The notes beneath the pieces are model-generated. The model ran no database searches, was not told where the DNA came from, and was given only the letters and a program-made list of their open reading frames with translations. This document shows, piece after piece, positions 1 through 56,554 of a stretch of 56,554 nucleotides of DNA. Each line of letters starts with the position of its first letter. Positions within the stretch are counted from its first letter, which is position 1. This DNA comes from an uncultured Bacteroidia bacterium (GTDB taxonomy: Bacteria; Bacteroidota; Bacteroidia; Bacteroidales; UBA932): the NCBI GenBank assembly GCA_902785065.1, contig CACZXH010000004.1:1-56554 (forward strand), given 5' to 3'. The position numbers were made by a program, and so were the translations under genes.

Positions 1-309
1 GAGCTTGTTCGTCTCGTTCATGTCAGAGGCACTCGGAGCGGGATTCCCGCTCGGGTGGTTGTGGAAGAGGATGATCGCGGTTGCGTTGCAGAGGAGCGCC
101 TCCTTGATGATGCGCCGGTGGTCGATCTGTGTCGACTTGATGGTTCCGACGGTAATCATCTTCTTGGCCAGCGGAAGGTGGGCTCCATTCAGGAGGAGGA
201 TCCAGGACTCCTCGTGATCGAGATCACGGAAGTCTTCGCGCAGGTAACCTGCTGCCTGAGCTGAGGCTTTGATCGGGGTGTCGGGTGTGTAGTGTGCTTG
301 CTTCTTCAT
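1..309 (-). CDS. RadC/JAB-domain protein, N-terminal part (cut by window edge)
   Basis: The minus strand is open from the ATG at 309 to the first base of the window, giving 103 residues with no stop. Near the end of this piece is HNHPSGNPAPSASD, the HxH...D metal-binding signature of the RadC branch of JAB/MPN metalloproteins. Upstream is the usual RadC segment in which residues around WILLLNGA precede the KSTQIDHRRIIKEAL helix. Short RadC-domain proteins (about 150 residues) are common on Bacteroidetes mobile elements and are not needed for repair of the host chromosome; their role is uncertain. The C-terminus lies outside the window. The neighbourhood (AT-rich non-coding DNA, ATPase and helicase genes) suits accessory DNA. 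The family call is firm; the biological role is not. Confidence 0.88.
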   Translation of the reverse strand, partial: MKKQAHYTPDTPIKASAQAAGYLREDFRDLDHEESWILLLNGAHLPLAKKMITVGTIKSTQIDHRRIIKEALLCNATAIILFHNHPSGNPAPSASDMNETNKL

Positions 310-360
310 AATGCTACGGTTTGATGGTGAAACATCTTTTTTACGCAGTTGGTCATACGT

Positions 361-425
361 CACCCTTCAGGACATCGGCAAGGCAAGGTGGAGAGAGAAG
401 CGGACCTTGCCGGGATGTCCGGGTG
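361..425. other. Long imperfect hairpin upstream of the RadC gene
   Basis: CACCC (361-365) pairs with GGGTG (421-425), GGACATC (370-376) with GATGTCC (414-420), and GGCAAGG (377-383) with CCTTGCC (405-411). That gives 19 base pairs interrupted by small bulges around a ~21-nt loop. It lies 52-116 nt upstream of the RadC start, so it would be in that gene's leader if transcription starts further up. No T-run follows on either strand, so it is not an obvious terminator. Confidence 0.55.
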
Positions 426-1002
426 ACAGAACTTTGCGAAGTGAAAGGAGATGTCACCATACCGGAGTTGAAGAGGCAAAAGCACGGAGCACACCCCCTC
501 ACCGACGAACAGAATTTGCAGAAGATCTGATGGAGTACTTCAAAAGGTGTAATGGGTCCGTAATGGCGACAAGAAGCCATGGATAAAAGGAATCGTCGAA
601 CTTCTCAGTTAAAACTCGATGAATGCCATAATCGGTCATAGAAATGTATAGAACGACCGAAAAGCGATGTTCACATTGACTCGAGTCAAAAGAAAACGAA
701 CTTGTTTAGTAGTCCTCTGTATTAGATATACTGGACAAGTAAACAAGTATGAAACAAGGATAATAAAAGGATTGGGATGCGGTTTCTATTTCAAAGTCCT
801 TTTCAAGGAAATAAATCCTTTCTCTTTTGACCAGAAAACGCACTTGTCGAAAAATAAAAACCTCTCCGTAATTCGGAATATGTTGATATAAAACGAGTTA
901 CGATAAATTCAATTTAGAATTAATTCAAATTGACATATTTGGACAAAAAACTGCGTTTAAGACCGTATTTCTCCCGTAATTACGGTTTCGAAAGATATCG
1001 CT

Positions 1003-1049
1003 AAAAAACGCCATCTGAGATATTTCAGAGGACTTTTTTGGCGGTTTTT
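1003..1049. terminator. Terminator-like hairpin with A/T flanks
   Basis: AAAACGCC (1005-1012) pairs with GGCGGTTTTT (1040-1049) with one bulge, and an inner TCTGA (1014-1018) pairs with TCAGA (1025-1029). The T-run after the right arm suits rho-independent termination on the plus strand, and the A-run before the left arm allows the same on the minus strand. No gene immediately before it on the plus strand was recognised. Confidence 0.5.
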
Positions 1050-1121
1050 ATTGCATTTCCAGAGTTCGGAAAAGTTTGGGAAAAAGTGAACCGTATATGA
1101 ACCAAACTCTTGTAACTATTT

Positions 1122-1261
1122 GATAATCAATTTGTCTTACTTAATGCATCGGGAAGTAGCCTCCGGAACCGATTTCATCCTCATTTAGGCCCTTATTTGC
1201 GGACGAAACGGGCAAAAAGACCATCTCGTCCGCAAAACAACGCGTTTTTGAGGACGAGATG
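1122..1261. repeat. Direct repeat copy 1 with four related hairpin arms
   Basis: This 140-nt sequence recurs at 3901-4041 in the same orientation. Over the last ~117 nt the two are about 87% identical in my manual alignment (14 substitutions, one gap). It carries four related arms: CATCCTCA (1176-1183), TTTGCGGACGA (1196-1206), TCGTCCGCAAA (1226-1236) and GGACGAGATG (1252-1261). Arms 2 and 3 pair perfectly over 11 bp, and CATCTCGTCC (1222-1231) pairs perfectly with arm 4 over 10 bp, so pairings 2:3 and 3:4 exclude each other. Confidence 0.8.
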
Positions 1262-1312
1262 CTCTATTAATCTAGATAAAGCCGAATATAACTAAAGGGG
1301 GTTACTGCGTTA

Positions 1313-2242
1313 TTAAAACAACAACGGCTCCCGATTGAGCAGGCTCACTTGCTTCAGTGGCTGAATCTTGTCCGTCGGTCGCAGGTGTCCCAGCAGCAGC
1401 GGAGATTTTGGATCGTGGGTCAGATAGTTCTGCATGGCCTTTGCGTGGTCTTTGTTGGCGTAGCAGTAGCGGCAACCGTTGGGGCAGGAGTTGTAGTCCC
1501 CCAATCCCCTGCTCTCCATGCAAAGACATCCTGCGCGGTTTCCTTGATGGGGCGTTTTCTTGAAATGGATACCCAGCGCATTGGAGAAGATTTCCGCCGT
1601 CATGCAGCCGCTCCGGTGGATGCCGAACGGCTCGTAGTCCTCCTTCGTCGCGCAGATTTGGAGATATAGGCCGTATTTTCGGGCTATGGTCCCCATCCCC
1701 TGGGCAAGCGTCATCTTATCTTGCTCCGATACGGGCCGCAGTTCCGGCATATTGACCTCCAGTTTCTTGTACATCTCCACAAAAGAAAAGATGCAGCGGT
1801 CCACATAGGGAGTCAGTTCACGGGCCATCCGGTCAAAAGTCTCCAGATGTCGCTCAATTGTGTATTTCTCCGTCAGGAGCATCGGGTCATAGCGCCAGGC
1901 AATCTTCTCCGGCCCCACCTGGGCGGCCAATGCTTTCAGCGTCCGAATACTGTCCTCAATGGACGGCACGCGCGGCTCTATATCTGTTCCGTAGGCCGTA
2001 ATCGTATAGTGGTAGTAGCAGTTGAACCGGTCGGAAATCTCATGGAGGCGCGGCAGGATGGGACTGTAATCCTTGGAGCAGAAGACCACCACGTCCAACG
2101 TCTCCGGATTCAGTTCAATCCGGTTCACGATCTCCGGGAACAGCGGATTCCGGGACAGGACATAGCCCTCCCGGAAGCGGTTCAACAGCCACTCGCTGTA
2201 GTATTGGACGGTATCCGTCCGTCCGCCGGTGTTCAAAATCAT
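1313..2242 (-). CDS. DUF1848 family protein (probable iron-sulfur protein)
   Basis: A 309-residue protein matching the DUF1848 family. It opens MILNTGGRTDT, continues with the family's N-terminal YYSEWLLNRFREGYVLSRNP pattern and the central AWRYDPMLLTEKYT segment, and ends with a cysteine cluster at residues 239, 241, 253, 257 and 260 (the last three in CPNGCRYCYAN). This cluster is thought to bind an Fe-S centre, and the family is often compared with radical SAM enzymes, but no reaction is established to my knowledge. A longer frame opens at 2320. I chose 2242 because homology begins there and GGAAGAG precedes it. The extra upstream frame overlaps a toxin relic. It is the downstream partner of the AAA ATPase gene on the same strand. 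Confidence 0.85.
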   Translation of the reverse strand: MILNTGGRTDTVQYYSEWLLNRFREGYVLSRNPLFPEIVNRIELNPETLDVVVFCSKDYSPILPRLHEISDRFNCYYHYTITAYGTDIEPRVPSIEDSIRTLKALAAQVGPEKIAWRYDPMLLTEKYTIERHLETFDRMARELTPYVDRCIFSFVEMYKKLEVNMPELRPVSEQDKMTLAQGMGTIARKYGLYLQICATKEDYEPFGIHRSGCMTAEIFSNALGIHFKKTPHQGNRAGCLCMESRGLGDYNSCPNGCRYCYANKDHAKAMQNYLTHDPKSPLLLGHLRPTDKIQPLKQVSLLNREPLLF

Positions 2243-2267
2243 CTCTTCCTCTTTTTTTGACCATCCG

Positions 2268-2342
2268 GTCATAGTGGTTCCACATCTCCCAGATGAGGAT
2301 TTCCTGGGCATCTTCATCAATCTGATAAACCAGCCTTTGCTG
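2268..2342 (-). pseudogene. Relic of a RelE/YoeB-like toxin C-terminus
   Basis: Directly after the TAA of the ATPase gene, and in the same frame, the minus strand encodes about 25 residues beginning QQRLVYQIDEDAQ and ending in WNHYD. RLVY followed by an acidic turn, a hydrophobic strand and a terminal HY is the ending typical of RelE/YoeB-family mRNA interferases. No start codon, N-terminal half or antitoxin gene is present, and the frame then runs out of phase into the DUF1848 gene. I read it as debris at a recombination junction. The match is by eye and short, so it could be chance. Confidence 0.42.
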
Positions 2343-3692
2343 TTACATGTCGTCCATCGAGAGGCTTGAGAGCACTATCTTGTTCTTTCTGGCCTGCTTT
2401 TCCTTGGAAGAGAAGTACGCAGTTTTTTCTTCAAGAAGCCTCTTATCGAACTTCTCCGGATTGCGCTTCACCTCTATCACATCGAGTACATTCTCTTTCA
2501 AACGAAGGGCAACAATATCCAGTTCAGCCTGCTGGTGATTCCCATCTTTGTCAATGTAACCTTTAGGGTCCCACCATCCTCCGATATCGCGGTATTCCAT
2601 GCTCTCCACGAGTTTCAACCTGAAGTATCTCTCGAGAACGTCGCCAGAATAGGTCTCATAATCATCTTCCATTATTCTGCGCAGCGCCGGGTACTGACCG
2701 ATTTCGATAAGTCGCTGGTTCTTCTCCACATAGCGGAACCAGAAACGGAGGAAGATGTCGCTAATCTCGTACCTGACAGTCTGGGTTTTGGGCTTTGCCC
2801 AAATAGGCCGGACTTTCCGGATAAGGTCATACGTATCTTCCAGTTTTAATAGTTGCCCGCCAAGACTCTTTCCGCCCAAGTAATCTTCAATAGAAGCTTG
2901 GGTATTATACCCCAAAGATATTGCCTGAAGGATCGAAAAGTACGTTGCATACTTCTTTCCAAATTCCTGGACAAGGAGTTTCCTCCCCTCTTCTATCAAC
3001 GGGGAATCCTCCTTGCAGATTTTGGCAATCATCTTTCCGCAAGTCGTGGCTTTCACATCAACGAACAACTCCACATATTTTGGGATACCACCAGTGAATG
3101 TATATAGTGCGAGAAGGTCATCATTGGAATAGCCAGGAGCGTTGTCTTCCATGATTTGTTTGAGGATTGAAGTGGGGAAAGCCTGCAGTTTGATGGTGGA
3201 ATCCTGTCTCCCGTAAAGTGGTTCTTTCCTGTCTTTGAAAAGTTTCTCCATCAGGGAATAAACAGAACCGCTGACAACCATATTCACATGACTCTCCTTC
3301 TGGTACTTGTCCCACCAGTTCTGAATATCGCTGTATATGGATGGATTGACCTCCAGGAAATTCTGGAATTCATCAAAGACAAGCGTGTATTTCCGGCGTG
3401 TTCCTTCCTCCATCAAGAAACGGAAGACGTCGCGGAAAGCACTCATCGGAGGGACGAATCCCCCGGTCTTCTCCTGGAACTCTTCGCAGAATTCTCCGCA
3501 CAGGACTGATTCACTTTTCTTACCAACGAATAGATATACATAGGGTTCATCCTGATAGGCTTCCTTGATGAGAGTCGTCTTCCCTATACGTCTCCTTCCA
3601 GTGACAACCGTAAGTCGAGAATAACCATTGTACGATAGTTCCCTCATTTCGCGCAGTGTCTTCAACTGCTCTTCTCTGTCATAAAACTTCAT
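2343..3692 (-). CDS. AAA ATPase with C-terminal DUF234 nuclease-like domain
   Basis: A 449-residue protein of the MNS/archaeal-type ATPase family (PF01637-like) with a DUF234 tail. The Walker A motif is GRRRIGKTT (G32-T40) and Walker B is LVFDEF (D107, E108). A winged-helix-like middle leads to a C-terminal PD-(D/E)xK-like pattern: ELDIVA with D392, then IEVKR with E407 and K409. Length and the closing SMDDM are normal for the family. These proteins are common in bacterial accessory DNA and no substrate is established. The gene has its own promoter (3732-3761) with a palindrome between promoter and start. It is followed by a toxin relic and the DUF1848 gene, and the whole segment is bracketed by direct repeats. 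Confidence 0.9.
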   Translation of the reverse strand: MKFYDREEQLKTLREMRELSYNGYSRLTVVTGRRRIGKTTLIKEAYQDEPYVYLFVGKKSESVLCGEFCEEFQEKTGGFVPPMSAFRDVFRFLMEEGTRRKYTLVFDEFQNFLEVNPSIYSDIQNWWDKYQKESHVNMVVSGSVYSLMEKLFKDRKEPLYGRQDSTIKLQAFPTSILKQIMEDNAPGYSNDDLLALYTFTGGIPKYVELFVDVKATTCGKMIAKICKEDSPLIEEGRKLLVQEFGKKYATYFSILQAISLGYNTQASIEDYLGGKSLGGQLLKLEDTYDLIRKVRPIWAKPKTQTVRYEISDIFLRFWFRYVEKNQRLIEIGQYPALRRIMEDDYETYSGDVLERYFRLKLVESMEYRDIGGWWDPKGYIDKDGNHQQAELDIVALRLKENVLDVIEVKRNPEKFDKRLLEEKTAYFSSKEKQARKNKIVLSSLSMDDM

Positions 3693-3700
3693 TTCATCAA

Positions 3701-3720
3701 AATTTTACGGCCGTAAATTT
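3701..3720. promoter_or_regulatory. Near-perfect palindrome, candidate operator of the ATPase gene
   Basis: A 20-bp palindrome centred on CGGCCG with TTTTA/TAAAT arms has one mismatch. It lies between the ATPase start (3692) and its promoter. Its left half, AATTTTACG (3701-3709), is repeated directly at 3716-3724, at about the expected transcription start. A repressor bound here would block transcription; no cognate regulator was identified. Confidence 0.5.
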
Positions 3721-3731
3721 TACGACTGTTG

Positions 3732-3761
3732 CAAAGTTAATAAAAAGAATCGGATGAACAA
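3732..3761 (-). promoter_or_regulatory. Bacteroidetes-type promoter for the ATPase gene
   Basis: On the minus strand the -7 element TAACTTTG (3739 to 3732) matches TAnnTTTG exactly. CTTG, with TTG at 3761-3759, lies 19 bp upstream as a -33 element. Predicted transcription starts near 3727, about 35 nt before the ATPase ATG. Confidence 0.65.
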
Positions 3762-3900
3762 GAGTGAGAGCAAAAAGAGATGGACAAGAAGAGCTTCCAA
3801 AAGACGTCATGGGAGCAATGTATATTCAGATTTATACAGTCTTTAGCAGTATTTTATGGATTTTGTGTACCACATTTCTACCACACTTTCTGTACTAATC

Positions 3901-4041
3901 GATAATCAATGGATTTAACATTCTGCATCGGCAAATAGCCTTCCGGCACTGATCTCATCCTCATTTAGGCCCTAATTTGAGGATGAAAAGGGCAAAATGA
4001 CCATCTTGTCCTCAAAACAAGGCGTTTCTGAGGACGAGATG
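3901..4041. repeat. Direct repeat copy 2 with paired hairpins
   Basis: Second copy of the repeat at 1122-1261. Here arms 1 and 2 form a hairpin, CATCCTCA pairing with TGAGGATG around the small palindrome TAGGCCCTA. Arms 3 and 4 pair as CATCTTGTCCTCA with TGAGGACGAGATG, with one G-T pair. Compared with copy 1, a C-G pair between arms 2 and 3 has become A-T, a paired change on both sides. The copy sits in the 441-nt space between the divergent ATPase and helicase genes. I see no gene elsewhere in that space (3762-3900 shows nothing clear). Confidence 0.8.
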
Positions 4042-4094
4042 TTAAATGGAGTTCTGTACGATCTATAACCCGATGTGGTTTCCGAAAGAATGCG

Positions 4095-4102
4095 TATTTT
4101 TG
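4095..4102 (+). promoter_or_regulatory. -7 promoter element for the helicase gene
   Basis: TATTTTTG matches TAnnTTTG exactly, 32 bp before the helicase ATG. No convincing TTTG is found 19-21 bp upstream, so only the -7 half is supported. Confidence 0.5.
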
Positions 4103-4133
4103 TGTCATAGATTGAGACGCCGCTTAAACGGAA

Positions 4134-6764
4134 ATGGCAACAGGTAGTATTCTACGCTTCAACGGGACATGGAGAAGTTACCAGAAAAGGATTCTGGATG
4201 ACTTGGACTTTCACCTGCGTGATGACAAGCTTCACGTGGTGGCGGCTCCGGGCGCGGGAAAAACCACGCTGGGCATCGAGGTCATTTCGCGCTTGAACAG
4301 GCCTTCACTGATCCTTTGCCCGACGAATACCATCAAGAACCAATGGAAGGAGCGGATCCGAACCTCTTTCCTCCAGGAGAAGGATTACGGGATTGTCTCA
4401 ACCGATATCCGTAAACCGGGTTACATCACCGTCATTACCTATCAGGCCTTGCTGGCCGCGTTTTGCGGGTTTGACGAGGAACCTGAAGACAATCGCCCGG
4501 AAGATGACGAGGGGACGGAAAAAGAATACACCATCACCGCTTCCAGTCGGTTCCGGATGGACAAGGCCGAAGATATCATCGGCATTCTCAAATCGGCCGA
4601 AGTATCTCTCCTTTGTTTTGACGAGGCGCACCATCTGCGAAAAGAATGGTGGAAAGCGTTGACCTATCTCAACGAGCATCTGAAACCGGAGCAGACGCTT
4701 GCCTTGACCGCTACCCCGCCCTATGATGCGGATTTCAATGAATGGAAGCGGTATCAAACGCTTTGCGGCGACATCGACGAGGTGATTTCCATCCCGGAAC
4801 TGGTGAAGAACGGGGATTTGTGCCCGCATCAGGATTTCATCCATTTTTCTCAGCTTCATCAGCGAGAGCGGGAATTGCTGGAGAATCATCGGCAGCACGT
4901 GAACATCATGCTGGAGAAGCTCCGGGAAGACAAGCGGCTCCAGGACCTTCTGGCCGGGATGCGCTTCCTTCGGGCGGAAGATGAAGATACTGAGGCTATC
5001 CTGGACGATCCGGAGTTCTATGTTTCCATCGCTTCCTTGCTGAACGAGAATGGATACACGATCCCCTCTCGGTTCCTTGGCCTGTTCGATGCGTCTCCTT
5101 CAGAGATCCCCCGGTTCGATATCAAACAAGCCACGGTTTTCCTGAATGGATTCCTCTATGTCGAGAAGGAGGAATGGAAGGATCTGGAGGCTATTCGGGA
5201 CGAATACTTCAACCAGGCCAAGAGAACAGGGCTGACGGACGGGAAAAAGTTTGTACTGGACGGGAATGAGAAGTTCTGCCGGCAAATCGCGGGCAGCATC
5301 GGGAAGCTGGATTCCATCGTCAGCATCGTCGATTTGGAAAGCCGCCTGTTGAAGGAGGACCTGCGGATGGTGATCCTGGCCGATTTCATCCGGATGAATG
5401 ACCAGGACTGCTCCACGCTGGGAGTCGTGCCCATCTGGCGGAAATTGAAGGATAAGTTTCAGGGAAGCATCTCTTTGGGCGTCCTTTGCGGCTCGCTGAT
5501 TCTATTGCCGAAAAACATCGTAGAGAGGCTTCAGAGGTTGATTTCGGAGAACGGGATTGCCGATGATGCCATCACCCTGGATCATTTCGGGGGCGACGGA
5601 AACTACGTACGGATTGTCCCGAAAGAGGGCATCCGCAACCACATTGTCCGCCTGGTTACGGATATGTTCAATGCTGGAAACCTGACCGTGCTCGTGGGTA
5701 CACAGGCGTTGCTGGGAGAAGGATGGGATGCCCCCTCCATCAATTCATTGATCCTCTCCAGTACGGTAAGCTCCTATATGCTGTCCAACCAGATGCGGGG
5801 ACGGGCTATCCGTATCGACAGAAATCACCCGGACAAAGTGTCAAACATCTGGCATCTGGCGACCTACGACCCTAAGTTCGGGAACTATTCGTACGATCTG
5901 ACGCAGCTAGCCACCCGGTTCGAAGGGTATGAGGCTCCTTCCTATTCTGGCAATCATGAAATCGTCTCGGGGATCGAAAGGGTTTTGATGCCAAATCCGC
6001 TAGGTGTTCCGGAAACCAACATCGCCCTTGCCAAGAACAGGAATCTGACCCGTCGATGGTGGAAAGATGCTTTGTTCACAGGTTATGGGAACACCCCGCC
6101 CATCGGGCTCTCCACTGGGGTGCAGGCCGAGGCGCTGACAGTGAGGTCTCTACGGTATACCGGATACATGTATTACATCTGGCTCCTGCTTCCTTTGGCC
6201 GTGTTCCTGTTTTACCTCCCTAATCCGGTCCGAGGTATCGTATTGGCGGTCGTTGTCCTCCTCATCGGCATCATCGCATGGCACTTCTGCAGGACAGGGA
6301 CGGTGGAAGGTGTCATGAAACAGATTGCCATCGTCATTTTGGAAACCCTTTCCGATCAGGGGCTCATCAAGACTTCCATCAAGCAAGTTGGACTGAAGGT
6401 CCATGACGAGAAAGGTGAGCTGTTTGTCTCATGCGCAAATCTCCCCTCCGATGAGAATAATCTGTTCATCCAGTCCCTGCAAGAGTTCCTCGACCCGGTG
6501 GAAAACCCCAGATACTTGCTGGTCAGGCATACCCGTTTCCTGAAAAAGATCAGGCAGACGGATTATTTCGCCATCCCTTCCGCGATTTCTCCCAACAAAA
6601 AAGGCGTAGAGATATTCAAGGGGCTCTGGAAGCTTTATATCGGCGATTGCGATATCATATACACAAGGAGCGCAGAGGGCCGAAGGGTATTGCTGAAAGC
6701 CCGCAAATACGCTTTCTCCGCCATCAATAAGAGAGCATCCAAGCGCCTGTCCAAGTGGCAATAG
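4134..6764 (+). CDS. SF2 DEAH-box helicase with two predicted transmembrane helices
   Basis: An 876-residue superfamily 2 helicase. Motif I is APGAGKTT (residues 38-45), motif II is DEAH (163-166) and motif III is TAT (192-194). The second RecA-like domain carries GTQALLGEGWDAPS and the arginine-rich QMRGRAIRID motif VI. After the core, at about residues 679-722, are two adjacent hydrophobic segments separated by PNPVRG, predicted to form a membrane hairpin. About 155 further residues follow with no domain I recognise. The core should therefore be cytoplasmic but tethered to the inner membrane, which is unusual for SF2 enzymes. The gene stands alone on its strand in a probable defence island. 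Helicase identity is firm; an anti-phage role is inferred from context only. Confidence 0.88.
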   Translation: MATGSILRFNGTWRSYQKRILDDLDFHLRDDKLHVVAAPGAGKTTLGIEVISRLNRPSLILCPTNTIKNQWKERIRTSFLQEKDYGIVSTDIRKPGYITVITYQALLAAFCGFDEEPEDNRPEDDEGTEKEYTITASSRFRMDKAEDIIGILKSAEVSLLCFDEAHHLRKEWWKALTYLNEHLKPEQTLALTATPPYDADFNEWKRYQTLCGDIDEVISIPELVKNGDLCPHQDFIHFSQLHQRERELLENHRQHVNIMLEKLREDKRLQDLLAGMRFLRAEDEDTEAILDDPEFYVSIASLLNENGYTIPSRFLGLFDASPSEIPRFDIKQATVFLNGFLYVEKEEWKDLEAIRDEYFNQAKRTGLTDGKKFVLDGNEKFCRQIAGSIGKLDSIVSIVDLESRLLKEDLRMVILADFIRMNDQDCSTLGVVPIWRKLKDKFQGSISLGVLCGSLILLPKNIVERLQRLISENGIADDAITLDHFGGDGNYVRIVPKEGIRNHIVRLVTDMFNAGNLTVLVGTQALLGEGWDAPSINSLILSSTVSSYMLSNQMRGRAIRIDRNHPDKVSNIWHLATYDPKFGNYSYDLTQLATRFEGYEAPSYSGNHEIVSGIERVLMPNPLGVPETNIALAKNRNLTRRWWKDALFTGYGNTPPIGLSTGVQAEALTVRSLRYTGYMYYIWLLLPLAVFLFYLPNPVRGIVLAVVVLLIGIIAWHFCRTGTVEGVMKQIAIVILETLSDQGLIKTSIKQVGLKVHDEKGELFVSCANLPSDENNLFIQSLQEFLDPVENPRYLLVRHTRFLKKIRQTDYFAIPSAISPNKKGVEIFKGLWKLYIGDCDIIYTRSAEGRRVLLKARKYAFSAINKRASKRLSKWQ

Positions 6765-6796
6765 TTTTTTCCCGGAGACTTCACCACTGACCATAG

Positions 6797-6822
6797 ATCC
6801 TTCACTTCGTTCAGGATGACAA
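6797..6822. repeat. HPERSEGS-type intergenic palindromic repeat
   Basis: The sequence GATCCTTCACTTCG followed by TTCAGGATGACA is the widespread intergenic repeat whose translation reads CHPERSEGS on one strand. It occupies the space between the convergent helicase and lipoprotein genes, a usual location for such elements. Only one copy was seen in this window. Confidence 0.7.
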
Positions 6823-6873
6823 ATCAATTCCGATTCACCTTAGGTTTGAGCCCCTCGGTACGACCCTGATGTT

Positions 6874-7278
6874 TTACTTTTTCACGAAGTGCCGGTAGTC
6901 GCCCCCCCAGCCGCCAACGGAGTACGTGGTCCCCTCCCTCTGCCATTCCATCTCGTCGGATGTCAGCTTCACGAGCTTGTAGGTGACATTGCTGAAGTCC
7001 GACATCGCCGGGTTGATGGTGATGGTTCCTTTGTCGATCAGGTCGATGGCATACGTGCCGGTGTAGTCGCGCGATTCGCCACTCAGGACATCATACACGT
7101 GCATCTGATAATGATTGCTTCCGTCGAAGGTGTACTCCACGGAACCGTCCATCGCAAAGACCGTGGGGTCGTATTGCTCGGACCAGGTCCCTTCCAACTT
7201 GTTCACGTCGATCTTCTTGCAACCACACAGCCCCGCCACCAGCAGCGCCGCGCAAATCAGAGTCTTCAGATTCTTCAT
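6874..7278 (-). CDS. Lipocalin-like lipoprotein
   Basis: A 134-residue protein starting MKNLKTLICAALLVAGLCGC. This is a type II signal peptide with a lipobox (LCGC) and acylated cysteine at about residue 20. The rest is beta-rich: LEGTWSEQY near residue 28, a DGSNHYQMHVY strand and a YTGTYAID turn. These match the small lipocalin-like lipoproteins common in Bacteroidales, whose function is not known. A longer frame extends upstream to 7686, but it lies antisense to the GreA gene and lacks the signal peptide at its start, so 7278 is the start. The gene diverges from the GreA-type gene, sharing an 84-bp spacer with a 14-bp palindrome. Confidence 0.78.
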   Translation of the reverse strand: MKNLKTLICAALLVAGLCGCKKIDVNKLEGTWSEQYDPTVFAMDGSVEYTFDGSNHYQMHVYDVLSGESRDYTGTYAIDLIDKGTITINPAMSDFSNVTYKLVKLTSDEMEWQREGTTYSVGGWGGDYRHFVKK

Positions 7279-7319
7279 CGTTTTCGTTTTGCCATAAAAC
7301 CCACGAACGTACGAAATCT

Positions 7320-7333
7320 TGCATCCGGATGCA
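7320..7333. promoter_or_regulatory. Perfect 14-bp palindrome between divergent genes
   Basis: TGCATCCGGATGCA lies in the spacer between the lipoprotein start (7278) and the GreA-type gene start (7363), 17 bp before the latter's -7 element. The size and position suit an operator for a dimeric regulator, but none is identified. Confidence 0.4.
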
Positions 7334-7350
7334 TTTCGCAGAAAAATGCG

Positions 7351-7358
7351 TAAATTTG
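7351..7358 (+). promoter_or_regulatory. -7 element abutting the GreA-type start codon
   Basis: TAAATTTG matches TAnnTTTG exactly and ends only four bases before the ATG at 7363. Transcription would start within 0-2 nt of the start codon, giving a leaderless message. No clear -33 element is seen. Confidence 0.55.
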
Positions 7359-7362
7359 AGCC

Positions 7363-7845
7363 ATGGAATACCTGTCTAAGCAACGATACGACGAGATAGC
7401 CGCGGAGTTGAAGCATCTGATCAACGAGGTCTATCCCAAGGTGACGGACGACCTCGCGGAGGCCAGCGCCCAAGGGGACCGGAGCGACAATGCGGGATAC
7501 CGTGAAGCGCGGCGGATGCAAGGGAAGACCATCAGCCGGATCCGTTTCCTGCAGAAGATCCTGGAGCATTCCCGCGTGATCGATCCCGACGCCCTTCCCA
7601 AGGACAGGGTCTGTCTGCTGAGCCGGGTGGAATTCACGAACCTTGCGACAAACACCCGGATGACATTCGAGATCGTCAGTCCCCACGAGATGGACCTCGA
7701 GGCCGGCAAGATATCGTTGAAATCCCCGATCGGCGCCACCCTGATGGGCAAGAAGGTCGGTGACATCGCCGAGGCCCAGGTTCCCTCCGGAACCCTGCGC
7801 CTGAGAATCGACAGCATCACGTTCGACTTCCCAAATAACGGATGA
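7363..7845 (+). CDS. GreA/GreB-family transcript cleavage factor
   Basis: A 160-residue protein with the two-part architecture of Gre factors. An N-terminal coiled coil (about residues 1-75) carries the acidic tip GDRSDNAGYREARR, where the two aspartates would position the cleavage-stimulating metal in RNA polymerase. A C-terminal FKBP-like domain (about 80-158) contains SPIGATLMGKKVGD, close to the family's SPIGRALLGK. Length is normal for GreA/GreB. These factors enter the secondary channel and rescue backtracked polymerase. I cannot tell GreA from GreB subtype. The next gene overlaps it by ATGA, suggesting coupled translation. The promoter is almost at the start codon. Confidence 0.9.
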   Translation: MEYLSKQRYDEIAAELKHLINEVYPKVTDDLAEASAQGDRSDNAGYREARRMQGKTISRIRFLQKILEHSRVIDPDALPKDRVCLLSRVEFTNLATNTRMTFEIVSPHEMDLEAGKISLKSPIGATLMGKKVGDIAEAQVPSGTLRLRIDSITFDFPNNG

Positions 7846-8339
7846 TGAGAGATTTCGCAGCCATCGATTTCGAGACGGCCAACGAGTATCCCAGCAGCGT
7901 CTGCAGCGTGGGAATCGTGGTCGTACGCGGCGGGGAGATCATGGACAGGTTCTACAGCCTGATCCATCCGGAGCCGGAGTATTACCAATGGTTCTGCCGG
8001 CAGGTCCATGGCCTGGGCCCGGAGGATACGGAGGATGCGCCCGTCTTTCCCGATGTCTGGGAGAAGATTGAACCGCTGATCGAGGGACTCCCCCTCGTCG
8101 CCCACAACGCCCGCTTCGATGAAGGCTGCCTCCGGCAGGTGTTCCGCGTGTACCGGATGGACTATCCGGACTATACGTTCTACGACACCCTGTCCGCATC
8201 CAGGCGGCACTTTGGCCGCTTGCTCCCCAACCACCAGCTCCAAACCGTCGCCTCCGCCTGCGGCTACGACCTCATGAACCACCACCACGCCCTCGCCGAC
8301 GCCGAGGCCTGCGCATACATTGCGATGAAACTGCTCTGA
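7842..8339 (+). CDS. DEDDh 3'-5' exonuclease (DNA polymerase III epsilon-like)
   Basis: A 165-residue exonuclease domain. ExoI motif is AIDFETAN with the first D and E, ExoII is HNARFDEGCL with its D, and ExoIII is HHALADAEA with H and D, so the complete DEDDh set is present. The protein is a stand-alone domain without the extra regions of a proofreading subunit. Similar Bacteroidetes proteins are annotated as 3'-5' exonucleases with unknown targets. The ATG overlaps the stop of the GreA-type gene (ATGA), so the two are likely co-translated and may share a role in resolving stalled transcription or DNA damage; that link is inference. A second ATG follows at once (7845), and either could be used. 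Confidence 0.88.
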   Translation: MMRDFAAIDFETANEYPSSVCSVGIVVVRGGEIMDRFYSLIHPEPEYYQWFCRQVHGLGPEDTEDAPVFPDVWEKIEPLIEGLPLVAHNARFDEGCLRQVFRVYRMDYPDYTFYDTLSASRRHFGRLLPNHQLQTVASACGYDLMNHHHALADAEACAYIAMKLL

Positions 8340-8347
8340 ACGTGGAT

Positions 8348-8355
8348 CATCTTTG
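8348..8355 (+). promoter_or_regulatory. -7-like element abutting the GH3 start codon
   Basis: CATCTTTG differs from TAnnTTTG only in the first base and ends four bases before the ATG at 8360. It has the same geometry as the GreA-type promoter and again predicts a leaderless message. Confidence 0.4.
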
Positions 8356-8359
8356 CGAT

Positions 8360-10657
8360 ATGAACTTGAAAAACATCACCCTCGCCCTGGCCGCTACGCT
8401 GTTTGTGGCCGCCTGCGCCCCCAAGTCCGACATGGACAAGTACATCGACGACCTGATGTCCCGGATGACCCTGGAACAGAAGATCGGCCAACTGAACCTG
8501 CATTCCGCACCGGGATTCATCTCGGCCATCCGCGTGACGGAGGAGGACGAGAACGTCAAACTCCTGCGGGCGGGTCAGCTCGGCGGCCTGTATGGGACCG
8601 GTAACACCGAGTACATCCGCGACATCCAGCAGATCGCCCTGGAGTCCGGGGCGGGCATTCCGCTCATCATCGGCATGGACGTCATCCACGGTTTCCAGAC
8701 CGTGTTCCCGGTGCCGTTGGCCTTGTCCACGTCCTGGAACATGGACCTGGTGGAGCAGACGGCCCGGATTGCCGCGACGGAGGCGTCTGCGGCCGGCATC
8801 AACTGGGTGTTCAGCCCGATGGTGGACATCTGCCGCGACGCCCGCTGGGGACGGATCGTGGAAGGTGGCGGTGAAGACCCGTATCTAGGCGGAGAATTGG
8901 CAAAGGCCTATGTCCGAGGCTATCAGGGAACTGACGGAGTCTATGACGACCACGACGTGATGGTGTGTGTCAAGCACTACGCGCTGTATGGCGGCGCCGA
9001 GGCCGGCCGAGACTATAATTCCGTGTTCCTGAGCCGCCAGGAGGCTTTGAACGGCTATATGCGGCCGTATCAGCAGGCGGCTTACGCAGGTGCAGCGAGC
9101 TATATGTCCTCCTTCAATGAGTTCGAGGGGATTCCGGCGTCGATGAACAAGTACCTGATGGACGACTTGCTGCGGAAGGAATGGGGGTTCAACGGTTTCA
9201 TCGTCTCCGACGCTACGGCCATCGCCGAGGAAGTGAACCACGGCATCGGCGACCTGCAGGAAGTATCGGCCCGCTCCCTCCAGGCCGGACTGGATATGGA
9301 CATGAATTCCGACGGCTATGTGGGGACGCTTCAGAAGTCACTGGCGGAAGGCCGCGTGACGGAGGCCGATATCGACACGGCCTGCCGCCGCATCCTGGAA
9401 GCGAAATACAAGCTGGGTCTCTTCGAGAATCCGTTCAAGTACTTGGACGCAACTCGCTCAGTAAAAGAAATCTACACGCCCGAGCACCTCGCCTTCGCCC
9501 GCAAGGCGGCGCAGGAGTCGATGGTGCTCCTCAAGAACAACGGCGTCCTGCCGCTGTCCAAGAACCAGCGCGTCGCCGTGGTGGGCCCGTTGGCCCAGAA
9601 TGCCGCCGCCATGGCCGGTGCCTGGTCCATGTCCGCCCACAATGACGCGTGCGTCACCCCGTATCAAGGCATCGCCGAGGTAGCCAAGGCTTCCTATGCC
9701 GAAGGCAGCTGGCTATTCAAGGACAAAGAGCTGGAAGAGTCTGTCCGATACGGTCTCTACAAGATCTTCATGCCGGGTTACAAGGCCCCGGCCATCCATA
9801 CCGTTCCGCAGGAAAGGCTCATCGCCGAGGCGGTCGCCAAGGCCCGGCAGGCCGATGTGGTCGTCGCCTGTGTGGGCGAAATCGAGACCCTGAACGGCGA
9901 GGGCGCCTCCCGCACGGACATCTCCATTCCCGATGCCCAGAAAGAGCTCCTGAAGGCCTTGAAAGCCACCGGAAAGCCGGTCGTGATGGTCCTTGTGACC
10001 GGCCGTCCGCTCACGCTCACCTGGGAAGATGACGAGATGGACGCCATCCTGAATGTCTGGAGCCCCGGCTCCGAAGGCGGTCACGCCATTGCCGACGTCC
10101 TCTTCGGCGACGTGAACCCGTCGGCGAAACTCACGACATCCTTCCCGCGCAACGTGGGCCAGCTGCCGCTCTATTACAATCACAAGAACACCGGCCGCCC
10201 GCATCCGGATGACAAGCCGTACCAGAAGTTCGTCAGCTGCTACATCGACGAGGTCAACGGTCCGCTTTATCCGTTCGGATACGGCCTCAGCTACACCACT
10301 TACGCCTACTCCCCCGTCACGTTAAGTGCTTCCGAAATGCCCATGGACGGCTCTGTAACGGCCTCGGTAACCATCACCAACACAGGATCCCGCGCCGGCG
10401 ACGAAATCGTCCAGCTTTATATCCACGACGTTTACGCCACGTCCACCCGCCCGGTCAAGGAACTCAAAGGCTTCCGGAAAGTGCACCTGGAACCCGGCGC
10501 ATCGGCCCAGGTCGATTTCACGCTCACCCAGGAGGACCTTTCCTACTACAACCACGACCTCCAGTGGGTCTGCGAGCCCGGCGATTTCGAGATCATGATC
10601 GGCCCGAACAGCCGGGACACGGAAGGAGCGACCCTCCGGGTCTCAGCGCAGAAATAA
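8360..10657 (+). CDS. GH3 beta-glucosidase/beta-xylosidase-type lipoprotein
   Basis: A 765-residue glycoside hydrolase family 3 enzyme. The start at 8360 gives a lipoprotein signal (LALAATLFVAAC, Cys19); the GTG at 8342 would add six residues before it and is less likely. The (beta/alpha)8 domain contains KHYALYGG and the nucleophile motif GFIVSDATA (Asp284). The second domain carries GEIETLNGEGASRTD, near where the acid/base glutamate is expected. A fibronectin-III-like domain closes the protein from about residue 655. Family members remove single beta-linked sugars, usually glucose, from oligosaccharide ends. Beside a mannan-type locus it would finish gluco-manno-oligosaccharides. It runs convergent to the GH2-CE7 gene. 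Substrate is inferred. Confidence 0.92.
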   Translation: MNLKNITLALAATLFVAACAPKSDMDKYIDDLMSRMTLEQKIGQLNLHSAPGFISAIRVTEEDENVKLLRAGQLGGLYGTGNTEYIRDIQQIALESGAGIPLIIGMDVIHGFQTVFPVPLALSTSWNMDLVEQTARIAATEASAAGINWVFSPMVDICRDARWGRIVEGGGEDPYLGGELAKAYVRGYQGTDGVYDDHDVMVCVKHYALYGGAEAGRDYNSVFLSRQEALNGYMRPYQQAAYAGAASYMSSFNEFEGIPASMNKYLMDDLLRKEWGFNGFIVSDATAIAEEVNHGIGDLQEVSARSLQAGLDMDMNSDGYVGTLQKSLAEGRVTEADIDTACRRILEAKYKLGLFENPFKYLDATRSVKEIYTPEHLAFARKAAQESMVLLKNNGVLPLSKNQRVAVVGPLAQNAAAMAGAWSMSAHNDACVTPYQGIAEVAKASYAEGSWLFKDKELEESVRYGLYKIFMPGYKAPAIHTVPQERLIAEAVAKARQADVVVACVGEIETLNGEGASRTDISIPDAQKELLKALKATGKPVVMVLVTGRPLTLTWEDDEMDAILNVWSPGSEGGHAIADVLFGDVNPSAKLTTSFPRNVGQLPLYYNHKNTGRPHPDDKPYQKFVSCYIDEVNGPLYPFGYGLSYTTYAYSPVTLSASEMPMDGSVTASVTITNTGSRAGDEIVQLYIHDVYATSTRPVKELKGFRKVHLEPGASAQVDFTLTQEDLSYYNHDLQWVCEPGDFEIMIGPNSRDTEGATLRVSAQK

Positions 10658-10660
10658 CTC

Positions 10661-10693
10661 TTTGGCAATTCCACCGATTATTTCGTAACTTCG
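10661..10693 (+). promoter_or_regulatory. Orphan promoter-like sequence pointing into antisense of GH2-CE7
   Basis: TTTG (10661-10664), a 21-bp spacer and TAACTTCG (10686-10693) form a plausible promoter. Its core closely resembles the promoter before the acyltransferase gene (44590-44620), including GGCAATTC and CCGATTATT in the spacer. An ATG follows immediately at 10694, but that 60-codon frame is antisense to the GH2-CE7 gene and has no recognisable domain. Confidence 0.45.
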
Positions 10694-10749
10694 ATGTCCC
10701 GTGCGACTTGCAGGTGTGCGACATCGACATGGGCAGCTTCTCATCCGGG

Positions 10750-13700
10750 TCAATGGTCGAATCGGGCGAAGAATTCGTCACGGGCCTGGTTCCAGCCGGG
10801 TTCGCGCTCGACATGGTGGCCACTTAACGGGAAGCAGATCCAGGATTTGTCCGTGTCCGCAGGAATGTTGTTGTAGCCGGCGAAATTGGTGTGCGGCGGG
10901 CAGGTGTCGTCCTGCAGGCCGAATCCCATCAGCACCGGACAATGGATCCGGTCGGTGAAATTCTTGACATCGACATAGGAAAGCGTGCGATACAGAGCCT
11001 CATCAGGGATACCGAGCCGTTTTGCAGCTGCGAGGATTTCATTGCCGGGCCAACCCGCCACCTGGAAGTAGTCCGGGTAATCGCTAAGGAAAGGCACAAA
11101 CGTAGCGATGGCCTTGACGCGCTGGTCGAGGGCGGCAGCAATCAGCGTGAAGGCTCCGCCTTGGCTGCCGCCTTCGGCAAAGATCCGAGAGAGGTCGGCT
11201 TTGGGCCGTGAACAGGCCAGATCGATTCCGCGAACGACATCCAGGAAAGCTCCGTGGTAATAGTAGGTTTCCGGACTATCGAGCCCTCGCGTCGTGAAAT
11301 TGGCTGGTTCCGAGAGGTCGCGGTTGAATCCCTGCCTGCGTGTGCAGAGCCAGATCTTGATGGTTTCGGGATTGTCGGAAGGATCTTCGTACCAAGGGTC
11401 GCAGTTATAGCCGAGATAATTGACATACACCGGGAACTTCCCGTCCTTGACGGGTTCCAGGAGGAGAGCCGAGATCGGCTCCCCTCCCCAGGACATCATA
11501 TCCACCCGGTATGCCTTCCGTACATCGTTGGAATGCTCCGGCAGTTCCGTCAGTTTGTATTGGGGATCCACCTCAGCCAGTTCCTGTAAGCTGCGTTCCC
11601 AGAAAGCATCGAAATCATCGGCCTTGTCAGGCGGCGAAACCACCTTTTCAGGGTCGCCGATGCCGACCACGAAGCGCTTGACCGGGCTCCTGCCCAGCGT
11701 CGCATCCACCCGGTAAAAACCGTCCGGAAGGTCGAAGGTGAAAGGCACGATGCCGTCCTTCGATACCGTCTTTTTCCATTCACCTACCGGCTCACCTTTG
11801 TCCGTGGCGAGCTTGACGGACAGTTCCACCGCCTTCTGGCCGAGGTCCTTCACTTCGAAACGCAGGGGCTTGTCCTTGCCGAGAATCCAGTCATTTTCGA
11901 CCAGCGCCTGGGCATACGGGGCGGCCCAGGCCGCATTTTTCCGGGGCCGTCCGGTCAAAGCCGTTTCGGGGACATTGAAACCCCGCAGGGTGATGTAAGG
12001 TTTTCCGGCACAGTCCTCCTTCCTCACCTTGACGGTAACGGTCTTGGATTCGCCCGGCATCAGGAAGAAGTAATTGTCGGAATACAGGACCGGGAGCACA
12101 AGGTCGCCGGTCGCAGGATCGACCGCCTTGAGGCGGAGCATCATGGCGGGAACCTTGTCGTCATTGGTCAGGGATACCGTAAACTCGTATCCGTCAGCCG
12201 TGGCCTTGCGGGAGACCCTGGTCTTCGGCGTAGTCTGGGCGACGGTTCTCAAGGCCTGCAGATTGCCTTCCTCGCGGCCTCGCCAGTAGAAGTTTTCCGA
12301 AAGTACGCTGCCGTCGGCTCCGGTCAGGCACAGCTTGATGAAATATGCGTCAGACAGGTTTTCCGGGAATTCCAGCGGGAAGCAGGCGACGGTCTGGTCT
12401 TCCCGGATGTCAAAGGTGGCGTCCCGGGTCCAGACGACCGTGCCGTCCAGATTGACAAGCTGGGCGCTGGCCTTCACTCCCTTCCGGTCGAAAGCATGGT
12501 AGTTCACGACTTCGATATCCTCCCGGATTGGGTTCCATTGGATATGGAGCGGCTCGCAGGCCTTCTTGCTGCCGAAGTAGGCGCCGGTCGGCTCAAAGTA
12601 GTAGTCGTACGTCTGCCAGACCATGGACGGCCACGCGGGATGGCTCATCCAGAGGATCATTCCGCGGCGATGTTCGCTGCGTCCCTCGAAGATGGCGCGG
12701 TATCCGTCATAGTTGACCCACTGGGCCAGTTCGCTGAATTCCTTGGCATTGACCGGCTCGCCGAACGCCTGGGCGATAATCTGGTTGAAGCTTTCGGCCG
12801 CCTGCGCCGAAGATGCGTTCGGCACGCCTCCGAGCGTGTAGTCGTGCAAGCCATACATCGCATTAGGATGGGCCAGGGTATTGACCGGTTCGATGTGGTC
12901 TTCGCCGAAGGCGCGCAGGAGGTTCTCGTAGTTCATCACGTTGGGCATGCCGCGCTCGCTGTGCATCTTGTCATGCCCATGGAGGTTGAAGTAGTCCCTG
13001 ACGGGAAGTGCCCGGTAAGGACCGCCGCCGCTGACCAGGCCGGCAGCCGAATGCGGGATATAGTACAGTCCGGGGTGCTCGCGCGGCACCATTTCGGTCA
13101 GGTAGTCATTGATCTCGGCCGGCGGATTCCCCTCATTGCGTCCGACATAAATAGCGATCGAGGGATGGTTGCGCACGCGGCGCACATACTCCGTGGCAAT
13201 CTCGTTGAACCGGTCGGGGTGGTAAGGATTCGGGCCATCGACCGGGTTGGCGAGCCAGAAGTCCTGCCAGACCATGACGCCATGACGGTCGCAGGCCTCG
13301 TAGAACTCCTTGTCGCCGGTCATGCCGACCCAGTTGCGGATCATCGTGAAATGCATGTCGGCATGGTAGCCCACCGCGATATCATATTCGCGGCCCCGGT
13401 AGTTGAGCAACTGTTCGGGGAAGCCCCAATTGCCGCCGAAGCCGATGAAGCGGCGTCCGTTGACATAAAGGCTCAGGCGCTCGCCGGTACTCCCATAATT
13501 CTGCCCCCCGTGCGGAAGATACTTCTCCACGGCGAAATCCATCTGACGCACGCCCGTCTGGAAGGACACCTCGTCAGAAGTCTTCCCATCACTCTCGAAG
13601 GAGAACCTGACGTCGTAGAGGTTCTGCTCGCCATATCCTGCCGGCCACCAGAGTTTGGGATGGTTCAGGTGAAGGGCCGGGACCTCGGCCGGAGAGACTT

Positions 13701-15684
13701 TCACGAGCTTGCTTTCGCCCGGGGTCAGGTCTTGGGCAAGTTCGAATGCGATATCACCGAAAGTGCCCTTGAGCAAGCCGGAAACGGGTTTGTCGGCGTG
13801 ATTGACCAACGTGACTTCGGCCAGGACATCGGCGGATGTGGTGTCCGGAAGAGGGAGGACGGTCCGGACGAAAGGATCGGCAATGCTTACCGCACCCTTG
13901 TAACACAGGTACACGTCGTCCCAAATGCCGATGTCGCGGCCGCGGACGGTTGGAATCCAGTCCCAGCCGATGGTCGCGTGCATGGTCGGGTTGTCCGCTC
14001 CGACGTATCCACCGTTCTGGTCGGTGCTGTAGGCCGTCTGCTCCTTGACCGCCCCGTAATGCTCGTTCTCATGGATGAGGACCGCCAGGTCGTTGCGGCC
14101 GTCCTTCAGGATGCCGGTCACATCGAATTCGGCCTCCCGGAATGCCCCCTCGATGCGTCCGAGGGAAGTGCCGTTGAGATACACGTCGGCCATCCAGTTG
14201 ATGCCATCGAAATGCAGATACTGGCGTTCGGAGTCAATGTGGGCATCGAAGGTGTCGCGGTACCAGAACGGGGAACGGAAGTATGAATCCGAAGCGACGA
14301 ACTGATTGTCCGCATAGTTGGGATCGGGAACGGCGCCGGCATTGACATAGCTTGCCAGGACGGTGCCGGGAACGGTCGCGACCATCCAGGCGGCATCGTC
14401 GAACGCGGTGCCGGACAGCGTCTTTCCATCGGCCTGTACCAGCGAAGCACGTTGAAGCTTCCAGGCGCCGCCGGAAAGGTCCTGACGGGCTCCCGTTCGT
14501 GCGGATGCCTTCTTAGGCACCACCGCTGCGCCGCCTTGGCCGAATACCTCGAGTTCAGCGAGCTCGAGCGGCTGTCCATTGGCAGAGCCATCGAACGTCA
14601 CCTTGACATAACGTCCTTCTGCGGCCTGGGCCAGTTTGATTTCGCTGAAATCGCTCCCGCCGGCCACCTTCGCCACGGACTTCCAGTCCTCAGCGTTATC
14701 GGAAACGAATATTTCGCCGGAAGTCGCGGGGTTGAGCCAATGAAAAACCAGTTTGTCAAAAGTAGATTCGAAGCCGAAGTCCACGCTCACCCACTCCCCG
14801 TCGGTGCCGGCACTGCGCCAGGCGCTGACGAACTTTGTGCTCGGCAGGACGTCGAGCAGTCTGCCGTCCTTGTAATAATTGACCGTATGCAGCGTCAGGC
14901 CGACTCCCTCGGGGAGGTCGAAGTCGAAGCAATACGACCCATAGGCCGCAGGTGCCTTGACATCGATGACGCAGGAAATCGTCCGGTTCACCGTCCTCGG
15001 TCCGGCATTTGGCCAGCGGTATGGCAGGGCCGCAGGGGCTTGCACCACCGGCTCCTTGTAGTCATAGAGAAACACCACCGGCGACGGGCCTTCCTGGACA
15101 GGTGTACGTCCCATATTGTAACGGTAGCCACCGGCCGCCTGGGGCGTGAACAGTTTGGCGGCTCCGGCTTTTCCCAGTTCTGTCCAGGCGGAACCATCGG
15201 CGGAACCCAGCAGGGTCAGAGACGCTCCTCCATCCTTTCCCGCAGGAAATGATGCGCTTCCCAGGATTTCAATCCGGTCGGCTTCCACGGACAAACCGTG
15301 AAAGTCCACCCGTACCTTCGGATCGGCCACGTCGAATGCAATCCGCGAGTCCGGCTTGCCGTCGAACAGCTTCTCGTGGTTGGGCTTGTCGACTGGTTTG
15401 CCTCCGTCCGTCAGGTCCACGAACGCGACCGGACCGTTCCCGACAATCCCGTCGGTGATGAGCTGCGACGTGAGGTTGTAGTCGTAGCTCGAGGATTGGC
15501 AGGTCACCCTCCCCAACGCGATGTTGCGGTAGGTACCGTCCCCCTTCACCAGGGAAGGAGCCGCGGATTCATCGGGATTGCCCGGATAGATGCCTATCCC
15601 CCGTGTCACGGCGGTTTGTTCGCGGGAGCACGCCGCCAGGACGAAGAGGACGGCCGCTCCGATAAGAATCGAGAAACGCTTCAT
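10750..15684 (-). CDS. GH2 beta-mannosidase-like / CE7 acetyl esterase fusion lipoprotein
   Basis: A 1644-residue fusion. Residues 1-19 form a lipoprotein signal (LAAC, Cys19). About 50-385 are discoidin-like beta domains. About 400-1140 is a GH2 enzyme of the mannosidase/exo-glucosaminidase type, with TIGWDWIPTVRGRDIGIWDD, acid/base Glu851 (GRNEGNPP) and probable nucleophile Glu910 (HSERGMP). From about 1250 a complete Bacteroidetes-style CE7 acetyl esterase follows: an Ig-like entry, then SPPDKADDFDAFWE, nucleophile Ser1507 (GGSQGG), Asp1592 (GLQDDTCPP) and His1623. The joint is in frame with no sign of a sequencing break. It is the last gene of the minus-strand run. One envelope protein could deacetylate and remove mannosyl units; the mannose specificity is inferred from context. 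Confidence 0.9.
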   Translation of the reverse strand: MKRFSILIGAAVLFVLAACSREQTAVTRGIGIYPGNPDESAAPSLVKGDGTYRNIALGRVTCQSSSYDYNLTSQLITDGIVGNGPVAFVDLTDGGKPVDKPNHEKLFDGKPDSRIAFDVADPKVRVDFHGLSVEADRIEILGSASFPAGKDGGASLTLLGSADGSAWTELGKAGAAKLFTPQAAGGYRYNMGRTPVQEGPSPVVFLYDYKEPVVQAPAALPYRWPNAGPRTVNRTISCVIDVKAPAAYGSYCFDFDLPEGVGLTLHTVNYYKDGRLLDVLPSTKFVSAWRSAGTDGEWVSVDFGFESTFDKLVFHWLNPATSGEIFVSDNAEDWKSVAKVAGGSDFSEIKLAQAAEGRYVKVTFDGSANGQPLELAELEVFGQGGAAVVPKKASARTGARQDLSGGAWKLQRASLVQADGKTLSGTAFDDAAWMVATVPGTVLASYVNAGAVPDPNYADNQFVASDSYFRSPFWYRDTFDAHIDSERQYLHFDGINWMADVYLNGTSLGRIEGAFREAEFDVTGILKDGRNDLAVLIHENEHYGAVKEQTAYSTDQNGGYVGADNPTMHATIGWDWIPTVRGRDIGIWDDVYLCYKGAVSIADPFVRTVLPLPDTTSADVLAEVTLVNHADKPVSGLLKGTFGDIAFELAQDLTPGESKLVKVSPAEVPALHLNHPKLWWPAGYGEQNLYDVRFSFESDGKTSDEVSFQTGVRQMDFAVEKYLPHGGQNYGSTGERLSLYVNGRRFIGFGGNWGFPEQLLNYRGREYDIAVGYHADMHFTMIRNWVGMTGDKEFYEACDRHGVMVWQDFWLANPVDGPNPYHPDRFNEIATEYVRRVRNHPSIAIYVGRNEGNPPAEINDYLTEMVPREHPGLYYIPHSAAGLVSGGGPYRALPVRDYFNLHGHDKMHSERGMPNVMNYENLLRAFGEDHIEPVNTLAHPNAMYGLHDYTLGGVPNASSAQAAESFNQIIAQAFGEPVNAKEFSELAQWVNYDGYRAIFEGRSEHRRGMILWMSHPAWPSMVWQTYDYYFEPTGAYFGSKKACEPLHIQWNPIREDIEVVNYHAFDRKGVKASAQLVNLDGTVVWTRDATFDIREDQTVACFPLEFPENLSDAYFIKLCLTGADGSVLSENFYWRGREEGNLQALRTVAQTTPKTRVSRKATADGYEFTVSLTNDDKVPAMMLRLKAVDPATGDLVLPVLYSDNYFFLMPGESKTVTVKVRKEDCAGKPYITLRGFNVPETALTGRPRKNAAWAAPYAQALVENDWILGKDKPLRFEVKDLGQKAVELSVKLATDKGEPVGEWKKTVSKDGIVPFTFDLPDGFYRVDATLGRSPVKRFVVGIGDPEKVVSPPDKADDFDAFWERSLQELAEVDPQYKLTELPEHSNDVRKAYRVDMMSWGGEPISALLLEPVKDGKFPVYVNYLGYNCDPWYEDPSDNPETIKIWLCTRRQGFNRDLSEPANFTTRGLDSPETYYYHGAFLDVVRGIDLACSRPKADLSRIFAEGGSQGGAFTLIAAALDQRVKAIATFVPFLSDYPDYFQVAGWPGNEILAAAKRLGIPDEALYRTLSYVDVKNFTDRIHCPVLMGFGLQDDTCPPHTNFAGYNNIPADTDKSWICFPLSGHHVEREPGWNQARDEFFARFDH

Positions 15685-15713
15685 GGTCAGATCAATTCAA
15701 TGCGTTTAACACT

Positions 15714-17315
15714 TTATTTCCTGGGTTCCCGCGTATAGAGCTTGATGCGCAGGACGGTGGGACGCTCTCCCACATACGGGCCGGTCCAATCGGTCTCGTC
15801 GCCGTTGAGAACGCGACGCATCACCCAATGGCCATCCGGGTCGAAAGAGCCTTCCTCCACCTTGATGAAATGCCAGGCCTTGCCCTTGTCCTTGCGCTGG
15901 GGCAGGAAGGAATAGCGCACATTCTTGCCGAAGGCATAATACTCGTCCGGTCCCAGCTTGACCAGCATGGCATGGCCGGTGGCAGGCAACGGTTCGCCCG
16001 TGTCCGGCGCGCCCTGCACATTGCTGCGACGGGCGCGGCCGAAGGTCAGGATGGCCTGCCACTCGCCGAGGTCCAGATACTGCACGGCATGGTCCTCGGG
16101 CTCGAAAGCCGTGTAAATCTGTCCGCCGAGCCTCCACTCCATCAGTTTGTCGGCAATCGGGCGGAGCATGGCGTACTCGTCGGCCAAAGGGCCCACGCGC
16201 CGGCCGCCGTCCACCCCGAAGGGCGAGAATCCGATGCCGCGGGCGACCACCTCATAGAGGTATTTGGGGTCGGACATGGTCTCGGGCACCATCAGGGCAT
16301 TGTCCGGACGGGTGTAAAGGTCGATGACCTTCATGTAATTGGCGTCCCCCCGCTGGTAGATGTCCGGAGCGCAGAAGTCTATGCTCGGCGCAGCGGCCTT
16401 GTAGATGCAGATGACGTTGTCGGTGGCGCCGCCGCTTTCATACTGGGTGGCGGGTGGATTGCCGAACGGGTCGCGGAGCGCGACATTGACATACATCGGC
16501 AGCGGATTGACCTTCTTGCCGGCGGCGGCGACATAGTCGATGTAACGGGCTACGCTCCAGGCGTGGAAGTACTCGTCGGCGCGGTCGCCGAAGACCTGGG
16601 CCCAGGTACCCTTGTCAGACTTGGCGCCGAGTTCCTCGAGGATTTCCTTCTTCAGGAGAGCGTCGGGAACCTGGGCGTTGAAGAGCTTGTCGACGGACTT
16701 GGAGTAGTCGCGGACGCTGCCCCAGGTGCCGGGCTCGTTCTGGACCTGGACCAGGATGACGGTGTGGCAGGGATCGTATTCCTTGAGATACTCCATGAAT
16801 TTCGTGAAAGCCCTGGCGTCCTTCTCCATCAGGGCCGTGCAGTGCGGCGAAGGGGAATCGACCGGCTTTCCGTCCTTGCCGACCATGTTGAAATACTTCC
16901 TGGAGTCGAGCTTGACCCATTCGGGCACATAATGCGGGCTCCCGTTCTTCCAGGTGGCGAACCAGAGGAGGACCAGGCGGACATCATGCGCGCGGGCTTC
17001 GTCGATGATGGTCTTGACGGAACTGAAATCGAACTGCCCTTCGACCGGCTCGACCGCTTCCCAATAGATGGGCGTTTCCAGCGTATTGGCATGCATTTCC
17101 GCCAGGGTGTCGAACAGTTGTGGATGCATGGCCGGCCAGTTGTTTGAGTTGCCGGACTGGCCGCCGAGCATGAAGAAAGGCTTCCCGTCGACATAGAAGG
17201 CATACTGGCCGTCGGCCTGTTTGACAAACTGCGGGATGGGGGTCGCCGGCTGGGCCTGGGCCGTCGCGGCAAGAAGGAGCGCGGCCGCTCCGAGAAGAAT
17301 CGGGAAATGCTTCAT
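15714..17315 (-). CDS. GH35-like beta-galactosidase with DUF5597 domain
   Basis: A 533-residue secreted enzyme with a signal peptide (cleavage after about AQA, residue 21). The N-terminal (beta/alpha)8 domain begins FYVDGKPFFMLGGQ and carries the clan GH-A acid/base in VQNEPGTWG (Glu194) and the likely nucleophile in MVPETMSD (Glu345). The C-terminal ~150 residues match DUF5597, a beta domain that follows this type of GH35/GH42-like barrel in Bacteroidetes. Related proteins are annotated as beta-galactosidases. Here it could remove terminal beta-galactose that caps alpha-galactosyl side chains of galactoglucomannan, but the activity is inferred. It starts 9 bp after the GH26 gene and ends 29 bp before GH2-CE7, in one operon. 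Confidence 0.82.
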   Translation of the reverse strand: MKHFPILLGAAALLLAATAQAQPATPIPQFVKQADGQYAFYVDGKPFFMLGGQSGNSNNWPAMHPQLFDTLAEMHANTLETPIYWEAVEPVEGQFDFSSVKTIIDEARAHDVRLVLLWFATWKNGSPHYVPEWVKLDSRKYFNMVGKDGKPVDSPSPHCTALMEKDARAFTKFMEYLKEYDPCHTVILVQVQNEPGTWGSVRDYSKSVDKLFNAQVPDALLKKEILEELGAKSDKGTWAQVFGDRADEYFHAWSVARYIDYVAAAGKKVNPLPMYVNVALRDPFGNPPATQYESGGATDNVICIYKAAAPSIDFCAPDIYQRGDANYMKVIDLYTRPDNALMVPETMSDPKYLYEVVARGIGFSPFGVDGGRRVGPLADEYAMLRPIADKLMEWRLGGQIYTAFEPEDHAVQYLDLGEWQAILTFGRARRSNVQGAPDTGEPLPATGHAMLVKLGPDEYYAFGKNVRYSFLPQRKDKGKAWHFIKVEEGSFDPDGHWVMRRVLNGDETDWTGPYVGERPTVLRIKLYTREPRK

Positions 17316-17324
17316 GTTCCAGTC

Positions 17325-18431
17325 CTATTTGATATTCTTGATATCTTCGAAGAAGAGATAGTGCTTGTCGGCTTTCATGGTCTTGAGCAGCTCGTTCGGG
17401 CGGGGCTTGAAGCCTCCCGGGCGCGGGCGGCGCGGCGGCGCATTGCGCCAGGTCAGCACGTAGGAGCACTTGTAGGCGGGAAGGATCTTCTGGAGGTCGA
17501 GGCTGAGCGGGCCGCACTCGCTGAGCGCGAAAAGCTTGCCCTTCTCGTCCGCGGTCTCGGAGACGAAGTCCATCGCCTTCTTGATGTTGCGGTTGAATTC
17601 TTCGCCCTGGCCGTACCAGTCGATGGAGAGCATGTCGCAGTAGGCATCCCCGGGATAACCGCGCAGATATTCCTCCTTGGAGTACACTTTATCCGTGTTG
17701 TACATGAAAAGGATGTTGTGCAGGCCCCTGCCGCGCAGGTAATCCACCGTATAACGGAACAGGGCGGCATACTCCTCGTCATAGCAGCGCTCCCTCCCCC
17801 ACCAGAAGAAGTTCCCGGAGTGCTCGTGATACGGACGGAAGAGGAACGGGATGAGCTTCCCTTCATCGTCGCGCCAGCTCAGGAAGAAGTTGGCGAGCCG
17901 GTCCAGCCAGGTGTTGAACATCGCGTTGTTCGCGCCGCCGGGCAGGACGCTTCGCACGGCATTCAGGCCGTCCGCCGAAAGCATTTTCACTTCCCAAGCC
18001 GAGCCGGCACCGTTGGGCTCCTTGATGCCCGGCCACTGGGACGTAATGGGATTCACCAGATGCCAGCTGACGGTCAGGAAGCCGCCTTTCTCGTGGAACC
18101 ATTTGGCCATCTTGCGGATGTGCGCGAAAGAGACGGAGTCGAGGCTGCGGTTGTGCCCCAGCTCCAGTTCGCCCAGTTCGCAGCCGGCCATGGCCGGATA
18201 GTCCCCGGTTTCGGTCTTGGTATCGGAATTCCCTTCCACCTCCCACCAGGTGTAGCCGGTGAGCAGGTCGTCCTGGTGTCCATACATGATGCCTTTCTCC
18301 CGGATCTTGGCGAGCCGTTCAAGAAGTTGCCGCGCTTCCGGGGTCGCTTCCGGGTCCGCGCACTGGAAGGCCTGCGCGGAAAGGGTCAGCGCAGCGCCCA
18401 AGGCGAAAACTGTCAATAGAATACGTTTCAT
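17325..18431 (-). CDS. GH26 endo-beta-1,4-mannanase
   Basis: A 368-residue GH26 enzyme with a type I signal peptide (cut near SAQA, residue 21). Family marks are GIMYGHQDD near residue 48, VSWHLVNP (122-128), acid/base Glu203 in FRPYHEHSGNFFWWG and nucleophile Glu305 in FALSECGPLS. GH26 enzymes cleave internal beta-1,4-mannosidic bonds, and in Bacteroides one paralogue often releases mannobiose. No lipobox is present, so it is probably periplasmic rather than surface-anchored. It is one of two adjacent GH26 genes that differ strongly in sequence, suggesting different products. The gap to its upstream neighbour is 17 bp and to the downstream gene 9 bp. Confidence 0.93.
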   Translation of the reverse strand: MKRILLTVFALGAALTLSAQAFQCADPEATPEARQLLERLAKIREKGIMYGHQDDLLTGYTWWEVEGNSDTKTETGDYPAMAGCELGELELGHNRSLDSVSFAHIRKMAKWFHEKGGFLTVSWHLVNPITSQWPGIKEPNGAGSAWEVKMLSADGLNAVRSVLPGGANNAMFNTWLDRLANFFLSWRDDEGKLIPFLFRPYHEHSGNFFWWGRERCYDEEYAALFRYTVDYLRGRGLHNILFMYNTDKVYSKEEYLRGYPGDAYCDMLSIDWYGQGEEFNRNIKKAMDFVSETADEKGKLFALSECGPLSLDLQKILPAYKCSYVLTWRNAPPRRPRPGGFKPRPNELLKTMKADKHYLFFEDIKNIK

Positions 18432-18448
18432 AGCAGGCTGTAACAGGG

Positions 18449-19456
18449 TTATCGGTTATGCGGGACAGGGTCCCTGTAGTTGATGACTTCAGGCAGGGTG
18501 AAGATCGCCTTCAGATCATCCATCGTGTTGTATCGGTCGTTGGTGAAGCCCGTCCAGATCATGAACCAGGCGAACTTGTCCATCTGCCGGAGCATTTCGG
18601 GCGTGGGCAGACTGCCCAGTTCTCCGAGGGCGATCAGCTTCCCTTTGCCCAGTTCGACGAGCTGGTCGTGGTGCGACAGCTTCCAGTCCCGGTTGTATAC
18701 GTCTGTGGCCAGGACATCGACATATTCGTTTCCGGGGTAATACAAGGCATAGGCCCGGGCCGTGTCGTTGGGGATCTCACGCGGCGCATTGGCGTTCCAT
18801 ACCCAGATCAGGTTGTCCAGGTGATGGACGTCCACCAGGCGGTGATAGAGCATTTTCCAAAGTTTGGTAAACCCGTCAGGGCCTTCTCTCCATCCCCACC
18901 AGAACCATTCGCCGTTCATCTCGTGGTACGGTCTCCAAAGCACGGGAATGTGCCGGTCCTTGAGCACCTGGAGGAATGTGGCGATGGAGTCCACCTGTTC
19001 CTTCCACATCCGGTTCATCTCTGAACCTTCTGTGACGAGTTCTTTCCACTGCGCCTCCGTGAACTTGCCCTGGGTCTGCGTGCGGAAGTCCACCCGCGGC
19101 GTGCGGTCAAAGGGCCGGTTCACGTGCCACATCAGCGTGATAATGTGGCCGCGCCGGTACTCGTGCTCGGCGATGCGGACGACCTGCGCCGCATCCCAGG
19201 CGAGGTCTCCTCCCCAGATCATCGGTACCTTCCCGGAAGCATCCTCGATGCGGTCCAGGTCGAACAGATAGTTGGGCAGCTGCAGCTGGTTGTGGTGAAG
19301 GGCGGAGATGATCTTTCCTTCCGCAACCGTCTGGTAGAGGTCCGCCAGAAGCGCTTTCGCTTCGGGCGTGGCGTTGGGATTGACAGGCTCATAAGGTTGC
19401 GCCGCCAGGACGACGCCCAGCAGCCCTGCCACGATCAAAGTGAGGGTTCGTTTCAT
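18449..19456 (-). CDS. GH26 endo-beta-1,4-mannanase, second paralogue
   Basis: A 335-residue GH26 enzyme. The frame opens at 19486, but I use 19456 because MKRTLTLIVAGLLGVVLA there forms a signal peptide and the spacing to the preceding stop (7 bp) fits the operon. Acid/base is Glu179 in RPYHEMNGEWFWWG and nucleophile Glu279 in IALGELGS. The sequence WGGDLAWDA and MWHVNRP also fit GH26. It is shorter than its neighbour and lacks a lipobox, so it is likely periplasmic. Paired GH26 enzymes in mannan loci commonly divide work between random cutting and mannobiose release; which does which cannot be told from sequence alone. Confidence 0.93.
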   Translation of the reverse strand: MKRTLTLIVAGLLGVVLAAQPYEPVNPNATPEAKALLADLYQTVAEGKIISALHHNQLQLPNYLFDLDRIEDASGKVPMIWGGDLAWDAAQVVRIAEHEYRRGHIITLMWHVNRPFDRTPRVDFRTQTQGKFTEAQWKELVTEGSEMNRMWKEQVDSIATFLQVLKDRHIPVLWRPYHEMNGEWFWWGWREGPDGFTKLWKMLYHRLVDVHHLDNLIWVWNANAPREIPNDTARAYALYYPGNEYVDVLATDVYNRDWKLSHHDQLVELGKGKLIALGELGSLPTPEMLRQMDKFAWFMIWTGFTNDRYNTMDDLKAIFTLPEVINYRDPVPHNR

Positions 19457-19463
19457 GGTGCGG

Positions 19464-22400
19464 TTATTCTGCGAAAACACTGACAAAGCTTTCGGCCGGC
19501 ATGAAGACCTCCACCTTTCCGTCGACGACCGGCAGGCACTGCGACTCGGCGTTGGAGCCGGCGTTCGTTACCTGCACGAGCGCGCGGGTGGACGAGGCAG
19601 GCAGGCCGGAGATGACAGCCGGACAAGACGCCGCATTGTTTACGATGTGGACGGCGCTCTTCCCACGGGCCGTATTGATGAAGGAGGCGACGTTGATGTT
19701 GTCCTTGTCGACGGTCGTCGGAATGGCGAAGGAATTCACCGGCGTCGAGGCCAGCTGCTTGAGGTTGAAGAAGCGCTGGGTGGGACGGAGCGGTCCTTCG
19801 GAACCATAGATGCCGTCACCCCAGAGGATGGAGTAATCCGAGGTCAACTGCCACTGCAGGATGCTGAGCGGCTGGCTGATCGCGCAGATACGGGTGTACA
19901 GGTTGATTTCGTACAGCGCAAAGGTCGATTCGTTGAAGATGCCCGGGTACTGGTGCGCCGCAGCATCGGTGCTCCCCTCGCCCACGATGAGCGGTACGTT
20001 GATCCGCCGGGAAGCCGCCGCCCATTTGCGCAGGGTCTCGTCGTCACACCCCCGCCAGGAATGGAAGGAGATCGCGCCGACATAGCGGAGTGCCGCCGGG
20101 TCTTCCAGGGTCGGGACGATGAAGTCGAAGGTGGTGGCGTCGGAATTGTCGCCGAGCAGCATCAGGGTCTTCAAGCCCTGGTCGGCCATGTACTTGCCGA
20201 AGTCCTTGATGAAGTCCCGGTGCTCTTCGGGCGTATGGACGACATTGATGCCCAGGTCGGACTCGTTGAAGGAGAAATAGTCGGGCTCGCAACCGTACTC
20301 TTTCTTCAGGTAGAGCAGGTAGGAGGCGATGGATTCGAAGATTCGGTCCTGCTCCTCGTGCTTGAGCGAATAGGCGCGGGAGGTTCCGTCGGAGCGGGTT
20401 GTCAGGTTTCCGGCCCACATCGGCGGGAACCACGCACTGACGATGACAGGCATCCCCACCTGCTTGAGGCGGCGGGCCATCTCGGCGCTCCGTCGGACAT
20501 GGTCGCCGGGGTTACCCCCGCCAAAACCGCCGCCGAAGCCCTGACGCTGCCCCTCATAGCGCTCGGGATGCGTGAACATATCCCATTGGCCCCAGGGGAA
20601 TTCCACGCGGCCGAAGGCGACGCGCAGGTTCTCCAGGCAATAGTCGATCACCTCGGGATCCTTCTGGACGTTCTGGATGCGGAAATTGCCCCCGAAACCG
20701 GTGAAAAGACGGCCGGGGTTGGCGGCATCCAGGTCTATGTGCGCCGTCTCGTGGTGCTGGACGCCGGAGACCTTCATCACAGCCGCGAAATCGGCCTTGT
20801 CCCCCTTCTTGAGTTTGGGCAGGAAGGTGACATAGAGCACCTTGTCGCCGTTTTCGGTGCGGACGAAGGACTTGACGGGCTTGTCGAAGGTCAATACGAT
20901 GTTTCGCTCGGGCGCGGTCACGGTGATCTTCTTGCCGGAAGCCTTGATGGTGGCGTCGGCATAGTATTTCGGCGCGAAACTCATGCAGAAATACGCACCG
21001 CCTTCCCGGGTTTCGTCCGCCGCGACGCTCCATTTCAAGTTCACCGTGTTCAGGTCCACATCGGTGACCGACTGGGTGAAGGTGACGCCTTTCCGCATGG
21101 GCGTGACGGTCGTCTGCGTGAAACCGTCGCGTCTGTACTGGATGCGGCTCTGCTTCTCGCGGCCGGAGGATTCGATATCTCCCCCGGGAATCCCCACCCG
21201 GAGCGTCGACTCGAAGTCAATCAACTCACCCTCGCTGCGCACGCCTGTGATATTGCTCCATGCCATTACCTCGGTATGGACGGCCGGATGCGCCAGGCGG
21301 GCGACGGCTTCATAGCCCATCCGGGCATTGTGGTAGGGGCAGTTCCAGGTGCTGGCCTTGGGTGACCGCGGGCTGGGCTGATAGGCCCCGTCCAACTCCT
21401 TGAACCATCCGCCGTTCTCCGTATCGATGAAGTGCTTGCGGGTGAAATCCCAGTTCTTCGCGGCCGCATCGAAATACTTCTTCTGCCCGGTGATCTGCCA
21501 GGCGTTGATGCATCCGATCACGGTCTCGCATTCGGGCCACCACTGGAAAACCGGGCGGGGTCCCTCCAACTTCATCGCCCCATCGGCATTCAGGCCTTCG
21601 GCCAGGGCGACATCGACCATCTCGACGGCCTGCTTGCGGACCTTTTCCACGAGCGCCTCGTCGCCGACGGCCTCGGCCGATTCGCACATCAGCCAGGAGG
21701 TCTCGATGTCGTGCCCATAAGAATCGTCGGTGTCGACGACGTTCCAGTCGTCATCACAGTAAAGGATCAAGTGCTTGGTAACCGGGTTGTACAGTTTCGT
21801 CTGCAGGATGTCGAGGAGTTCGAGGATCGCGGCTTTCAACTCGGGATCCGGCCAGGCGAAATACAGGTTGGTGAAGCCCTCCATCACGTGGATGTGGGTG
21901 TTCATCGTCTTGGTCGCCGAGGCCCGTCCATCGATGCCCTTGGCGTCGGTACGGCTCCAGTCCCGGTTGAAGACCTCGATATAGCCCTTCTTCGCCGCGT
22001 CATGGGAATGCTCTTGCAGCACCCGGAAAATGCCCTGGGCGGCTTCCAGGCTGCCGAGGTCTCCAGTCGCCCGGAAATGCTCGGAGAGGCCGTAGATGCC
22101 GAAAGCGTTGGCGTAGGTCTGCTTGGTGCCGTCTTTTATCGCGCCTTCGCTGTCGACGGTCCAGAATACGCCGCCATACTTCCGGTCGATGAAATGCTGC
22201 TTGAAGTAGTCCGCCGCCCGGTCGGCCATTTCCTTGTAGGCAGGAAGGCCGTACTGGCGGTAAGCGCGGGAGAATGTCCAGAGGATGCGCGCATTCAGGA
22301 TGGCGCCTTTGTCGGTCGGGACAGCCTTTCCGTCGTTCATCACCGTCCCGTAGAAACCGCCATCAGGGTCTACGGTGTATTTCATCCAGAACGGAAGGAT

Positions 22401-22526
22401 GCCTTCGACGAGATCTTTTTCGATGCTGGCGGAAAGGTCCTCGATCTGGTCCCGCGGCTGGGAATGGGCCAGGGCCGGGACCAGCAGTAGAAGCATGGAA
22501 ATGAAAAGGAGACGATAGCGTTTCAT
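19464..22526 (-). CDS. Secreted 2-epimerase / GH30-like glycosidase fusion
   Basis: A 1020-residue fusion with a type I signal peptide (cut near residue 22). Residues ~25-415 match the N-acylglucosamine/cellobiose/mannobiose 2-epimerase family: MNTHIHVMEG (His211), SYGHDIETSW (His272, Glu275), QWWPECE (Glu332) and CPYHNARMG (His399) are the conserved barrel residues. About 415-590 is a beta-rich linker domain I do not recognise. About 595-1020 is a clan GH-A glycosidase resembling GH30: FTGFGGNFRI, acid/base Glu755 in SFNESD, nucleophile Glu850 in IVGEGST, and a C-terminal beta domain. Known mannobiose 2-epimerases are cytoplasmic single-domain proteins that feed a GH130 phosphorylase. Here the epimerase is exported and tied to a hydrolase. 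Domain calls are firm; the substrate is inferred. Confidence 0.9.
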   Translation of the reverse strand: MKRYRLLFISMLLLLVPALAHSQPRDQIEDLSASIEKDLVEGILPFWMKYTVDPDGGFYGTVMNDGKAVPTDKGAILNARILWTFSRAYRQYGLPAYKEMADRAADYFKQHFIDRKYGGVFWTVDSEGAIKDGTKQTYANAFGIYGLSEHFRATGDLGSLEAAQGIFRVLQEHSHDAAKKGYIEVFNRDWSRTDAKGIDGRASATKTMNTHIHVMEGFTNLYFAWPDPELKAAILELLDILQTKLYNPVTKHLILYCDDDWNVVDTDDSYGHDIETSWLMCESAEAVGDEALVEKVRKQAVEMVDVALAEGLNADGAMKLEGPRPVFQWWPECETVIGCINAWQITGQKKYFDAAAKNWDFTRKHFIDTENGGWFKELDGAYQPSPRSPKASTWNCPYHNARMGYEAVARLAHPAVHTEVMAWSNITGVRSEGELIDFESTLRVGIPGGDIESSGREKQSRIQYRRDGFTQTTVTPMRKGVTFTQSVTDVDLNTVNLKWSVAADETREGGAYFCMSFAPKYYADATIKASGKKITVTAPERNIVLTFDKPVKSFVRTENGDKVLYVTFLPKLKKGDKADFAAVMKVSGVQHHETAHIDLDAANPGRLFTGFGGNFRIQNVQKDPEVIDYCLENLRVAFGRVEFPWGQWDMFTHPERYEGQRQGFGGGFGGGNPGDHVRRSAEMARRLKQVGMPVIVSAWFPPMWAGNLTTRSDGTSRAYSLKHEEQDRIFESIASYLLYLKKEYGCEPDYFSFNESDLGINVVHTPEEHRDFIKDFGKYMADQGLKTLMLLGDNSDATTFDFIVPTLEDPAALRYVGAISFHSWRGCDDETLRKWAAASRRINVPLIVGEGSTDAAAHQYPGIFNESTFALYEINLYTRICAISQPLSILQWQLTSDYSILWGDGIYGSEGPLRPTQRFFNLKQLASTPVNSFAIPTTVDKDNINVASFINTARGKSAVHIVNNAASCPAVISGLPASSTRALVQVTNAGSNAESQCLPVVDGKVEVFMPAESFVSVFAE

Positions 22527-22538
22527 GGGCCGGGCGTA

Positions 22539-23840
22539 TTATTGTTTGGGCGTCAGGCGGAATGCGACGACGTCGTGCGGATCCACGACAACCTGGGTGT
22601 TGACGGGAACCATCTGCCCGCGCTGCTTACCCCTGCCCTTGGCGAGCGTCGTGAAGGGTTTCGCGGCCGGATTCCAGATATTCCGGACAGTATAGTTCAC
22701 GATGCCGAAAGAGGTGGCCCGGCCGCTGAGCGTGTCATTCACTTCCAATGCGGTCCAGTCGACAGGCACCATCACCGCTGCATCTCCGGTATTGAGGATG
22801 CAGAAGGCCCAGTCGCCGTCCGAAAGCGGCTTGAACCAGTACTGCAGGTCTCCGTCCTTCTTCAGGCGCAGGCCCTGGATACCGAGGGGGTCCTGGTCCA
22901 CGGCAATCATCTCGCGGTTGGTGATGATGGCCAGGGTCTCCGGCGTCATATTGGTGATGTCGTTGCCGAGGATGAGCGGAGCCGCCATCATGCACCAGAG
23001 GGTGAAATGGGCGCGGTCCTCGCTGACGCTCATGCCGTTACCGACTTCGAGCATGTCCGGATCGTTCCAGTGCCCGGGCCCGGCATACTGGCGCAGGGGT
23101 TCGTTCATTTCGACGATCTCCATCACGCCCAAAGCTTTCCAAAGGGGCCGGCCGTCCGGACCGCGACGCAAAGGGATAGGCATGAAACTGATGCCGATGT
23201 CACCCGTGGTCCGCCAGGAGTGGCCGACGTCGGCGGCCCATTCCCAGGGCTTGGAACTCCCCCATTCGCACATGCTGAAGAGGATGGGGCGTCCGGCTGC
23301 CCGGAGGGCGTTCCGCATCAGGGCATAGGCTCCCTTGGGATTGATATTATTGGTATAGCACCAGTCGTACTTCAGGTAATCGACGCCCCAATGGGCATAC
23401 ATGAAAGCGTCCTGGTACTCGTGTCCCAGGCTTCCGGCATAACAGGCGCAGGTATTGGTGCCGGCATCGCTGTAGATGCCAAGCTTGAGTCCCCTGGCAT
23501 GGAGATAGTCGGCCAGGGCCTTCATCCCGGAAGGGAACTTCTCCGGATCTTCGTGGATGAAACCCTGCGCGTCGCGCTCCCCGTGCCATCCGTCGTCGAG
23601 GTTGAGATAAACATAGCCGGCATCGACGAGGCCGTACTCGACCATCTTGTCGGCGATGTCCTTGATCAGGTCTTCGTGGATGTTTGTCTGGAACTTGTTC
23701 CAGGAACTCCAGCCCATTTGCGGTGTATCGGCCAGGCCCTCCCATTTCGGGAGCGGCTTGTCCGGGGTACGCTGAGAAAAGCAGACCTGAACGGCCATCA
23801 GCAGCAGGGATACAGTCAGAAGGGTTTTGATGCGTTTCAT
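22539..23840 (-). CDS. GH27 alpha-galactosidase
   Basis: A 433-residue secreted enzyme with a type I signal peptide (cut near FSQ, residue 23). It has the classic GH27 landmarks: TPQMGWSSWNKF near residue 40, LDDGWHG, GLKLGIYSDAGT, nucleophile Asp159 in YLKYDWCY, and acid/base Asp260 in GHWNDPDML. A C-terminal beta-sandwich closes the protein. It should remove alpha-1,6-galactose from galactomannan or galactoglucomannan chains or their oligosaccharides, clearing the backbone for the mannanases encoded downstream. It lies in the operon with 20-bp and 12-bp gaps on either side. A second alpha-galactosidase type (GH97) is encoded near the promoter end of the same run. Confidence 0.94.
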   Translation of the reverse strand: MKRIKTLLTVSLLLMAVQVCFSQRTPDKPLPKWEGLADTPQMGWSSWNKFQTNIHEDLIKDIADKMVEYGLVDAGYVYLNLDDGWHGERDAQGFIHEDPEKFPSGMKALADYLHARGLKLGIYSDAGTNTCACYAGSLGHEYQDAFMYAHWGVDYLKYDWCYTNNINPKGAYALMRNALRAAGRPILFSMCEWGSSKPWEWAADVGHSWRTTGDIGISFMPIPLRRGPDGRPLWKALGVMEIVEMNEPLRQYAGPGHWNDPDMLEVGNGMSVSEDRAHFTLWCMMAAPLILGNDITNMTPETLAIITNREMIAVDQDPLGIQGLRLKKDGDLQYWFKPLSDGDWAFCILNTGDAAVMVPVDWTALEVNDTLSGRATSFGIVNYTVRNIWNPAAKPFTTLAKGRGKQRGQMVPVNTQVVVDPHDVVAFRLTPKQ

Positions 23841-23860
23841 GATATCGATGATCTGGTTAC

Positions 23861-25123
23861 TTATTCAAAAAGGTCGTAGGCAGCCTTGAGGAATACGGGA
23901 TAGGTTCCGGTATCCCCCCTCATGCTGATGTAATACAGGATGACAAGGTCGTTTTCCGGATCCATCAGGTATTCCGTACCGGCCGCTCCGCCCCAACGGA
24001 AGCAACTGTCGCTCATCTGCGGGGCTATCTTCTTCTTGTCCGGGTGGGTGAAAAGTTCGAAACCGAGTCCGAAGCGGAAGCCTTCACCGCCGCTGTTCAC
24101 TTCCGGAAGCCTGTTCTGGAGCATAAGCTGGACAGTCTCCTGCTTCAGGATGCGGTGATGGTTGAATTCTCCCCCATTTACCAGCATCTGGCAGAACTTG
24201 GCATAGTCCTGGATGGGACCGTAGAGCCCGAAGGTCCCGCCGGCATAGGTCTTGGGACCGTTGAAGAGACGGTCGATGCCAGACATCGGGGATTTGACGA
24301 ACTTGCCGTCCTGTTTGGAATAGGTGCATACGATGCGGTCCTTGAGCGAAGGGTCGTCGAAATAGTACGCCGTAAAGTCCATTCCCAATGGAATGAACAA
24401 AGTCTCCTTGAGGTACTCCTGAAGGGACTTGCCGGAGAGGATCTCCACCAGGTAGGCTATGACGTCCATGTCGAAGTTGTAATTCCACTCAGTCCCCGGC
24501 TGGAATCCGAGCGGAAGGGTCTTGTTGGATTCGACGGATTCACCTACGGTGTTCCTGGGGACAAACGGCCTTTGTCCGGATGCGGTCATGATCCGGTTCA
24601 ATTTGTTAGTAAGGGGGGCCAGGTATCCGGATGAGTGGCACATCAGGTCTCCGACGGTCACCGGCCTTTCAGCTGGAACGGAGGTATAGGTCCCATCGTC
24701 TGCGACGGAAGTCAAGACTTCATCGGAGAATCCCGGAATATACTTCGAGATCGGATCGTCCAGATCGAACTTTCCCTGTTCATACAGGGTCATGAGCGCT
24801 ACGGCGACGATGGCCTTGGTCTGGGAAAAAAGGACGTAGATGTCGTCAGGACGTGCCGGCACCTTGTTTTCCAGGTCCTTGTACCCGAACGACTTCTCAT
24901 AGACCACATTACCGCCCTTGGCGATGAAAGCGGTTGCGCACGACACCTTCTCCTCGTCAACGAAGCCCTGAAGGATCTCATCGAGCGCGGATATCTTCTC
25001 ACGGGTGACTCCCAGTTTCTCGGGTTTGACCTTGTAATTGAACTCCTCGGGGATTCCTTGCCGGTTGCAGGACAGGGTGACCAGGGCGGCAAGGAGCGTG
25101 GTTGCAAAAATGACTCTATGCAT
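23861..25123 (-). CDS. Class C beta-lactamase-like serine hydrolase (lipoprotein)
   Basis: A 420-residue protein of the beta-lactamase/family VIII esterase fold. The lipobox LVTLSC puts the acylated cysteine at about residue 19. The catalytic SxxK is S100-Q-T-K103, and the tyrosine is likely Y215 in EWNYNFDMD. FRWGGAAGTEYLMDP near the C-terminus holds the third (KTG-like) motif position, here GGAAGT. Proteins of this family in carbohydrate loci are commonly esterases rather than antibiotic-resistance enzymes. Between two other esterase genes and GH27, a sugar O-acetyl esterase role is reasonable but unproven. There is no feature supporting cephalosporinase function. Gaps of 10 and 20 bp join it to the operon. 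Confidence 0.83.
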   Translation of the reverse strand: MHRVIFATTLLAALVTLSCNRQGIPEEFNYKVKPEKLGVTREKISALDEILQGFVDEEKVSCATAFIAKGGNVVYEKSFGYKDLENKVPARPDDIYVLFSQTKAIVAVALMTLYEQGKFDLDDPISKYIPGFSDEVLTSVADDGTYTSVPAERPVTVGDLMCHSSGYLAPLTNKLNRIMTASGQRPFVPRNTVGESVESNKTLPLGFQPGTEWNYNFDMDVIAYLVEILSGKSLQEYLKETLFIPLGMDFTAYYFDDPSLKDRIVCTYSKQDGKFVKSPMSGIDRLFNGPKTYAGGTFGLYGPIQDYAKFCQMLVNGGEFNHHRILKQETVQLMLQNRLPEVNSGGEGFRFGLGFELFTHPDKKKIAPQMSDSCFRWGGAAGTEYLMDPENDLVILYYISMRGDTGTYPVFLKAAYDLFE

Positions 25124-25133
25124 GGCAATACAT

Positions 25134-26057
25134 CTATTTGATGAAACCGGTCTTCTTCATGAATGCGTAAAGGAGGTCGATCCACACGTAGGATGGACGC
25201 TCGCGGTCCGGATAATAGCCGAAACCATGGCTGTCACAGGCGAAATAGTGGGCCTCGGCCGGAATCCCCGCATCGCGCCAGGCCTTGACCATGTCGATGC
25301 CGGTCAACCCCCGGAACAGGTCGAACTCCGGTGCGGCCACGAAAAGCGGCGCGGCGTCTTCGGGGAGTTTCTCGGGCAGCATGAATGCGGCGCCGTAGAT
25401 CGGTGCTACGAGGTTGGGGCTGCTCTCCGGCGTATGGTGCAGAGCGACGTCCGAAACGAGCATTCCCCCGGCGGAAAAGCCCAGAAGACCGATCCGGTCC
25501 GGGTCAATCCCCCATTCCGCAGCATGGCTGCGTACGTAGGCGACAGCCGCGCGACCGTCATCGTTGTACAACCCCAACGCCGCATTCCGGTAGGCATCGA
25601 ACTGCTTTTGCTCTTCCGGCGTGTACACCGGGGCAGGTTCGCCTTTGGGCTCATAGAAGGCCTCTTCCTCGTTACGCGCGAAATGGATGAGCCGGTACTT
25701 GAGCACGAAGGCAGTCACCCCGTGCTCGGCCAGCCACCGGGCCTCGTTGGCCCCTTCCTTGGTGAAATAATTGACCCGGAAACTCCCCCCGGGACAGACA
25801 ATCATCGCCGCCCCGGTCGCGATTTCCTTCGGCGGGAAAAACGCGACAATCTCCGGATCCTTGATGTTGGTGTAGTACTCCTCGCCGTTCTCGTCCACAT
25901 ACTTGTACTCCTCCCAGTCCCAGTCTTCGCTTCCAGGTGCGGGACCGTCATAGAGCCGGTAAACGGCCGGGGTAATCTCCGGAGCGGCTTTCTCGCCGCT
26001 CTGAGGCCCTGCGCAAGCCACTGCGAGCAGGGCTACGGCTGACGCGATCCTTTTCAT
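25134..26057 (-). CDS. Alpha/beta hydrolase lipoprotein, probable sugar acetyl esterase
   Basis: A 307-residue alpha/beta hydrolase with a lipobox (LAVAC, Cys15). The oxyanion-hole region is VCPGGSFRVNYFTKEG, the nucleophile is Ser195 in LLGFSAGG, and the catalytic histidine is His277 in DSHGFGY. The arrangement and size match BD-FAE/acetyl-xylan-esterase-like hydrolases found in Bacteroidetes polysaccharide loci. An insert of about 30 residues (NEEEAFYEPKGEPAPVYTPE) before the nucleophile may cover the active site. It is one of several different esterase folds in this locus, which suggests a substrate acetylated at more than one position. The spacing is 8 bp to the upstream gene and 10 bp to the downstream one. 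Confidence 0.82.
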   Translation of the reverse strand: MKRIASAVALLAVACAGPQSGEKAAPEITPAVYRLYDGPAPGSEDWDWEEYKYVDENGEEYYTNIKDPEIVAFFPPKEIATGAAMIVCPGGSFRVNYFTKEGANEARWLAEHGVTAFVLKYRLIHFARNEEEAFYEPKGEPAPVYTPEEQKQFDAYRNAALGLYNDDGRAAVAYVRSHAAEWGIDPDRIGLLGFSAGGMLVSDVALHHTPESSPNLVAPIYGAAFMLPEKLPEDAAPLFVAAPEFDLFRGLTGIDMVKAWRDAGIPAEAHYFACDSHGFGYYPDRERPSYVWIDLLYAFMKKTGFIK

Positions 26058-26065
26058 TCCGACAC

Positions 26066-27130
26066 CTATTTGAAGAGAAGCTGCGAGAATTCATACAGGG
26101 CAAGCCGCCAGGTCTTCCATTCGTGCGCGGAATCCGGCGTTACCAGATAATGGGCATTGAGCCCGGACTCCTTGAGCTCGCGGGTCAGTTTGGCCGGATC
26201 AGGACGCCCTTCGCGGAGATTCTCGACTTCCTTGCTTCCGTAGTTGATGAAGATCAGCTTGTTGGCCTCGCGGAAACCCTTCATCGCCTTGGATTCCTCC
26301 ACGGAAACGGTTCCTCCGCTGAAAATGCCGACATAACAGTAGTCCGTGGGATGGGCGGTAATCGTCGCCTTAGTCTCCATGCCACCCATCGACAGGCCGG
26401 CCAAAGCGGTATTTGCCGGACCTTTCTTGATCAGGTAGTTCTTCTCGATGAAAGGCCGGATGTCGTTGGTGAGCTCATCGGGGAACTGGTCGACGCGCAT
26501 GGCGCCGTCAGGCATGACCACGATCATCGGAACGATCTTCCCATCGGCCAGGAGGTTGTCCAGGATGTCGCCCGCGCAGCCGATCTGCGTCCAGTCGGCG
26601 TCCGAATCACCGGCGCCGTGCACGAGATACAGGACGGGCAGCGCCTTGCCGGAAGCGGCATAGCCGGCCGGGGTCCATACATGGAGCTGGCGTTCCTGTC
26701 CCGTCGTGGAAGATGGATAGCGGACTGTCGCGACAGCTCCATGGGGAACAGCCTTGTGCGCCCAGAACAGGTCTTCACCCTTGGTGAGCTGCAGGACAGG
26801 ACGCCGGTCGTTGATGCGAGCGGAGCGGGGGTCATAGACCTGGACGCCGTCCACCACGAAATGATAACGGTATGCGATGGCCTGGAGATCCGGGATTGTG
26901 GCGCTCCAGACGCCTTGTTCATCTTTCGTAAAGGTCCCCTTGCCTGCCAGGTCGCTGCCGAGCGCGACCGAATGCGCCTCGGGAGCGTAGATGCTGAAGG
27001 TTACCGAACCGTCGGGGTGTGTGACGACGGATTTCAGGGTGTCGCCCGGAGTAAGGGGACGGCGCTGCCATTGGGCGAAAGCCGGCAGGATCATCAACAG
27101 GCAGACAATGACGAGGAAGATTCTTTTCAT
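26066..27130 (-). CDS. CE1-type esterase with N-terminal E-set/CBM48-like domain
   Basis: A 354-residue secreted esterase with a type I signal peptide (cut near AFAQ, residue 20). Residues ~35-115 form an immunoglobulin-like E-set domain (GSVTFSIYAPEAHSVAL, then WSATIPDL and YHFVVDG). The esterase domain begins at about 145 with RQLHVWTPAGY. The nucleophile is Ser247 in AGLSMGGMET and the histidine His336 in DSAHEWKTW. This is the layout of Bacteroidetes ferulic-acid/acetyl esterases of CE1. With mannanases around it, acetyl esters on glucomannan are the more likely target than ferulate; that is inference. A near-consensus promoter lies directly upstream (27137-27167), so this gene may be expressed independently of the operon. 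Confidence 0.87.
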   Translation of the reverse strand: MKRIFLVIVCLLMILPAFAQWQRRPLTPGDTLKSVVTHPDGSVTFSIYAPEAHSVALGSDLAGKGTFTKDEQGVWSATIPDLQAIAYRYHFVVDGVQVYDPRSARINDRRPVLQLTKGEDLFWAHKAVPHGAVATVRYPSSTTGQERQLHVWTPAGYAASGKALPVLYLVHGAGDSDADWTQIGCAGDILDNLLADGKIVPMIVVMPDGAMRVDQFPDELTNDIRPFIEKNYLIKKGPANTALAGLSMGGMETKATITAHPTDYCYVGIFSGGTVSVEESKAMKGFREANKLIFINYGSKEVENLREGRPDPAKLTRELKESGLNAHYLVTPDSAHEWKTWRLALYEFSQLLFK

Positions 27131-27136
27131 GGTTCA

Positions 27137-27167
27137 CAAATATATAATCGTTATCATTCTATTCAAA
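27137..27167 (-). promoter_or_regulatory. Internal promoter before the CE1-type esterase gene
   Basis: TTTG (27167 to 27164), exactly 19 bp, and TATATTTG (27144 to 27137) match both halves of the Bacteroidetes consensus perfectly. The predicted start of transcription is 1-3 nt before the ATG at 27130. It sits in the 32-bp gap inside the operon and would give a leaderless message for the esterase and genes beyond it. Confidence 0.65.
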
Positions 27168-29205
27168 GCGGGGAGACCCGGAGATTGTCGAAATAAGGAG
27201 TACTTACCTTCTTTTCCTGGAGAGGAGCCAACAGCCCGGCCATGCCGTGCGTATAATGGTCTGATTGTGCTTTCACCACTTCCCTGCCGTCCACGCAGCC
27301 GGTAATCCAGTCACCTTCGAAACGGAGACGGAGGTTGTGCCATTGACACGCAGACAATCCTGCCACCGTGGCCGTGGCGAGCGTGTACTCGCCGCCGATC
27401 TCCACGTCTTTTCGCGCCAGGATGGCCGCTTGCTGCTCGGCATCGCCGATGAGTTCCTTCGGATTGGGTTTACCGCGGGTAAGCACCAGGGTGCACTTTC
27501 CCTGGTCATCGAGTTTGAGATAGTAGCCTTTCGCCCAGATACCGTAACCGCTGCCGACATCGCAGAGGCGGCCCATCAAGCCGGCTTCGTCCCCAGGATT
27601 CAGATACACGTCGGCGCTGACTTCATAATCCTTCCAGGCCACGTCCCCGAGGATGGAGTAGTGATGCCATTCCGGCGCCCAGCTGAGGGTATGTTCGCTG
27701 ACGGTCTGCCGGATGCACCGGCCTTGATGGTCGGGCCTTTCCGTGAGCTCGAAGCAGCCGATGAGGTCGGCCAGGTAATGAGGCAGGTATCCATATTCCG
27801 CAGGGTGGGTGTACTGCTCGAAAGCGTCCTCGTAAGGGAACGGGAACGGTTTGGACGCTGGAATGTCGTCGAACGATCCCTTGACCTGTCCCCGGGTGGT
27901 CGAGAAGGAATAAACGCTTCCGGGCTCCAGGTTCAGGACCAGGGTCCGGCCGCGGGGAGACAGGTCGGCCTGACGGACAAACTGCGCGCGTTCGTTGCTG
28001 AGCCATACGCAGAGTTTGTCAGCGGAAAGTCCTTTTGGAATCTGGATGCGGACGGTCTGCGGCGCTTTCGCATCCTTGGTTTCCACGATGATGCTGTAAT
28101 CGCCCGATGCAGGATCGCGGAGCATGCACATGGAACCGCCGCCGTCCAGTTTCGTGCATGCGTCATCGACATATTGCCAGCCGAGGCGCGTAAACTGACC
28201 ATAGTGCGCATAGCCCCAAAGGGCCTCCCGTACGACATAATGGCCGCTCCAGGGCTCATGGGCAAGGATCATCGGCGGATCCTGGCTGTAAGGCTCCAGC
28301 GGATAGACAGCGCCGATATCGTACCAGTTGACGACCTTCGTGGCTCCGCTGACGATATAGTTCTCATTGAAGCACTTGACAATGGTGATCAGGCAGTCGA
28401 AGCCTTTCCGGTAGATATGCTCTTCACTGTTCCAAAGCGGTTTGCCGAGCTTTTCGACCATTTCGCGCTGTTCCTTGTACAAGGGTATTTCGCTGAAAGT
28501 ATGGGCGCATACGATATCCAGCGCATCCGCAAACTCGGGGTCCTCCAGCATCCGGGGCAGGAACTCGAGTTTGGTCCTCCCCCAGTTGCCGAAACCATGG
28601 AGCTTGACGTCGCGGAAGCCGCGCTCGTCCAACGCGCGACGCATGTGCTTGGCGAAATCTGCGTCCCAGCCCTTTTCATTGTGGCAGCCCAGGGCGTCCA
28701 GTTCCAGGCCGTGCACTTCGCGCAGCCCCCGCATCCAGGCGATGTAGTAATCCACCATCCCGTCTGTCCAGAAACCGCCCACCCAGGCCGGCGCACTCCA
28801 GGCCGTGGCATCCAGGGTCAGTTTCGGATTGCGTTTGACGGCTTCCTCCAGCACCCACCACATGTATCCCCGCTCGAAGTTGGCGTCGCCCTGGAAATGG
28901 CTGTGGGAAGGCATGCTCCCCTGCGTGGAATTACCGTCACCAGGGATTTCCACGAGGATGGTGCTGACAGAAGCCCCGAACATCGGCTTGAAAACCAGGT
29001 CCATGATCTGGGATTTCTGGGGTTCGGGATAATCTTTCAGGAGGACGGAAGTGGCTCCACCTCCGTTGACGGCTCCGATTCCATCGAAGCGCTTGCCTGC
29101 CAGGGCATTGCCGATACGGATTTCCTGAGGCTTCCCGGGGTTCCGGGAAGCGGCGGAAACGCATAGGCAGCAAAGCAGGGATACCGTGACGATACTCTTT
29201 TTCAT
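27163..29205 (-). CDS. GH59 galactocerebrosidase-like beta-galactosidase
   Basis: A 680-residue protein closely following GH59. The N-terminus reads FDGIGAVNGGGATSVLL, then FKPMFGAS and EIPGDGNSTQGSMPSH, a run characteristic of galactocerebrosidases. Acid/base is Glu177 in GCHNEKGW, nucleophile Glu261 in WNSEEHIY. The C-terminal half contains a beta domain and a laminin-G/lectin-like domain (EVSADVYLNPG, MGRLCD, YFDNLRV), as in the animal enzyme. A signal peptide covers about residues 1-20. GH59 members hydrolyse beta-galactosides; in bacteria the natural substrate is poorly known. It lies 15 bp after GH97 in the operon, so a plant or host beta-galactoside linked to the same glycan is suggested. 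Family call is strong; substrate is unknown. Confidence 0.9.
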   Translation of the reverse strand: MKKSIVTVSLLCCLCVSAASRNPGKPQEIRIGNALAGKRFDGIGAVNGGGATSVLLKDYPEPQKSQIMDLVFKPMFGASVSTILVEIPGDGNSTQGSMPSHSHFQGDANFERGYMWWVLEEAVKRNPKLTLDATAWSAPAWVGGFWTDGMVDYYIAWMRGLREVHGLELDALGCHNEKGWDADFAKHMRRALDERGFRDVKLHGFGNWGRTKLEFLPRMLEDPEFADALDIVCAHTFSEIPLYKEQREMVEKLGKPLWNSEEHIYRKGFDCLITIVKCFNENYIVSGATKVVNWYDIGAVYPLEPYSQDPPMILAHEPWSGHYVVREALWGYAHYGQFTRLGWQYVDDACTKLDGGGSMCMLRDPASGDYSIIVETKDAKAPQTVRIQIPKGLSADKLCVWLSNERAQFVRQADLSPRGRTLVLNLEPGSVYSFSTTRGQVKGSFDDIPASKPFPFPYEDAFEQYTHPAEYGYLPHYLADLIGCFELTERPDHQGRCIRQTVSEHTLSWAPEWHHYSILGDVAWKDYEVSADVYLNPGDEAGLMGRLCDVGSGYGIWAKGYYLKLDDQGKCTLVLTRGKPNPKELIGDAEQQAAILARKDVEIGGEYTLATATVAGLSACQWHNLRLRFEGDWITGCVDGREVVKAQSDHYTHGMAGLLAPLQEKKVSTPYFDNLRVSPL

Positions 29206-29220
29206 GGATAAATATAAGGA

Positions 29221-31200
29221 TTATTTACGAAGTATTGCAGTCCATCCGCCACCCGGGGCCAGGTGGACCCGGACCTTGTCCCCCGACACCACCTGCAGGG
29301 AAGAATGCCTGTAGTCTTCGGCGGCCCGGTCGGCATTGATGCCGTCCGCAAAGACATCTGCCTGGTAGGTGCCTTCGTCCAGGAAGGAGAAGTCGATTTC
29401 CAGATCCCGCGGAGTCCAGTCCGTCATGGCACCCACATACCAGACCCCGTCTTTCTCACGGGCGACGACGATGTATTCGCCCACTTTCCCGTCCACGCCG
29501 ACTGTCCTGTCGAAAACGGTCGGGACCTTCGCGATGAAGTCGGTGCATTCCTGCTCGCGCTTATACTTGGACGGGCTGTCCGCCAGCATCTGGTAGGGAG
29601 CATCGAAAATGGAGTACATCGCCATCTGATGGACGCGCGTGCCCATGCTCATCGGACTGGAGCTGTCCGCGTGATAGCTCCGTGCAATGGCATTGTCCAT
29701 GGCACCCGGGGTGTAGTCCATCGGGCCGATCAGCATACGGGCATAGGGCGCCGTGACATCATACCGGGGGATGTCATCCACCGGGCGACCGTTCACAACG
29801 GCGGTCCACTGGCAGTTCTCGAGTCCCTTCACCCCTTCGAAATTCAGCACATTCGGGTACGGACGCTGGATGCCGAAGGCCTTCATTCCGTGCAGGTCCA
29901 GGATCAGGTGATTCTCGGCGGCCAGGGCCGCGAGCTTGTACATCACGCCGTTCATCCGTTGGTCGTCCGCATCGAAAAAGTCCACCTTGAATCCCTTGAC
30001 ACCCATCTGGGCATAGTGCGGGAATGCCTGGGCGGCTTCCGCCTCCGCGGAGGAAGCGTGACACCAAAGGACTACGCCCACATTCTTGGACGCCGCGTAG
30101 TCGACAATGGCCTTCAGGTCGAGACCCGGGCGCACATTCATCAGTGAACCGGCGCTCCAGCCCGCATCGATGAGGATGTACTCCAGGCCGTTGTCCGCCG
30201 AGAAATCGACGAAGTAGCGGTAGGTTTCCGTATTGATCCCGGCCCGGAAATCGACGCCGGTTACGTGGATGCCGCTCCACCATTCCCAGGAAGTCTTCCC
30301 CGGCTTGATCCAGGACACATCTTCCAGCCGGCATTCGGGAGCCAGGCACTGGGCCAGGTCGTTCTCCAGAAGGTCGATATCGCGGTCGGCGACAGCCAGG
30401 ACGCGCCAGGGGAAGGTCCTGGTTCCCTCTGTCCTGGCGATATAGTCGGCCCGCCGAACCGGGACGGTATAGCGGCCTCTTAGACCATATTCGAGCGGAT
30501 ACGGAGCAAACTCGCCGGCCAGGCTCTGGCGGTCGGCCGTATTGATCTTGAGGAACATGCCGGGATAATCCTCCGCTCCGGCTTCCATGACGGCGACTTT
30601 CTTCCCGCTGCCGAGATCAACGATATACGGGACGATGGACAGGGAGTCATCGACCATCCGGGACATCGGGACCTCGGTGTAATAGGACTCGAAGGAATAG
30701 CAGTAACGCTCCCCTCCCCGGTTGTCGTTCACATAGGGGATGAAGGCGGCGTAGTCCTTGTCGAAACGGAAGTTCACGCATTCGTCCTTCACCGTCATCC
30801 CGCCTTTGCGGGACGTGATGAAACGGTAGGCTGCACCGGTGTCGTACGCGCGGTATTCCACGCTGAAGTCGCCGGCCATTTTCAGGACCAGCTGATTATA
30901 GCAGTCACGGATTTCCGACTTGTGGTAGACCGGGGTCGGGAAGGCCTTGTCGACCGAAGCCGTCTTCGCAGACTTCACCCGCGGAGACACTCCGAGTACC
31001 GTTCCGTCGTCCAGGACGAGCGCCATTTCCGAAGGCAGTATCACGGTCTGCCCGTCCCTGCTGACCTTCCAGCGGATGTCCCGGTCCACAGAGACGACGA
31101 CCTCCGTCCTACCGTCCGGAGAAAGGATCCGATAGTCCTTGGCATCTGCCGCCCAGCCCAGCAGGGAAAAGGACGCCACGAGGGTCAACCATCTTTTCAT
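29221..31200 (-). CDS. GH97 alpha-galactosidase-type enzyme
   Basis: A 659-residue GH97 enzyme starting at MKRWLTLVASFSLLGWAADA (signal peptide); the frame extends to 31275 but the extra 25 residues are not a signal. The N-terminal beta-sandwich (about 22-280) is followed by the barrel with WEWWSGI, YILIDAGWS and GFKVDFFDADDQ. In GH97 the aspartate in this last motif (Asp407 here) is the nucleophile of retaining alpha-galactosidases, whereas the inverting alpha-glucosidase SusB lacks it. So alpha-galactosidase is preferred. It is the first enzyme gene after susCD, separated from susD by 86 bp holding a strong hairpin, unlike the 7-32-bp gaps that follow. It complements GH27 in removing alpha-galactose. 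Confidence 0.9.
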   Translation of the reverse strand: MKRWLTLVASFSLLGWAADAKDYRILSPDGRTEVVVSVDRDIRWKVSRDGQTVILPSEMALVLDDGTVLGVSPRVKSAKTASVDKAFPTPVYHKSEIRDCYNQLVLKMAGDFSVEYRAYDTGAAYRFITSRKGGMTVKDECVNFRFDKDYAAFIPYVNDNRGGERYCYSFESYYTEVPMSRMVDDSLSIVPYIVDLGSGKKVAVMEAGAEDYPGMFLKINTADRQSLAGEFAPYPLEYGLRGRYTVPVRRADYIARTEGTRTFPWRVLAVADRDIDLLENDLAQCLAPECRLEDVSWIKPGKTSWEWWSGIHVTGVDFRAGINTETYRYFVDFSADNGLEYILIDAGWSAGSLMNVRPGLDLKAIVDYAASKNVGVVLWCHASSAEAEAAQAFPHYAQMGVKGFKVDFFDADDQRMNGVMYKLAALAAENHLILDLHGMKAFGIQRPYPNVLNFEGVKGLENCQWTAVVNGRPVDDIPRYDVTAPYARMLIGPMDYTPGAMDNAIARSYHADSSSPMSMGTRVHQMAMYSIFDAPYQMLADSPSKYKREQECTDFIAKVPTVFDRTVGVDGKVGEYIVVAREKDGVWYVGAMTDWTPRDLEIDFSFLDEGTYQADVFADGINADRAAEDYRHSSLQVVSGDKVRVHLAPGGGWTAILRK

Positions 31201-31221
31201 TGTTTCGTTCTCTTTAAAAAT

Positions 31222-31253
31222 CCCGCGAAGGAGCCTCGCGGCTTCTTCGCGGG
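31222..31253 (-). terminator. Strong terminator-like hairpin between susD and GH97
   Basis: A 14-bp stem with one G-T pair and a four-base loop (31222-31235 with 31240-31253; arms begin CCCGCGAAG and end CTTCGCGGG). On the minus strand it is followed by ATTTTTAAAG, giving the stem plus T-run of an intrinsic terminator, 21 nt before the GH97 start. Partial termination here would make susCD transcripts more abundant than enzyme transcripts; 3' end protection is the alternative. Confidence 0.7.
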
Positions 31254-31286
31254 AACCACACATTTTAAAAACCAAAAACCAACCAA

Positions 31287-33077
31287 CTATTCATAACCTG
31301 CATTCTGGGTGCAGAGCGGGTTCGCGGTAAGTTCCGACGTGGGAATCGGGAACACCAGATGGATTTCGTTCCAGTCCCAGTTACGGTGCGTGACCGGAAT
31401 CATGTACCGGCGTTCCTCATCGGAGGCCTTGTCCCAAGGCTCGTTGAAATCGGTTCCTGTGGGAACATAGTATTTGCCGGTCTTCGTATTGTAGAAGGTC
31501 GCATCGCCGTTCTTGGGGTATTCGCAGTCGAGCCACTCCTCGATGATCTTCATACGGCTCAGGTCGTAATAGAGGTTGAACTCGTACATGAACTCCTTGC
31601 GGCGTTCCTGGATCAGGGCGACGACCCATACGTCGCTCTTGTAGCCCTTTTCCGCCTTGTACTGCGTATAATGCTGCTTGGCGTCCGGAACCTCGACCAC
31701 CTCAGTATTCAGCAGTTCGATGGGGAACTGGAAAGCCGACTTCGTATGGTCATTGGGGTTGTAACCGACCTCGAGGTTGCCCCAGGCACGGTTGCGGATC
31801 AGGTTGATCTGCTTCCAGCCTTCGGCCTCGTCGCCGGTACGGAAACAGCATTCGGCGTAGTTGAGAAGGACCTCGGAATAGCGGTAGAGCTGCACGGAGT
31901 GTGCACTGTACACGTCGTTGGTCTTCCACCACTTCAGGCTGTGGTTATTGGGAATGCCCTCGCGGTCCTGGAAGAACTTCTGGTAGTTGGACGTCTTGCC
32001 GATCGCATCACCGGTGTAAGGATTGGTGTCGCCGTAGCAGACCACCTTTCCGGTCGCCTCGTCATACTTGGAATGCCATCCGACGATGTTGTACAGGAGC
32101 CGCTTGTCGCCGGGCTCGAAGGAACGGACCAGCTCGTATGACATCGGGGAGTCGCCCCAGCCGCCATACTCGGCCGCCTTGGTCTGCATGCCGAAGTAAC
32201 GGTTGTCGTTGTTCTTGGCGAAGGACCAGACATCCCAACCCATCTTGGGGAAGTTCGGGAAGGAAACCTCCCAGATGGTCTCGTAGCTCTGCGGGTTATC
32301 CAGCCAGGAAATCATGCCCTGGACCGGGTTCAACTCGCGGCCACTGTGATCGATGATATCCTTCAGCTGGGACTTGGCCTTCGCATAGTCGCCGATGTAC
32401 ATGTTGGCCTTGGCGGCATACGCCAGGGCGCCGGCCTTGGTGAAACGGCCGATCATCCCGTCAGCAGGCCACCAGTCCAGGTACTGGGCCGCATACTCGA
32501 AGTCTTCCTTGATCGTCTTCCAGGCCTCTTCATCGGATTCCGGACGGGCTTTCTCCGGAGAGTTGGCATAGGTCTCGCCCGTCATCAGCATCGGCACGCG
32601 GCTGAAATTCACAGTCAGGTAGTAGTAGGCGGCGGCGCGGAGGCAGCGCGCTTCGGATTCGTAGATCCGGCGGGTCGCCTCAGGGACGACCTCGTCCTTC
32701 ACATTCTCCAGGTCGGCCAGATAAAGGTTGGCCCGGGACACCATGCGGTAGGAGTATTTCCAGGCATTCTCGAAGAAGTTGGACTTGGACTCGACGGTCC
32801 AGGAGTGGGTGCACATCTCCTTGTCCCAGCCATCGGCCTGCAGGTCGAGGGTCGGCATGTTCGCCAGGGCAGGATGGGGCTTGATATAATAGTCTCCCGT
32901 CGCATACAGGTTGCTGTACACACCCGTCAGGCCCATGAAGACATTGTCGGCATCCTCATAGACGCCATCCGGATTGACGATGCTGTAGTAATCGACTTTG
33001 AGGAATTCATCGGTACAGGAGAGGGACAGGGTGGCCACGCCCGATGCAATCAGCAGATATAATGCAATCTTTTTCAT
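31287..33077 (-). CDS. SusD-family glycan-binding lipoprotein
   Basis: A 596-residue SusD/RagB-family protein. The start MKKIALYLLIASG gives a lipobox with acylated Cys21, followed by TDEF, an acidic stretch typical of export to the cell surface. The N-terminal TPR-like helices include EARCLRAAAYYYL and GALAYAAKANMYIGDYAKA; the C-terminus has the family's RRKEFMYEFNLYYDLSRM motif and ends in a PIPTSELTANP stretch. SusD proteins form a lid over the SusC pore and bind the target glycan outside the cell. It follows susC by 21 bp. No separate surface glycan-binding (SusE-like) gene follows; the next gene is GH97. A second ATG two codons upstream is possible. Confidence 0.95.
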   Translation of the reverse strand: MKKIALYLLIASGVATLSLSCTDEFLKVDYYSIVNPDGVYEDADNVFMGLTGVYSNLYATGDYYIKPHPALANMPTLDLQADGWDKEMCTHSWTVESKSNFFENAWKYSYRMVSRANLYLADLENVKDEVVPEATRRIYESEARCLRAAAYYYLTVNFSRVPMLMTGETYANSPEKARPESDEEAWKTIKEDFEYAAQYLDWWPADGMIGRFTKAGALAYAAKANMYIGDYAKAKSQLKDIIDHSGRELNPVQGMISWLDNPQSYETIWEVSFPNFPKMGWDVWSFAKNNDNRYFGMQTKAAEYGGWGDSPMSYELVRSFEPGDKRLLYNIVGWHSKYDEATGKVVCYGDTNPYTGDAIGKTSNYQKFFQDREGIPNNHSLKWWKTNDVYSAHSVQLYRYSEVLLNYAECCFRTGDEAEGWKQINLIRNRAWGNLEVGYNPNDHTKSAFQFPIELLNTEVVEVPDAKQHYTQYKAEKGYKSDVWVVALIQERRKEFMYEFNLYYDLSRMKIIEEWLDCEYPKNGDATFYNTKTGKYYVPTGTDFNEPWDKASDEERRYMIPVTHRNWDWNEIHLVFPIPTSELTANPLCTQNAGYE

Positions 33078-33098
33078 GATCAATTCAGATTTAGCAAT

Positions 33099-36000
33099 TT
33101 ACAACCCAAGTTTGATTCCGATCATATAGGTGCGCGGGAACGGATAGCGTCCGCCGTCGTAACCGGTCGAAGTCACACCGGCAGAAACCTCGGGATCGCC
33201 GAACTTGTTGTACGGGGAGATGGTGAGGAGATTCTGGATGCTGAGCGAGATACGCAGGCTGCTGATGGCGTTCTTGAGCAGGGAACTGCCCAGGACACCG
33301 CTTCCGAAACTGTAGCCGATCTGGAAATTGGAGATCTTCAGGTAGTCGCCCTTCTCCACGAAGAAATCGGAAACACGCATGTTGTCACCGACATCGGTAC
33401 GGGTGACGCGCGGATACTTGGCGTTGGGATTGGTGGGTGTCCAGGAATCCTTCACGGCCTCTTCCAGGAAGTTGTAGTAACCGTTGTTCTCGTTGCGGAT
33501 GGTGGTCAGATAGCACTTGGACCAGGAAAGGAGGGTCTGGCCGAGCGCGCCGTACATATAGATCGAGGCATCCCAGTTCCGGTAATTGGCGGAGAGGTTG
33601 AGACCATAATTCAGCTTCGCAAAACCGTTGCCGAGGTACTCCTTGTCTTCGTTGGTGATGTGACCGTCGCCATTGAGATCCTTGAAGAGGAAGTCGCCCG
33701 GGGCGGTTCCCTGCCTGTCATAATAGGAGCCTTGTCCGTGTTTTTCGACGGCTTTGGCATTGAGTGCGTCGATTTCGGCCTGGTCCTTGATGATGTGGTC
33801 CACGCGGAAGCCCTGGTAGGTACCGAGCGGGAGGCCGTTGTAGCAGACCTGGTAGTTCTCCCAACCTGCGCCGGTGGCGCCGGAATTGGTGGTACCTGCA
33901 CCGATGTCGACCGCCTTGTTCTTGTTCGTGGATGCCGTGGCGCTGGCGGCGAAGAACCAGTCACGGGTGAGCTGTTTCTTGTAGCCGAGGGCGAATTCCC
34001 AACCGCTGTTGCGGATGGAGCCGAAGTTCGTGGTGATATTGTCGAAACCCGCAGAAGGTCGGATCGTCTTGGACAGGATCAGGTCGCGGGTGTCACGGAT
34101 ATAGTAGTCTGCGCTGAAGGTCAGGCTGTTGTGGAGGACAGCCAGGTCGATACCGAAGTTCGTCTGGACGGAGGTCTCCCAGTGCAGGCCGGTGTCGATC
34201 TCGCGGGACTGCATGATACCGACGAGGCGGTTATAGTCTTCGGACGTGAAGTAGTCGAACGTCGATCCGGTGGAAAGCTGCGGTACGGAAGCCGTGGCGC
34301 TGACATTGGCGTTACCGGTAGTACCCCAGCCGGCGCGGAGTTTCAGCACGTCGAAGATGCCGAGGTTCTTCATGAAAGGCTCACGGCCCAGGTTCCAGGC
34401 GGCGGCGAAGGAAGGGAAAGTACCCCAGCGGTGGTCACGGCCGAAATTGGAGGAACCGTCCCGGCGGATCGTCGCGGTCACGGAATAGCGGCTGTCGTAG
34501 GAGTAGTTCAAGCGGGCGAAGTAGGAAGCGTTGCGGGACTGGATGCTCGGACCGCCGCTGCCCTTGTCGTAATCGTTGCTGTTCGTGGAGAAGAAGCCGC
34601 GGAGGAACGGGAACGTGAGGTCCTTGGTGGAGGAGCCGTTGCTGGAAGCGTGATACTTGCCGGCGGACTGACCGATCATGGCTGTGACGTGGTGCTTCGC
34701 GAACTCACGGTCGAAGGTGAGGTAGTTCTCAGCGGCCAGCGATGTGCTGGCGGAACCGCCGGTGCTGAAGCCGTCGACCGCCTTGTCGCCGTTCAGCTGC
34801 TGCCAGTCATAATAGGTGGCGACCCAGCTCGGGGAATAGCTCCAGCTGTTGGACCCCGAGAAATCGTACTTGAGGTTCGTGCGGAAAACCAGGCCCGGGA
34901 AAAGGGTGACTTCGGCATAGAAGGAGTTGCGGATGGAACCGTTGTCGTTGTCCCAGTCCTTCCCGTAAGTGGTCTTATACTGCTCGGCGTACGGATTGGT
35001 CTGGTACATGCCCGCGGACATTTCGACGTCCTGGTGGAAGACGAAGTGGCCGAAATCGCCATTGTCATATTGTACGGGCACATGGACGAGCTGGTTCGTC
35101 TCGCGGTCCAGATAGTCCATCGTCGGAACGATACGGGCGTAGTTGATCATGTTGCCGCCGCCCTTGTTCTTCCCGGTGTTGAAGTTGACGGACAGACCGG
35201 CCTTGAGCCACTTCGTAATGTTGACATCGGAGGACAGACGGAGGAACAGACGCTTACTCCAGGAATTCACGATGATACCCTGGTTATCCTGATAGCCTAC
35301 GGAGAAACTGGTCCGGGCCGTGTCGGAACCGCCGGAAACCTGGACATTATACTGCTGGCGGTAGGAAGTCTGGGTCATCACGTCCTGCCAGTCGATCTCG
35401 TGCAGCTGGTTGTCATGCGTGCCGTCGAAGGCGGGGAAAGCCGTACGGCCGTCGTTCTCGACCGACTGACGGTAAGCGACGAGCCAGTCGGACAGGGAGG
35501 CCATCTTCAGCCGGGTGGCATAAGTGGAAATACCAAACGTTGAGTTGAAGTCCACGCGGGGCTTCCCGGACTTACCCTTGCGGGTGGTCACGAGGATGAC
35601 ACCGTTCGCACCATTGGATCCGTAGATAGCCGTTGCGGAAGCATCCTTGAGGATCTCGATGCTGGCCACTTCCTGGGGATCGAGCCAGCTGAGATTGGAA
35701 GAAGTGCCATGGTCGACACCGTCGACTATCCAGAGGGGGTTGGTATTGCCCTGCATGGTGGCGACACCGCGGATGCGGATGTTGTAACCGCCGTTCGGGT
35801 CGCCGCCGGACTGGGTGACCACGACGCCGGCCGCGGCGCCCTGGAGTCCCTGGGCGATGGTAAGCGGGGATCTCTGCAGCATCGACTCGGAGTCGACCGA
35901 TGCGACGGAACCGGTTACGTCGCTCTTCTTCTGCGTACCGTAACCGATGACCACGGTCTCATCGAGGAACTCGGTGTCCTCGCTTAAGACGAAGTTCGCT

Positions 36001-36275
36001 TCGCGCTGTCCCCGGCTAAGGGCGATTTCCTGTCCGGAATAACCGATGCAGGAAGCGACAAGCACGGCATTGTCCGGAACAGACAGCGAGAATGCGCCGG
36101 TAGCGTCAGTGACCGTTCCAACCGAAGTCGATCCCTTCAAGAGGACGCTGGCTCCGATGATGGGTTCACCGTTGGCATCCTTGACCGAACCGGTGACCCG
36201 GTTCTGGGCAAGCAGGACACCTCCGGTGGCAAGCAGGAGAATAGCGGCAAGCGCAATCCTGAGCAGTTTTTTCAT
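33099..36275 (-). CDS. SusC-family TonB-dependent outer-membrane transporter
   Basis: A 1058-residue SusC-type receptor. A signal peptide (cut near LLAQ, residue 23) precedes a carboxypeptidase-regulatory-like domain (VTGSVKDANGEPIIGASVLL). Next come the TonB-box-like segment EFLDETVVIGYGTQKKSDVTG, the plug (with GGDPNGGYNIRIRG and DASATAIYGSNGANGVILVTTRKG) and a 22-stranded barrel ending in a terminal aromatic-rich strand (RTYMIGIKLGL). It imports oligosaccharides into the periplasm with SusD, using TonB energy. No STN domain is present, so it probably does not signal through an anti-sigma factor. This agrees with control by the divergent hybrid two-component regulator. It is the first gene of the thirteen-gene run. 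Confidence 0.96.
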   Translation of the reverse strand: MKKLLRIALAAILLLATGGVLLAQNRVTGSVKDANGEPIIGASVLLKGSTSVGTVTDATGAFSLSVPDNAVLVASCIGYSGQEIALSRGQREANFVLSEDTEFLDETVVIGYGTQKKSDVTGSVASVDSESMLQRSPLTIAQGLQGAAAGVVVTQSGGDPNGGYNIRIRGVATMQGNTNPLWIVDGVDHGTSSNLSWLDPQEVASIEILKDASATAIYGSNGANGVILVTTRKGKSGKPRVDFNSTFGISTYATRLKMASLSDWLVAYRQSVENDGRTAFPAFDGTHDNQLHEIDWQDVMTQTSYRQQYNVQVSGGSDTARTSFSVGYQDNQGIIVNSWSKRLFLRLSSDVNITKWLKAGLSVNFNTGKNKGGGNMINYARIVPTMDYLDRETNQLVHVPVQYDNGDFGHFVFHQDVEMSAGMYQTNPYAEQYKTTYGKDWDNDNGSIRNSFYAEVTLFPGLVFRTNLKYDFSGSNSWSYSPSWVATYYDWQQLNGDKAVDGFSTGGSASTSLAAENYLTFDREFAKHHVTAMIGQSAGKYHASSNGSSTKDLTFPFLRGFFSTNSNDYDKGSGGPSIQSRNASYFARLNYSYDSRYSVTATIRRDGSSNFGRDHRWGTFPSFAAAWNLGREPFMKNLGIFDVLKLRAGWGTTGNANVSATASVPQLSTGSTFDYFTSEDYNRLVGIMQSREIDTGLHWETSVQTNFGIDLAVLHNSLTFSADYYIRDTRDLILSKTIRPSAGFDNITTNFGSIRNSGWEFALGYKKQLTRDWFFAASATASTNKNKAVDIGAGTTNSGATGAGWENYQVCYNGLPLGTYQGFRVDHIIKDQAEIDALNAKAVEKHGQGSYYDRQGTAPGDFLFKDLNGDGHITNEDKEYLGNGFAKLNYGLNLSANYRNWDASIYMYGALGQTLLSWSKCYLTTIRNENNGYYNFLEEAVKDSWTPTNPNAKYPRVTRTDVGDNMRVSDFFVEKGDYLKISNFQIGYSFGSGVLGSSLLKNAISSLRISLSIQNLLTISPYNKFGDPEVSAGVTSTGYDGGRYPFPRTYMIGIKLGL

Positions 36276-36495
36276 CATAAGACTTGTTGATTTAGTGGTT
36301 GATTGATAACTGGGAGAAAACAGTGATATAATTATGAATTGATGATATCAAATTGTTTGATGTTATTGTATTTCTGATACTCTTTTGTTATATGACCAAA
36401 TATGATATAAATAATTAATAGTGCGCTCGGATGCATTATAGTATTGATTTGGCCATTTTAGTGTTTTAATGGGGTCCTGCAAAATCTCACTGTTG
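36276..36495 (-). other. Long AT-rich 5' leader of susC
   Basis: From the predicted transcription start near 36490 to the susC ATG is about 215 nt of AT-rich sequence with no gene. It contains short dyads such as GATATC at 36345-36350 and several TGATAT repeats. Leaders of this length can carry post-transcriptional control in Bacteroides loci, but I see no known riboswitch. Confidence 0.5.
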
Positions 36496-36528
36496 CAAAA
36501 TTAGCCAATGCAATCCCGCTTACCGAAA
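36496..36528 (-). promoter_or_regulatory. Predicted susC promoter
   Basis: On the minus strand TAATTTTG (36503 to 36496) is an exact -7 match, and TTTC (36528 to 36525) sits 21 bp upstream as a near-match to the -33 TTTG. A weak -33 suits a promoter that needs an activator. No equally good alternative lies closer to susC. Confidence 0.55.
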
Positions 36529-36534
36529 CAAAAA

Positions 36535-36560
36535 CGGACGAATTCGGACATTTTTCGGAC
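36535..36560. promoter_or_regulatory. Three helically phased CGGAC repeats, candidate regulator site
   Basis: CGGAC occurs at 36535-36539, 36545-36549 and 36556-36560, at intervals of 10 and 11 bp; the last two extend to TTCGGACA. All copies therefore face the same side of the helix. The array begins 7 bp beyond the -33 of the susC promoter, where an activator would contact RNA polymerase, and is also upstream of the regulator gene. AraC-type output domains often bind direct repeats. Confidence 0.55.
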
Positions 36561-36617
36561 AAATGTTAGGAATCGTACACGGAAATGTCTATTTTCATAT
36601 CGAAAAACTGCGCGCCC

Positions 36618-39600
36618 ATGAAGAACACAGCCGGATTGATTTTCAGTCTTTGCCTTGTCCTGTCATCCGTCCCCTCCTGGGGCGGTGTCATCCCCAGCGT
36701 ACCCGAAGTCATACGCGGTACCGAGTCCCTGTCCATCCGCTCCATCGCGCAGGATGCCAAGAAACAGATCTGGTTCGGGACGGACAAGAACCTGTACTGT
36801 TATGACGGGTATGCCCCCGTTCTGTGCCTGGACCGCGACGGCAATAACGACCACTTCCAGGTCAATGACCTGTTCTGTCTGGATAATAAGGTCCTTCTCG
36901 GATGCGTGAACGGTCTCGTGGTATACGACTGCCTCCAGGGGACGTTCCAATCCCTTGATCCGCTCCTGGGAATCGAGGTTTTTGACCTGTATGGCGACGG
37001 AGGAACCGTGTGGGTGGGATCCAGGGCCGGACTGCTGCGGTACGACATTTCCACCGGCGAACTGTCGGAAGTCGCCTTGGACACCGTGCTGAACATACGC
37101 TCGATCTGTATTGAGGGAGACAACCTGGTACTGGGCACATTCCTCCCGGCTGAAGTGCGGGTCTATGACAAGGAAGGTTTCAGGCTGAAAATGGCTTTCA
37201 GCAGGGATGACTTCGGGGAGAAGATGGGCTCTGTCGATGCCGTCGTCGCCTATGGACGGGACCGTTTTCTGGTCGGATCATCGAGTGCGCTTTTCGAGGT
37301 TGGACTCCATGACAGGAGCGTCCGGTTGATAGCACCTTTCGCCTGGGTCAAAACCCTATGCGAAGACAATGGCCGTTACCTGATCGGTACGGACAATGGA
37401 ATGTATTCCTGCCTCCCCGAGCGGCCGGAGGATACCGTAATGAGCCTGGATCATGTCGTCTGGCGGATCATCCGCGATGCCGATGGAAACCTCTGGTTCG
37501 GCAGCGATACCGGGTTGATGCGGTATCGTGAAAAACGCCTGATCCAGACACTCGATGTAACCTCGGTTGCTACGAACAATCTTTACAGCAGCATCTGCAG
37601 CGATGCGCAGGGCCATGTCTTTGCCGGAGGAAGCTACGGTCTCCTGCTGTTCGACGAGCGGCAGGATGGAGGCGATTCACCCGTCTGGTACAGGATGAGG
37701 GACCCGCAGCATCCTTTCTCCCACAATAAGATCCGCCGGATCAAAGAGAATCCCTATACCGGGGAAGTCTGGTTCGAAACCGCTGCAGGCATCGTTAAAT
37801 ACGGGGAACACGAGAAATCTTTCATTCCCGTCTCCGATATGCGGAGGTCCAACGCTTTCGATCTGCTGTTCGAGCCGGACCGCTATTGGATTGCTTCCTT
37901 CTCCGGGCTTGCCTGCATCATGAATGACAGGATCGTAGACGAGGTCTCGATGGCCGACGGCCTTTCCAACAATCTCGTCTTGCAGGCTGCCAAGGACACC
38001 TTGGGCAGGATTTGGATCAGGACGGAGGACCAGAATCTTTTCCTGTATAATCCACAGTCGCTGTCCCTCGAACAGTTCAGAATGGACGGACGTGAGTCCG
38101 ATACAGGATGGGACTATCTACTGGAAGACTCCGAGGGAAGTATCTGGCTGGCCTCCGGGAACCGTATCTACAAGATAGAACCCGCGAAATCCAGGACATC
38201 TCCGGTCCGGAGTTACGACCTGCACGGTCGGCAGACGTCCGAGGTGAGCGCCCTCGTCGAAGTGGAGAATTCCATCTGGGCCGCTTACTCCAACAACCTG
38301 TTCATCTTGGACAAGGAATCCAACAGGATCCATGCGATCACGGCGGATGTGGCCTATTCCGGGCTGTATTATGACAAGCGGTCCGGAAAGGTCTACCTCG
38401 GGGCTCTGGACCGGATCGACGTTATCGACCACCGCGACGCCTTCGACCAGATCGGTCAGCAGGGATCAGGGCTTTATATCACCCGGATCTCCGTCAACAA
38501 CGTCGAGACCATCCCTCCTGCCAGGTATGCGGACGGCGTACTGACACTCCCCTACAACCACAATAACATCGACCTCTACTTCTCGGACTTCTCCTATGGA
38601 AATGTCGTCCATTACTTATTCAATCTGGACGGGAAGGAGGGCTGGTTCGAGGCTGACGGCAACCACATCTTCCTGCCCGACCTCTCCCCGGGAATTTACC
38701 GGCTGAACATTTCCGGGGCGCATGAGGAGGATGCAAGCCGGATTCTTTCCATCCGGATCAAACGACCCTGGTATGCGTCCATCCTGGCCTTTCTGGTATA
38801 TACCCTGCTGGCCGGCTGGCTGCTGTACATGTCTATCCGGCACGTGTATACCCGGAAGAAACTCAAGCTGGAGCGTTTGCAGAGAGCGCGGGAAATCGCC
38901 CAGGCCAAGTCCAAGATCGACTTCTTCGCCGATATGTCCCACGAGTTCAAGAGCCCCTTGAGCATGATCATCGCGCCGGTCAGCATGCTGCTCAACGACA
39001 GCACCGACGAGAAAGAGCGGAAGTCCCTGCAGATGATCCACGACAACGCCATGAAAATCAACTCGCTGGTCCGGATGTCGCTGGACTATTATAACGACCA
39101 GGCCTCGCAGTCCGACGATATCGTCAAGTCGCCTTTGGAAGTCATCGGATTCGCCAGGCAGATTTTCCAGGCATTCGAAGACAGTTTCCCCAAGCTGGAT
39201 TTCCATTTCCACGCGGACGAAGAAAAGCTGCTGCTGGACTTGGACGTCATCAAGATGGAGGCCATTCTCACCAATATTATCTCCAATGCCTGCAAATACA
39301 CACCGGACGGGGGGTCGGTTGTCCTTTCGCTGTCGGAAGACCGGCAGAAAGGGTTGCTGTCCATCCGGATCAGCGACACGGGTGTCGGCATTCCCCAAGA
39401 GGAACTCTCCTATATTTTCCAGCGGTATTATCAGTCGTCCAGAACGAAAGGGAGCAAACAGGGAACGGGCCTTGGTCTTACCATCGTAAAGAAATACGTC
39501 GATATCCTGGGAGGAGATATCTCGGTCAGTTCGGAAGGAAACGGGACAACCTTCCGGATCCTGCTTCCTGTCGGACGATCCGAAAAGATGGCCGCACTCC

Positions 39601-40397
39601 CGAACTCCGTCCAGAGCGGCTCCGACCGCCGGCAGACCATCGTCATCGTGGACGACAATACGACTATCTGCGATTTCCTGACCGGCATGCTGCAGGAAAA
39701 ATACCATTGCATGTGCGCCCACGACGGTCAGAAGGGCATTCTGCTTTGCAAGGACATCCTTCCCGACCTGATTATCGCCGACGTGATGATGCCCGGCATG
39801 GACGGCCTGGAAATGTGCCGCCAGATCCGGGAGATTCCGAGTCTCTCCATCGTCCCGATCATCCTGCTGACCGCGAAGGATGACAAGGAGACGGAAAGGC
39901 AGAGCATCGACCTGAACATCGACGCGTTCATCGGGAAGCCGTTTGACGTCGATACGCTGGCCGCACGCATCGACCAGCTCATCGACAAGAACCGGCATGT
40001 CATGGACAAGATGCGGATCGAAATGATCTCTTCCCCATCCGAGCCCGTCCAAATGTCTCCGGACGAAAAGATTCTCGAGAAGATTACCGGCATTATCGAG
40101 GAGAATCTGGAGGATTCCGGCTTCTCGGTGTTCCGACTGTGCGAAATCAGCGGATACAACGAAAAGTTCCTCTACCGGAAGATCAAGAGTCTCACCAACC
40201 TGTCCACGGTCGAATACATCCGGTCCATCCGGCTGAAAAAAGCCGCCCTGCTCTTGCAGAACGGGAATTTCACCGTCTCAGAGACGATGTACATGGTTGG
40301 TTTCACCAATTCCTCCTATTTTTCCAAAGCTTTCACTTCCCAGTTCGGGATGACGCCGCGGGAGTATCGCCAATCCTATCGCTCAACAGAGGGCTAG
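36618..40397 (+). CDS. Hybrid two-component system sensor/regulator (HTCS)
   Basis: A 1259-residue one-protein two-component system. After a signal peptide (MKNTAGLIFSLCLVLSS) comes a periplasmic sensor built of beta-propeller repeats (for example IWFGTDKNLYCYDG and LWFGSDTGLMRYRE) and a Y_Y_Y domain. One membrane helix lies at about 718-741. The kinase has DMSHEFKSP with phospho-accepting His775, then ATP-binding motifs (IISNACKYTPDGG, DTGVGIP, GTGLGLT). The receiver domain has Asp1055 in IADVMMPGMDG and Lys in FIGKPFD. The last ~100 residues are an AraC-type helix-turn-helix. The start at 36618 was chosen over 36585 for the signal peptide. It is divergent from susC and should sense an oligosaccharide in the periplasm and activate the locus. 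Confidence 0.95.
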   Translation: MKNTAGLIFSLCLVLSSVPSWGGVIPSVPEVIRGTESLSIRSIAQDAKKQIWFGTDKNLYCYDGYAPVLCLDRDGNNDHFQVNDLFCLDNKVLLGCVNGLVVYDCLQGTFQSLDPLLGIEVFDLYGDGGTVWVGSRAGLLRYDISTGELSEVALDTVLNIRSICIEGDNLVLGTFLPAEVRVYDKEGFRLKMAFSRDDFGEKMGSVDAVVAYGRDRFLVGSSSALFEVGLHDRSVRLIAPFAWVKTLCEDNGRYLIGTDNGMYSCLPERPEDTVMSLDHVVWRIIRDADGNLWFGSDTGLMRYREKRLIQTLDVTSVATNNLYSSICSDAQGHVFAGGSYGLLLFDERQDGGDSPVWYRMRDPQHPFSHNKIRRIKENPYTGEVWFETAAGIVKYGEHEKSFIPVSDMRRSNAFDLLFEPDRYWIASFSGLACIMNDRIVDEVSMADGLSNNLVLQAAKDTLGRIWIRTEDQNLFLYNPQSLSLEQFRMDGRESDTGWDYLLEDSEGSIWLASGNRIYKIEPAKSRTSPVRSYDLHGRQTSEVSALVEVENSIWAAYSNNLFILDKESNRIHAITADVAYSGLYYDKRSGKVYLGALDRIDVIDHRDAFDQIGQQGSGLYITRISVNNVETIPPARYADGVLTLPYNHNNIDLYFSDFSYGNVVHYLFNLDGKEGWFEADGNHIFLPDLSPGIYRLNISGAHEEDASRILSIRIKRPWYASILAFLVYTLLAGWLLYMSIRHVYTRKKLKLERLQRAREIAQAKSKIDFFADMSHEFKSPLSMIIAPVSMLLNDSTDEKERKSLQMIHDNAMKINSLVRMSLDYYNDQASQSDDIVKSPLEVIGFARQIFQAFEDSFPKLDFHFHADEEKLLLDLDVIKMEAILTNIISNACKYTPDGGSVVLSLSEDRQKGLLSIRISDTGVGIPQEELSYIFQRYYQSSRTKGSKQGTGLGLTIVKKYVDILGGDISVSSEGNGTTFRILLPVGRSEKMAALPNSVQSGSDRRQTIVIVDDNTTICDFLTGMLQEKYHCMCAHDGQKGILLCKDILPDLIIADVMMPGMDGLEMCRQIREIPSLSIVPIILLTAKDDKETERQSIDLNIDAFIGKPFDVDTLAARIDQLIDKNRHVMDKMRIEMISSPSEPVQMSPDEKILEKITGIIEENLEDSGFSVFRLCEISGYNEKFLYRKIKSLTNLSTVEYIRSIRLKKAALLLQNGNFTVSETMYMVGFTNSSYFSKAFTSQFGMTPREYRQSYRSTEG

Positions 40398-40415
40398 CCC
40401 CTAAATACCACGATT

Positions 40416-41900
40416 ATGAAAAAGACAATCTTGCTTGCTATGTTACTGCTGACCGTCTCGGTCTTGCATGCCAAACTTGCTCTCAGGCATCCTACTGGAG
40501 ACCACATGGTCCTTCAGCAGAATGCAGAAGCTGCGGTCTGGGGCTATGCTTCGCCCGGATCCACCATCACGGTCACCCCCTCGTGGGACGGAAAGGCTTA
40601 TCTGGTGAAGGCCGACACCCGCGGGCATTGGACCGCATACCTGAAGACTCCGCCGGCAGGTTATGACGTTTACAGCATTGCCGTGAAAGGAGATGGAGAC
40701 CATATCGTGATCTCGGATGTGCTCGTGGGCGAGGTGTGGCTGGCTTCCGGCCAGTCCAACATGGAGATTCCAATTAAGGGCTTTGACAATTGTCCGATCG
40801 AGGGCTATGGTGAAATCGTCACCCAGGCGCCCGCGCGGAACCGCATCCGGATGTTCTATGCCCATGCCGACCAGACCGACGAGCCGCTCGAAGAGGTGCG
40901 CAACACGGAAGGATGGTGGGGAGCTGACCCGAATACCATCCCCGACATGAGCGCCGTCGGCTACTTTTTCGCCCGTAAACTCAACCAAGTGCTTGACATT
41001 CCCGTCGGAATCGTCGCTTTCCCCCGGGGTGGGGCACGTGTCGAGAGCTGGCTTCCCCGGGAGACTGTCGCATCGTATGGCACGGAAGACCTCAGCCCGG
41101 AAGGAATTGCCAAGCTGGTCGGATACACCCGCCCTTTCCAGATGTACAATGCCATGGAAGTACCTCTCCAGGGCTATACGGCCCGTGGTTTCATCTGGTA
41201 TCAAGGATGCTCTAACGTGGGGAAGGAAGACGAGTTCGTGCCCCGTATGACGGACCTGGTGAACCAGTGGAGAAAGGACTGGGGGGATACGGATGCATCC
41301 ATGCCCTTCTACATGGTGGAGATCGCCCCGTATCTCTATTCCCGTGACAACGGGGACAGCGGCGCCCGGCTCCGCAAGGCGCAGCACGATGCCGCCAAGG
41401 CTATCCCGAATTCAGCGATTGTCTGCACCAACGACCTGGTCGCTTCTTTCGAGGCGGACAACATCCATCCCTGCCGCAAGGAACCGATCGGCAACCGGCT
41501 GGCCTATATCGCGCTGAACAGGGATTATGGCTTCAAACAGGTGGCGTACGAATCGCCCGAGGCCGTGGCTTTGTTCAAACGCCAGCCTCCGACCGGGGAC
41601 TCCGCCGGCCGGATGGGCCCGTGGGGAAGGATCCCGGCCAATGAGATCAATGTTCGGATAGCAAACTGCCCGCACGGAATCGACCGGGTGAATGAAATCG
41701 AAGGGCTCGAGGTCTGCGGCGCTGACGGCGTGTGGTATCCGGTGTCCCGCATCCGCTTTAATTTTGGCGCGATCAGCATCGCCGTGGACGAAGTCCAGGA
41801 GCCCAAGGCCGTGCGCTATGGATGGGCGGACTTCCGTCCGGGCAATATCCACAGCGTCGAGGGACTGCCGCTCGTTCCTTTCTGTCTGACCCTCGAATGA
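40416..41900 (+). CDS. Sialate-O-acetylesterase-family (SASA/SGNH) esterase
   Basis: A 494-residue secreted esterase with a signal peptide (cut near LHAK, residue 19). Block I is WLASGQSNME with nucleophile Ser114. RGFIWYQGCSN holds the oxyanion region of the SASA fold, and the catalytic pair is probably Asp348/His351 in EADNIHPC. A beta insert follows the first block and a C-terminal beta domain closes the protein, as in family members. The family removes O-acetyl groups from sialic acids or plant glycans. With no sialic-acid genes here, mannan or glucomannan acetyl groups are the likelier target. The gene lies 18 bp after the regulator gene, so the two are probably co-transcribed. Confidence 0.86.
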   Translation: MKKTILLAMLLLTVSVLHAKLALRHPTGDHMVLQQNAEAAVWGYASPGSTITVTPSWDGKAYLVKADTRGHWTAYLKTPPAGYDVYSIAVKGDGDHIVISDVLVGEVWLASGQSNMEIPIKGFDNCPIEGYGEIVTQAPARNRIRMFYAHADQTDEPLEEVRNTEGWWGADPNTIPDMSAVGYFFARKLNQVLDIPVGIVAFPRGGARVESWLPRETVASYGTEDLSPEGIAKLVGYTRPFQMYNAMEVPLQGYTARGFIWYQGCSNVGKEDEFVPRMTDLVNQWRKDWGDTDASMPFYMVEIAPYLYSRDNGDSGARLRKAQHDAAKAIPNSAIVCTNDLVASFEADNIHPCRKEPIGNRLAYIALNRDYGFKQVAYESPEAVALFKRQPPTGDSAGRMGPWGRIPANEINVRIANCPHGIDRVNEIEGLEVCGADGVWYPVSRIRFNFGAISIAVDEVQEPKAVRYGWADFRPGNIHSVEGLPLVPFCLTLE

Positions 41901-41934
41901 ATCTGAAACAATCTGTTATATATTTAACAGGGAA

Positions 41935-41967
41935 AGGGCTGCGCCGACAACACGTCAGCGCAGCCCT
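41935..41967. terminator. Bidirectional hairpin between convergent genes
   Basis: AGGGCTGCGC (41935-41944) and GCGCAGCCCT (41958-41967) form a perfect 10-bp stem, with GAC/GTC adding three pairs inside. It lies between the stops of the SASA esterase (41900) and the GH9 gene (41993), the expected place for a shared terminator. T-runs are weak on both sides. Confidence 0.65.
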
Positions 41968-41992
41968 CTATGCAAACCGAATCGGCTGATTA

Positions 41993-44545
41993 TCAGTTCT
42001 CAAGCAGGTCCTTGGCCGCGAGGACAAGGAACATGTAGTGCGAGGAGCCGCCGCCCATCACATACTCGACCTGCTGCCACAGGAACGGGAACACCAGCAG
42101 CTCGGGGAAGTCGGGACGGATCAGCGCGGTGCCGGACACGGTGCCGCCCGGGACATAGGTCCAGTCGGCCCGGTTGAAGCCGTAGCCGACGGTCGTGGAC
42201 TGGGCGCCGACGCCACCGGCGAAGGAAGCCTGGTTCAGGCCGGGGTGACGTCCCAGGATGAAGTTGAGCGCGTCCAGGACCTGGTCGGGCGCGAAGATGT
42301 CCGGATAGGCCTTGGCCAGGAAGAAGTGGCGGTAGCCGAAGGACTGGATGTCCCAGCCGGCGCCCCAGATACTCGGGCTGTACGGCACACCGTAAGGAGT
42401 CGCGGCGCTCTGCCGGTCGAGCTGGTCACGATACTTCAAAAGGGCCTCGCGGAAGGCGGCGCACTGCTTCTTGTACTTCTTGTTCCCCTCCATCTGTTTC
42501 TCGATGCGGGCCATGTACCAGGCGCAGTTGGAGGCGGAGGCCACGACGGCGTCCCAGTTGTTGACGATGAAGTCCCAATACTGCTGCTCGCCGGTCGTGA
42601 TGTAGAGCTCGACGGCCAGTTGCATCTTGATCATCGGGCCACCGCTCACGCGGCCACCCCATCCGACGACCGGGGCAGGTACCTCGGTCTCGGCAAAAAC
42701 CTTCCTGGCGACTTCGACACAGCGGTCCGCGAGCGCGTCGTTCAGGCCGCGCAGCGCGCGGGCGGAAGCGGCGGCATTGGCGGCGATGGTGACGCCGTTA
42801 CCGGTGTCGGGATAGATCCAGCGGTCGTCCTCGTTGCCAAAGACCCCGTCCGTAGCATAGGAAGGATCGCCGAGGGTGGCGTACTGACGGAGCGTGTTGG
42901 TGATGATACCGCGGGAGAAATGGCCGCCCAGCGCGTCATAACAGGCGATGACGTGCAGCATGCCGTGCTCGATCTGCTGCTGGATGTCGTTCTTGCCGTC
43001 CGGCTCGTGGATCTCGACCACATGCTTCTCCTGGTCGATGGCGGTCGCGTCGATCTCCGGGTGGAAATGCTCGAAGGCCATCGTCAGGATGTAGCACTCG
43101 CCGGGGGTGGTATGGCGGACGTCGTCATCGCCGGCGTCGTGCCAGCCGCCGATGTTCACGCCCGGAACCGGCTCGTGCGCCTTGATGGAAGTCGGGTTGC
43201 TCGCCAGGGCATACCCGTCGATATGGTTTCCGAGCGGGGCCATCTGGGCGTCGTCCATGTGGCAGAAGTTGTGCCAGACCTTGTATTTGTCGGCAACCCG
43301 CATATGGCACATCTGATAAGGCAGGAAGTACTCGATGACAGGCTGCCATACGCCCCTGTCGTACACGTCGGGAGCGATGCGGAAGATCGGGGATGTGCTG
43401 GAACCGTACTTGACGGCATAGAGACCTTCCTGCTTGATTTCGGTGAAATCCACTTTGAGATAACTATAGCGGAGGAACTCACCCTCCCAAGGCACGGCGG
43501 GATAGTTCTTGACGAAATGCTCGCCATCGGCGTCATAGCGGACGAGGGTGGCGCCCACGAGCGGCGCGTCGCGGCGGTCGGTCTCGATGATGGCGACCTT
43601 GGCCTGGTTCGGCAGATAACCGACCTGGGAAGTCTGGACGACGGCGGGATAGGTCCAGCCGGGGACGACGTTCGGCTCGATATACCACTGGACGGCGCCC
43701 TTGGTCGCGCCGGCGGGAATCTCGGAACGAACGACGAACCAACCGTTGGTGTGGTTCATCCGGCCGTCATAGAGCTTGAGGTCGGCGCCGTTGAGGCTCT
43801 TGATCGTCAGGCGGCTGTACGGATCGTCGGGACGGGAGGTGAAGGACTTGCCCACGGCATAGGGCTCGGCGATGACCGCATCGGCGGTGTAAGGGCTGTA
43901 ACCCTTGTCGATCAGGTGCTTGATATCGGCCCCAAGGGCACGCGCCGGCTTGAAATCCCCCACGCTGAGGTCCACGTAGCTCTTCTGCTCGATGACCGGG
44001 GAGTTGGGCTGCTGGGGATAGATACCTTGCTTGTTGTCCATGATCCACGGTTTCCCGAAGAGGTCGCCGGGGAAGAACTCGATATTGAACCCGGCGCGGC
44101 CGAGCAGTTCCTGCGGAACCGGCTTGTCGAGGTCGACAGTCACGAGGAAACCTTTGCCCTGCGGTTCGAGCGTGATGGTGTAGGTCACCCGATAATCCGG
44201 ATAGATCATCGGATTGAAGCCGGTGTAGTGGCGGCTGGAATCCGGGAAGCAGAGGGTGGTGACGATCTTGTCGCCGTCGATCTTGCGGCCCAGCTGCTTC
44301 GGGACGGGCTGCCACTGACCTGGGGTCGCATCGAAACGGATGTCGCCGTTGCTGGCGACGCGGTGCCCGTTCATCAGCACGGAAATACCCCCCTGGTGGC
44401 CTTCGGGATAGAAGTCGTCGAATGCCATTACGTCCACTCCGTCCTTGTTGAAATAACCGGAGGAGTTGATGTGGAAGTCCTGGGCTCCCAGCCCCGCAGC
44501 GCACAACAGCGTGACGAACGCGAGCGATAGTCTTTTCAGCGTCAT
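41993..44545 (-). CDS. GH9 beta-1,4-glucanase-type enzyme
   Basis: An 850-residue GH9 enzyme; the start at 44545 gives the signal peptide MTLKRLSLAFVTLLCAAG, and the upstream 17 codons of the open frame are not needed. About 300-390 is the CelD_N immunoglobulin-like domain that precedes GH9 barrels (TSQVGYLPNQAKVAII). The catalytic barrel contains GGWHDAGDDD with Asp470 and Asp473 as the base pair, NTHGNGV-like GNGVTIAANAAAS, and the acid Glu827 in QQVEYVMGG. About 280 extra N-terminal residues form a beta-rich region I do not recognise. In the context it may cut glucosyl links of glucomannan, but activity on other beta-glucans is equally possible. Its promoter (44574-44581) is separate from the susC operon. 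Confidence 0.88.
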   Translation of the reverse strand: MTLKRLSLAFVTLLCAAGLGAQDFHINSSGYFNKDGVDVMAFDDFYPEGHQGGISVLMNGHRVASNGDIRFDATPGQWQPVPKQLGRKIDGDKIVTTLCFPDSSRHYTGFNPMIYPDYRVTYTITLEPQGKGFLVTVDLDKPVPQELLGRAGFNIEFFPGDLFGKPWIMDNKQGIYPQQPNSPVIEQKSYVDLSVGDFKPARALGADIKHLIDKGYSPYTADAVIAEPYAVGKSFTSRPDDPYSRLTIKSLNGADLKLYDGRMNHTNGWFVVRSEIPAGATKGAVQWYIEPNVVPGWTYPAVVQTSQVGYLPNQAKVAIIETDRRDAPLVGATLVRYDADGEHFVKNYPAVPWEGEFLRYSYLKVDFTEIKQEGLYAVKYGSSTSPIFRIAPDVYDRGVWQPVIEYFLPYQMCHMRVADKYKVWHNFCHMDDAQMAPLGNHIDGYALASNPTSIKAHEPVPGVNIGGWHDAGDDDVRHTTPGECYILTMAFEHFHPEIDATAIDQEKHVVEIHEPDGKNDIQQQIEHGMLHVIACYDALGGHFSRGIITNTLRQYATLGDPSYATDGVFGNEDDRWIYPDTGNGVTIAANAAASARALRGLNDALADRCVEVARKVFAETEVPAPVVGWGGRVSGGPMIKMQLAVELYITTGEQQYWDFIVNNWDAVVASASNCAWYMARIEKQMEGNKKYKKQCAAFREALLKYRDQLDRQSAATPYGVPYSPSIWGAGWDIQSFGYRHFFLAKAYPDIFAPDQVLDALNFILGRHPGLNQASFAGGVGAQSTTVGYGFNRADWTYVPGGTVSGTALIRPDFPELLVFPFLWQQVEYVMGGGSSHYMFLVLAAKDLLEN

Positions 44546-44573
44546 GATTTCATCGATGATTGGTGTACCAAAG

Positions 44574-44581
44574 CAAATATA
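44574..44581 (-). promoter_or_regulatory. -7 element for the GH9 gene
   Basis: TATATTTG on the minus strand matches TAnnTTTG exactly, 28 nt before the GH9 ATG. No clear -33 partner is visible. It abuts the oppositely directed acyltransferase promoter. Confidence 0.5.
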
Positions 44582-44589
44582 GATAAAAA

Positions 44590-44620
44590 TTGGCAATTCT
44601 GCCGATTATTCCTAACTTCG
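44590..44620 (+). promoter_or_regulatory. Promoter for the acyltransferase gene
   Basis: TTGGCA at 44590, a ~20-bp spacer and TAACTTCG (44613-44620) resemble the sequence at 10661-10693 over about 31 bases, including CCGATTATT in the spacer. The predicted start of transcription is about 32 nt before the ATG at 44657. Confidence 0.5.
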
Positions 44621-44656
44621 TGACTATAAAGAGAATAATTTGCTTCCTGGCTGAAT

Positions 44657-45844
44657 ATGGCAAAGACCGACGTCTACCTGGCATCCAAGCCCCGTTACGA
44701 GATCCTGGACGGGCTCCGTGGCGTAGCCGCCCTCATGGTGGTCATCTTCCACCTTTTCGAGACCTATTCCAAGGGTCCGGCTTTTCAGATCGTGAACCAC
44801 GGCTACCTGGCGGTGGATTTCTTCTTCGTGCTGAGCGGCTTCGTCGTGGGCTACGCCTATGACGACCGCTGGGACCGGATGTCCACCTGGGGTTTCTTCA
44901 AGCGGCGTCTCACGCGGCTGCACCCGATGGTGATCGCGGGTACGCTCGTGGGGGCGGCGCTGTTTTTCTTCGCGGGTACCGCTTTCCCGAAGACCTTGCA
45001 AGTGGAAGGATGGAAGTTCGCCCTGTGCCTTGTGATGGGGCTGTTCGTGATTCCTTGCGGGAACGGGCTGGACATCCGCGGATGGGGCGAGTTGAACTCC
45101 TTCAACGGCCCGCAGTGGACATTGACGCTCGAGTATATCGGCAATATCCTGTATGCGTTCATTTTCCGGCATCTGCCCAAGGCTGCCCTTGCCGTCCTCT
45201 GCGTAGTGTGCGCCTTCTTCACGCTTGATCTGACGATGGGTTGGAACGTGTTCGGCCTGCTGGAAGCGCCGCATTACAATGTGATCGGCGGTTGGGCGCT
45301 GACGCCAGACCAGATCTACATCGCCTTCACGCGGCTGCTCTATCCGTTCCTGTGCGGCCTGCTCATCTCCCGGATCCTGCCCGCCCATCGGACCGAATCC
45401 AATCCCAGCGGCTCCCCGATCCACCTGAAGGGCGGTTTCTGGTGGTGCAGCCTGGTCATCATCGTGTTGCTTGCCATGCCGTGCATCGGCGGGAAGCAAG
45501 GTGTCCCGGACGGCCTGTACCAGGCGCTCTGTATTTTGGTGTTGTTCCCGCTCATCGTCCTGACGGGGGCCGGTTCAGTCACCAAGGGTGCCCGAAGCAC
45601 CGCCGTCTGCCGCTGGCTCGGCCATATCTCCTATCCCATATACATCACGCATTACCCGCTGATGTATATGCAGATGAACTGGGTCGCCGAACATCAGGAC
45701 GCTCCCCTGTGGCAGCACGTTGCCGTGTCTGCCGGCATCGTCCTCATGTCCATCATCGTGGCCTACGGCCTCTTCAAGGCCTATGACGAGCCTGTCCGCG
45801 AGTGGCTCAAGGATCACTGGCTGCACCGGAAGAAGGCTGCCTGA
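44657..45844 (+). CDS. Membrane acyltransferase (acyltransferase-3 family)
   Basis: A 395-residue integral membrane protein with about ten hydrophobic helices. It starts with the family motif YEILDGLRGVAALMVVIFH, in which the R and the H after the first helix are conserved. GYLAVDFFFVLSGF and FFKRRLTRLHP are further family marks. Such enzymes move acetyl or other acyl groups from cytoplasmic donors onto sugars or lipids at the outer face of the inner membrane. No surface-polysaccharide biosynthesis genes are nearby, so the acceptor is unknown. It is divergent from GH9 with its own promoter and ends 13 bp from the convergent glmS stop. Confidence 0.88.
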   Translation: MAKTDVYLASKPRYEILDGLRGVAALMVVIFHLFETYSKGPAFQIVNHGYLAVDFFFVLSGFVVGYAYDDRWDRMSTWGFFKRRLTRLHPMVIAGTLVGAALFFFAGTAFPKTLQVEGWKFALCLVMGLFVIPCGNGLDIRGWGELNSFNGPQWTLTLEYIGNILYAFIFRHLPKAALAVLCVVCAFFTLDLTMGWNVFGLLEAPHYNVIGGWALTPDQIYIAFTRLLYPFLCGLLISRILPAHRTESNPSGSPIHLKGGFWWCSLVIIVLLAMPCIGGKQGVPDGLYQALCILVLFPLIVLTGAGSVTKGARSTAVCRWLGHISYPIYITHYPLMYMQMNWVAEHQDAPLWQHVAVSAGIVLMSIIVAYGLFKAYDEPVREWLKDHWLHRKKAA

Positions 45845-45857
45845 GACACTCGAAGAG

Positions 45858-47702
45858 CTATTCTACCGTAACAGACTTAGCGAGGTTGCGCGGCTGGTCC
45901 ACGTCGCGTCCCTTGGCGATGGCGATGTGATAGGCCAGCAGCTGGAGCGGGATAATGGAGAGGATGGGCTCGAAGCACTCCTCCGTATCCGGAATCTCGA
46001 AATACCAGTCGGACAGGGCCTTGACATCCGTGTCACCTTCGGTGATTACGCTGATGATCCGACCCTTGCGGGCCTTGACTTCCTGGATATTGCTCAAGAT
46101 TTTTTCGTAGTTGCCGCGACGGGGGGCAATCACGACGACCGGCATTTCCTCATCGATCAGGGCGATCGGGCCATGTTTCATTTCCGCTGCGGGATAGCCT
46201 TCCGCATGGATGTAGGAGATTTCCTTCAGCTTCAGCGCGCCTTCCAGGGCCACGGGATAATTGTAGCCGCGTCCCAGATAGAGGAAGTTGTGCGAATAGG
46301 TGAACACCTTCGCGAGGGCGGCTATCTGCGCGTCGTGTTCCAGGATCTTGGCTATCTTGTCGGGGATATCCTGCAGTTCCCGGACAAGGGCGGCCTGGCG
46401 TTCGCCTGAGACGGTGCCGAGTTGTTCTGCCAGGCTCAGGGCAAGCAGGAAGAGCGTCGTCACCTGCGCGGTAAATGCCTTCGTGGAAGCGACACCGATT
46501 TCCGGGCCGATGTGCGTATAGCAGCCGGTATCCGTGGCGCGGGCTATCGAGGAACCGACCACATTGCAAATGCCGAACAGGAACGCGCCCGCCTTCCGGG
46601 CCAGGTTCACGGCAGCCAGGGTGTCGGCCGTCTCGCCGGACTGGGAAATGGCAATCACCACATCCGACGGGAAAATGACTGGACGGCGGTAGCGGAATTC
46701 AGAAGCGTATTCGACTTCGACCGGCTTGCGCGTCAACTCTTCAATCATGTATTTTCCGATCAGGCCGGCATGCCAGGATGTGCCGCACGCGCAGATGACG
46801 ATGCGCTTGGCATTCAACAGCCGTTCGCGATTGTCAATGACACCGGAAAGCTTGACCTCGCCGAGTTCCGGATGCAGGCGGCCCTGCATGGAGGCACGCA
46901 GGGTGCGCGGCTGCTCGAAGATTTCCTTCAGCATGAAGTGCGGAAAACCGCCTTTCTCTATCTCGCTCAGGCTCATCTCCAACTCGCGCACCTGGGGCGC
47001 CTGCTCGACGCTCTTGAGGTCCGTGATGCGAAGCTCATGACCGCGCTGGATGTAGGCGATCTGCTCCTCGCCCAGATAGACCACTTTGTTCGTGTACTCG
47101 ATACTCGGGGACGCGTCCGATCCCACGAAGTATTCGTTCTCCCCCACGCCGATCAGCAGCGGACTTCCCTTGCGGGCGGCGATAATCTTGTCCGGCTCAC
47201 GCTTGTCCATAATCACCAACGCATAGGCGCCGACGACGTTATTCAACGCCAGAGGCACGGCTTCGTCGAAGGAAACACCCAAGGAATCCATCATATACTG
47301 GATCAACTGAATCACGACCTCCGTGTCCGTCTGGCTCCGGAAATGATATCCTTTCCGGGTGAGCTCGGTTTTCAAGGCCTGGTAGTTCTCGATGATGCCG
47401 TTGTGGATCAGCGCAAGTTCGTGGTTCTCGGAATAATGAGGATGCGAGTTCACATCGCTCGGCTCGCCGTGTGTAGCCCAACGGGTGTGGGCGATGCCCA
47501 CGGTACCGGATACGTCCTTGCCTTCAGCCGCTCTCTCCAGGTCCTTGACCTTTCCCTTGGTTTTGTAGACGACCAAATCGCCATTGTCGTTCACCAGCGC
47601 CACGCCGGCGCTGTCATACCCCCGGTATTCGAGCCGGGTCAGGCCCTTGACCAGGATCGGATAGGCCTGACGCCCTCCGACATATCCCACGATTCCACAC
47701 AT
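45858..47702 (-). CDS. glmS: Glutamine--fructose-6-phosphate aminotransferase (isomerizing)
   Basis: A 614-residue GlmS. The N-terminal glutaminase domain starts MCGIVGYVGG, Cys2 being the nucleophile after Met removal, with RHTRWATHG-like AHTRWATHGEP and FRSQTDTEV. Two SIS sugar-isomerase domains follow (CGTSWHAG, SQSGETADT, GRGYNYPVALEGALKLKEISY), and it ends AKSVTVE as in other GlmS proteins. It makes glucosamine-6-phosphate for peptidoglycan and lipopolysaccharide. Length is normal. The leader is only ~30 nt and no glmS ribozyme is present. A good -7 element (47732-47739) gives it its own promoter, although it also lies 47 bp behind asnB. Confidence 0.97.
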   Translation of the reverse strand: MCGIVGYVGGRQAYPILVKGLTRLEYRGYDSAGVALVNDNGDLVVYKTKGKVKDLERAAEGKDVSGTVGIAHTRWATHGEPSDVNSHPHYSENHELALIHNGIIENYQALKTELTRKGYHFRSQTDTEVVIQLIQYMMDSLGVSFDEAVPLALNNVVGAYALVIMDKREPDKIIAARKGSPLLIGVGENEYFVGSDASPSIEYTNKVVYLGEEQIAYIQRGHELRITDLKSVEQAPQVRELEMSLSEIEKGGFPHFMLKEIFEQPRTLRASMQGRLHPELGEVKLSGVIDNRERLLNAKRIVICACGTSWHAGLIGKYMIEELTRKPVEVEYASEFRYRRPVIFPSDVVIAISQSGETADTLAAVNLARKAGAFLFGICNVVGSSIARATDTGCYTHIGPEIGVASTKAFTAQVTTLFLLALSLAEQLGTVSGERQAALVRELQDIPDKIAKILEHDAQIAALAKVFTYSHNFLYLGRGYNYPVALEGALKLKEISYIHAEGYPAAEMKHGPIALIDEEMPVVVIAPRRGNYEKILSNIQEVKARKGRIISVITEGDTDVKALSDWYFEIPDTEECFEPILSIIPLQLLAYHIAIAKGRDVDQPRNLAKSVTVE

Positions 47703-47731
47703 AATGAATAAGATACACTATTTTTGAGGTA

Positions 47732-47739
47732 CAAAGATA
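47732..47739 (-). promoter_or_regulatory. -7 element for glmS
   Basis: TATCTTTG on the minus strand is an exact TAnnTTTG match, 29 nt before the glmS ATG and just past the asnB stop. No clear -33 element is visible. It suggests glmS can be transcribed independently of asnB. Confidence 0.5.
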
Positions 47740-47749
47740 GCAAAAAGTT

Positions 47750-49447
47750 TTATCCTCGATAGGCTTGTTCGTGAACGCCGGCCACGGCCCTGCCGCTGGG
47801 GTCGTTCATATCCTTGAACGCCGCATCCCATTCGAGGGCTATTGCCGTGGAACAGGCCACGCTGGCCTCGCTGGGAACAGCGCGGGCGGCACTCTCGCTC
47901 GGGAACAGTTCCGCGAATATCGAACGGTAGTAATACTCCTCCTTGCACTGCGGCGGATGGACGGGAAAACGTTCCGCAGCATGTGCCATCTGCTCGTCGG
48001 AAACCGTCTCGGATGTAATCCGTTTCAGCGTGTCGATCCAGGAATAGCCCACTCCGTCACTGAACTGCTCTTTCTGCCGCCAGACAATTTCCTCCGGCAA
48101 CAAATCAGCGAAGGCCTCGCGCACGAGCCGTTTTTCGATCGTTTTGCCAGGGCACATCTTCGCCTCGGGGTTCAGCCGCATCGCCACATCCAGGAACTCT
48201 TTGTCCAGGAAAGGAACACGGCCTTCCACGCCCCATGCGGCCAGGCTCTTGTTGGCCCGCAGACAGTCGTAGAGGTGAAGCTTCGAGAGCTTGCGGACCG
48301 TCTCTTCGTGGAAAGCGCGCGCAGCCGGCGCCTTATGGAAATAAAGATATCCCCCGAAGATCTCGTCCGCTCCCTCCCCCGACAGGACCATCTTGATGCC
48401 CATCGACTTGATGACCCGCGCGAGCAGGTACATCGGCGTAGAGGCGCGGACCGTCGTGACATCATAGGTCTCGGTGTAGTAAATCACGTCCCGGAGCGCA
48501 TCCAGCCCCTCCTGGATGGTGTAGTTGATCTCGTGATGGACCGTGCCGATGTGCTCGGCCACCAGCCGCGCTTTCGCCAAGTCCGGAGCCCCCTTCAAGC
48601 CGACGGCGAATGAGTGCAAGCGGGGCCACCAGGCCCGTGTACGGGAGTCATCCTCGATACGCATCGCGCTGTATTTCTCGGCGATGGCCGAGATGACGGA
48701 GGAATCCAGCCCGCCGGAAAGCAGCACCCCGTAGGGCACGTCAGACATCAGTTGGCGTTTCACGGCGTCCATCAGTGACTCCCGTAATTCCAGGACTGAT
48801 GCGGGGCCGTCCTTGACGGCGTCGTACTCCATCCAGTTGCGTGTGTACCAGCGCTTCATGACGGGAGATTCCCGATCGAGCCGGGAATGACGGGCACTCC
48901 AATACAAATGCCCGGGCAGGAACGGTTCGTAACGCTCGCACTGCCCTTCCAGCGCCTTCAACTCGCTGGCGACATACACCTTCCCGTCGGCGTCGTCAAA
49001 CCCGATATACAGCGGAATCACACCGATAGGGTCGCGGGCGATCAAGAAGGCATCCTTTTCTGCATCGTAGAGCGCGAAGGCGAAAATACCGTTGAGTTCT
49101 TCCAGGAAATCCGGTCCTTTGTCCCGGTAAAGAGCCAGAATGACCTCGCAGTCGCTTCCTGTCTGGAAATCATACTTCCCGGCATATCGCCGACGGATCT
49201 CCTGGTGGTTGTAGATTTCGCCATTCACGGCCAGTACCAGTTTCCCATCCGGAGAAACCAGAGGCTGCCCGCCCGATTCCGGATCGACGATGCTCAAGCG
49301 CTCATGGGCCAGGATCGCGCTTCCGCCGCACCAGATGCCGCTCCAGTCCGGACCGCGATGACGAATCCTGCGGCTCATTTCCAGGGCCTTCCGACGCAGG
49401 GCGTCAGACTGCTCCTTCACATTGAAAATGCCAACTATTCCACACAT
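47750..49447 (-). CDS. asnB: Asparagine synthase (glutamine-hydrolysing)
   Basis: A 565-residue AsnB. The glutaminase domain begins MCGIVGIFN with the catalytic Cys2 and has RHRGPDWSG and GEIYNHQE. The synthetase domain has the ATP pyrophosphatase loop LLSGGLDSS and VLSGEGADEIFGGY. It converts aspartate, ATP and glutamine into asparagine. Between the domains, after PGHLYWSA, is RHSRLDRESPVMK, about eight residues longer than the E. coli enzyme at this point. Its DNA (48868-48888) is a hairpin typical of intergenic palindromic repeats, so the linker seems to have absorbed a repeat without breaking the frame. The gene follows amt by 12 bp. Function is expected to be intact, as all catalytic motifs remain. 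Confidence 0.95.
   Translation of the reverse strand: MCGIVGIFNVKEQSDALRRKALEMSRRIRHRGPDWSGIWCGGSAILAHERLSIVDPESGGQPLVSPDGKLVLAVNGEIYNHQEIRRRYAGKYDFQTGSDCEVILALYRDKGPDFLEELNGIFAFALYDAEKDAFLIARDPIGVIPLYIGFDDADGKVYVASELKALEGQCERYEPFLPGHLYWSARHSRLDRESPVMKRWYTRNWMEYDAVKDGPASVLELRESLMDAVKRQLMSDVPYGVLLSGGLDSSVISAIAEKYSAMRIEDDSRTRAWWPRLHSFAVGLKGAPDLAKARLVAEHIGTVHHEINYTIQEGLDALRDVIYYTETYDVTTVRASTPMYLLARVIKSMGIKMVLSGEGADEIFGGYLYFHKAPAARAFHEETVRKLSKLHLYDCLRANKSLAAWGVEGRVPFLDKEFLDVAMRLNPEAKMCPGKTIEKRLVREAFADLLPEEIVWRQKEQFSDGVGYSWIDTLKRITSETVSDEQMAHAAERFPVHPPQCKEEYYYRSIFAELFPSESAARAVPSEASVACSTAIALEWDAAFKDMNDPSGRAVAGVHEQAYRG
48868..48888. repeat. Palindromic repeat inside the asnB coding sequence
   Basis: ATTCCCG (48868-48874) and CGGGAAT (48882-48888) form a perfect 7-bp stem around a seven-base loop. 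With the flanking TGACGGG bases it resembles the common intergenic repeat TCATTCCCGGCTCGA. It encodes HSRLDRESPV in the asnB frame. Confidence 0.6.
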
Positions 49448-49459
49448 GGCCTTATCCGT

Positions 49460-50680
49460 TTATGCGTTGTAGCAACTTTCACCATGCTCGTAAATGTCGA
49501 GGCCTTCCTCTTCCACGCGCTTGCCTACGCGCAGGCCATGGAGTTTCTTGATACCGAAAAAGAGCAGGACGCCGGTCGCGACCGCCCAAAGGTCAATGAC
49601 AAGAATACCCAGGCACTGCACGCCGAAAAAGTGCCAGCCACCGCCATAGAAGACGCCACCGTCCGTTGCCAGCAAGCCCGTCAGGAGCGTGCCCAAGATA
49701 CCGCAGACACCATGGACACTGGAGGCGCCGACCGGATCGTCGATATGCAGCTTGCGGTCAATGAACTCGATGGAGAAGACCAGCACGACGCCGCAGATCA
49801 GGCCGATGATGACCGCGCCGAGCGGAGAGACGAGATCGCAGCCAGCCGTAATGCCGACGAGACCGGCGAGGACTCCGTTGAGGGTCAGGGAGAGCGAGGG
49901 TTTTCCGTATTTCCACCAGGTGATGAACATCGTCGCCACTCCCCCGGCCGCAGCCGCGAGGTTCGTGGTCAGGAAAACGTGGGAAATCGCCGTGCGGTTC
50001 ACCGCGCCTGAGGCAGCCAGTTGCGAGCCTGGATTGAAGCCAAACCACCCCATCCAGAGGATGAAAACACCCAGCGCGGCCATCGTCAGGTTGTGGCCGG
50101 GAATGGCCCGGCTCTTGCCGTCGGCGGTGTACTTGCCGATCCGCGGACCGAGCGCAACCGCACCGATCAGCGCCAGCACGCCACCCACGCTGTGGACGAT
50201 CGCCGAACCGGCGAAATCGTGGAAACCGAGGTCTGCGAGCCAGCCGCCGCCCCAGGTCCAGTGTCCTTCGATGGGATAGATGAACAGGGAGATGATGGCA
50301 CTGTAAACCAGGTACATGGAAAACTTCGTCCGTTCTGCCATCGCGCCGCTCACAATCGTGGCCGAGGTGGCACAGAAAACCGTTTCGAAGATCAGGAAAC
50401 CCTCCACGGGCAAGTCACTCTTGTAGAAAGACAGGTCGCCCCAGTTGGGCATGCCGATGAAACCGGCACCGTCGCTGCCGAACATGAAGCCGAAGCCGAC
50501 GAACCAGAAAAGCAGGGAACCGAACATGAAGTCCACGAAGTTCTTCATCAGAATGTTCGCCGTGTTCTTGCTGCGGGTGAAGCCCGCTTCGCACAGCGCA
50601 AAGCCCGGTTGCATGAAGAAAACCAGCATCGCGGCCAGCAGCATCCAGACCGTATCGAGGGAAATGGCTATATCGTTCAT
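49460..50680 (-). CDS. amt: Ammonium transporter
   Basis: A 406-residue Amt family channel with about eleven membrane helices. Family marks include GFALCEAGFTRSKN near residue 26, GAMAERTKF, DFAGSAIVHSVGG (the conserved histidine region) and GVHGVCG-like SSVHGVCGILGTLLTG with the second pore histidine. It conducts ammonium across the inner membrane. It lies directly after glnK with a 22-bp gap, the widespread glnK-amt pairing in which the PII protein plugs the channel when nitrogen is sufficient. The product would feed the glutamate synthase and amidotransferases encoded around it. The N-terminal helix is kept as the first membrane segment. Confidence 0.95.
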   Translation of the reverse strand: MNDIAISLDTVWMLLAAMLVFFMQPGFALCEAGFTRSKNTANILMKNFVDFMFGSLLFWFVGFGFMFGSDGAGFIGMPNWGDLSFYKSDLPVEGFLIFETVFCATSATIVSGAMAERTKFSMYLVYSAIISLFIYPIEGHWTWGGGWLADLGFHDFAGSAIVHSVGGVLALIGAVALGPRIGKYTADGKSRAIPGHNLTMAALGVFILWMGWFGFNPGSQLAASGAVNRTAISHVFLTTNLAAAAGGVATMFITWWKYGKPSLSLTLNGVLAGLVGITAGCDLVSPLGAVIIGLICGVVLVFSIEFIDRKLHIDDPVGASSVHGVCGILGTLLTGLLATDGGVFYGGGWHFFGVQCLGILVIDLWAVATGVLLFFGIKKLHGLRVGKRVEEEGLDIYEHGESCYNA

Positions 50681-50702
50681 TTTACATACGTTTCAAAGGG
50701 TT

Positions 50703-51050
50703 CTACTTTTTGTCCCGGAGCACCGTGTCGCCGTGCTCTCCCGTGCGGATGGACCAGGTGTCGATGACATCACTGATGAAAATGCGTCCGTCGCCAATCT
50801 CTCCGGTCGAGGCGGTCTTGAGGATTACCTCGACGGTCGGATCGACAAACTGGTTGCGGCAGACGATGGTCAGCGCGACGCGCTCGATCACGTCCGTGGA
50901 ATACTGGACGCCGCGATAGATGCGTTCCTGACGGCTTTGGCCGATGCCGTGCACATTGTGGTACTCGAACCAGTTGATGTCTGCTGCGAGCAAGGCTTCC
51001 TTGACCTCCTCGAACTTCGTCTTGCGAACGATGGCTTCAATCTTTTTCAT
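50703..51050 (-). CDS. glnK: PII nitrogen-regulatory protein
   Basis: A 115-residue PII protein. It starts MKKIEAIVRKTKFEEVKEAL as usual. The T-loop region reads VHGIGQSRQERIYRG, keeping the tyrosine before RG but lacking the basic KGHTEL pattern of proteobacterial PII. The C-terminus has TGEIGDGRIFIS followed by RTGE, the ATP/ADP-binding B and C loops. PII trimers bind ADP, ATP and 2-oxoglutarate and, next to amt, usually control the channel. Here the gene is the first of glnK-amt-asnB, after a 113-bp gap from purF. That gap holds an inverted repeat that may be a control site. Whether the tyrosine is modified cannot be told. Confidence 0.94.
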   Translation of the reverse strand: MKKIEAIVRKTKFEEVKEALLAADINWFEYHNVHGIGQSRQERIYRGVQYSTDVIERVALTIVCRNQFVDPTVEVILKTASTGEIGDGRIFISDVIDTWSIRTGEHGDTVLRDKK

Positions 51051-51105
51051 ACACTACTATTTTAGGTTGGTTTATGTCCACAAGGGTATAAGACCCCCTT
51101 GACAA

Positions 51106-51124
51106 GCGAAATGTATTATTTCGC
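51106..51124. promoter_or_regulatory. Inverted repeat upstream of glnK
   Basis: GCGAAAT (51106-51112) and ATTTCGC (51118-51124) form a perfect 7-bp inverted repeat with a five-base centre, 56-74 nt before the glnK ATG. The right size for a dimeric regulator's site, it could control nitrogen genes. A second short dyad (AAGGG/CCCTT) lies closer to glnK. No clear promoter was found. Confidence 0.4.
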
Positions 51125-51163
51125 AAGTTATTGATAATTAATATTTTACAAAAGAGATATCTC

Positions 51164-55843
<4,680 letters not shown>

Positions 55844-55849
55844 AAGGCG

Positions 55850-56554
55850 TCAATACTGGATTTGAAGGTTCTGTACTTTCTCGGCCAGGGCGCGCAGTCG
55901 CTCCTGTTCGAGGACATGCTTGTATTCGATCGGAATGACCTTGACGAAATCGTCGAGGGACCGGTTCCAGTCGTCGAGAAGCGTCCGCGCCTGGTTCGAA
56001 CCGGTGTAAAGATAATGCTGGCGGACCAGCTCGTGCAGTTCCTTCCGGTCGAGTTTGTCATCGACCAGGGAGATCTCGACCATGTCGAGGTTGCAGTAGT
56101 AATCAAACACGTGACCGGGATCATAGATGTAGGCGACGCCTCCGGACATGCCGGCGGCAAAGTTGCGGCCCACAGGCCCCAGGACGACTACGCGGCCGCC
56201 CGTCATGTATTCGCAACAATGGTCGCCCGCCCCTTCCACGACGGCCTTGGCGCCGGAATTGCGGACCGCAAAGCGCTGGCCGACCCGGCCGGCGACATAC
56301 ATTTCGCCGCCCGTGGCACCGTAGAGACAAGTGTTACCGGCAATGGTGTTCTCTTCCGCCTTGAAGGTTGCGCGCGTGGACGGGCGGATGGCCACCCGGC
56401 CGCCACTCAGGCCTTTGCCGACATAGTCGTTGGCCTCCCCCTCCAGGCGAACGTTGATGCCGCCGGCGAGGAACGCGCAGAAGCTCTGGCCGGCGGAGCC
56501 CTTGAACTTGATGTTCACGGTCGAATCTGGCAGACCCTCGGCGCCGTACTTGGC
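55850..56554 (-). CDS. gltB: Glutamate synthase large subunit, C-terminal part (cut by window end)
   Basis: The last 234 residues of GltB. The frame remains open at the window end (AKYGAEGLPDSTVNIKFKG), so an internal ATG at 56518 is not the start. The visible part is the GXGXG beta-helix domain, with repeated turns such as GGINVRLEG, GKGLSGGRV, GNTCLYGATGG and GMSGGVAYIYD. The C-terminal tail runs HVLEQERLRALAEKVQ. This domain links the glutaminase and synthase sites in the full ~1500-residue enzyme, which lies beyond the window. gltD follows after 6 bp. Confidence 0.96.
   Translation of the reverse strand, partial: AKYGAEGLPDSTVNIKFKGSAGQSFCAFLAGGINVRLEGEANDYVGKGLSGGRVAIRPSTRATFKAEENTIAGNTCLYGATGGEMYVAGRVGQRFAVRNSGAKAVVEGAGDHCCEYMTGGRVVVLGPVGRNFAAGMSGGVAYIYDPGHVFDYYCNLDMVEISLVDDKLDRKELHELVRQHYLYTGSNQARTLLDDWNRSLDDFVKVIPIEYKHVLEQERLRALAEKVQNLQIQY

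Follow-up and report, generated by a model that had tools for sequence, protein, structure and literature searches.

What might a sugar epimerase be doing outside the cytoplasm, joined to a glycoside hydrolase in a single protein? The question is posed by an open frame of 1020 residues at 19464..22526, on the minus strand of the window, by which we mean the whole stretch of 56,554 nucleotides analysed here. Published models, in the portions accessible to us, put the mannobiose/cellobiose epimerase in the cytosol together with GH130 (PMC12704710, PMC6784887, PMC6643232), and a literature search on these epimerases, with most subscription papers outside its reach, returned no exported or glycosidase-fused cellobiose/mannobiose 2-epimerase.

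One frame and its domains

The sequence-only reading had described a single frame joining a signal peptide, an epimerase and a hydrolase, and this is indeed what the ORF, Pfam and an alignment of relatives reveal on the minus strand. Starting from the N-terminus, a signal peptide of about residues 1-22 (22461..22526; cleavage near LAHS/Q placed by eye, with the aligned N-termini of relatives) is followed by a cellobiose/mannobiose 2-epimerase domain (residues 26-415, 21282..22451, from Pfam and matches to solved structures), a beta-rich linker domain (residues 416-590, 20757..21281, from the alignment of relatives and structure models) and a GH30-like domain (residues 591-1020, 19467..20756, from Pfam, a profile and Foldseek). 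Could this layout reflect a missed stop or an assembly joint at residues 415-595? The answer is no, and the epimerase/GH30-like fusion is real, since the joint is uninterrupted in 10 genomes and the signal peptide of the unfused homologues starts exactly there. In all 10 (the window's, L005, L007/G336, L008, G144, G308, G279, G096, G288 and G573), one of them from another family of the same order, every part lies in one uninterrupted frame. Three further carriers, which bring the total to 13 genomes, are not intact: the frame of L004 is open up to the contig end, the gene of G161 is split across two contigs, and a single in-frame stop interrupts the hydrolase part in L006 (Prevotella sp. ne3005).

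The export signal claimed for the fusion is likewise upheld by hydrophobicity, a cleavage motif and the aligned N-termini. Over the first 40 residues the hydrophobicity peak is 2.38-3.02 in 10 fused proteins (2.82 in the window protein), against 1.32 or less in the measured epimerases that have no signal. The export call was made on hydrophobicity and cleavage motif only, and the fused protein is accordingly described here as predicted to be exported and periplasmic; with its predicted signal peptide, it is not the cytosolic epimerase by which the epimerase–GH130 mannan pathway is recognised.

Is the epimerase complete? Here too the earlier claim holds: PF07221 matches with an E of 8.7e-38 (130.9 bits against a cut-off of 23.4), residues 28-417 match solved cellobiose 2-epimerases at E 3e-95 to 4e-95, and the three catalytic histidines are in place. 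The NCBIfam equivalog EpiA gives the fused protein 280 bits, short of its cut-off of 800, but the window genome's own cytosolic epimerase, at 294 bits, also falls below 800, so the equivalog is stricter than the family. The part of PMC13281645 available to us names His184, His243 and His374 of RaCE as catalytic. Alignment to RmCE gives the catalytic histidines of the window protein as His213 (codon 21888..21890, RmCE 200), His272 (21711..21713, RmCE 259) and His399 (21330..21332, RmCE 390), all on the minus strand. The three RaCE residues we take to be RmCE 200, 259 and 390, at a constant offset of 16. Among the epimerase residues originally singled out, His272 and His399 therefore stand, His211 gives way to His213, which aligns with RmCE 200 and RaCE His184, and Glu332 fails, being replaced by Gln in 6 of the 10 intact fused proteins. 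Identical in all ten are His211, His213, His272, Glu275, Glu334, His399, Glu755 and Glu850, and also Arg80, Trp330 and Trp394. The expected activity of the domain would be 2-epimerisation at the reducing end of a beta-1,4-disaccharide. Across seven pairs of sequences, dN/dS is 0.04-0.30 for every domain, and both enzyme domains are under purifying selection.

The C-terminal part had been read as a GH30-like hydrolase of clan GH-A, and in this case the two glutamates stand, but assignment to GH30 by the Pfam cut-off does not. Scanned alone, this part matches PF02055 (GH30) at E 1.3e-4 and 21.5 bits, under the cut-off of 23, and with the whole protein as query Pfam reported nothing for GH30 at E 1. 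A profile built from 16 relatives, on the other hand, matches GH30 structures at E 1e-8 to 3e-8, covering the barrel and C-terminal parts of AcXbh30A (7n6h) and the fungal GH30 xylanase B (6iuj); among solved proteins, AcXbh30A, of GH30 subfamily 10 according to its PDB title, and fungal GH30 xylanases are the closest in sequence. AlphaFold models, computed from 4 and 5 alignment rows of window and related-locus sequences only, are poor (mean pLDDT 58.5 and 59.7), and their top Foldseek matches are GH30 at an rmsd of 15-18 A, which offers weak support; Foldseek matches to GH97 and GH101, aligning 730-850 columns at more than 21 A rmsd, were discarded. Glu755 (in FNESD, codon 20262..20264, minus strand) and Glu850 (in GEGST, 19977..19979, minus strand) are invariant in 18/18 aligned proteins, the window's included, and would be the probable acid/base and nucleophile, respectively, of a predicted retaining beta-glycosidase whose linkage we infer. 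What the domain has in common with these GH30 enzymes is the profile match and the pair of invariant glutamates; it differs from them in its extra N-terminal beta-rich domain, in its score below the Pfam cut-off and in a context of glucomannan type rather than xylan. That beta-rich domain, the linker, has no relative in Pfam and no significant match among the sequences of solved structures, and it recurs as the N-terminal domain in the unfused GH30-like homologues.

Fused and unfused relatives

The GH30-like protein is unfused in 7 of the 17 family genomes with a match, and unfused proteins of linker plus GH30-like domain, of about 640 residues, occur in G366, G013, G050, G065, G095, G123 and G148. 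These have the same two domains as the window protein, a signal peptide of their own and, in several cases, comparable loci, but no epimerase domain. Unfused exported epimerases exist as well. In a tree of 45 epimerases the exported ones (12 fused and 5 unfused) form one group with support of 95/96; the 21 rows labelled cytosolic fall outside it, as do 6 long rows of cytosolic type, and the neighbours of the window epimerase are exported epimerases only. Both trees call for two label changes among the fused rows, G366 being the odd row, and one change suffices in 4% and 38% of the respective bootstrap trees; either loss of the fusion or a second joining may account for G366. A distinct fusion, of a cytosolic-type epimerase with GH3, is found in G028 (genus g9). 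Like the window protein it joins an epimerase to an exo-type beta-glycosidase in a mannan-type locus, but it has no signal peptide, sits on a separate branch of the tree, has GH3 as its partner and has GH130 nearby.

The surrounding locus and a possible pathway

What might such a protein act upon? Directly downstream of the fused gene lies a GH26 (18449..19456, by Pfam), then a second GH26 (17325..18431), a GH35/GH42-like protein with DUF5597 (15714..17315) and a GH2 joined in one frame to an AXE1-type esterase (10750..15684). The next gene upstream encodes a GH27 alpha-galactosidase-like protein (22539..23840), and further on there are a GH59-like protein (27163..29205), a GH97 (29221..31275), a SusD-like protein (31287..33083, recognised by eye from sequence and place, without a Pfam scan), a SusC-like TonB-dependent transporter (33099..36278) and a GH9 (41993..44596), of which several relatives have a homologue next to the fused gene. 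All of these are on the minus strand, and a hybrid two-component regulator (36585..40397) and a GH3 at the opposite end of the locus (8342..10657) are on the plus strand. The enzymes fit galactoglucomannan, and the locus content matches beta-galactoglucomannan as described in the accessible part of PMC10735049. Among 11 fused genes read with their flanks, 10 have a GH26 or GH9 close by, GH26 is missing from five neighbourhoods, and the only recognised counterpart of a window-locus gene beside the fused gene of G144 is one weak esterase match.

Our answer, to which we give a probability of about one half, is that this is a periplasmic two-enzyme protein taking apart galactoglucomannan oligosaccharides; its substrate, the direction of reaction, the hydrolase linkage and the coupling of the two domains are what we infer. 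At the cell surface and in the periplasm, the GH26, GH9, alpha- and beta-galactosidases and esterases that the locus encodes would produce short, bare beta-1,4 chains, many of them ending in mannose (Glc-Man, Man-Man) because GH26 requires mannose at subsite -1 (PMC10735049, again in part). The epimerase domain would equilibrate this reducing-end mannose with glucose, converting Glc-Man into cellobiose and Man-Man into Man-Glc, and the GH30-like domain would act on the same oligosaccharide pool, its hydrolysis pulling the reversible epimerisation forward. Glucose, along with mannose from Man-Glc, could then be taken up with no need for a cytosolic phosphorylase. Mannobiose had been proposed as the substrate, but the enzyme set of the window locus suits a galactoglucomannan in which Glc and Man alternate, so that conversion of Glc-beta-1,4-Man to cellobiose seems at least as likely.

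The cytosolic epimerase–GH130 pathway and other readings

How does this relate to the classical pathway? Segatella copri has a cytosolic EpiA and GH130, and EpiA, a cytosolic relative, has been shown to act as an epimerase on mannobiose, cellobiose and mannosylglucose, at the reducing end (PMC12704710); a moose-rumen Prevotella locus (PMC6784887) and the anaerobic-digester PUL219 (PMC6643232) follow the same EpiA–GH130 model, in each case according to the sections of the paper available. With the S. copri system the window protein would share its kind of epimerase reaction and its kind of substrate locus; there, however, a separate cytosolic epimerase works with GH130, whereas here the epimerase is predicted to be exported, continues into a GH30-like domain and has no GH130 near its gene. 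The Bacteroides fragilis pathway is reportedly a further case of the epimerase–GH130 model.

GH130 adjoins the epimerase in 6/6 unfused cytosolic loci read from a phylum sample (44 genomes with a match), in one of these, L097, only as a weak 139-residue piece, but it is absent from the surroundings of all 11 fused genes whose flanks were read. A whole-genome search found no GH130 on the window contig and a phosphorylase on another contig of the same genome. In the 13 fused-gene genomes, a mannosylglucose phosphorylase and a separate cytosolic epimerase are either both present or both missing (13/13): nine have both and four have neither, with no phosphorylase match at E 1e-8 in these four, two of which are 96 and 99% complete. 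Outside the fused set this pairing breaks, and G013, G065 and G123 (assemblies 94, 87 and 63% complete) have an epimerase of cytosolic size and no phosphorylase-grade match. The window genome's own cytosolic epimerase was rejected as part of a mannan pathway, its neighbours, named by eye from their N-termini, resembling arginine deiminase, carbamate kinase and ornithine aminotransferase. Absence of the classical pair from 4/13 genomes means that the fused enzyme has no fixed link to the phosphorylase, a result in favour of a periplasmic, hydrolytic route. The route without GH130 put forward in the sequence-only reading thus gains independent support from these four, which have neither a phosphorylase nor another cellobiose-type epimerase, though the other nine have both. 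We propose, rather more tentatively, a phosphorylase-independent mannan route in which an exported bifunctional enzyme would convert reducing-end mannose to glucose within the periplasm before hydrolysing the product, with the exported epimerases, fused and unfused, as a functional class of their own.

Because 9/13 genomes, the window's included, do have a phosphorylase, an exported product could also be imported and phosphorolysed. In this somewhat unlikely scheme the fused protein would make periplasmic Man-Glc, a GPH transporter would import it and the cytosolic GH130 would cleave it, leaving the GH30-like domain as a separate upstream backbone hydrolase. Such a scheme is consistent with G366, whose two unfused exported epimerases lie directly 5' of a GH130 that is followed by SusC-/SusD-like genes, but it sits poorly with the four phosphorylase-free genomes and with the separate cytosolic epimerase found in every one of the nine others. 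The relatives of the GH30-like domain raise another idea, which we consider unlikely, namely that this domain hydrolyses the backbone, in endo or exo fashion, and that the epimerase edits the resulting reducing ends, the fusion providing proximity and not sequential catalysis on one disaccharide. Unfused homologues lie close to GH26 or GH9 in 4/7 contigs, and in two Hymenobacter plasmid loci the unfused protein, annotated as hypothetical, is found with GH27, beta-galactosidase, acetylesterase and GH2 (in one also with GH9), with no annotated epimerase or GH26 in the stretch shown, for which the gene table is incomplete; the kinship with AcXbh30A and fungal xylanases points the same way. However, the window locus already has two GH26 and a GH9 for backbone cleavage, and the few papers examined from the epimerase-centred literature describe no GH30-type enzyme on mannan. 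End-editing of this kind might, for example, ease product inhibition or alter what gets imported. That the epimerase domain is inactive and kept as a binding or structural module is highly improbable: its family's export goes undescribed in the portions of the literature examined and its dN exceeds that of the hydrolase in 7/7 pairs, but its dN/dS is 0.105-0.242 and the three catalytic histidines, Glu275, Glu334, Arg80, Trp330 and Trp394 never vary in the ten intact proteins.

What would it mean if the fused protein is indeed a periplasmic two-enzyme protein? The fusion, encoded by some gut bacteria, suggests an unstudied digestion route for plant glucomannan outside the cell interior, and an exported, hydrolase-linked epimerase would add a second route beside the cytosolic GH130 one. 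In the part of PMC12704710 open to us, the disaccharides used by GH130 have mannose as their non-reducing residue, and how Glc-Man and cellobiose derived from glucomannan are broken down is treated as speculation; epimerisation of Glc-Man to cellobiose would address this gap by making a substrate for ordinary beta-glucosidases. G279 and G573, which have the fused gene and neither classical partner, make the hydrolytic route directly testable, and the fused protein may serve as a ready-made bifunctional catalyst. If our reading is true, part of the mannose of glucomannan would enter the cell as glucose.

A fused epimerase and its export signal

The 1020-residue frame placed by a sequence-only reading at 19464–22526 is real and lies on the minus strand, with its ATG at 22526; the plus-strand reading of the same interval is interrupted by a stop. 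Its residues 26–415 form an epimerase domain that belongs with the cellobiose 2-epimerases (PF07221, 8.7e-38), solved members of which align to residues 28–417 at 3e-95 to 4e-95. A beta-rich domain some 175 residues long separates it from the C-terminal domain; neither the Pfam scan nor the sequences of solved structures gave this middle domain a known relative. The proposed C-terminal domain is GH30-like: a profile built from 16 relatives of that domain reached the GH30 structures AcXbh30A (1e-8) and xylanase B (2e-8), with glucosylceramidase a weak match at 0.03. The C-terminal part alone scored 1.3e-4 and 21.5 bits against Pfam GH30, short of the cut-off of 23, and a scan of the entire protein at E 1 did not pick up GH30. 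GH30 as a family label is unjustified at the Pfam cut-off, and the evidence reaches GH30-like and no further.

We measured export as the hydrophobic peak within the first 40 residues, which was 2.38–3.02 in ten fused proteins against at most 1.32 in the measured signal-less epimerases, bearing out the signal peptide claimed for the fusion. Six unfused exported epimerases (two in genome G366, one each in G065, G085, G013 and G560) peaked at 2.64–3.32, and four look lipoprotein-like by eye. A tree built from 45 epimerase domains, the G560 protein not among them, places all 17 of its exported rows (12 from fused and 5 from unfused proteins) in a single group with support 95/96, outside which fall 21 rows labelled cytosolic and six long cytosolic-type rows.

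Distribution and gene neighbourhoods

A scan of genome contigs gave six loci, five with the fused protein (one ending at a contig edge, one with an in-frame stop) and one with the epimerase alone. Residues 443–1020, searched against 398 genomes of the family, matched 17: seven complete fused frames, one over two contigs (G161), seven unfused proteins of about 640 residues and two fragmentary cases. The order search (393 genomes) gave nine matches, the window genome included, with one further fused protein from another family (G573). Because they lie on contigs of equal length and give the same match, L007 and G336 were tallied as one genome, so that 13 genomes carry the fused gene, uninterrupted in 10. 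Of the other three, L004 runs off the end of its contig, G161 is divided between two contigs, and L006 (Prevotella sp. ne3005, 9830–12955, a record not labelled as a MAG) is broken by a single in-frame stop within the hydrolase, which may be a real inactivation or a sequencing error. The unfused homologues have their own signal peptide, starting precisely where the epimerase of the fused proteins ends, and the fusion therefore looks like the insertion of an epimerase between signal peptide and linker.

Two GH26 genes are part of the window locus, together with GH27, GH97, GH59-like, GH35/42-like, GH9 and GH3 glycosidases, a GH2 with AXE1-type esterase, additional esterases, a hybrid regulator, and SusC and SusD-like genes, a content that would fit galactoglucomannan. 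According to PMC10735049, beta-galactoglucomannan has a backbone of alternating glucose and mannose with beta-Gal-alpha-Gal branches, and GH26 requires mannose at subsite -1. The GH2 and AXE1-type acetylesterase share one 1644-residue frame (10750–15684), as in L007; the GH2 frames of L039, L041 and L038 are shorter and lack the esterase.

Flanks were read for 11 fused loci (window, L005–L008, L037, L039, L040, L041, L042, L105), leaving out L004 and G161 because their contigs are cut. Six of them have GH26 near the fused gene and seven have GH9, at a distance of 19 kb in the window and with only 31% identity in L008. Neither was found beside the fused gene of L042 (G144), whose neighbours look by eye like UvrA, an oxidoreductase and a histidyl-tRNA synthetase. 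Among the unfused homologues, four of seven contigs carry GH26 or GH9 (L032, L033, L036, L038) and three carry neither (L031, L034, L035). On two Hymenobacter plasmids (L148 4472–6400; L150 7989–9896, both annotated hypothetical) the unfused protein is accompanied by GH27, beta-galactosidase, sialate O-acetylesterase and GH2, and on one of them by GH9 as well; the unfused exported epimerase of G560 comes immediately after a GH9. A protein of about 634 residues that looks secreted (L102 10643–12547; L103 5235–7139, equal to L062 2713–4173; L104 2099–4000; L041 18762–20000) adjoins exported epimerases and lies near one fused gene; no Pfam match came from the copies scanned (L102, L103/L062, part of L041), nor did the L102 copy have a relative among solved structures.

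Other long epimerase frames occur. In 398 family genomes, 141 matched the epimerase domain at 1e-40, and among the matches listed genus g9 has frames of 1162–1197 residues in at least five genomes and a sixth of 743 residues reaching a contig end (G028, G047, G088, G099, G110, G063). That of G028 (L043/L084, 749–4261), the one long g9 frame scanned against Pfam, joins a cytosolic-type epimerase to a beta-glucosidase-like GH3 and has no signal peptide; its locus also holds GH130, GH27 and GH2. Across the phylum (395 genomes, threshold 1e-50, 44 with a match), no epimerase frame but the window's exceeded 551 residues among the matches listed.

The phosphorylase and the probable route

An exported epimerase working in the classical pathway should co-occur with mannosylglucose phosphorylase. 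The window genome has this enzyme (1e-208 to the solved one), followed by a GPH-type transporter, and close phosphorylases are found in 9 of the 13 fused-gene genomes (the query's own and eight others, 70–90% identical), with no match at 1e-8 in G279, G573, G144 and G161 (96%, 99%, 80% and 86% complete). All nine also have a separate signal-less epimerase and all four have the fused epimerase only. The phosphorylase thus tracks the cytosolic and not the fused epimerase; a hand calculation gives so clean a split a chance of 1 in 715 under independence, which the 13 do not have. Against this reading, the pairing loosens beyond the fused-gene genomes: in G013, G065 and G123 an epimerase of cytosolic size is joined by GH130 relatives only 28–30% identical, and in G366 two exported unfused epimerases come immediately before a GH130.

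That G366 locus (L083, 7719–11409) has the epimerases in tandem, one lipoprotein-like, then GH130 and SusC/SusD-like genes. The window genome's phosphorylase and transporter sit in a second mannan-type locus (L106, contig C3) with several GH26-like genes; no epimerase lies within 20 kb, and the contig is also without an epimerase match. The cytosolic cellobiose epimerase of the window genome (L029 10619–11794, contig C44) lies outside any mannan locus, among genes that by eye resemble those for arginine deiminase, carbamate kinase and ornithine aminotransferase.

We favour, at about even odds, epimerisation in the periplasm followed by hydrolysis. Short beta-1,4 chains with a mannose end would arrive there, the epimerase domain would equilibrate the terminal mannose with glucose, and the GH30-like domain would hydrolyse oligosaccharides from the same pool, drawing the equilibrium forward. 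The sequences establish the architecture, its conservation, the export signal, the residues, the locus and the occurrence without phosphorylase; activity and coupling of the domains are predicted. PMC12704710 shows that a cytosolic relative from S. copri epimerises mannobiose, cellobiose and mannosylglucose at their reducing end.

That the product is instead made on the exported side and then imported for GH130 is possible with perhaps half that weight; nine fused-gene genomes offer a phosphorylase and four offer none, and the G366 tandem precedes a GH130. Somewhat less probable still is a backbone hydrolase with an epimerase independently editing chain ends.

A dead epimerase domain is very improbable: His213, His272, Glu275, Glu334 and His399 align with positions 200, 259, 262, 326 and 390 of RmCE, and purifying selection acts on epimerase, linker and GH30-like domain alike (dN/dS 0.04–0.30, seven pairs). 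A constant offset of 16 separates 200, 259 and 390 from His184, His243 and His374 of RaCE. PMC13281645 names these three as the catalytic histidines of RaCE. Of the residues picked out by the sequence-only reading, His272 and His399 agree with this alignment, and Glu755 and Glu850 are identical in all ten intact fused proteins; its His211 is conserved, yet stands two residues off the aligned histidine, and its Glu332 is Gln in six of the ten, where Glu334 is identical throughout.

The AGE-family epimerase, the GH30-like glycosidase and the mannan-type locus are each of a known kind; what appears new is an epimerase that is exported, fused and independent of GH130 in its occurrence.
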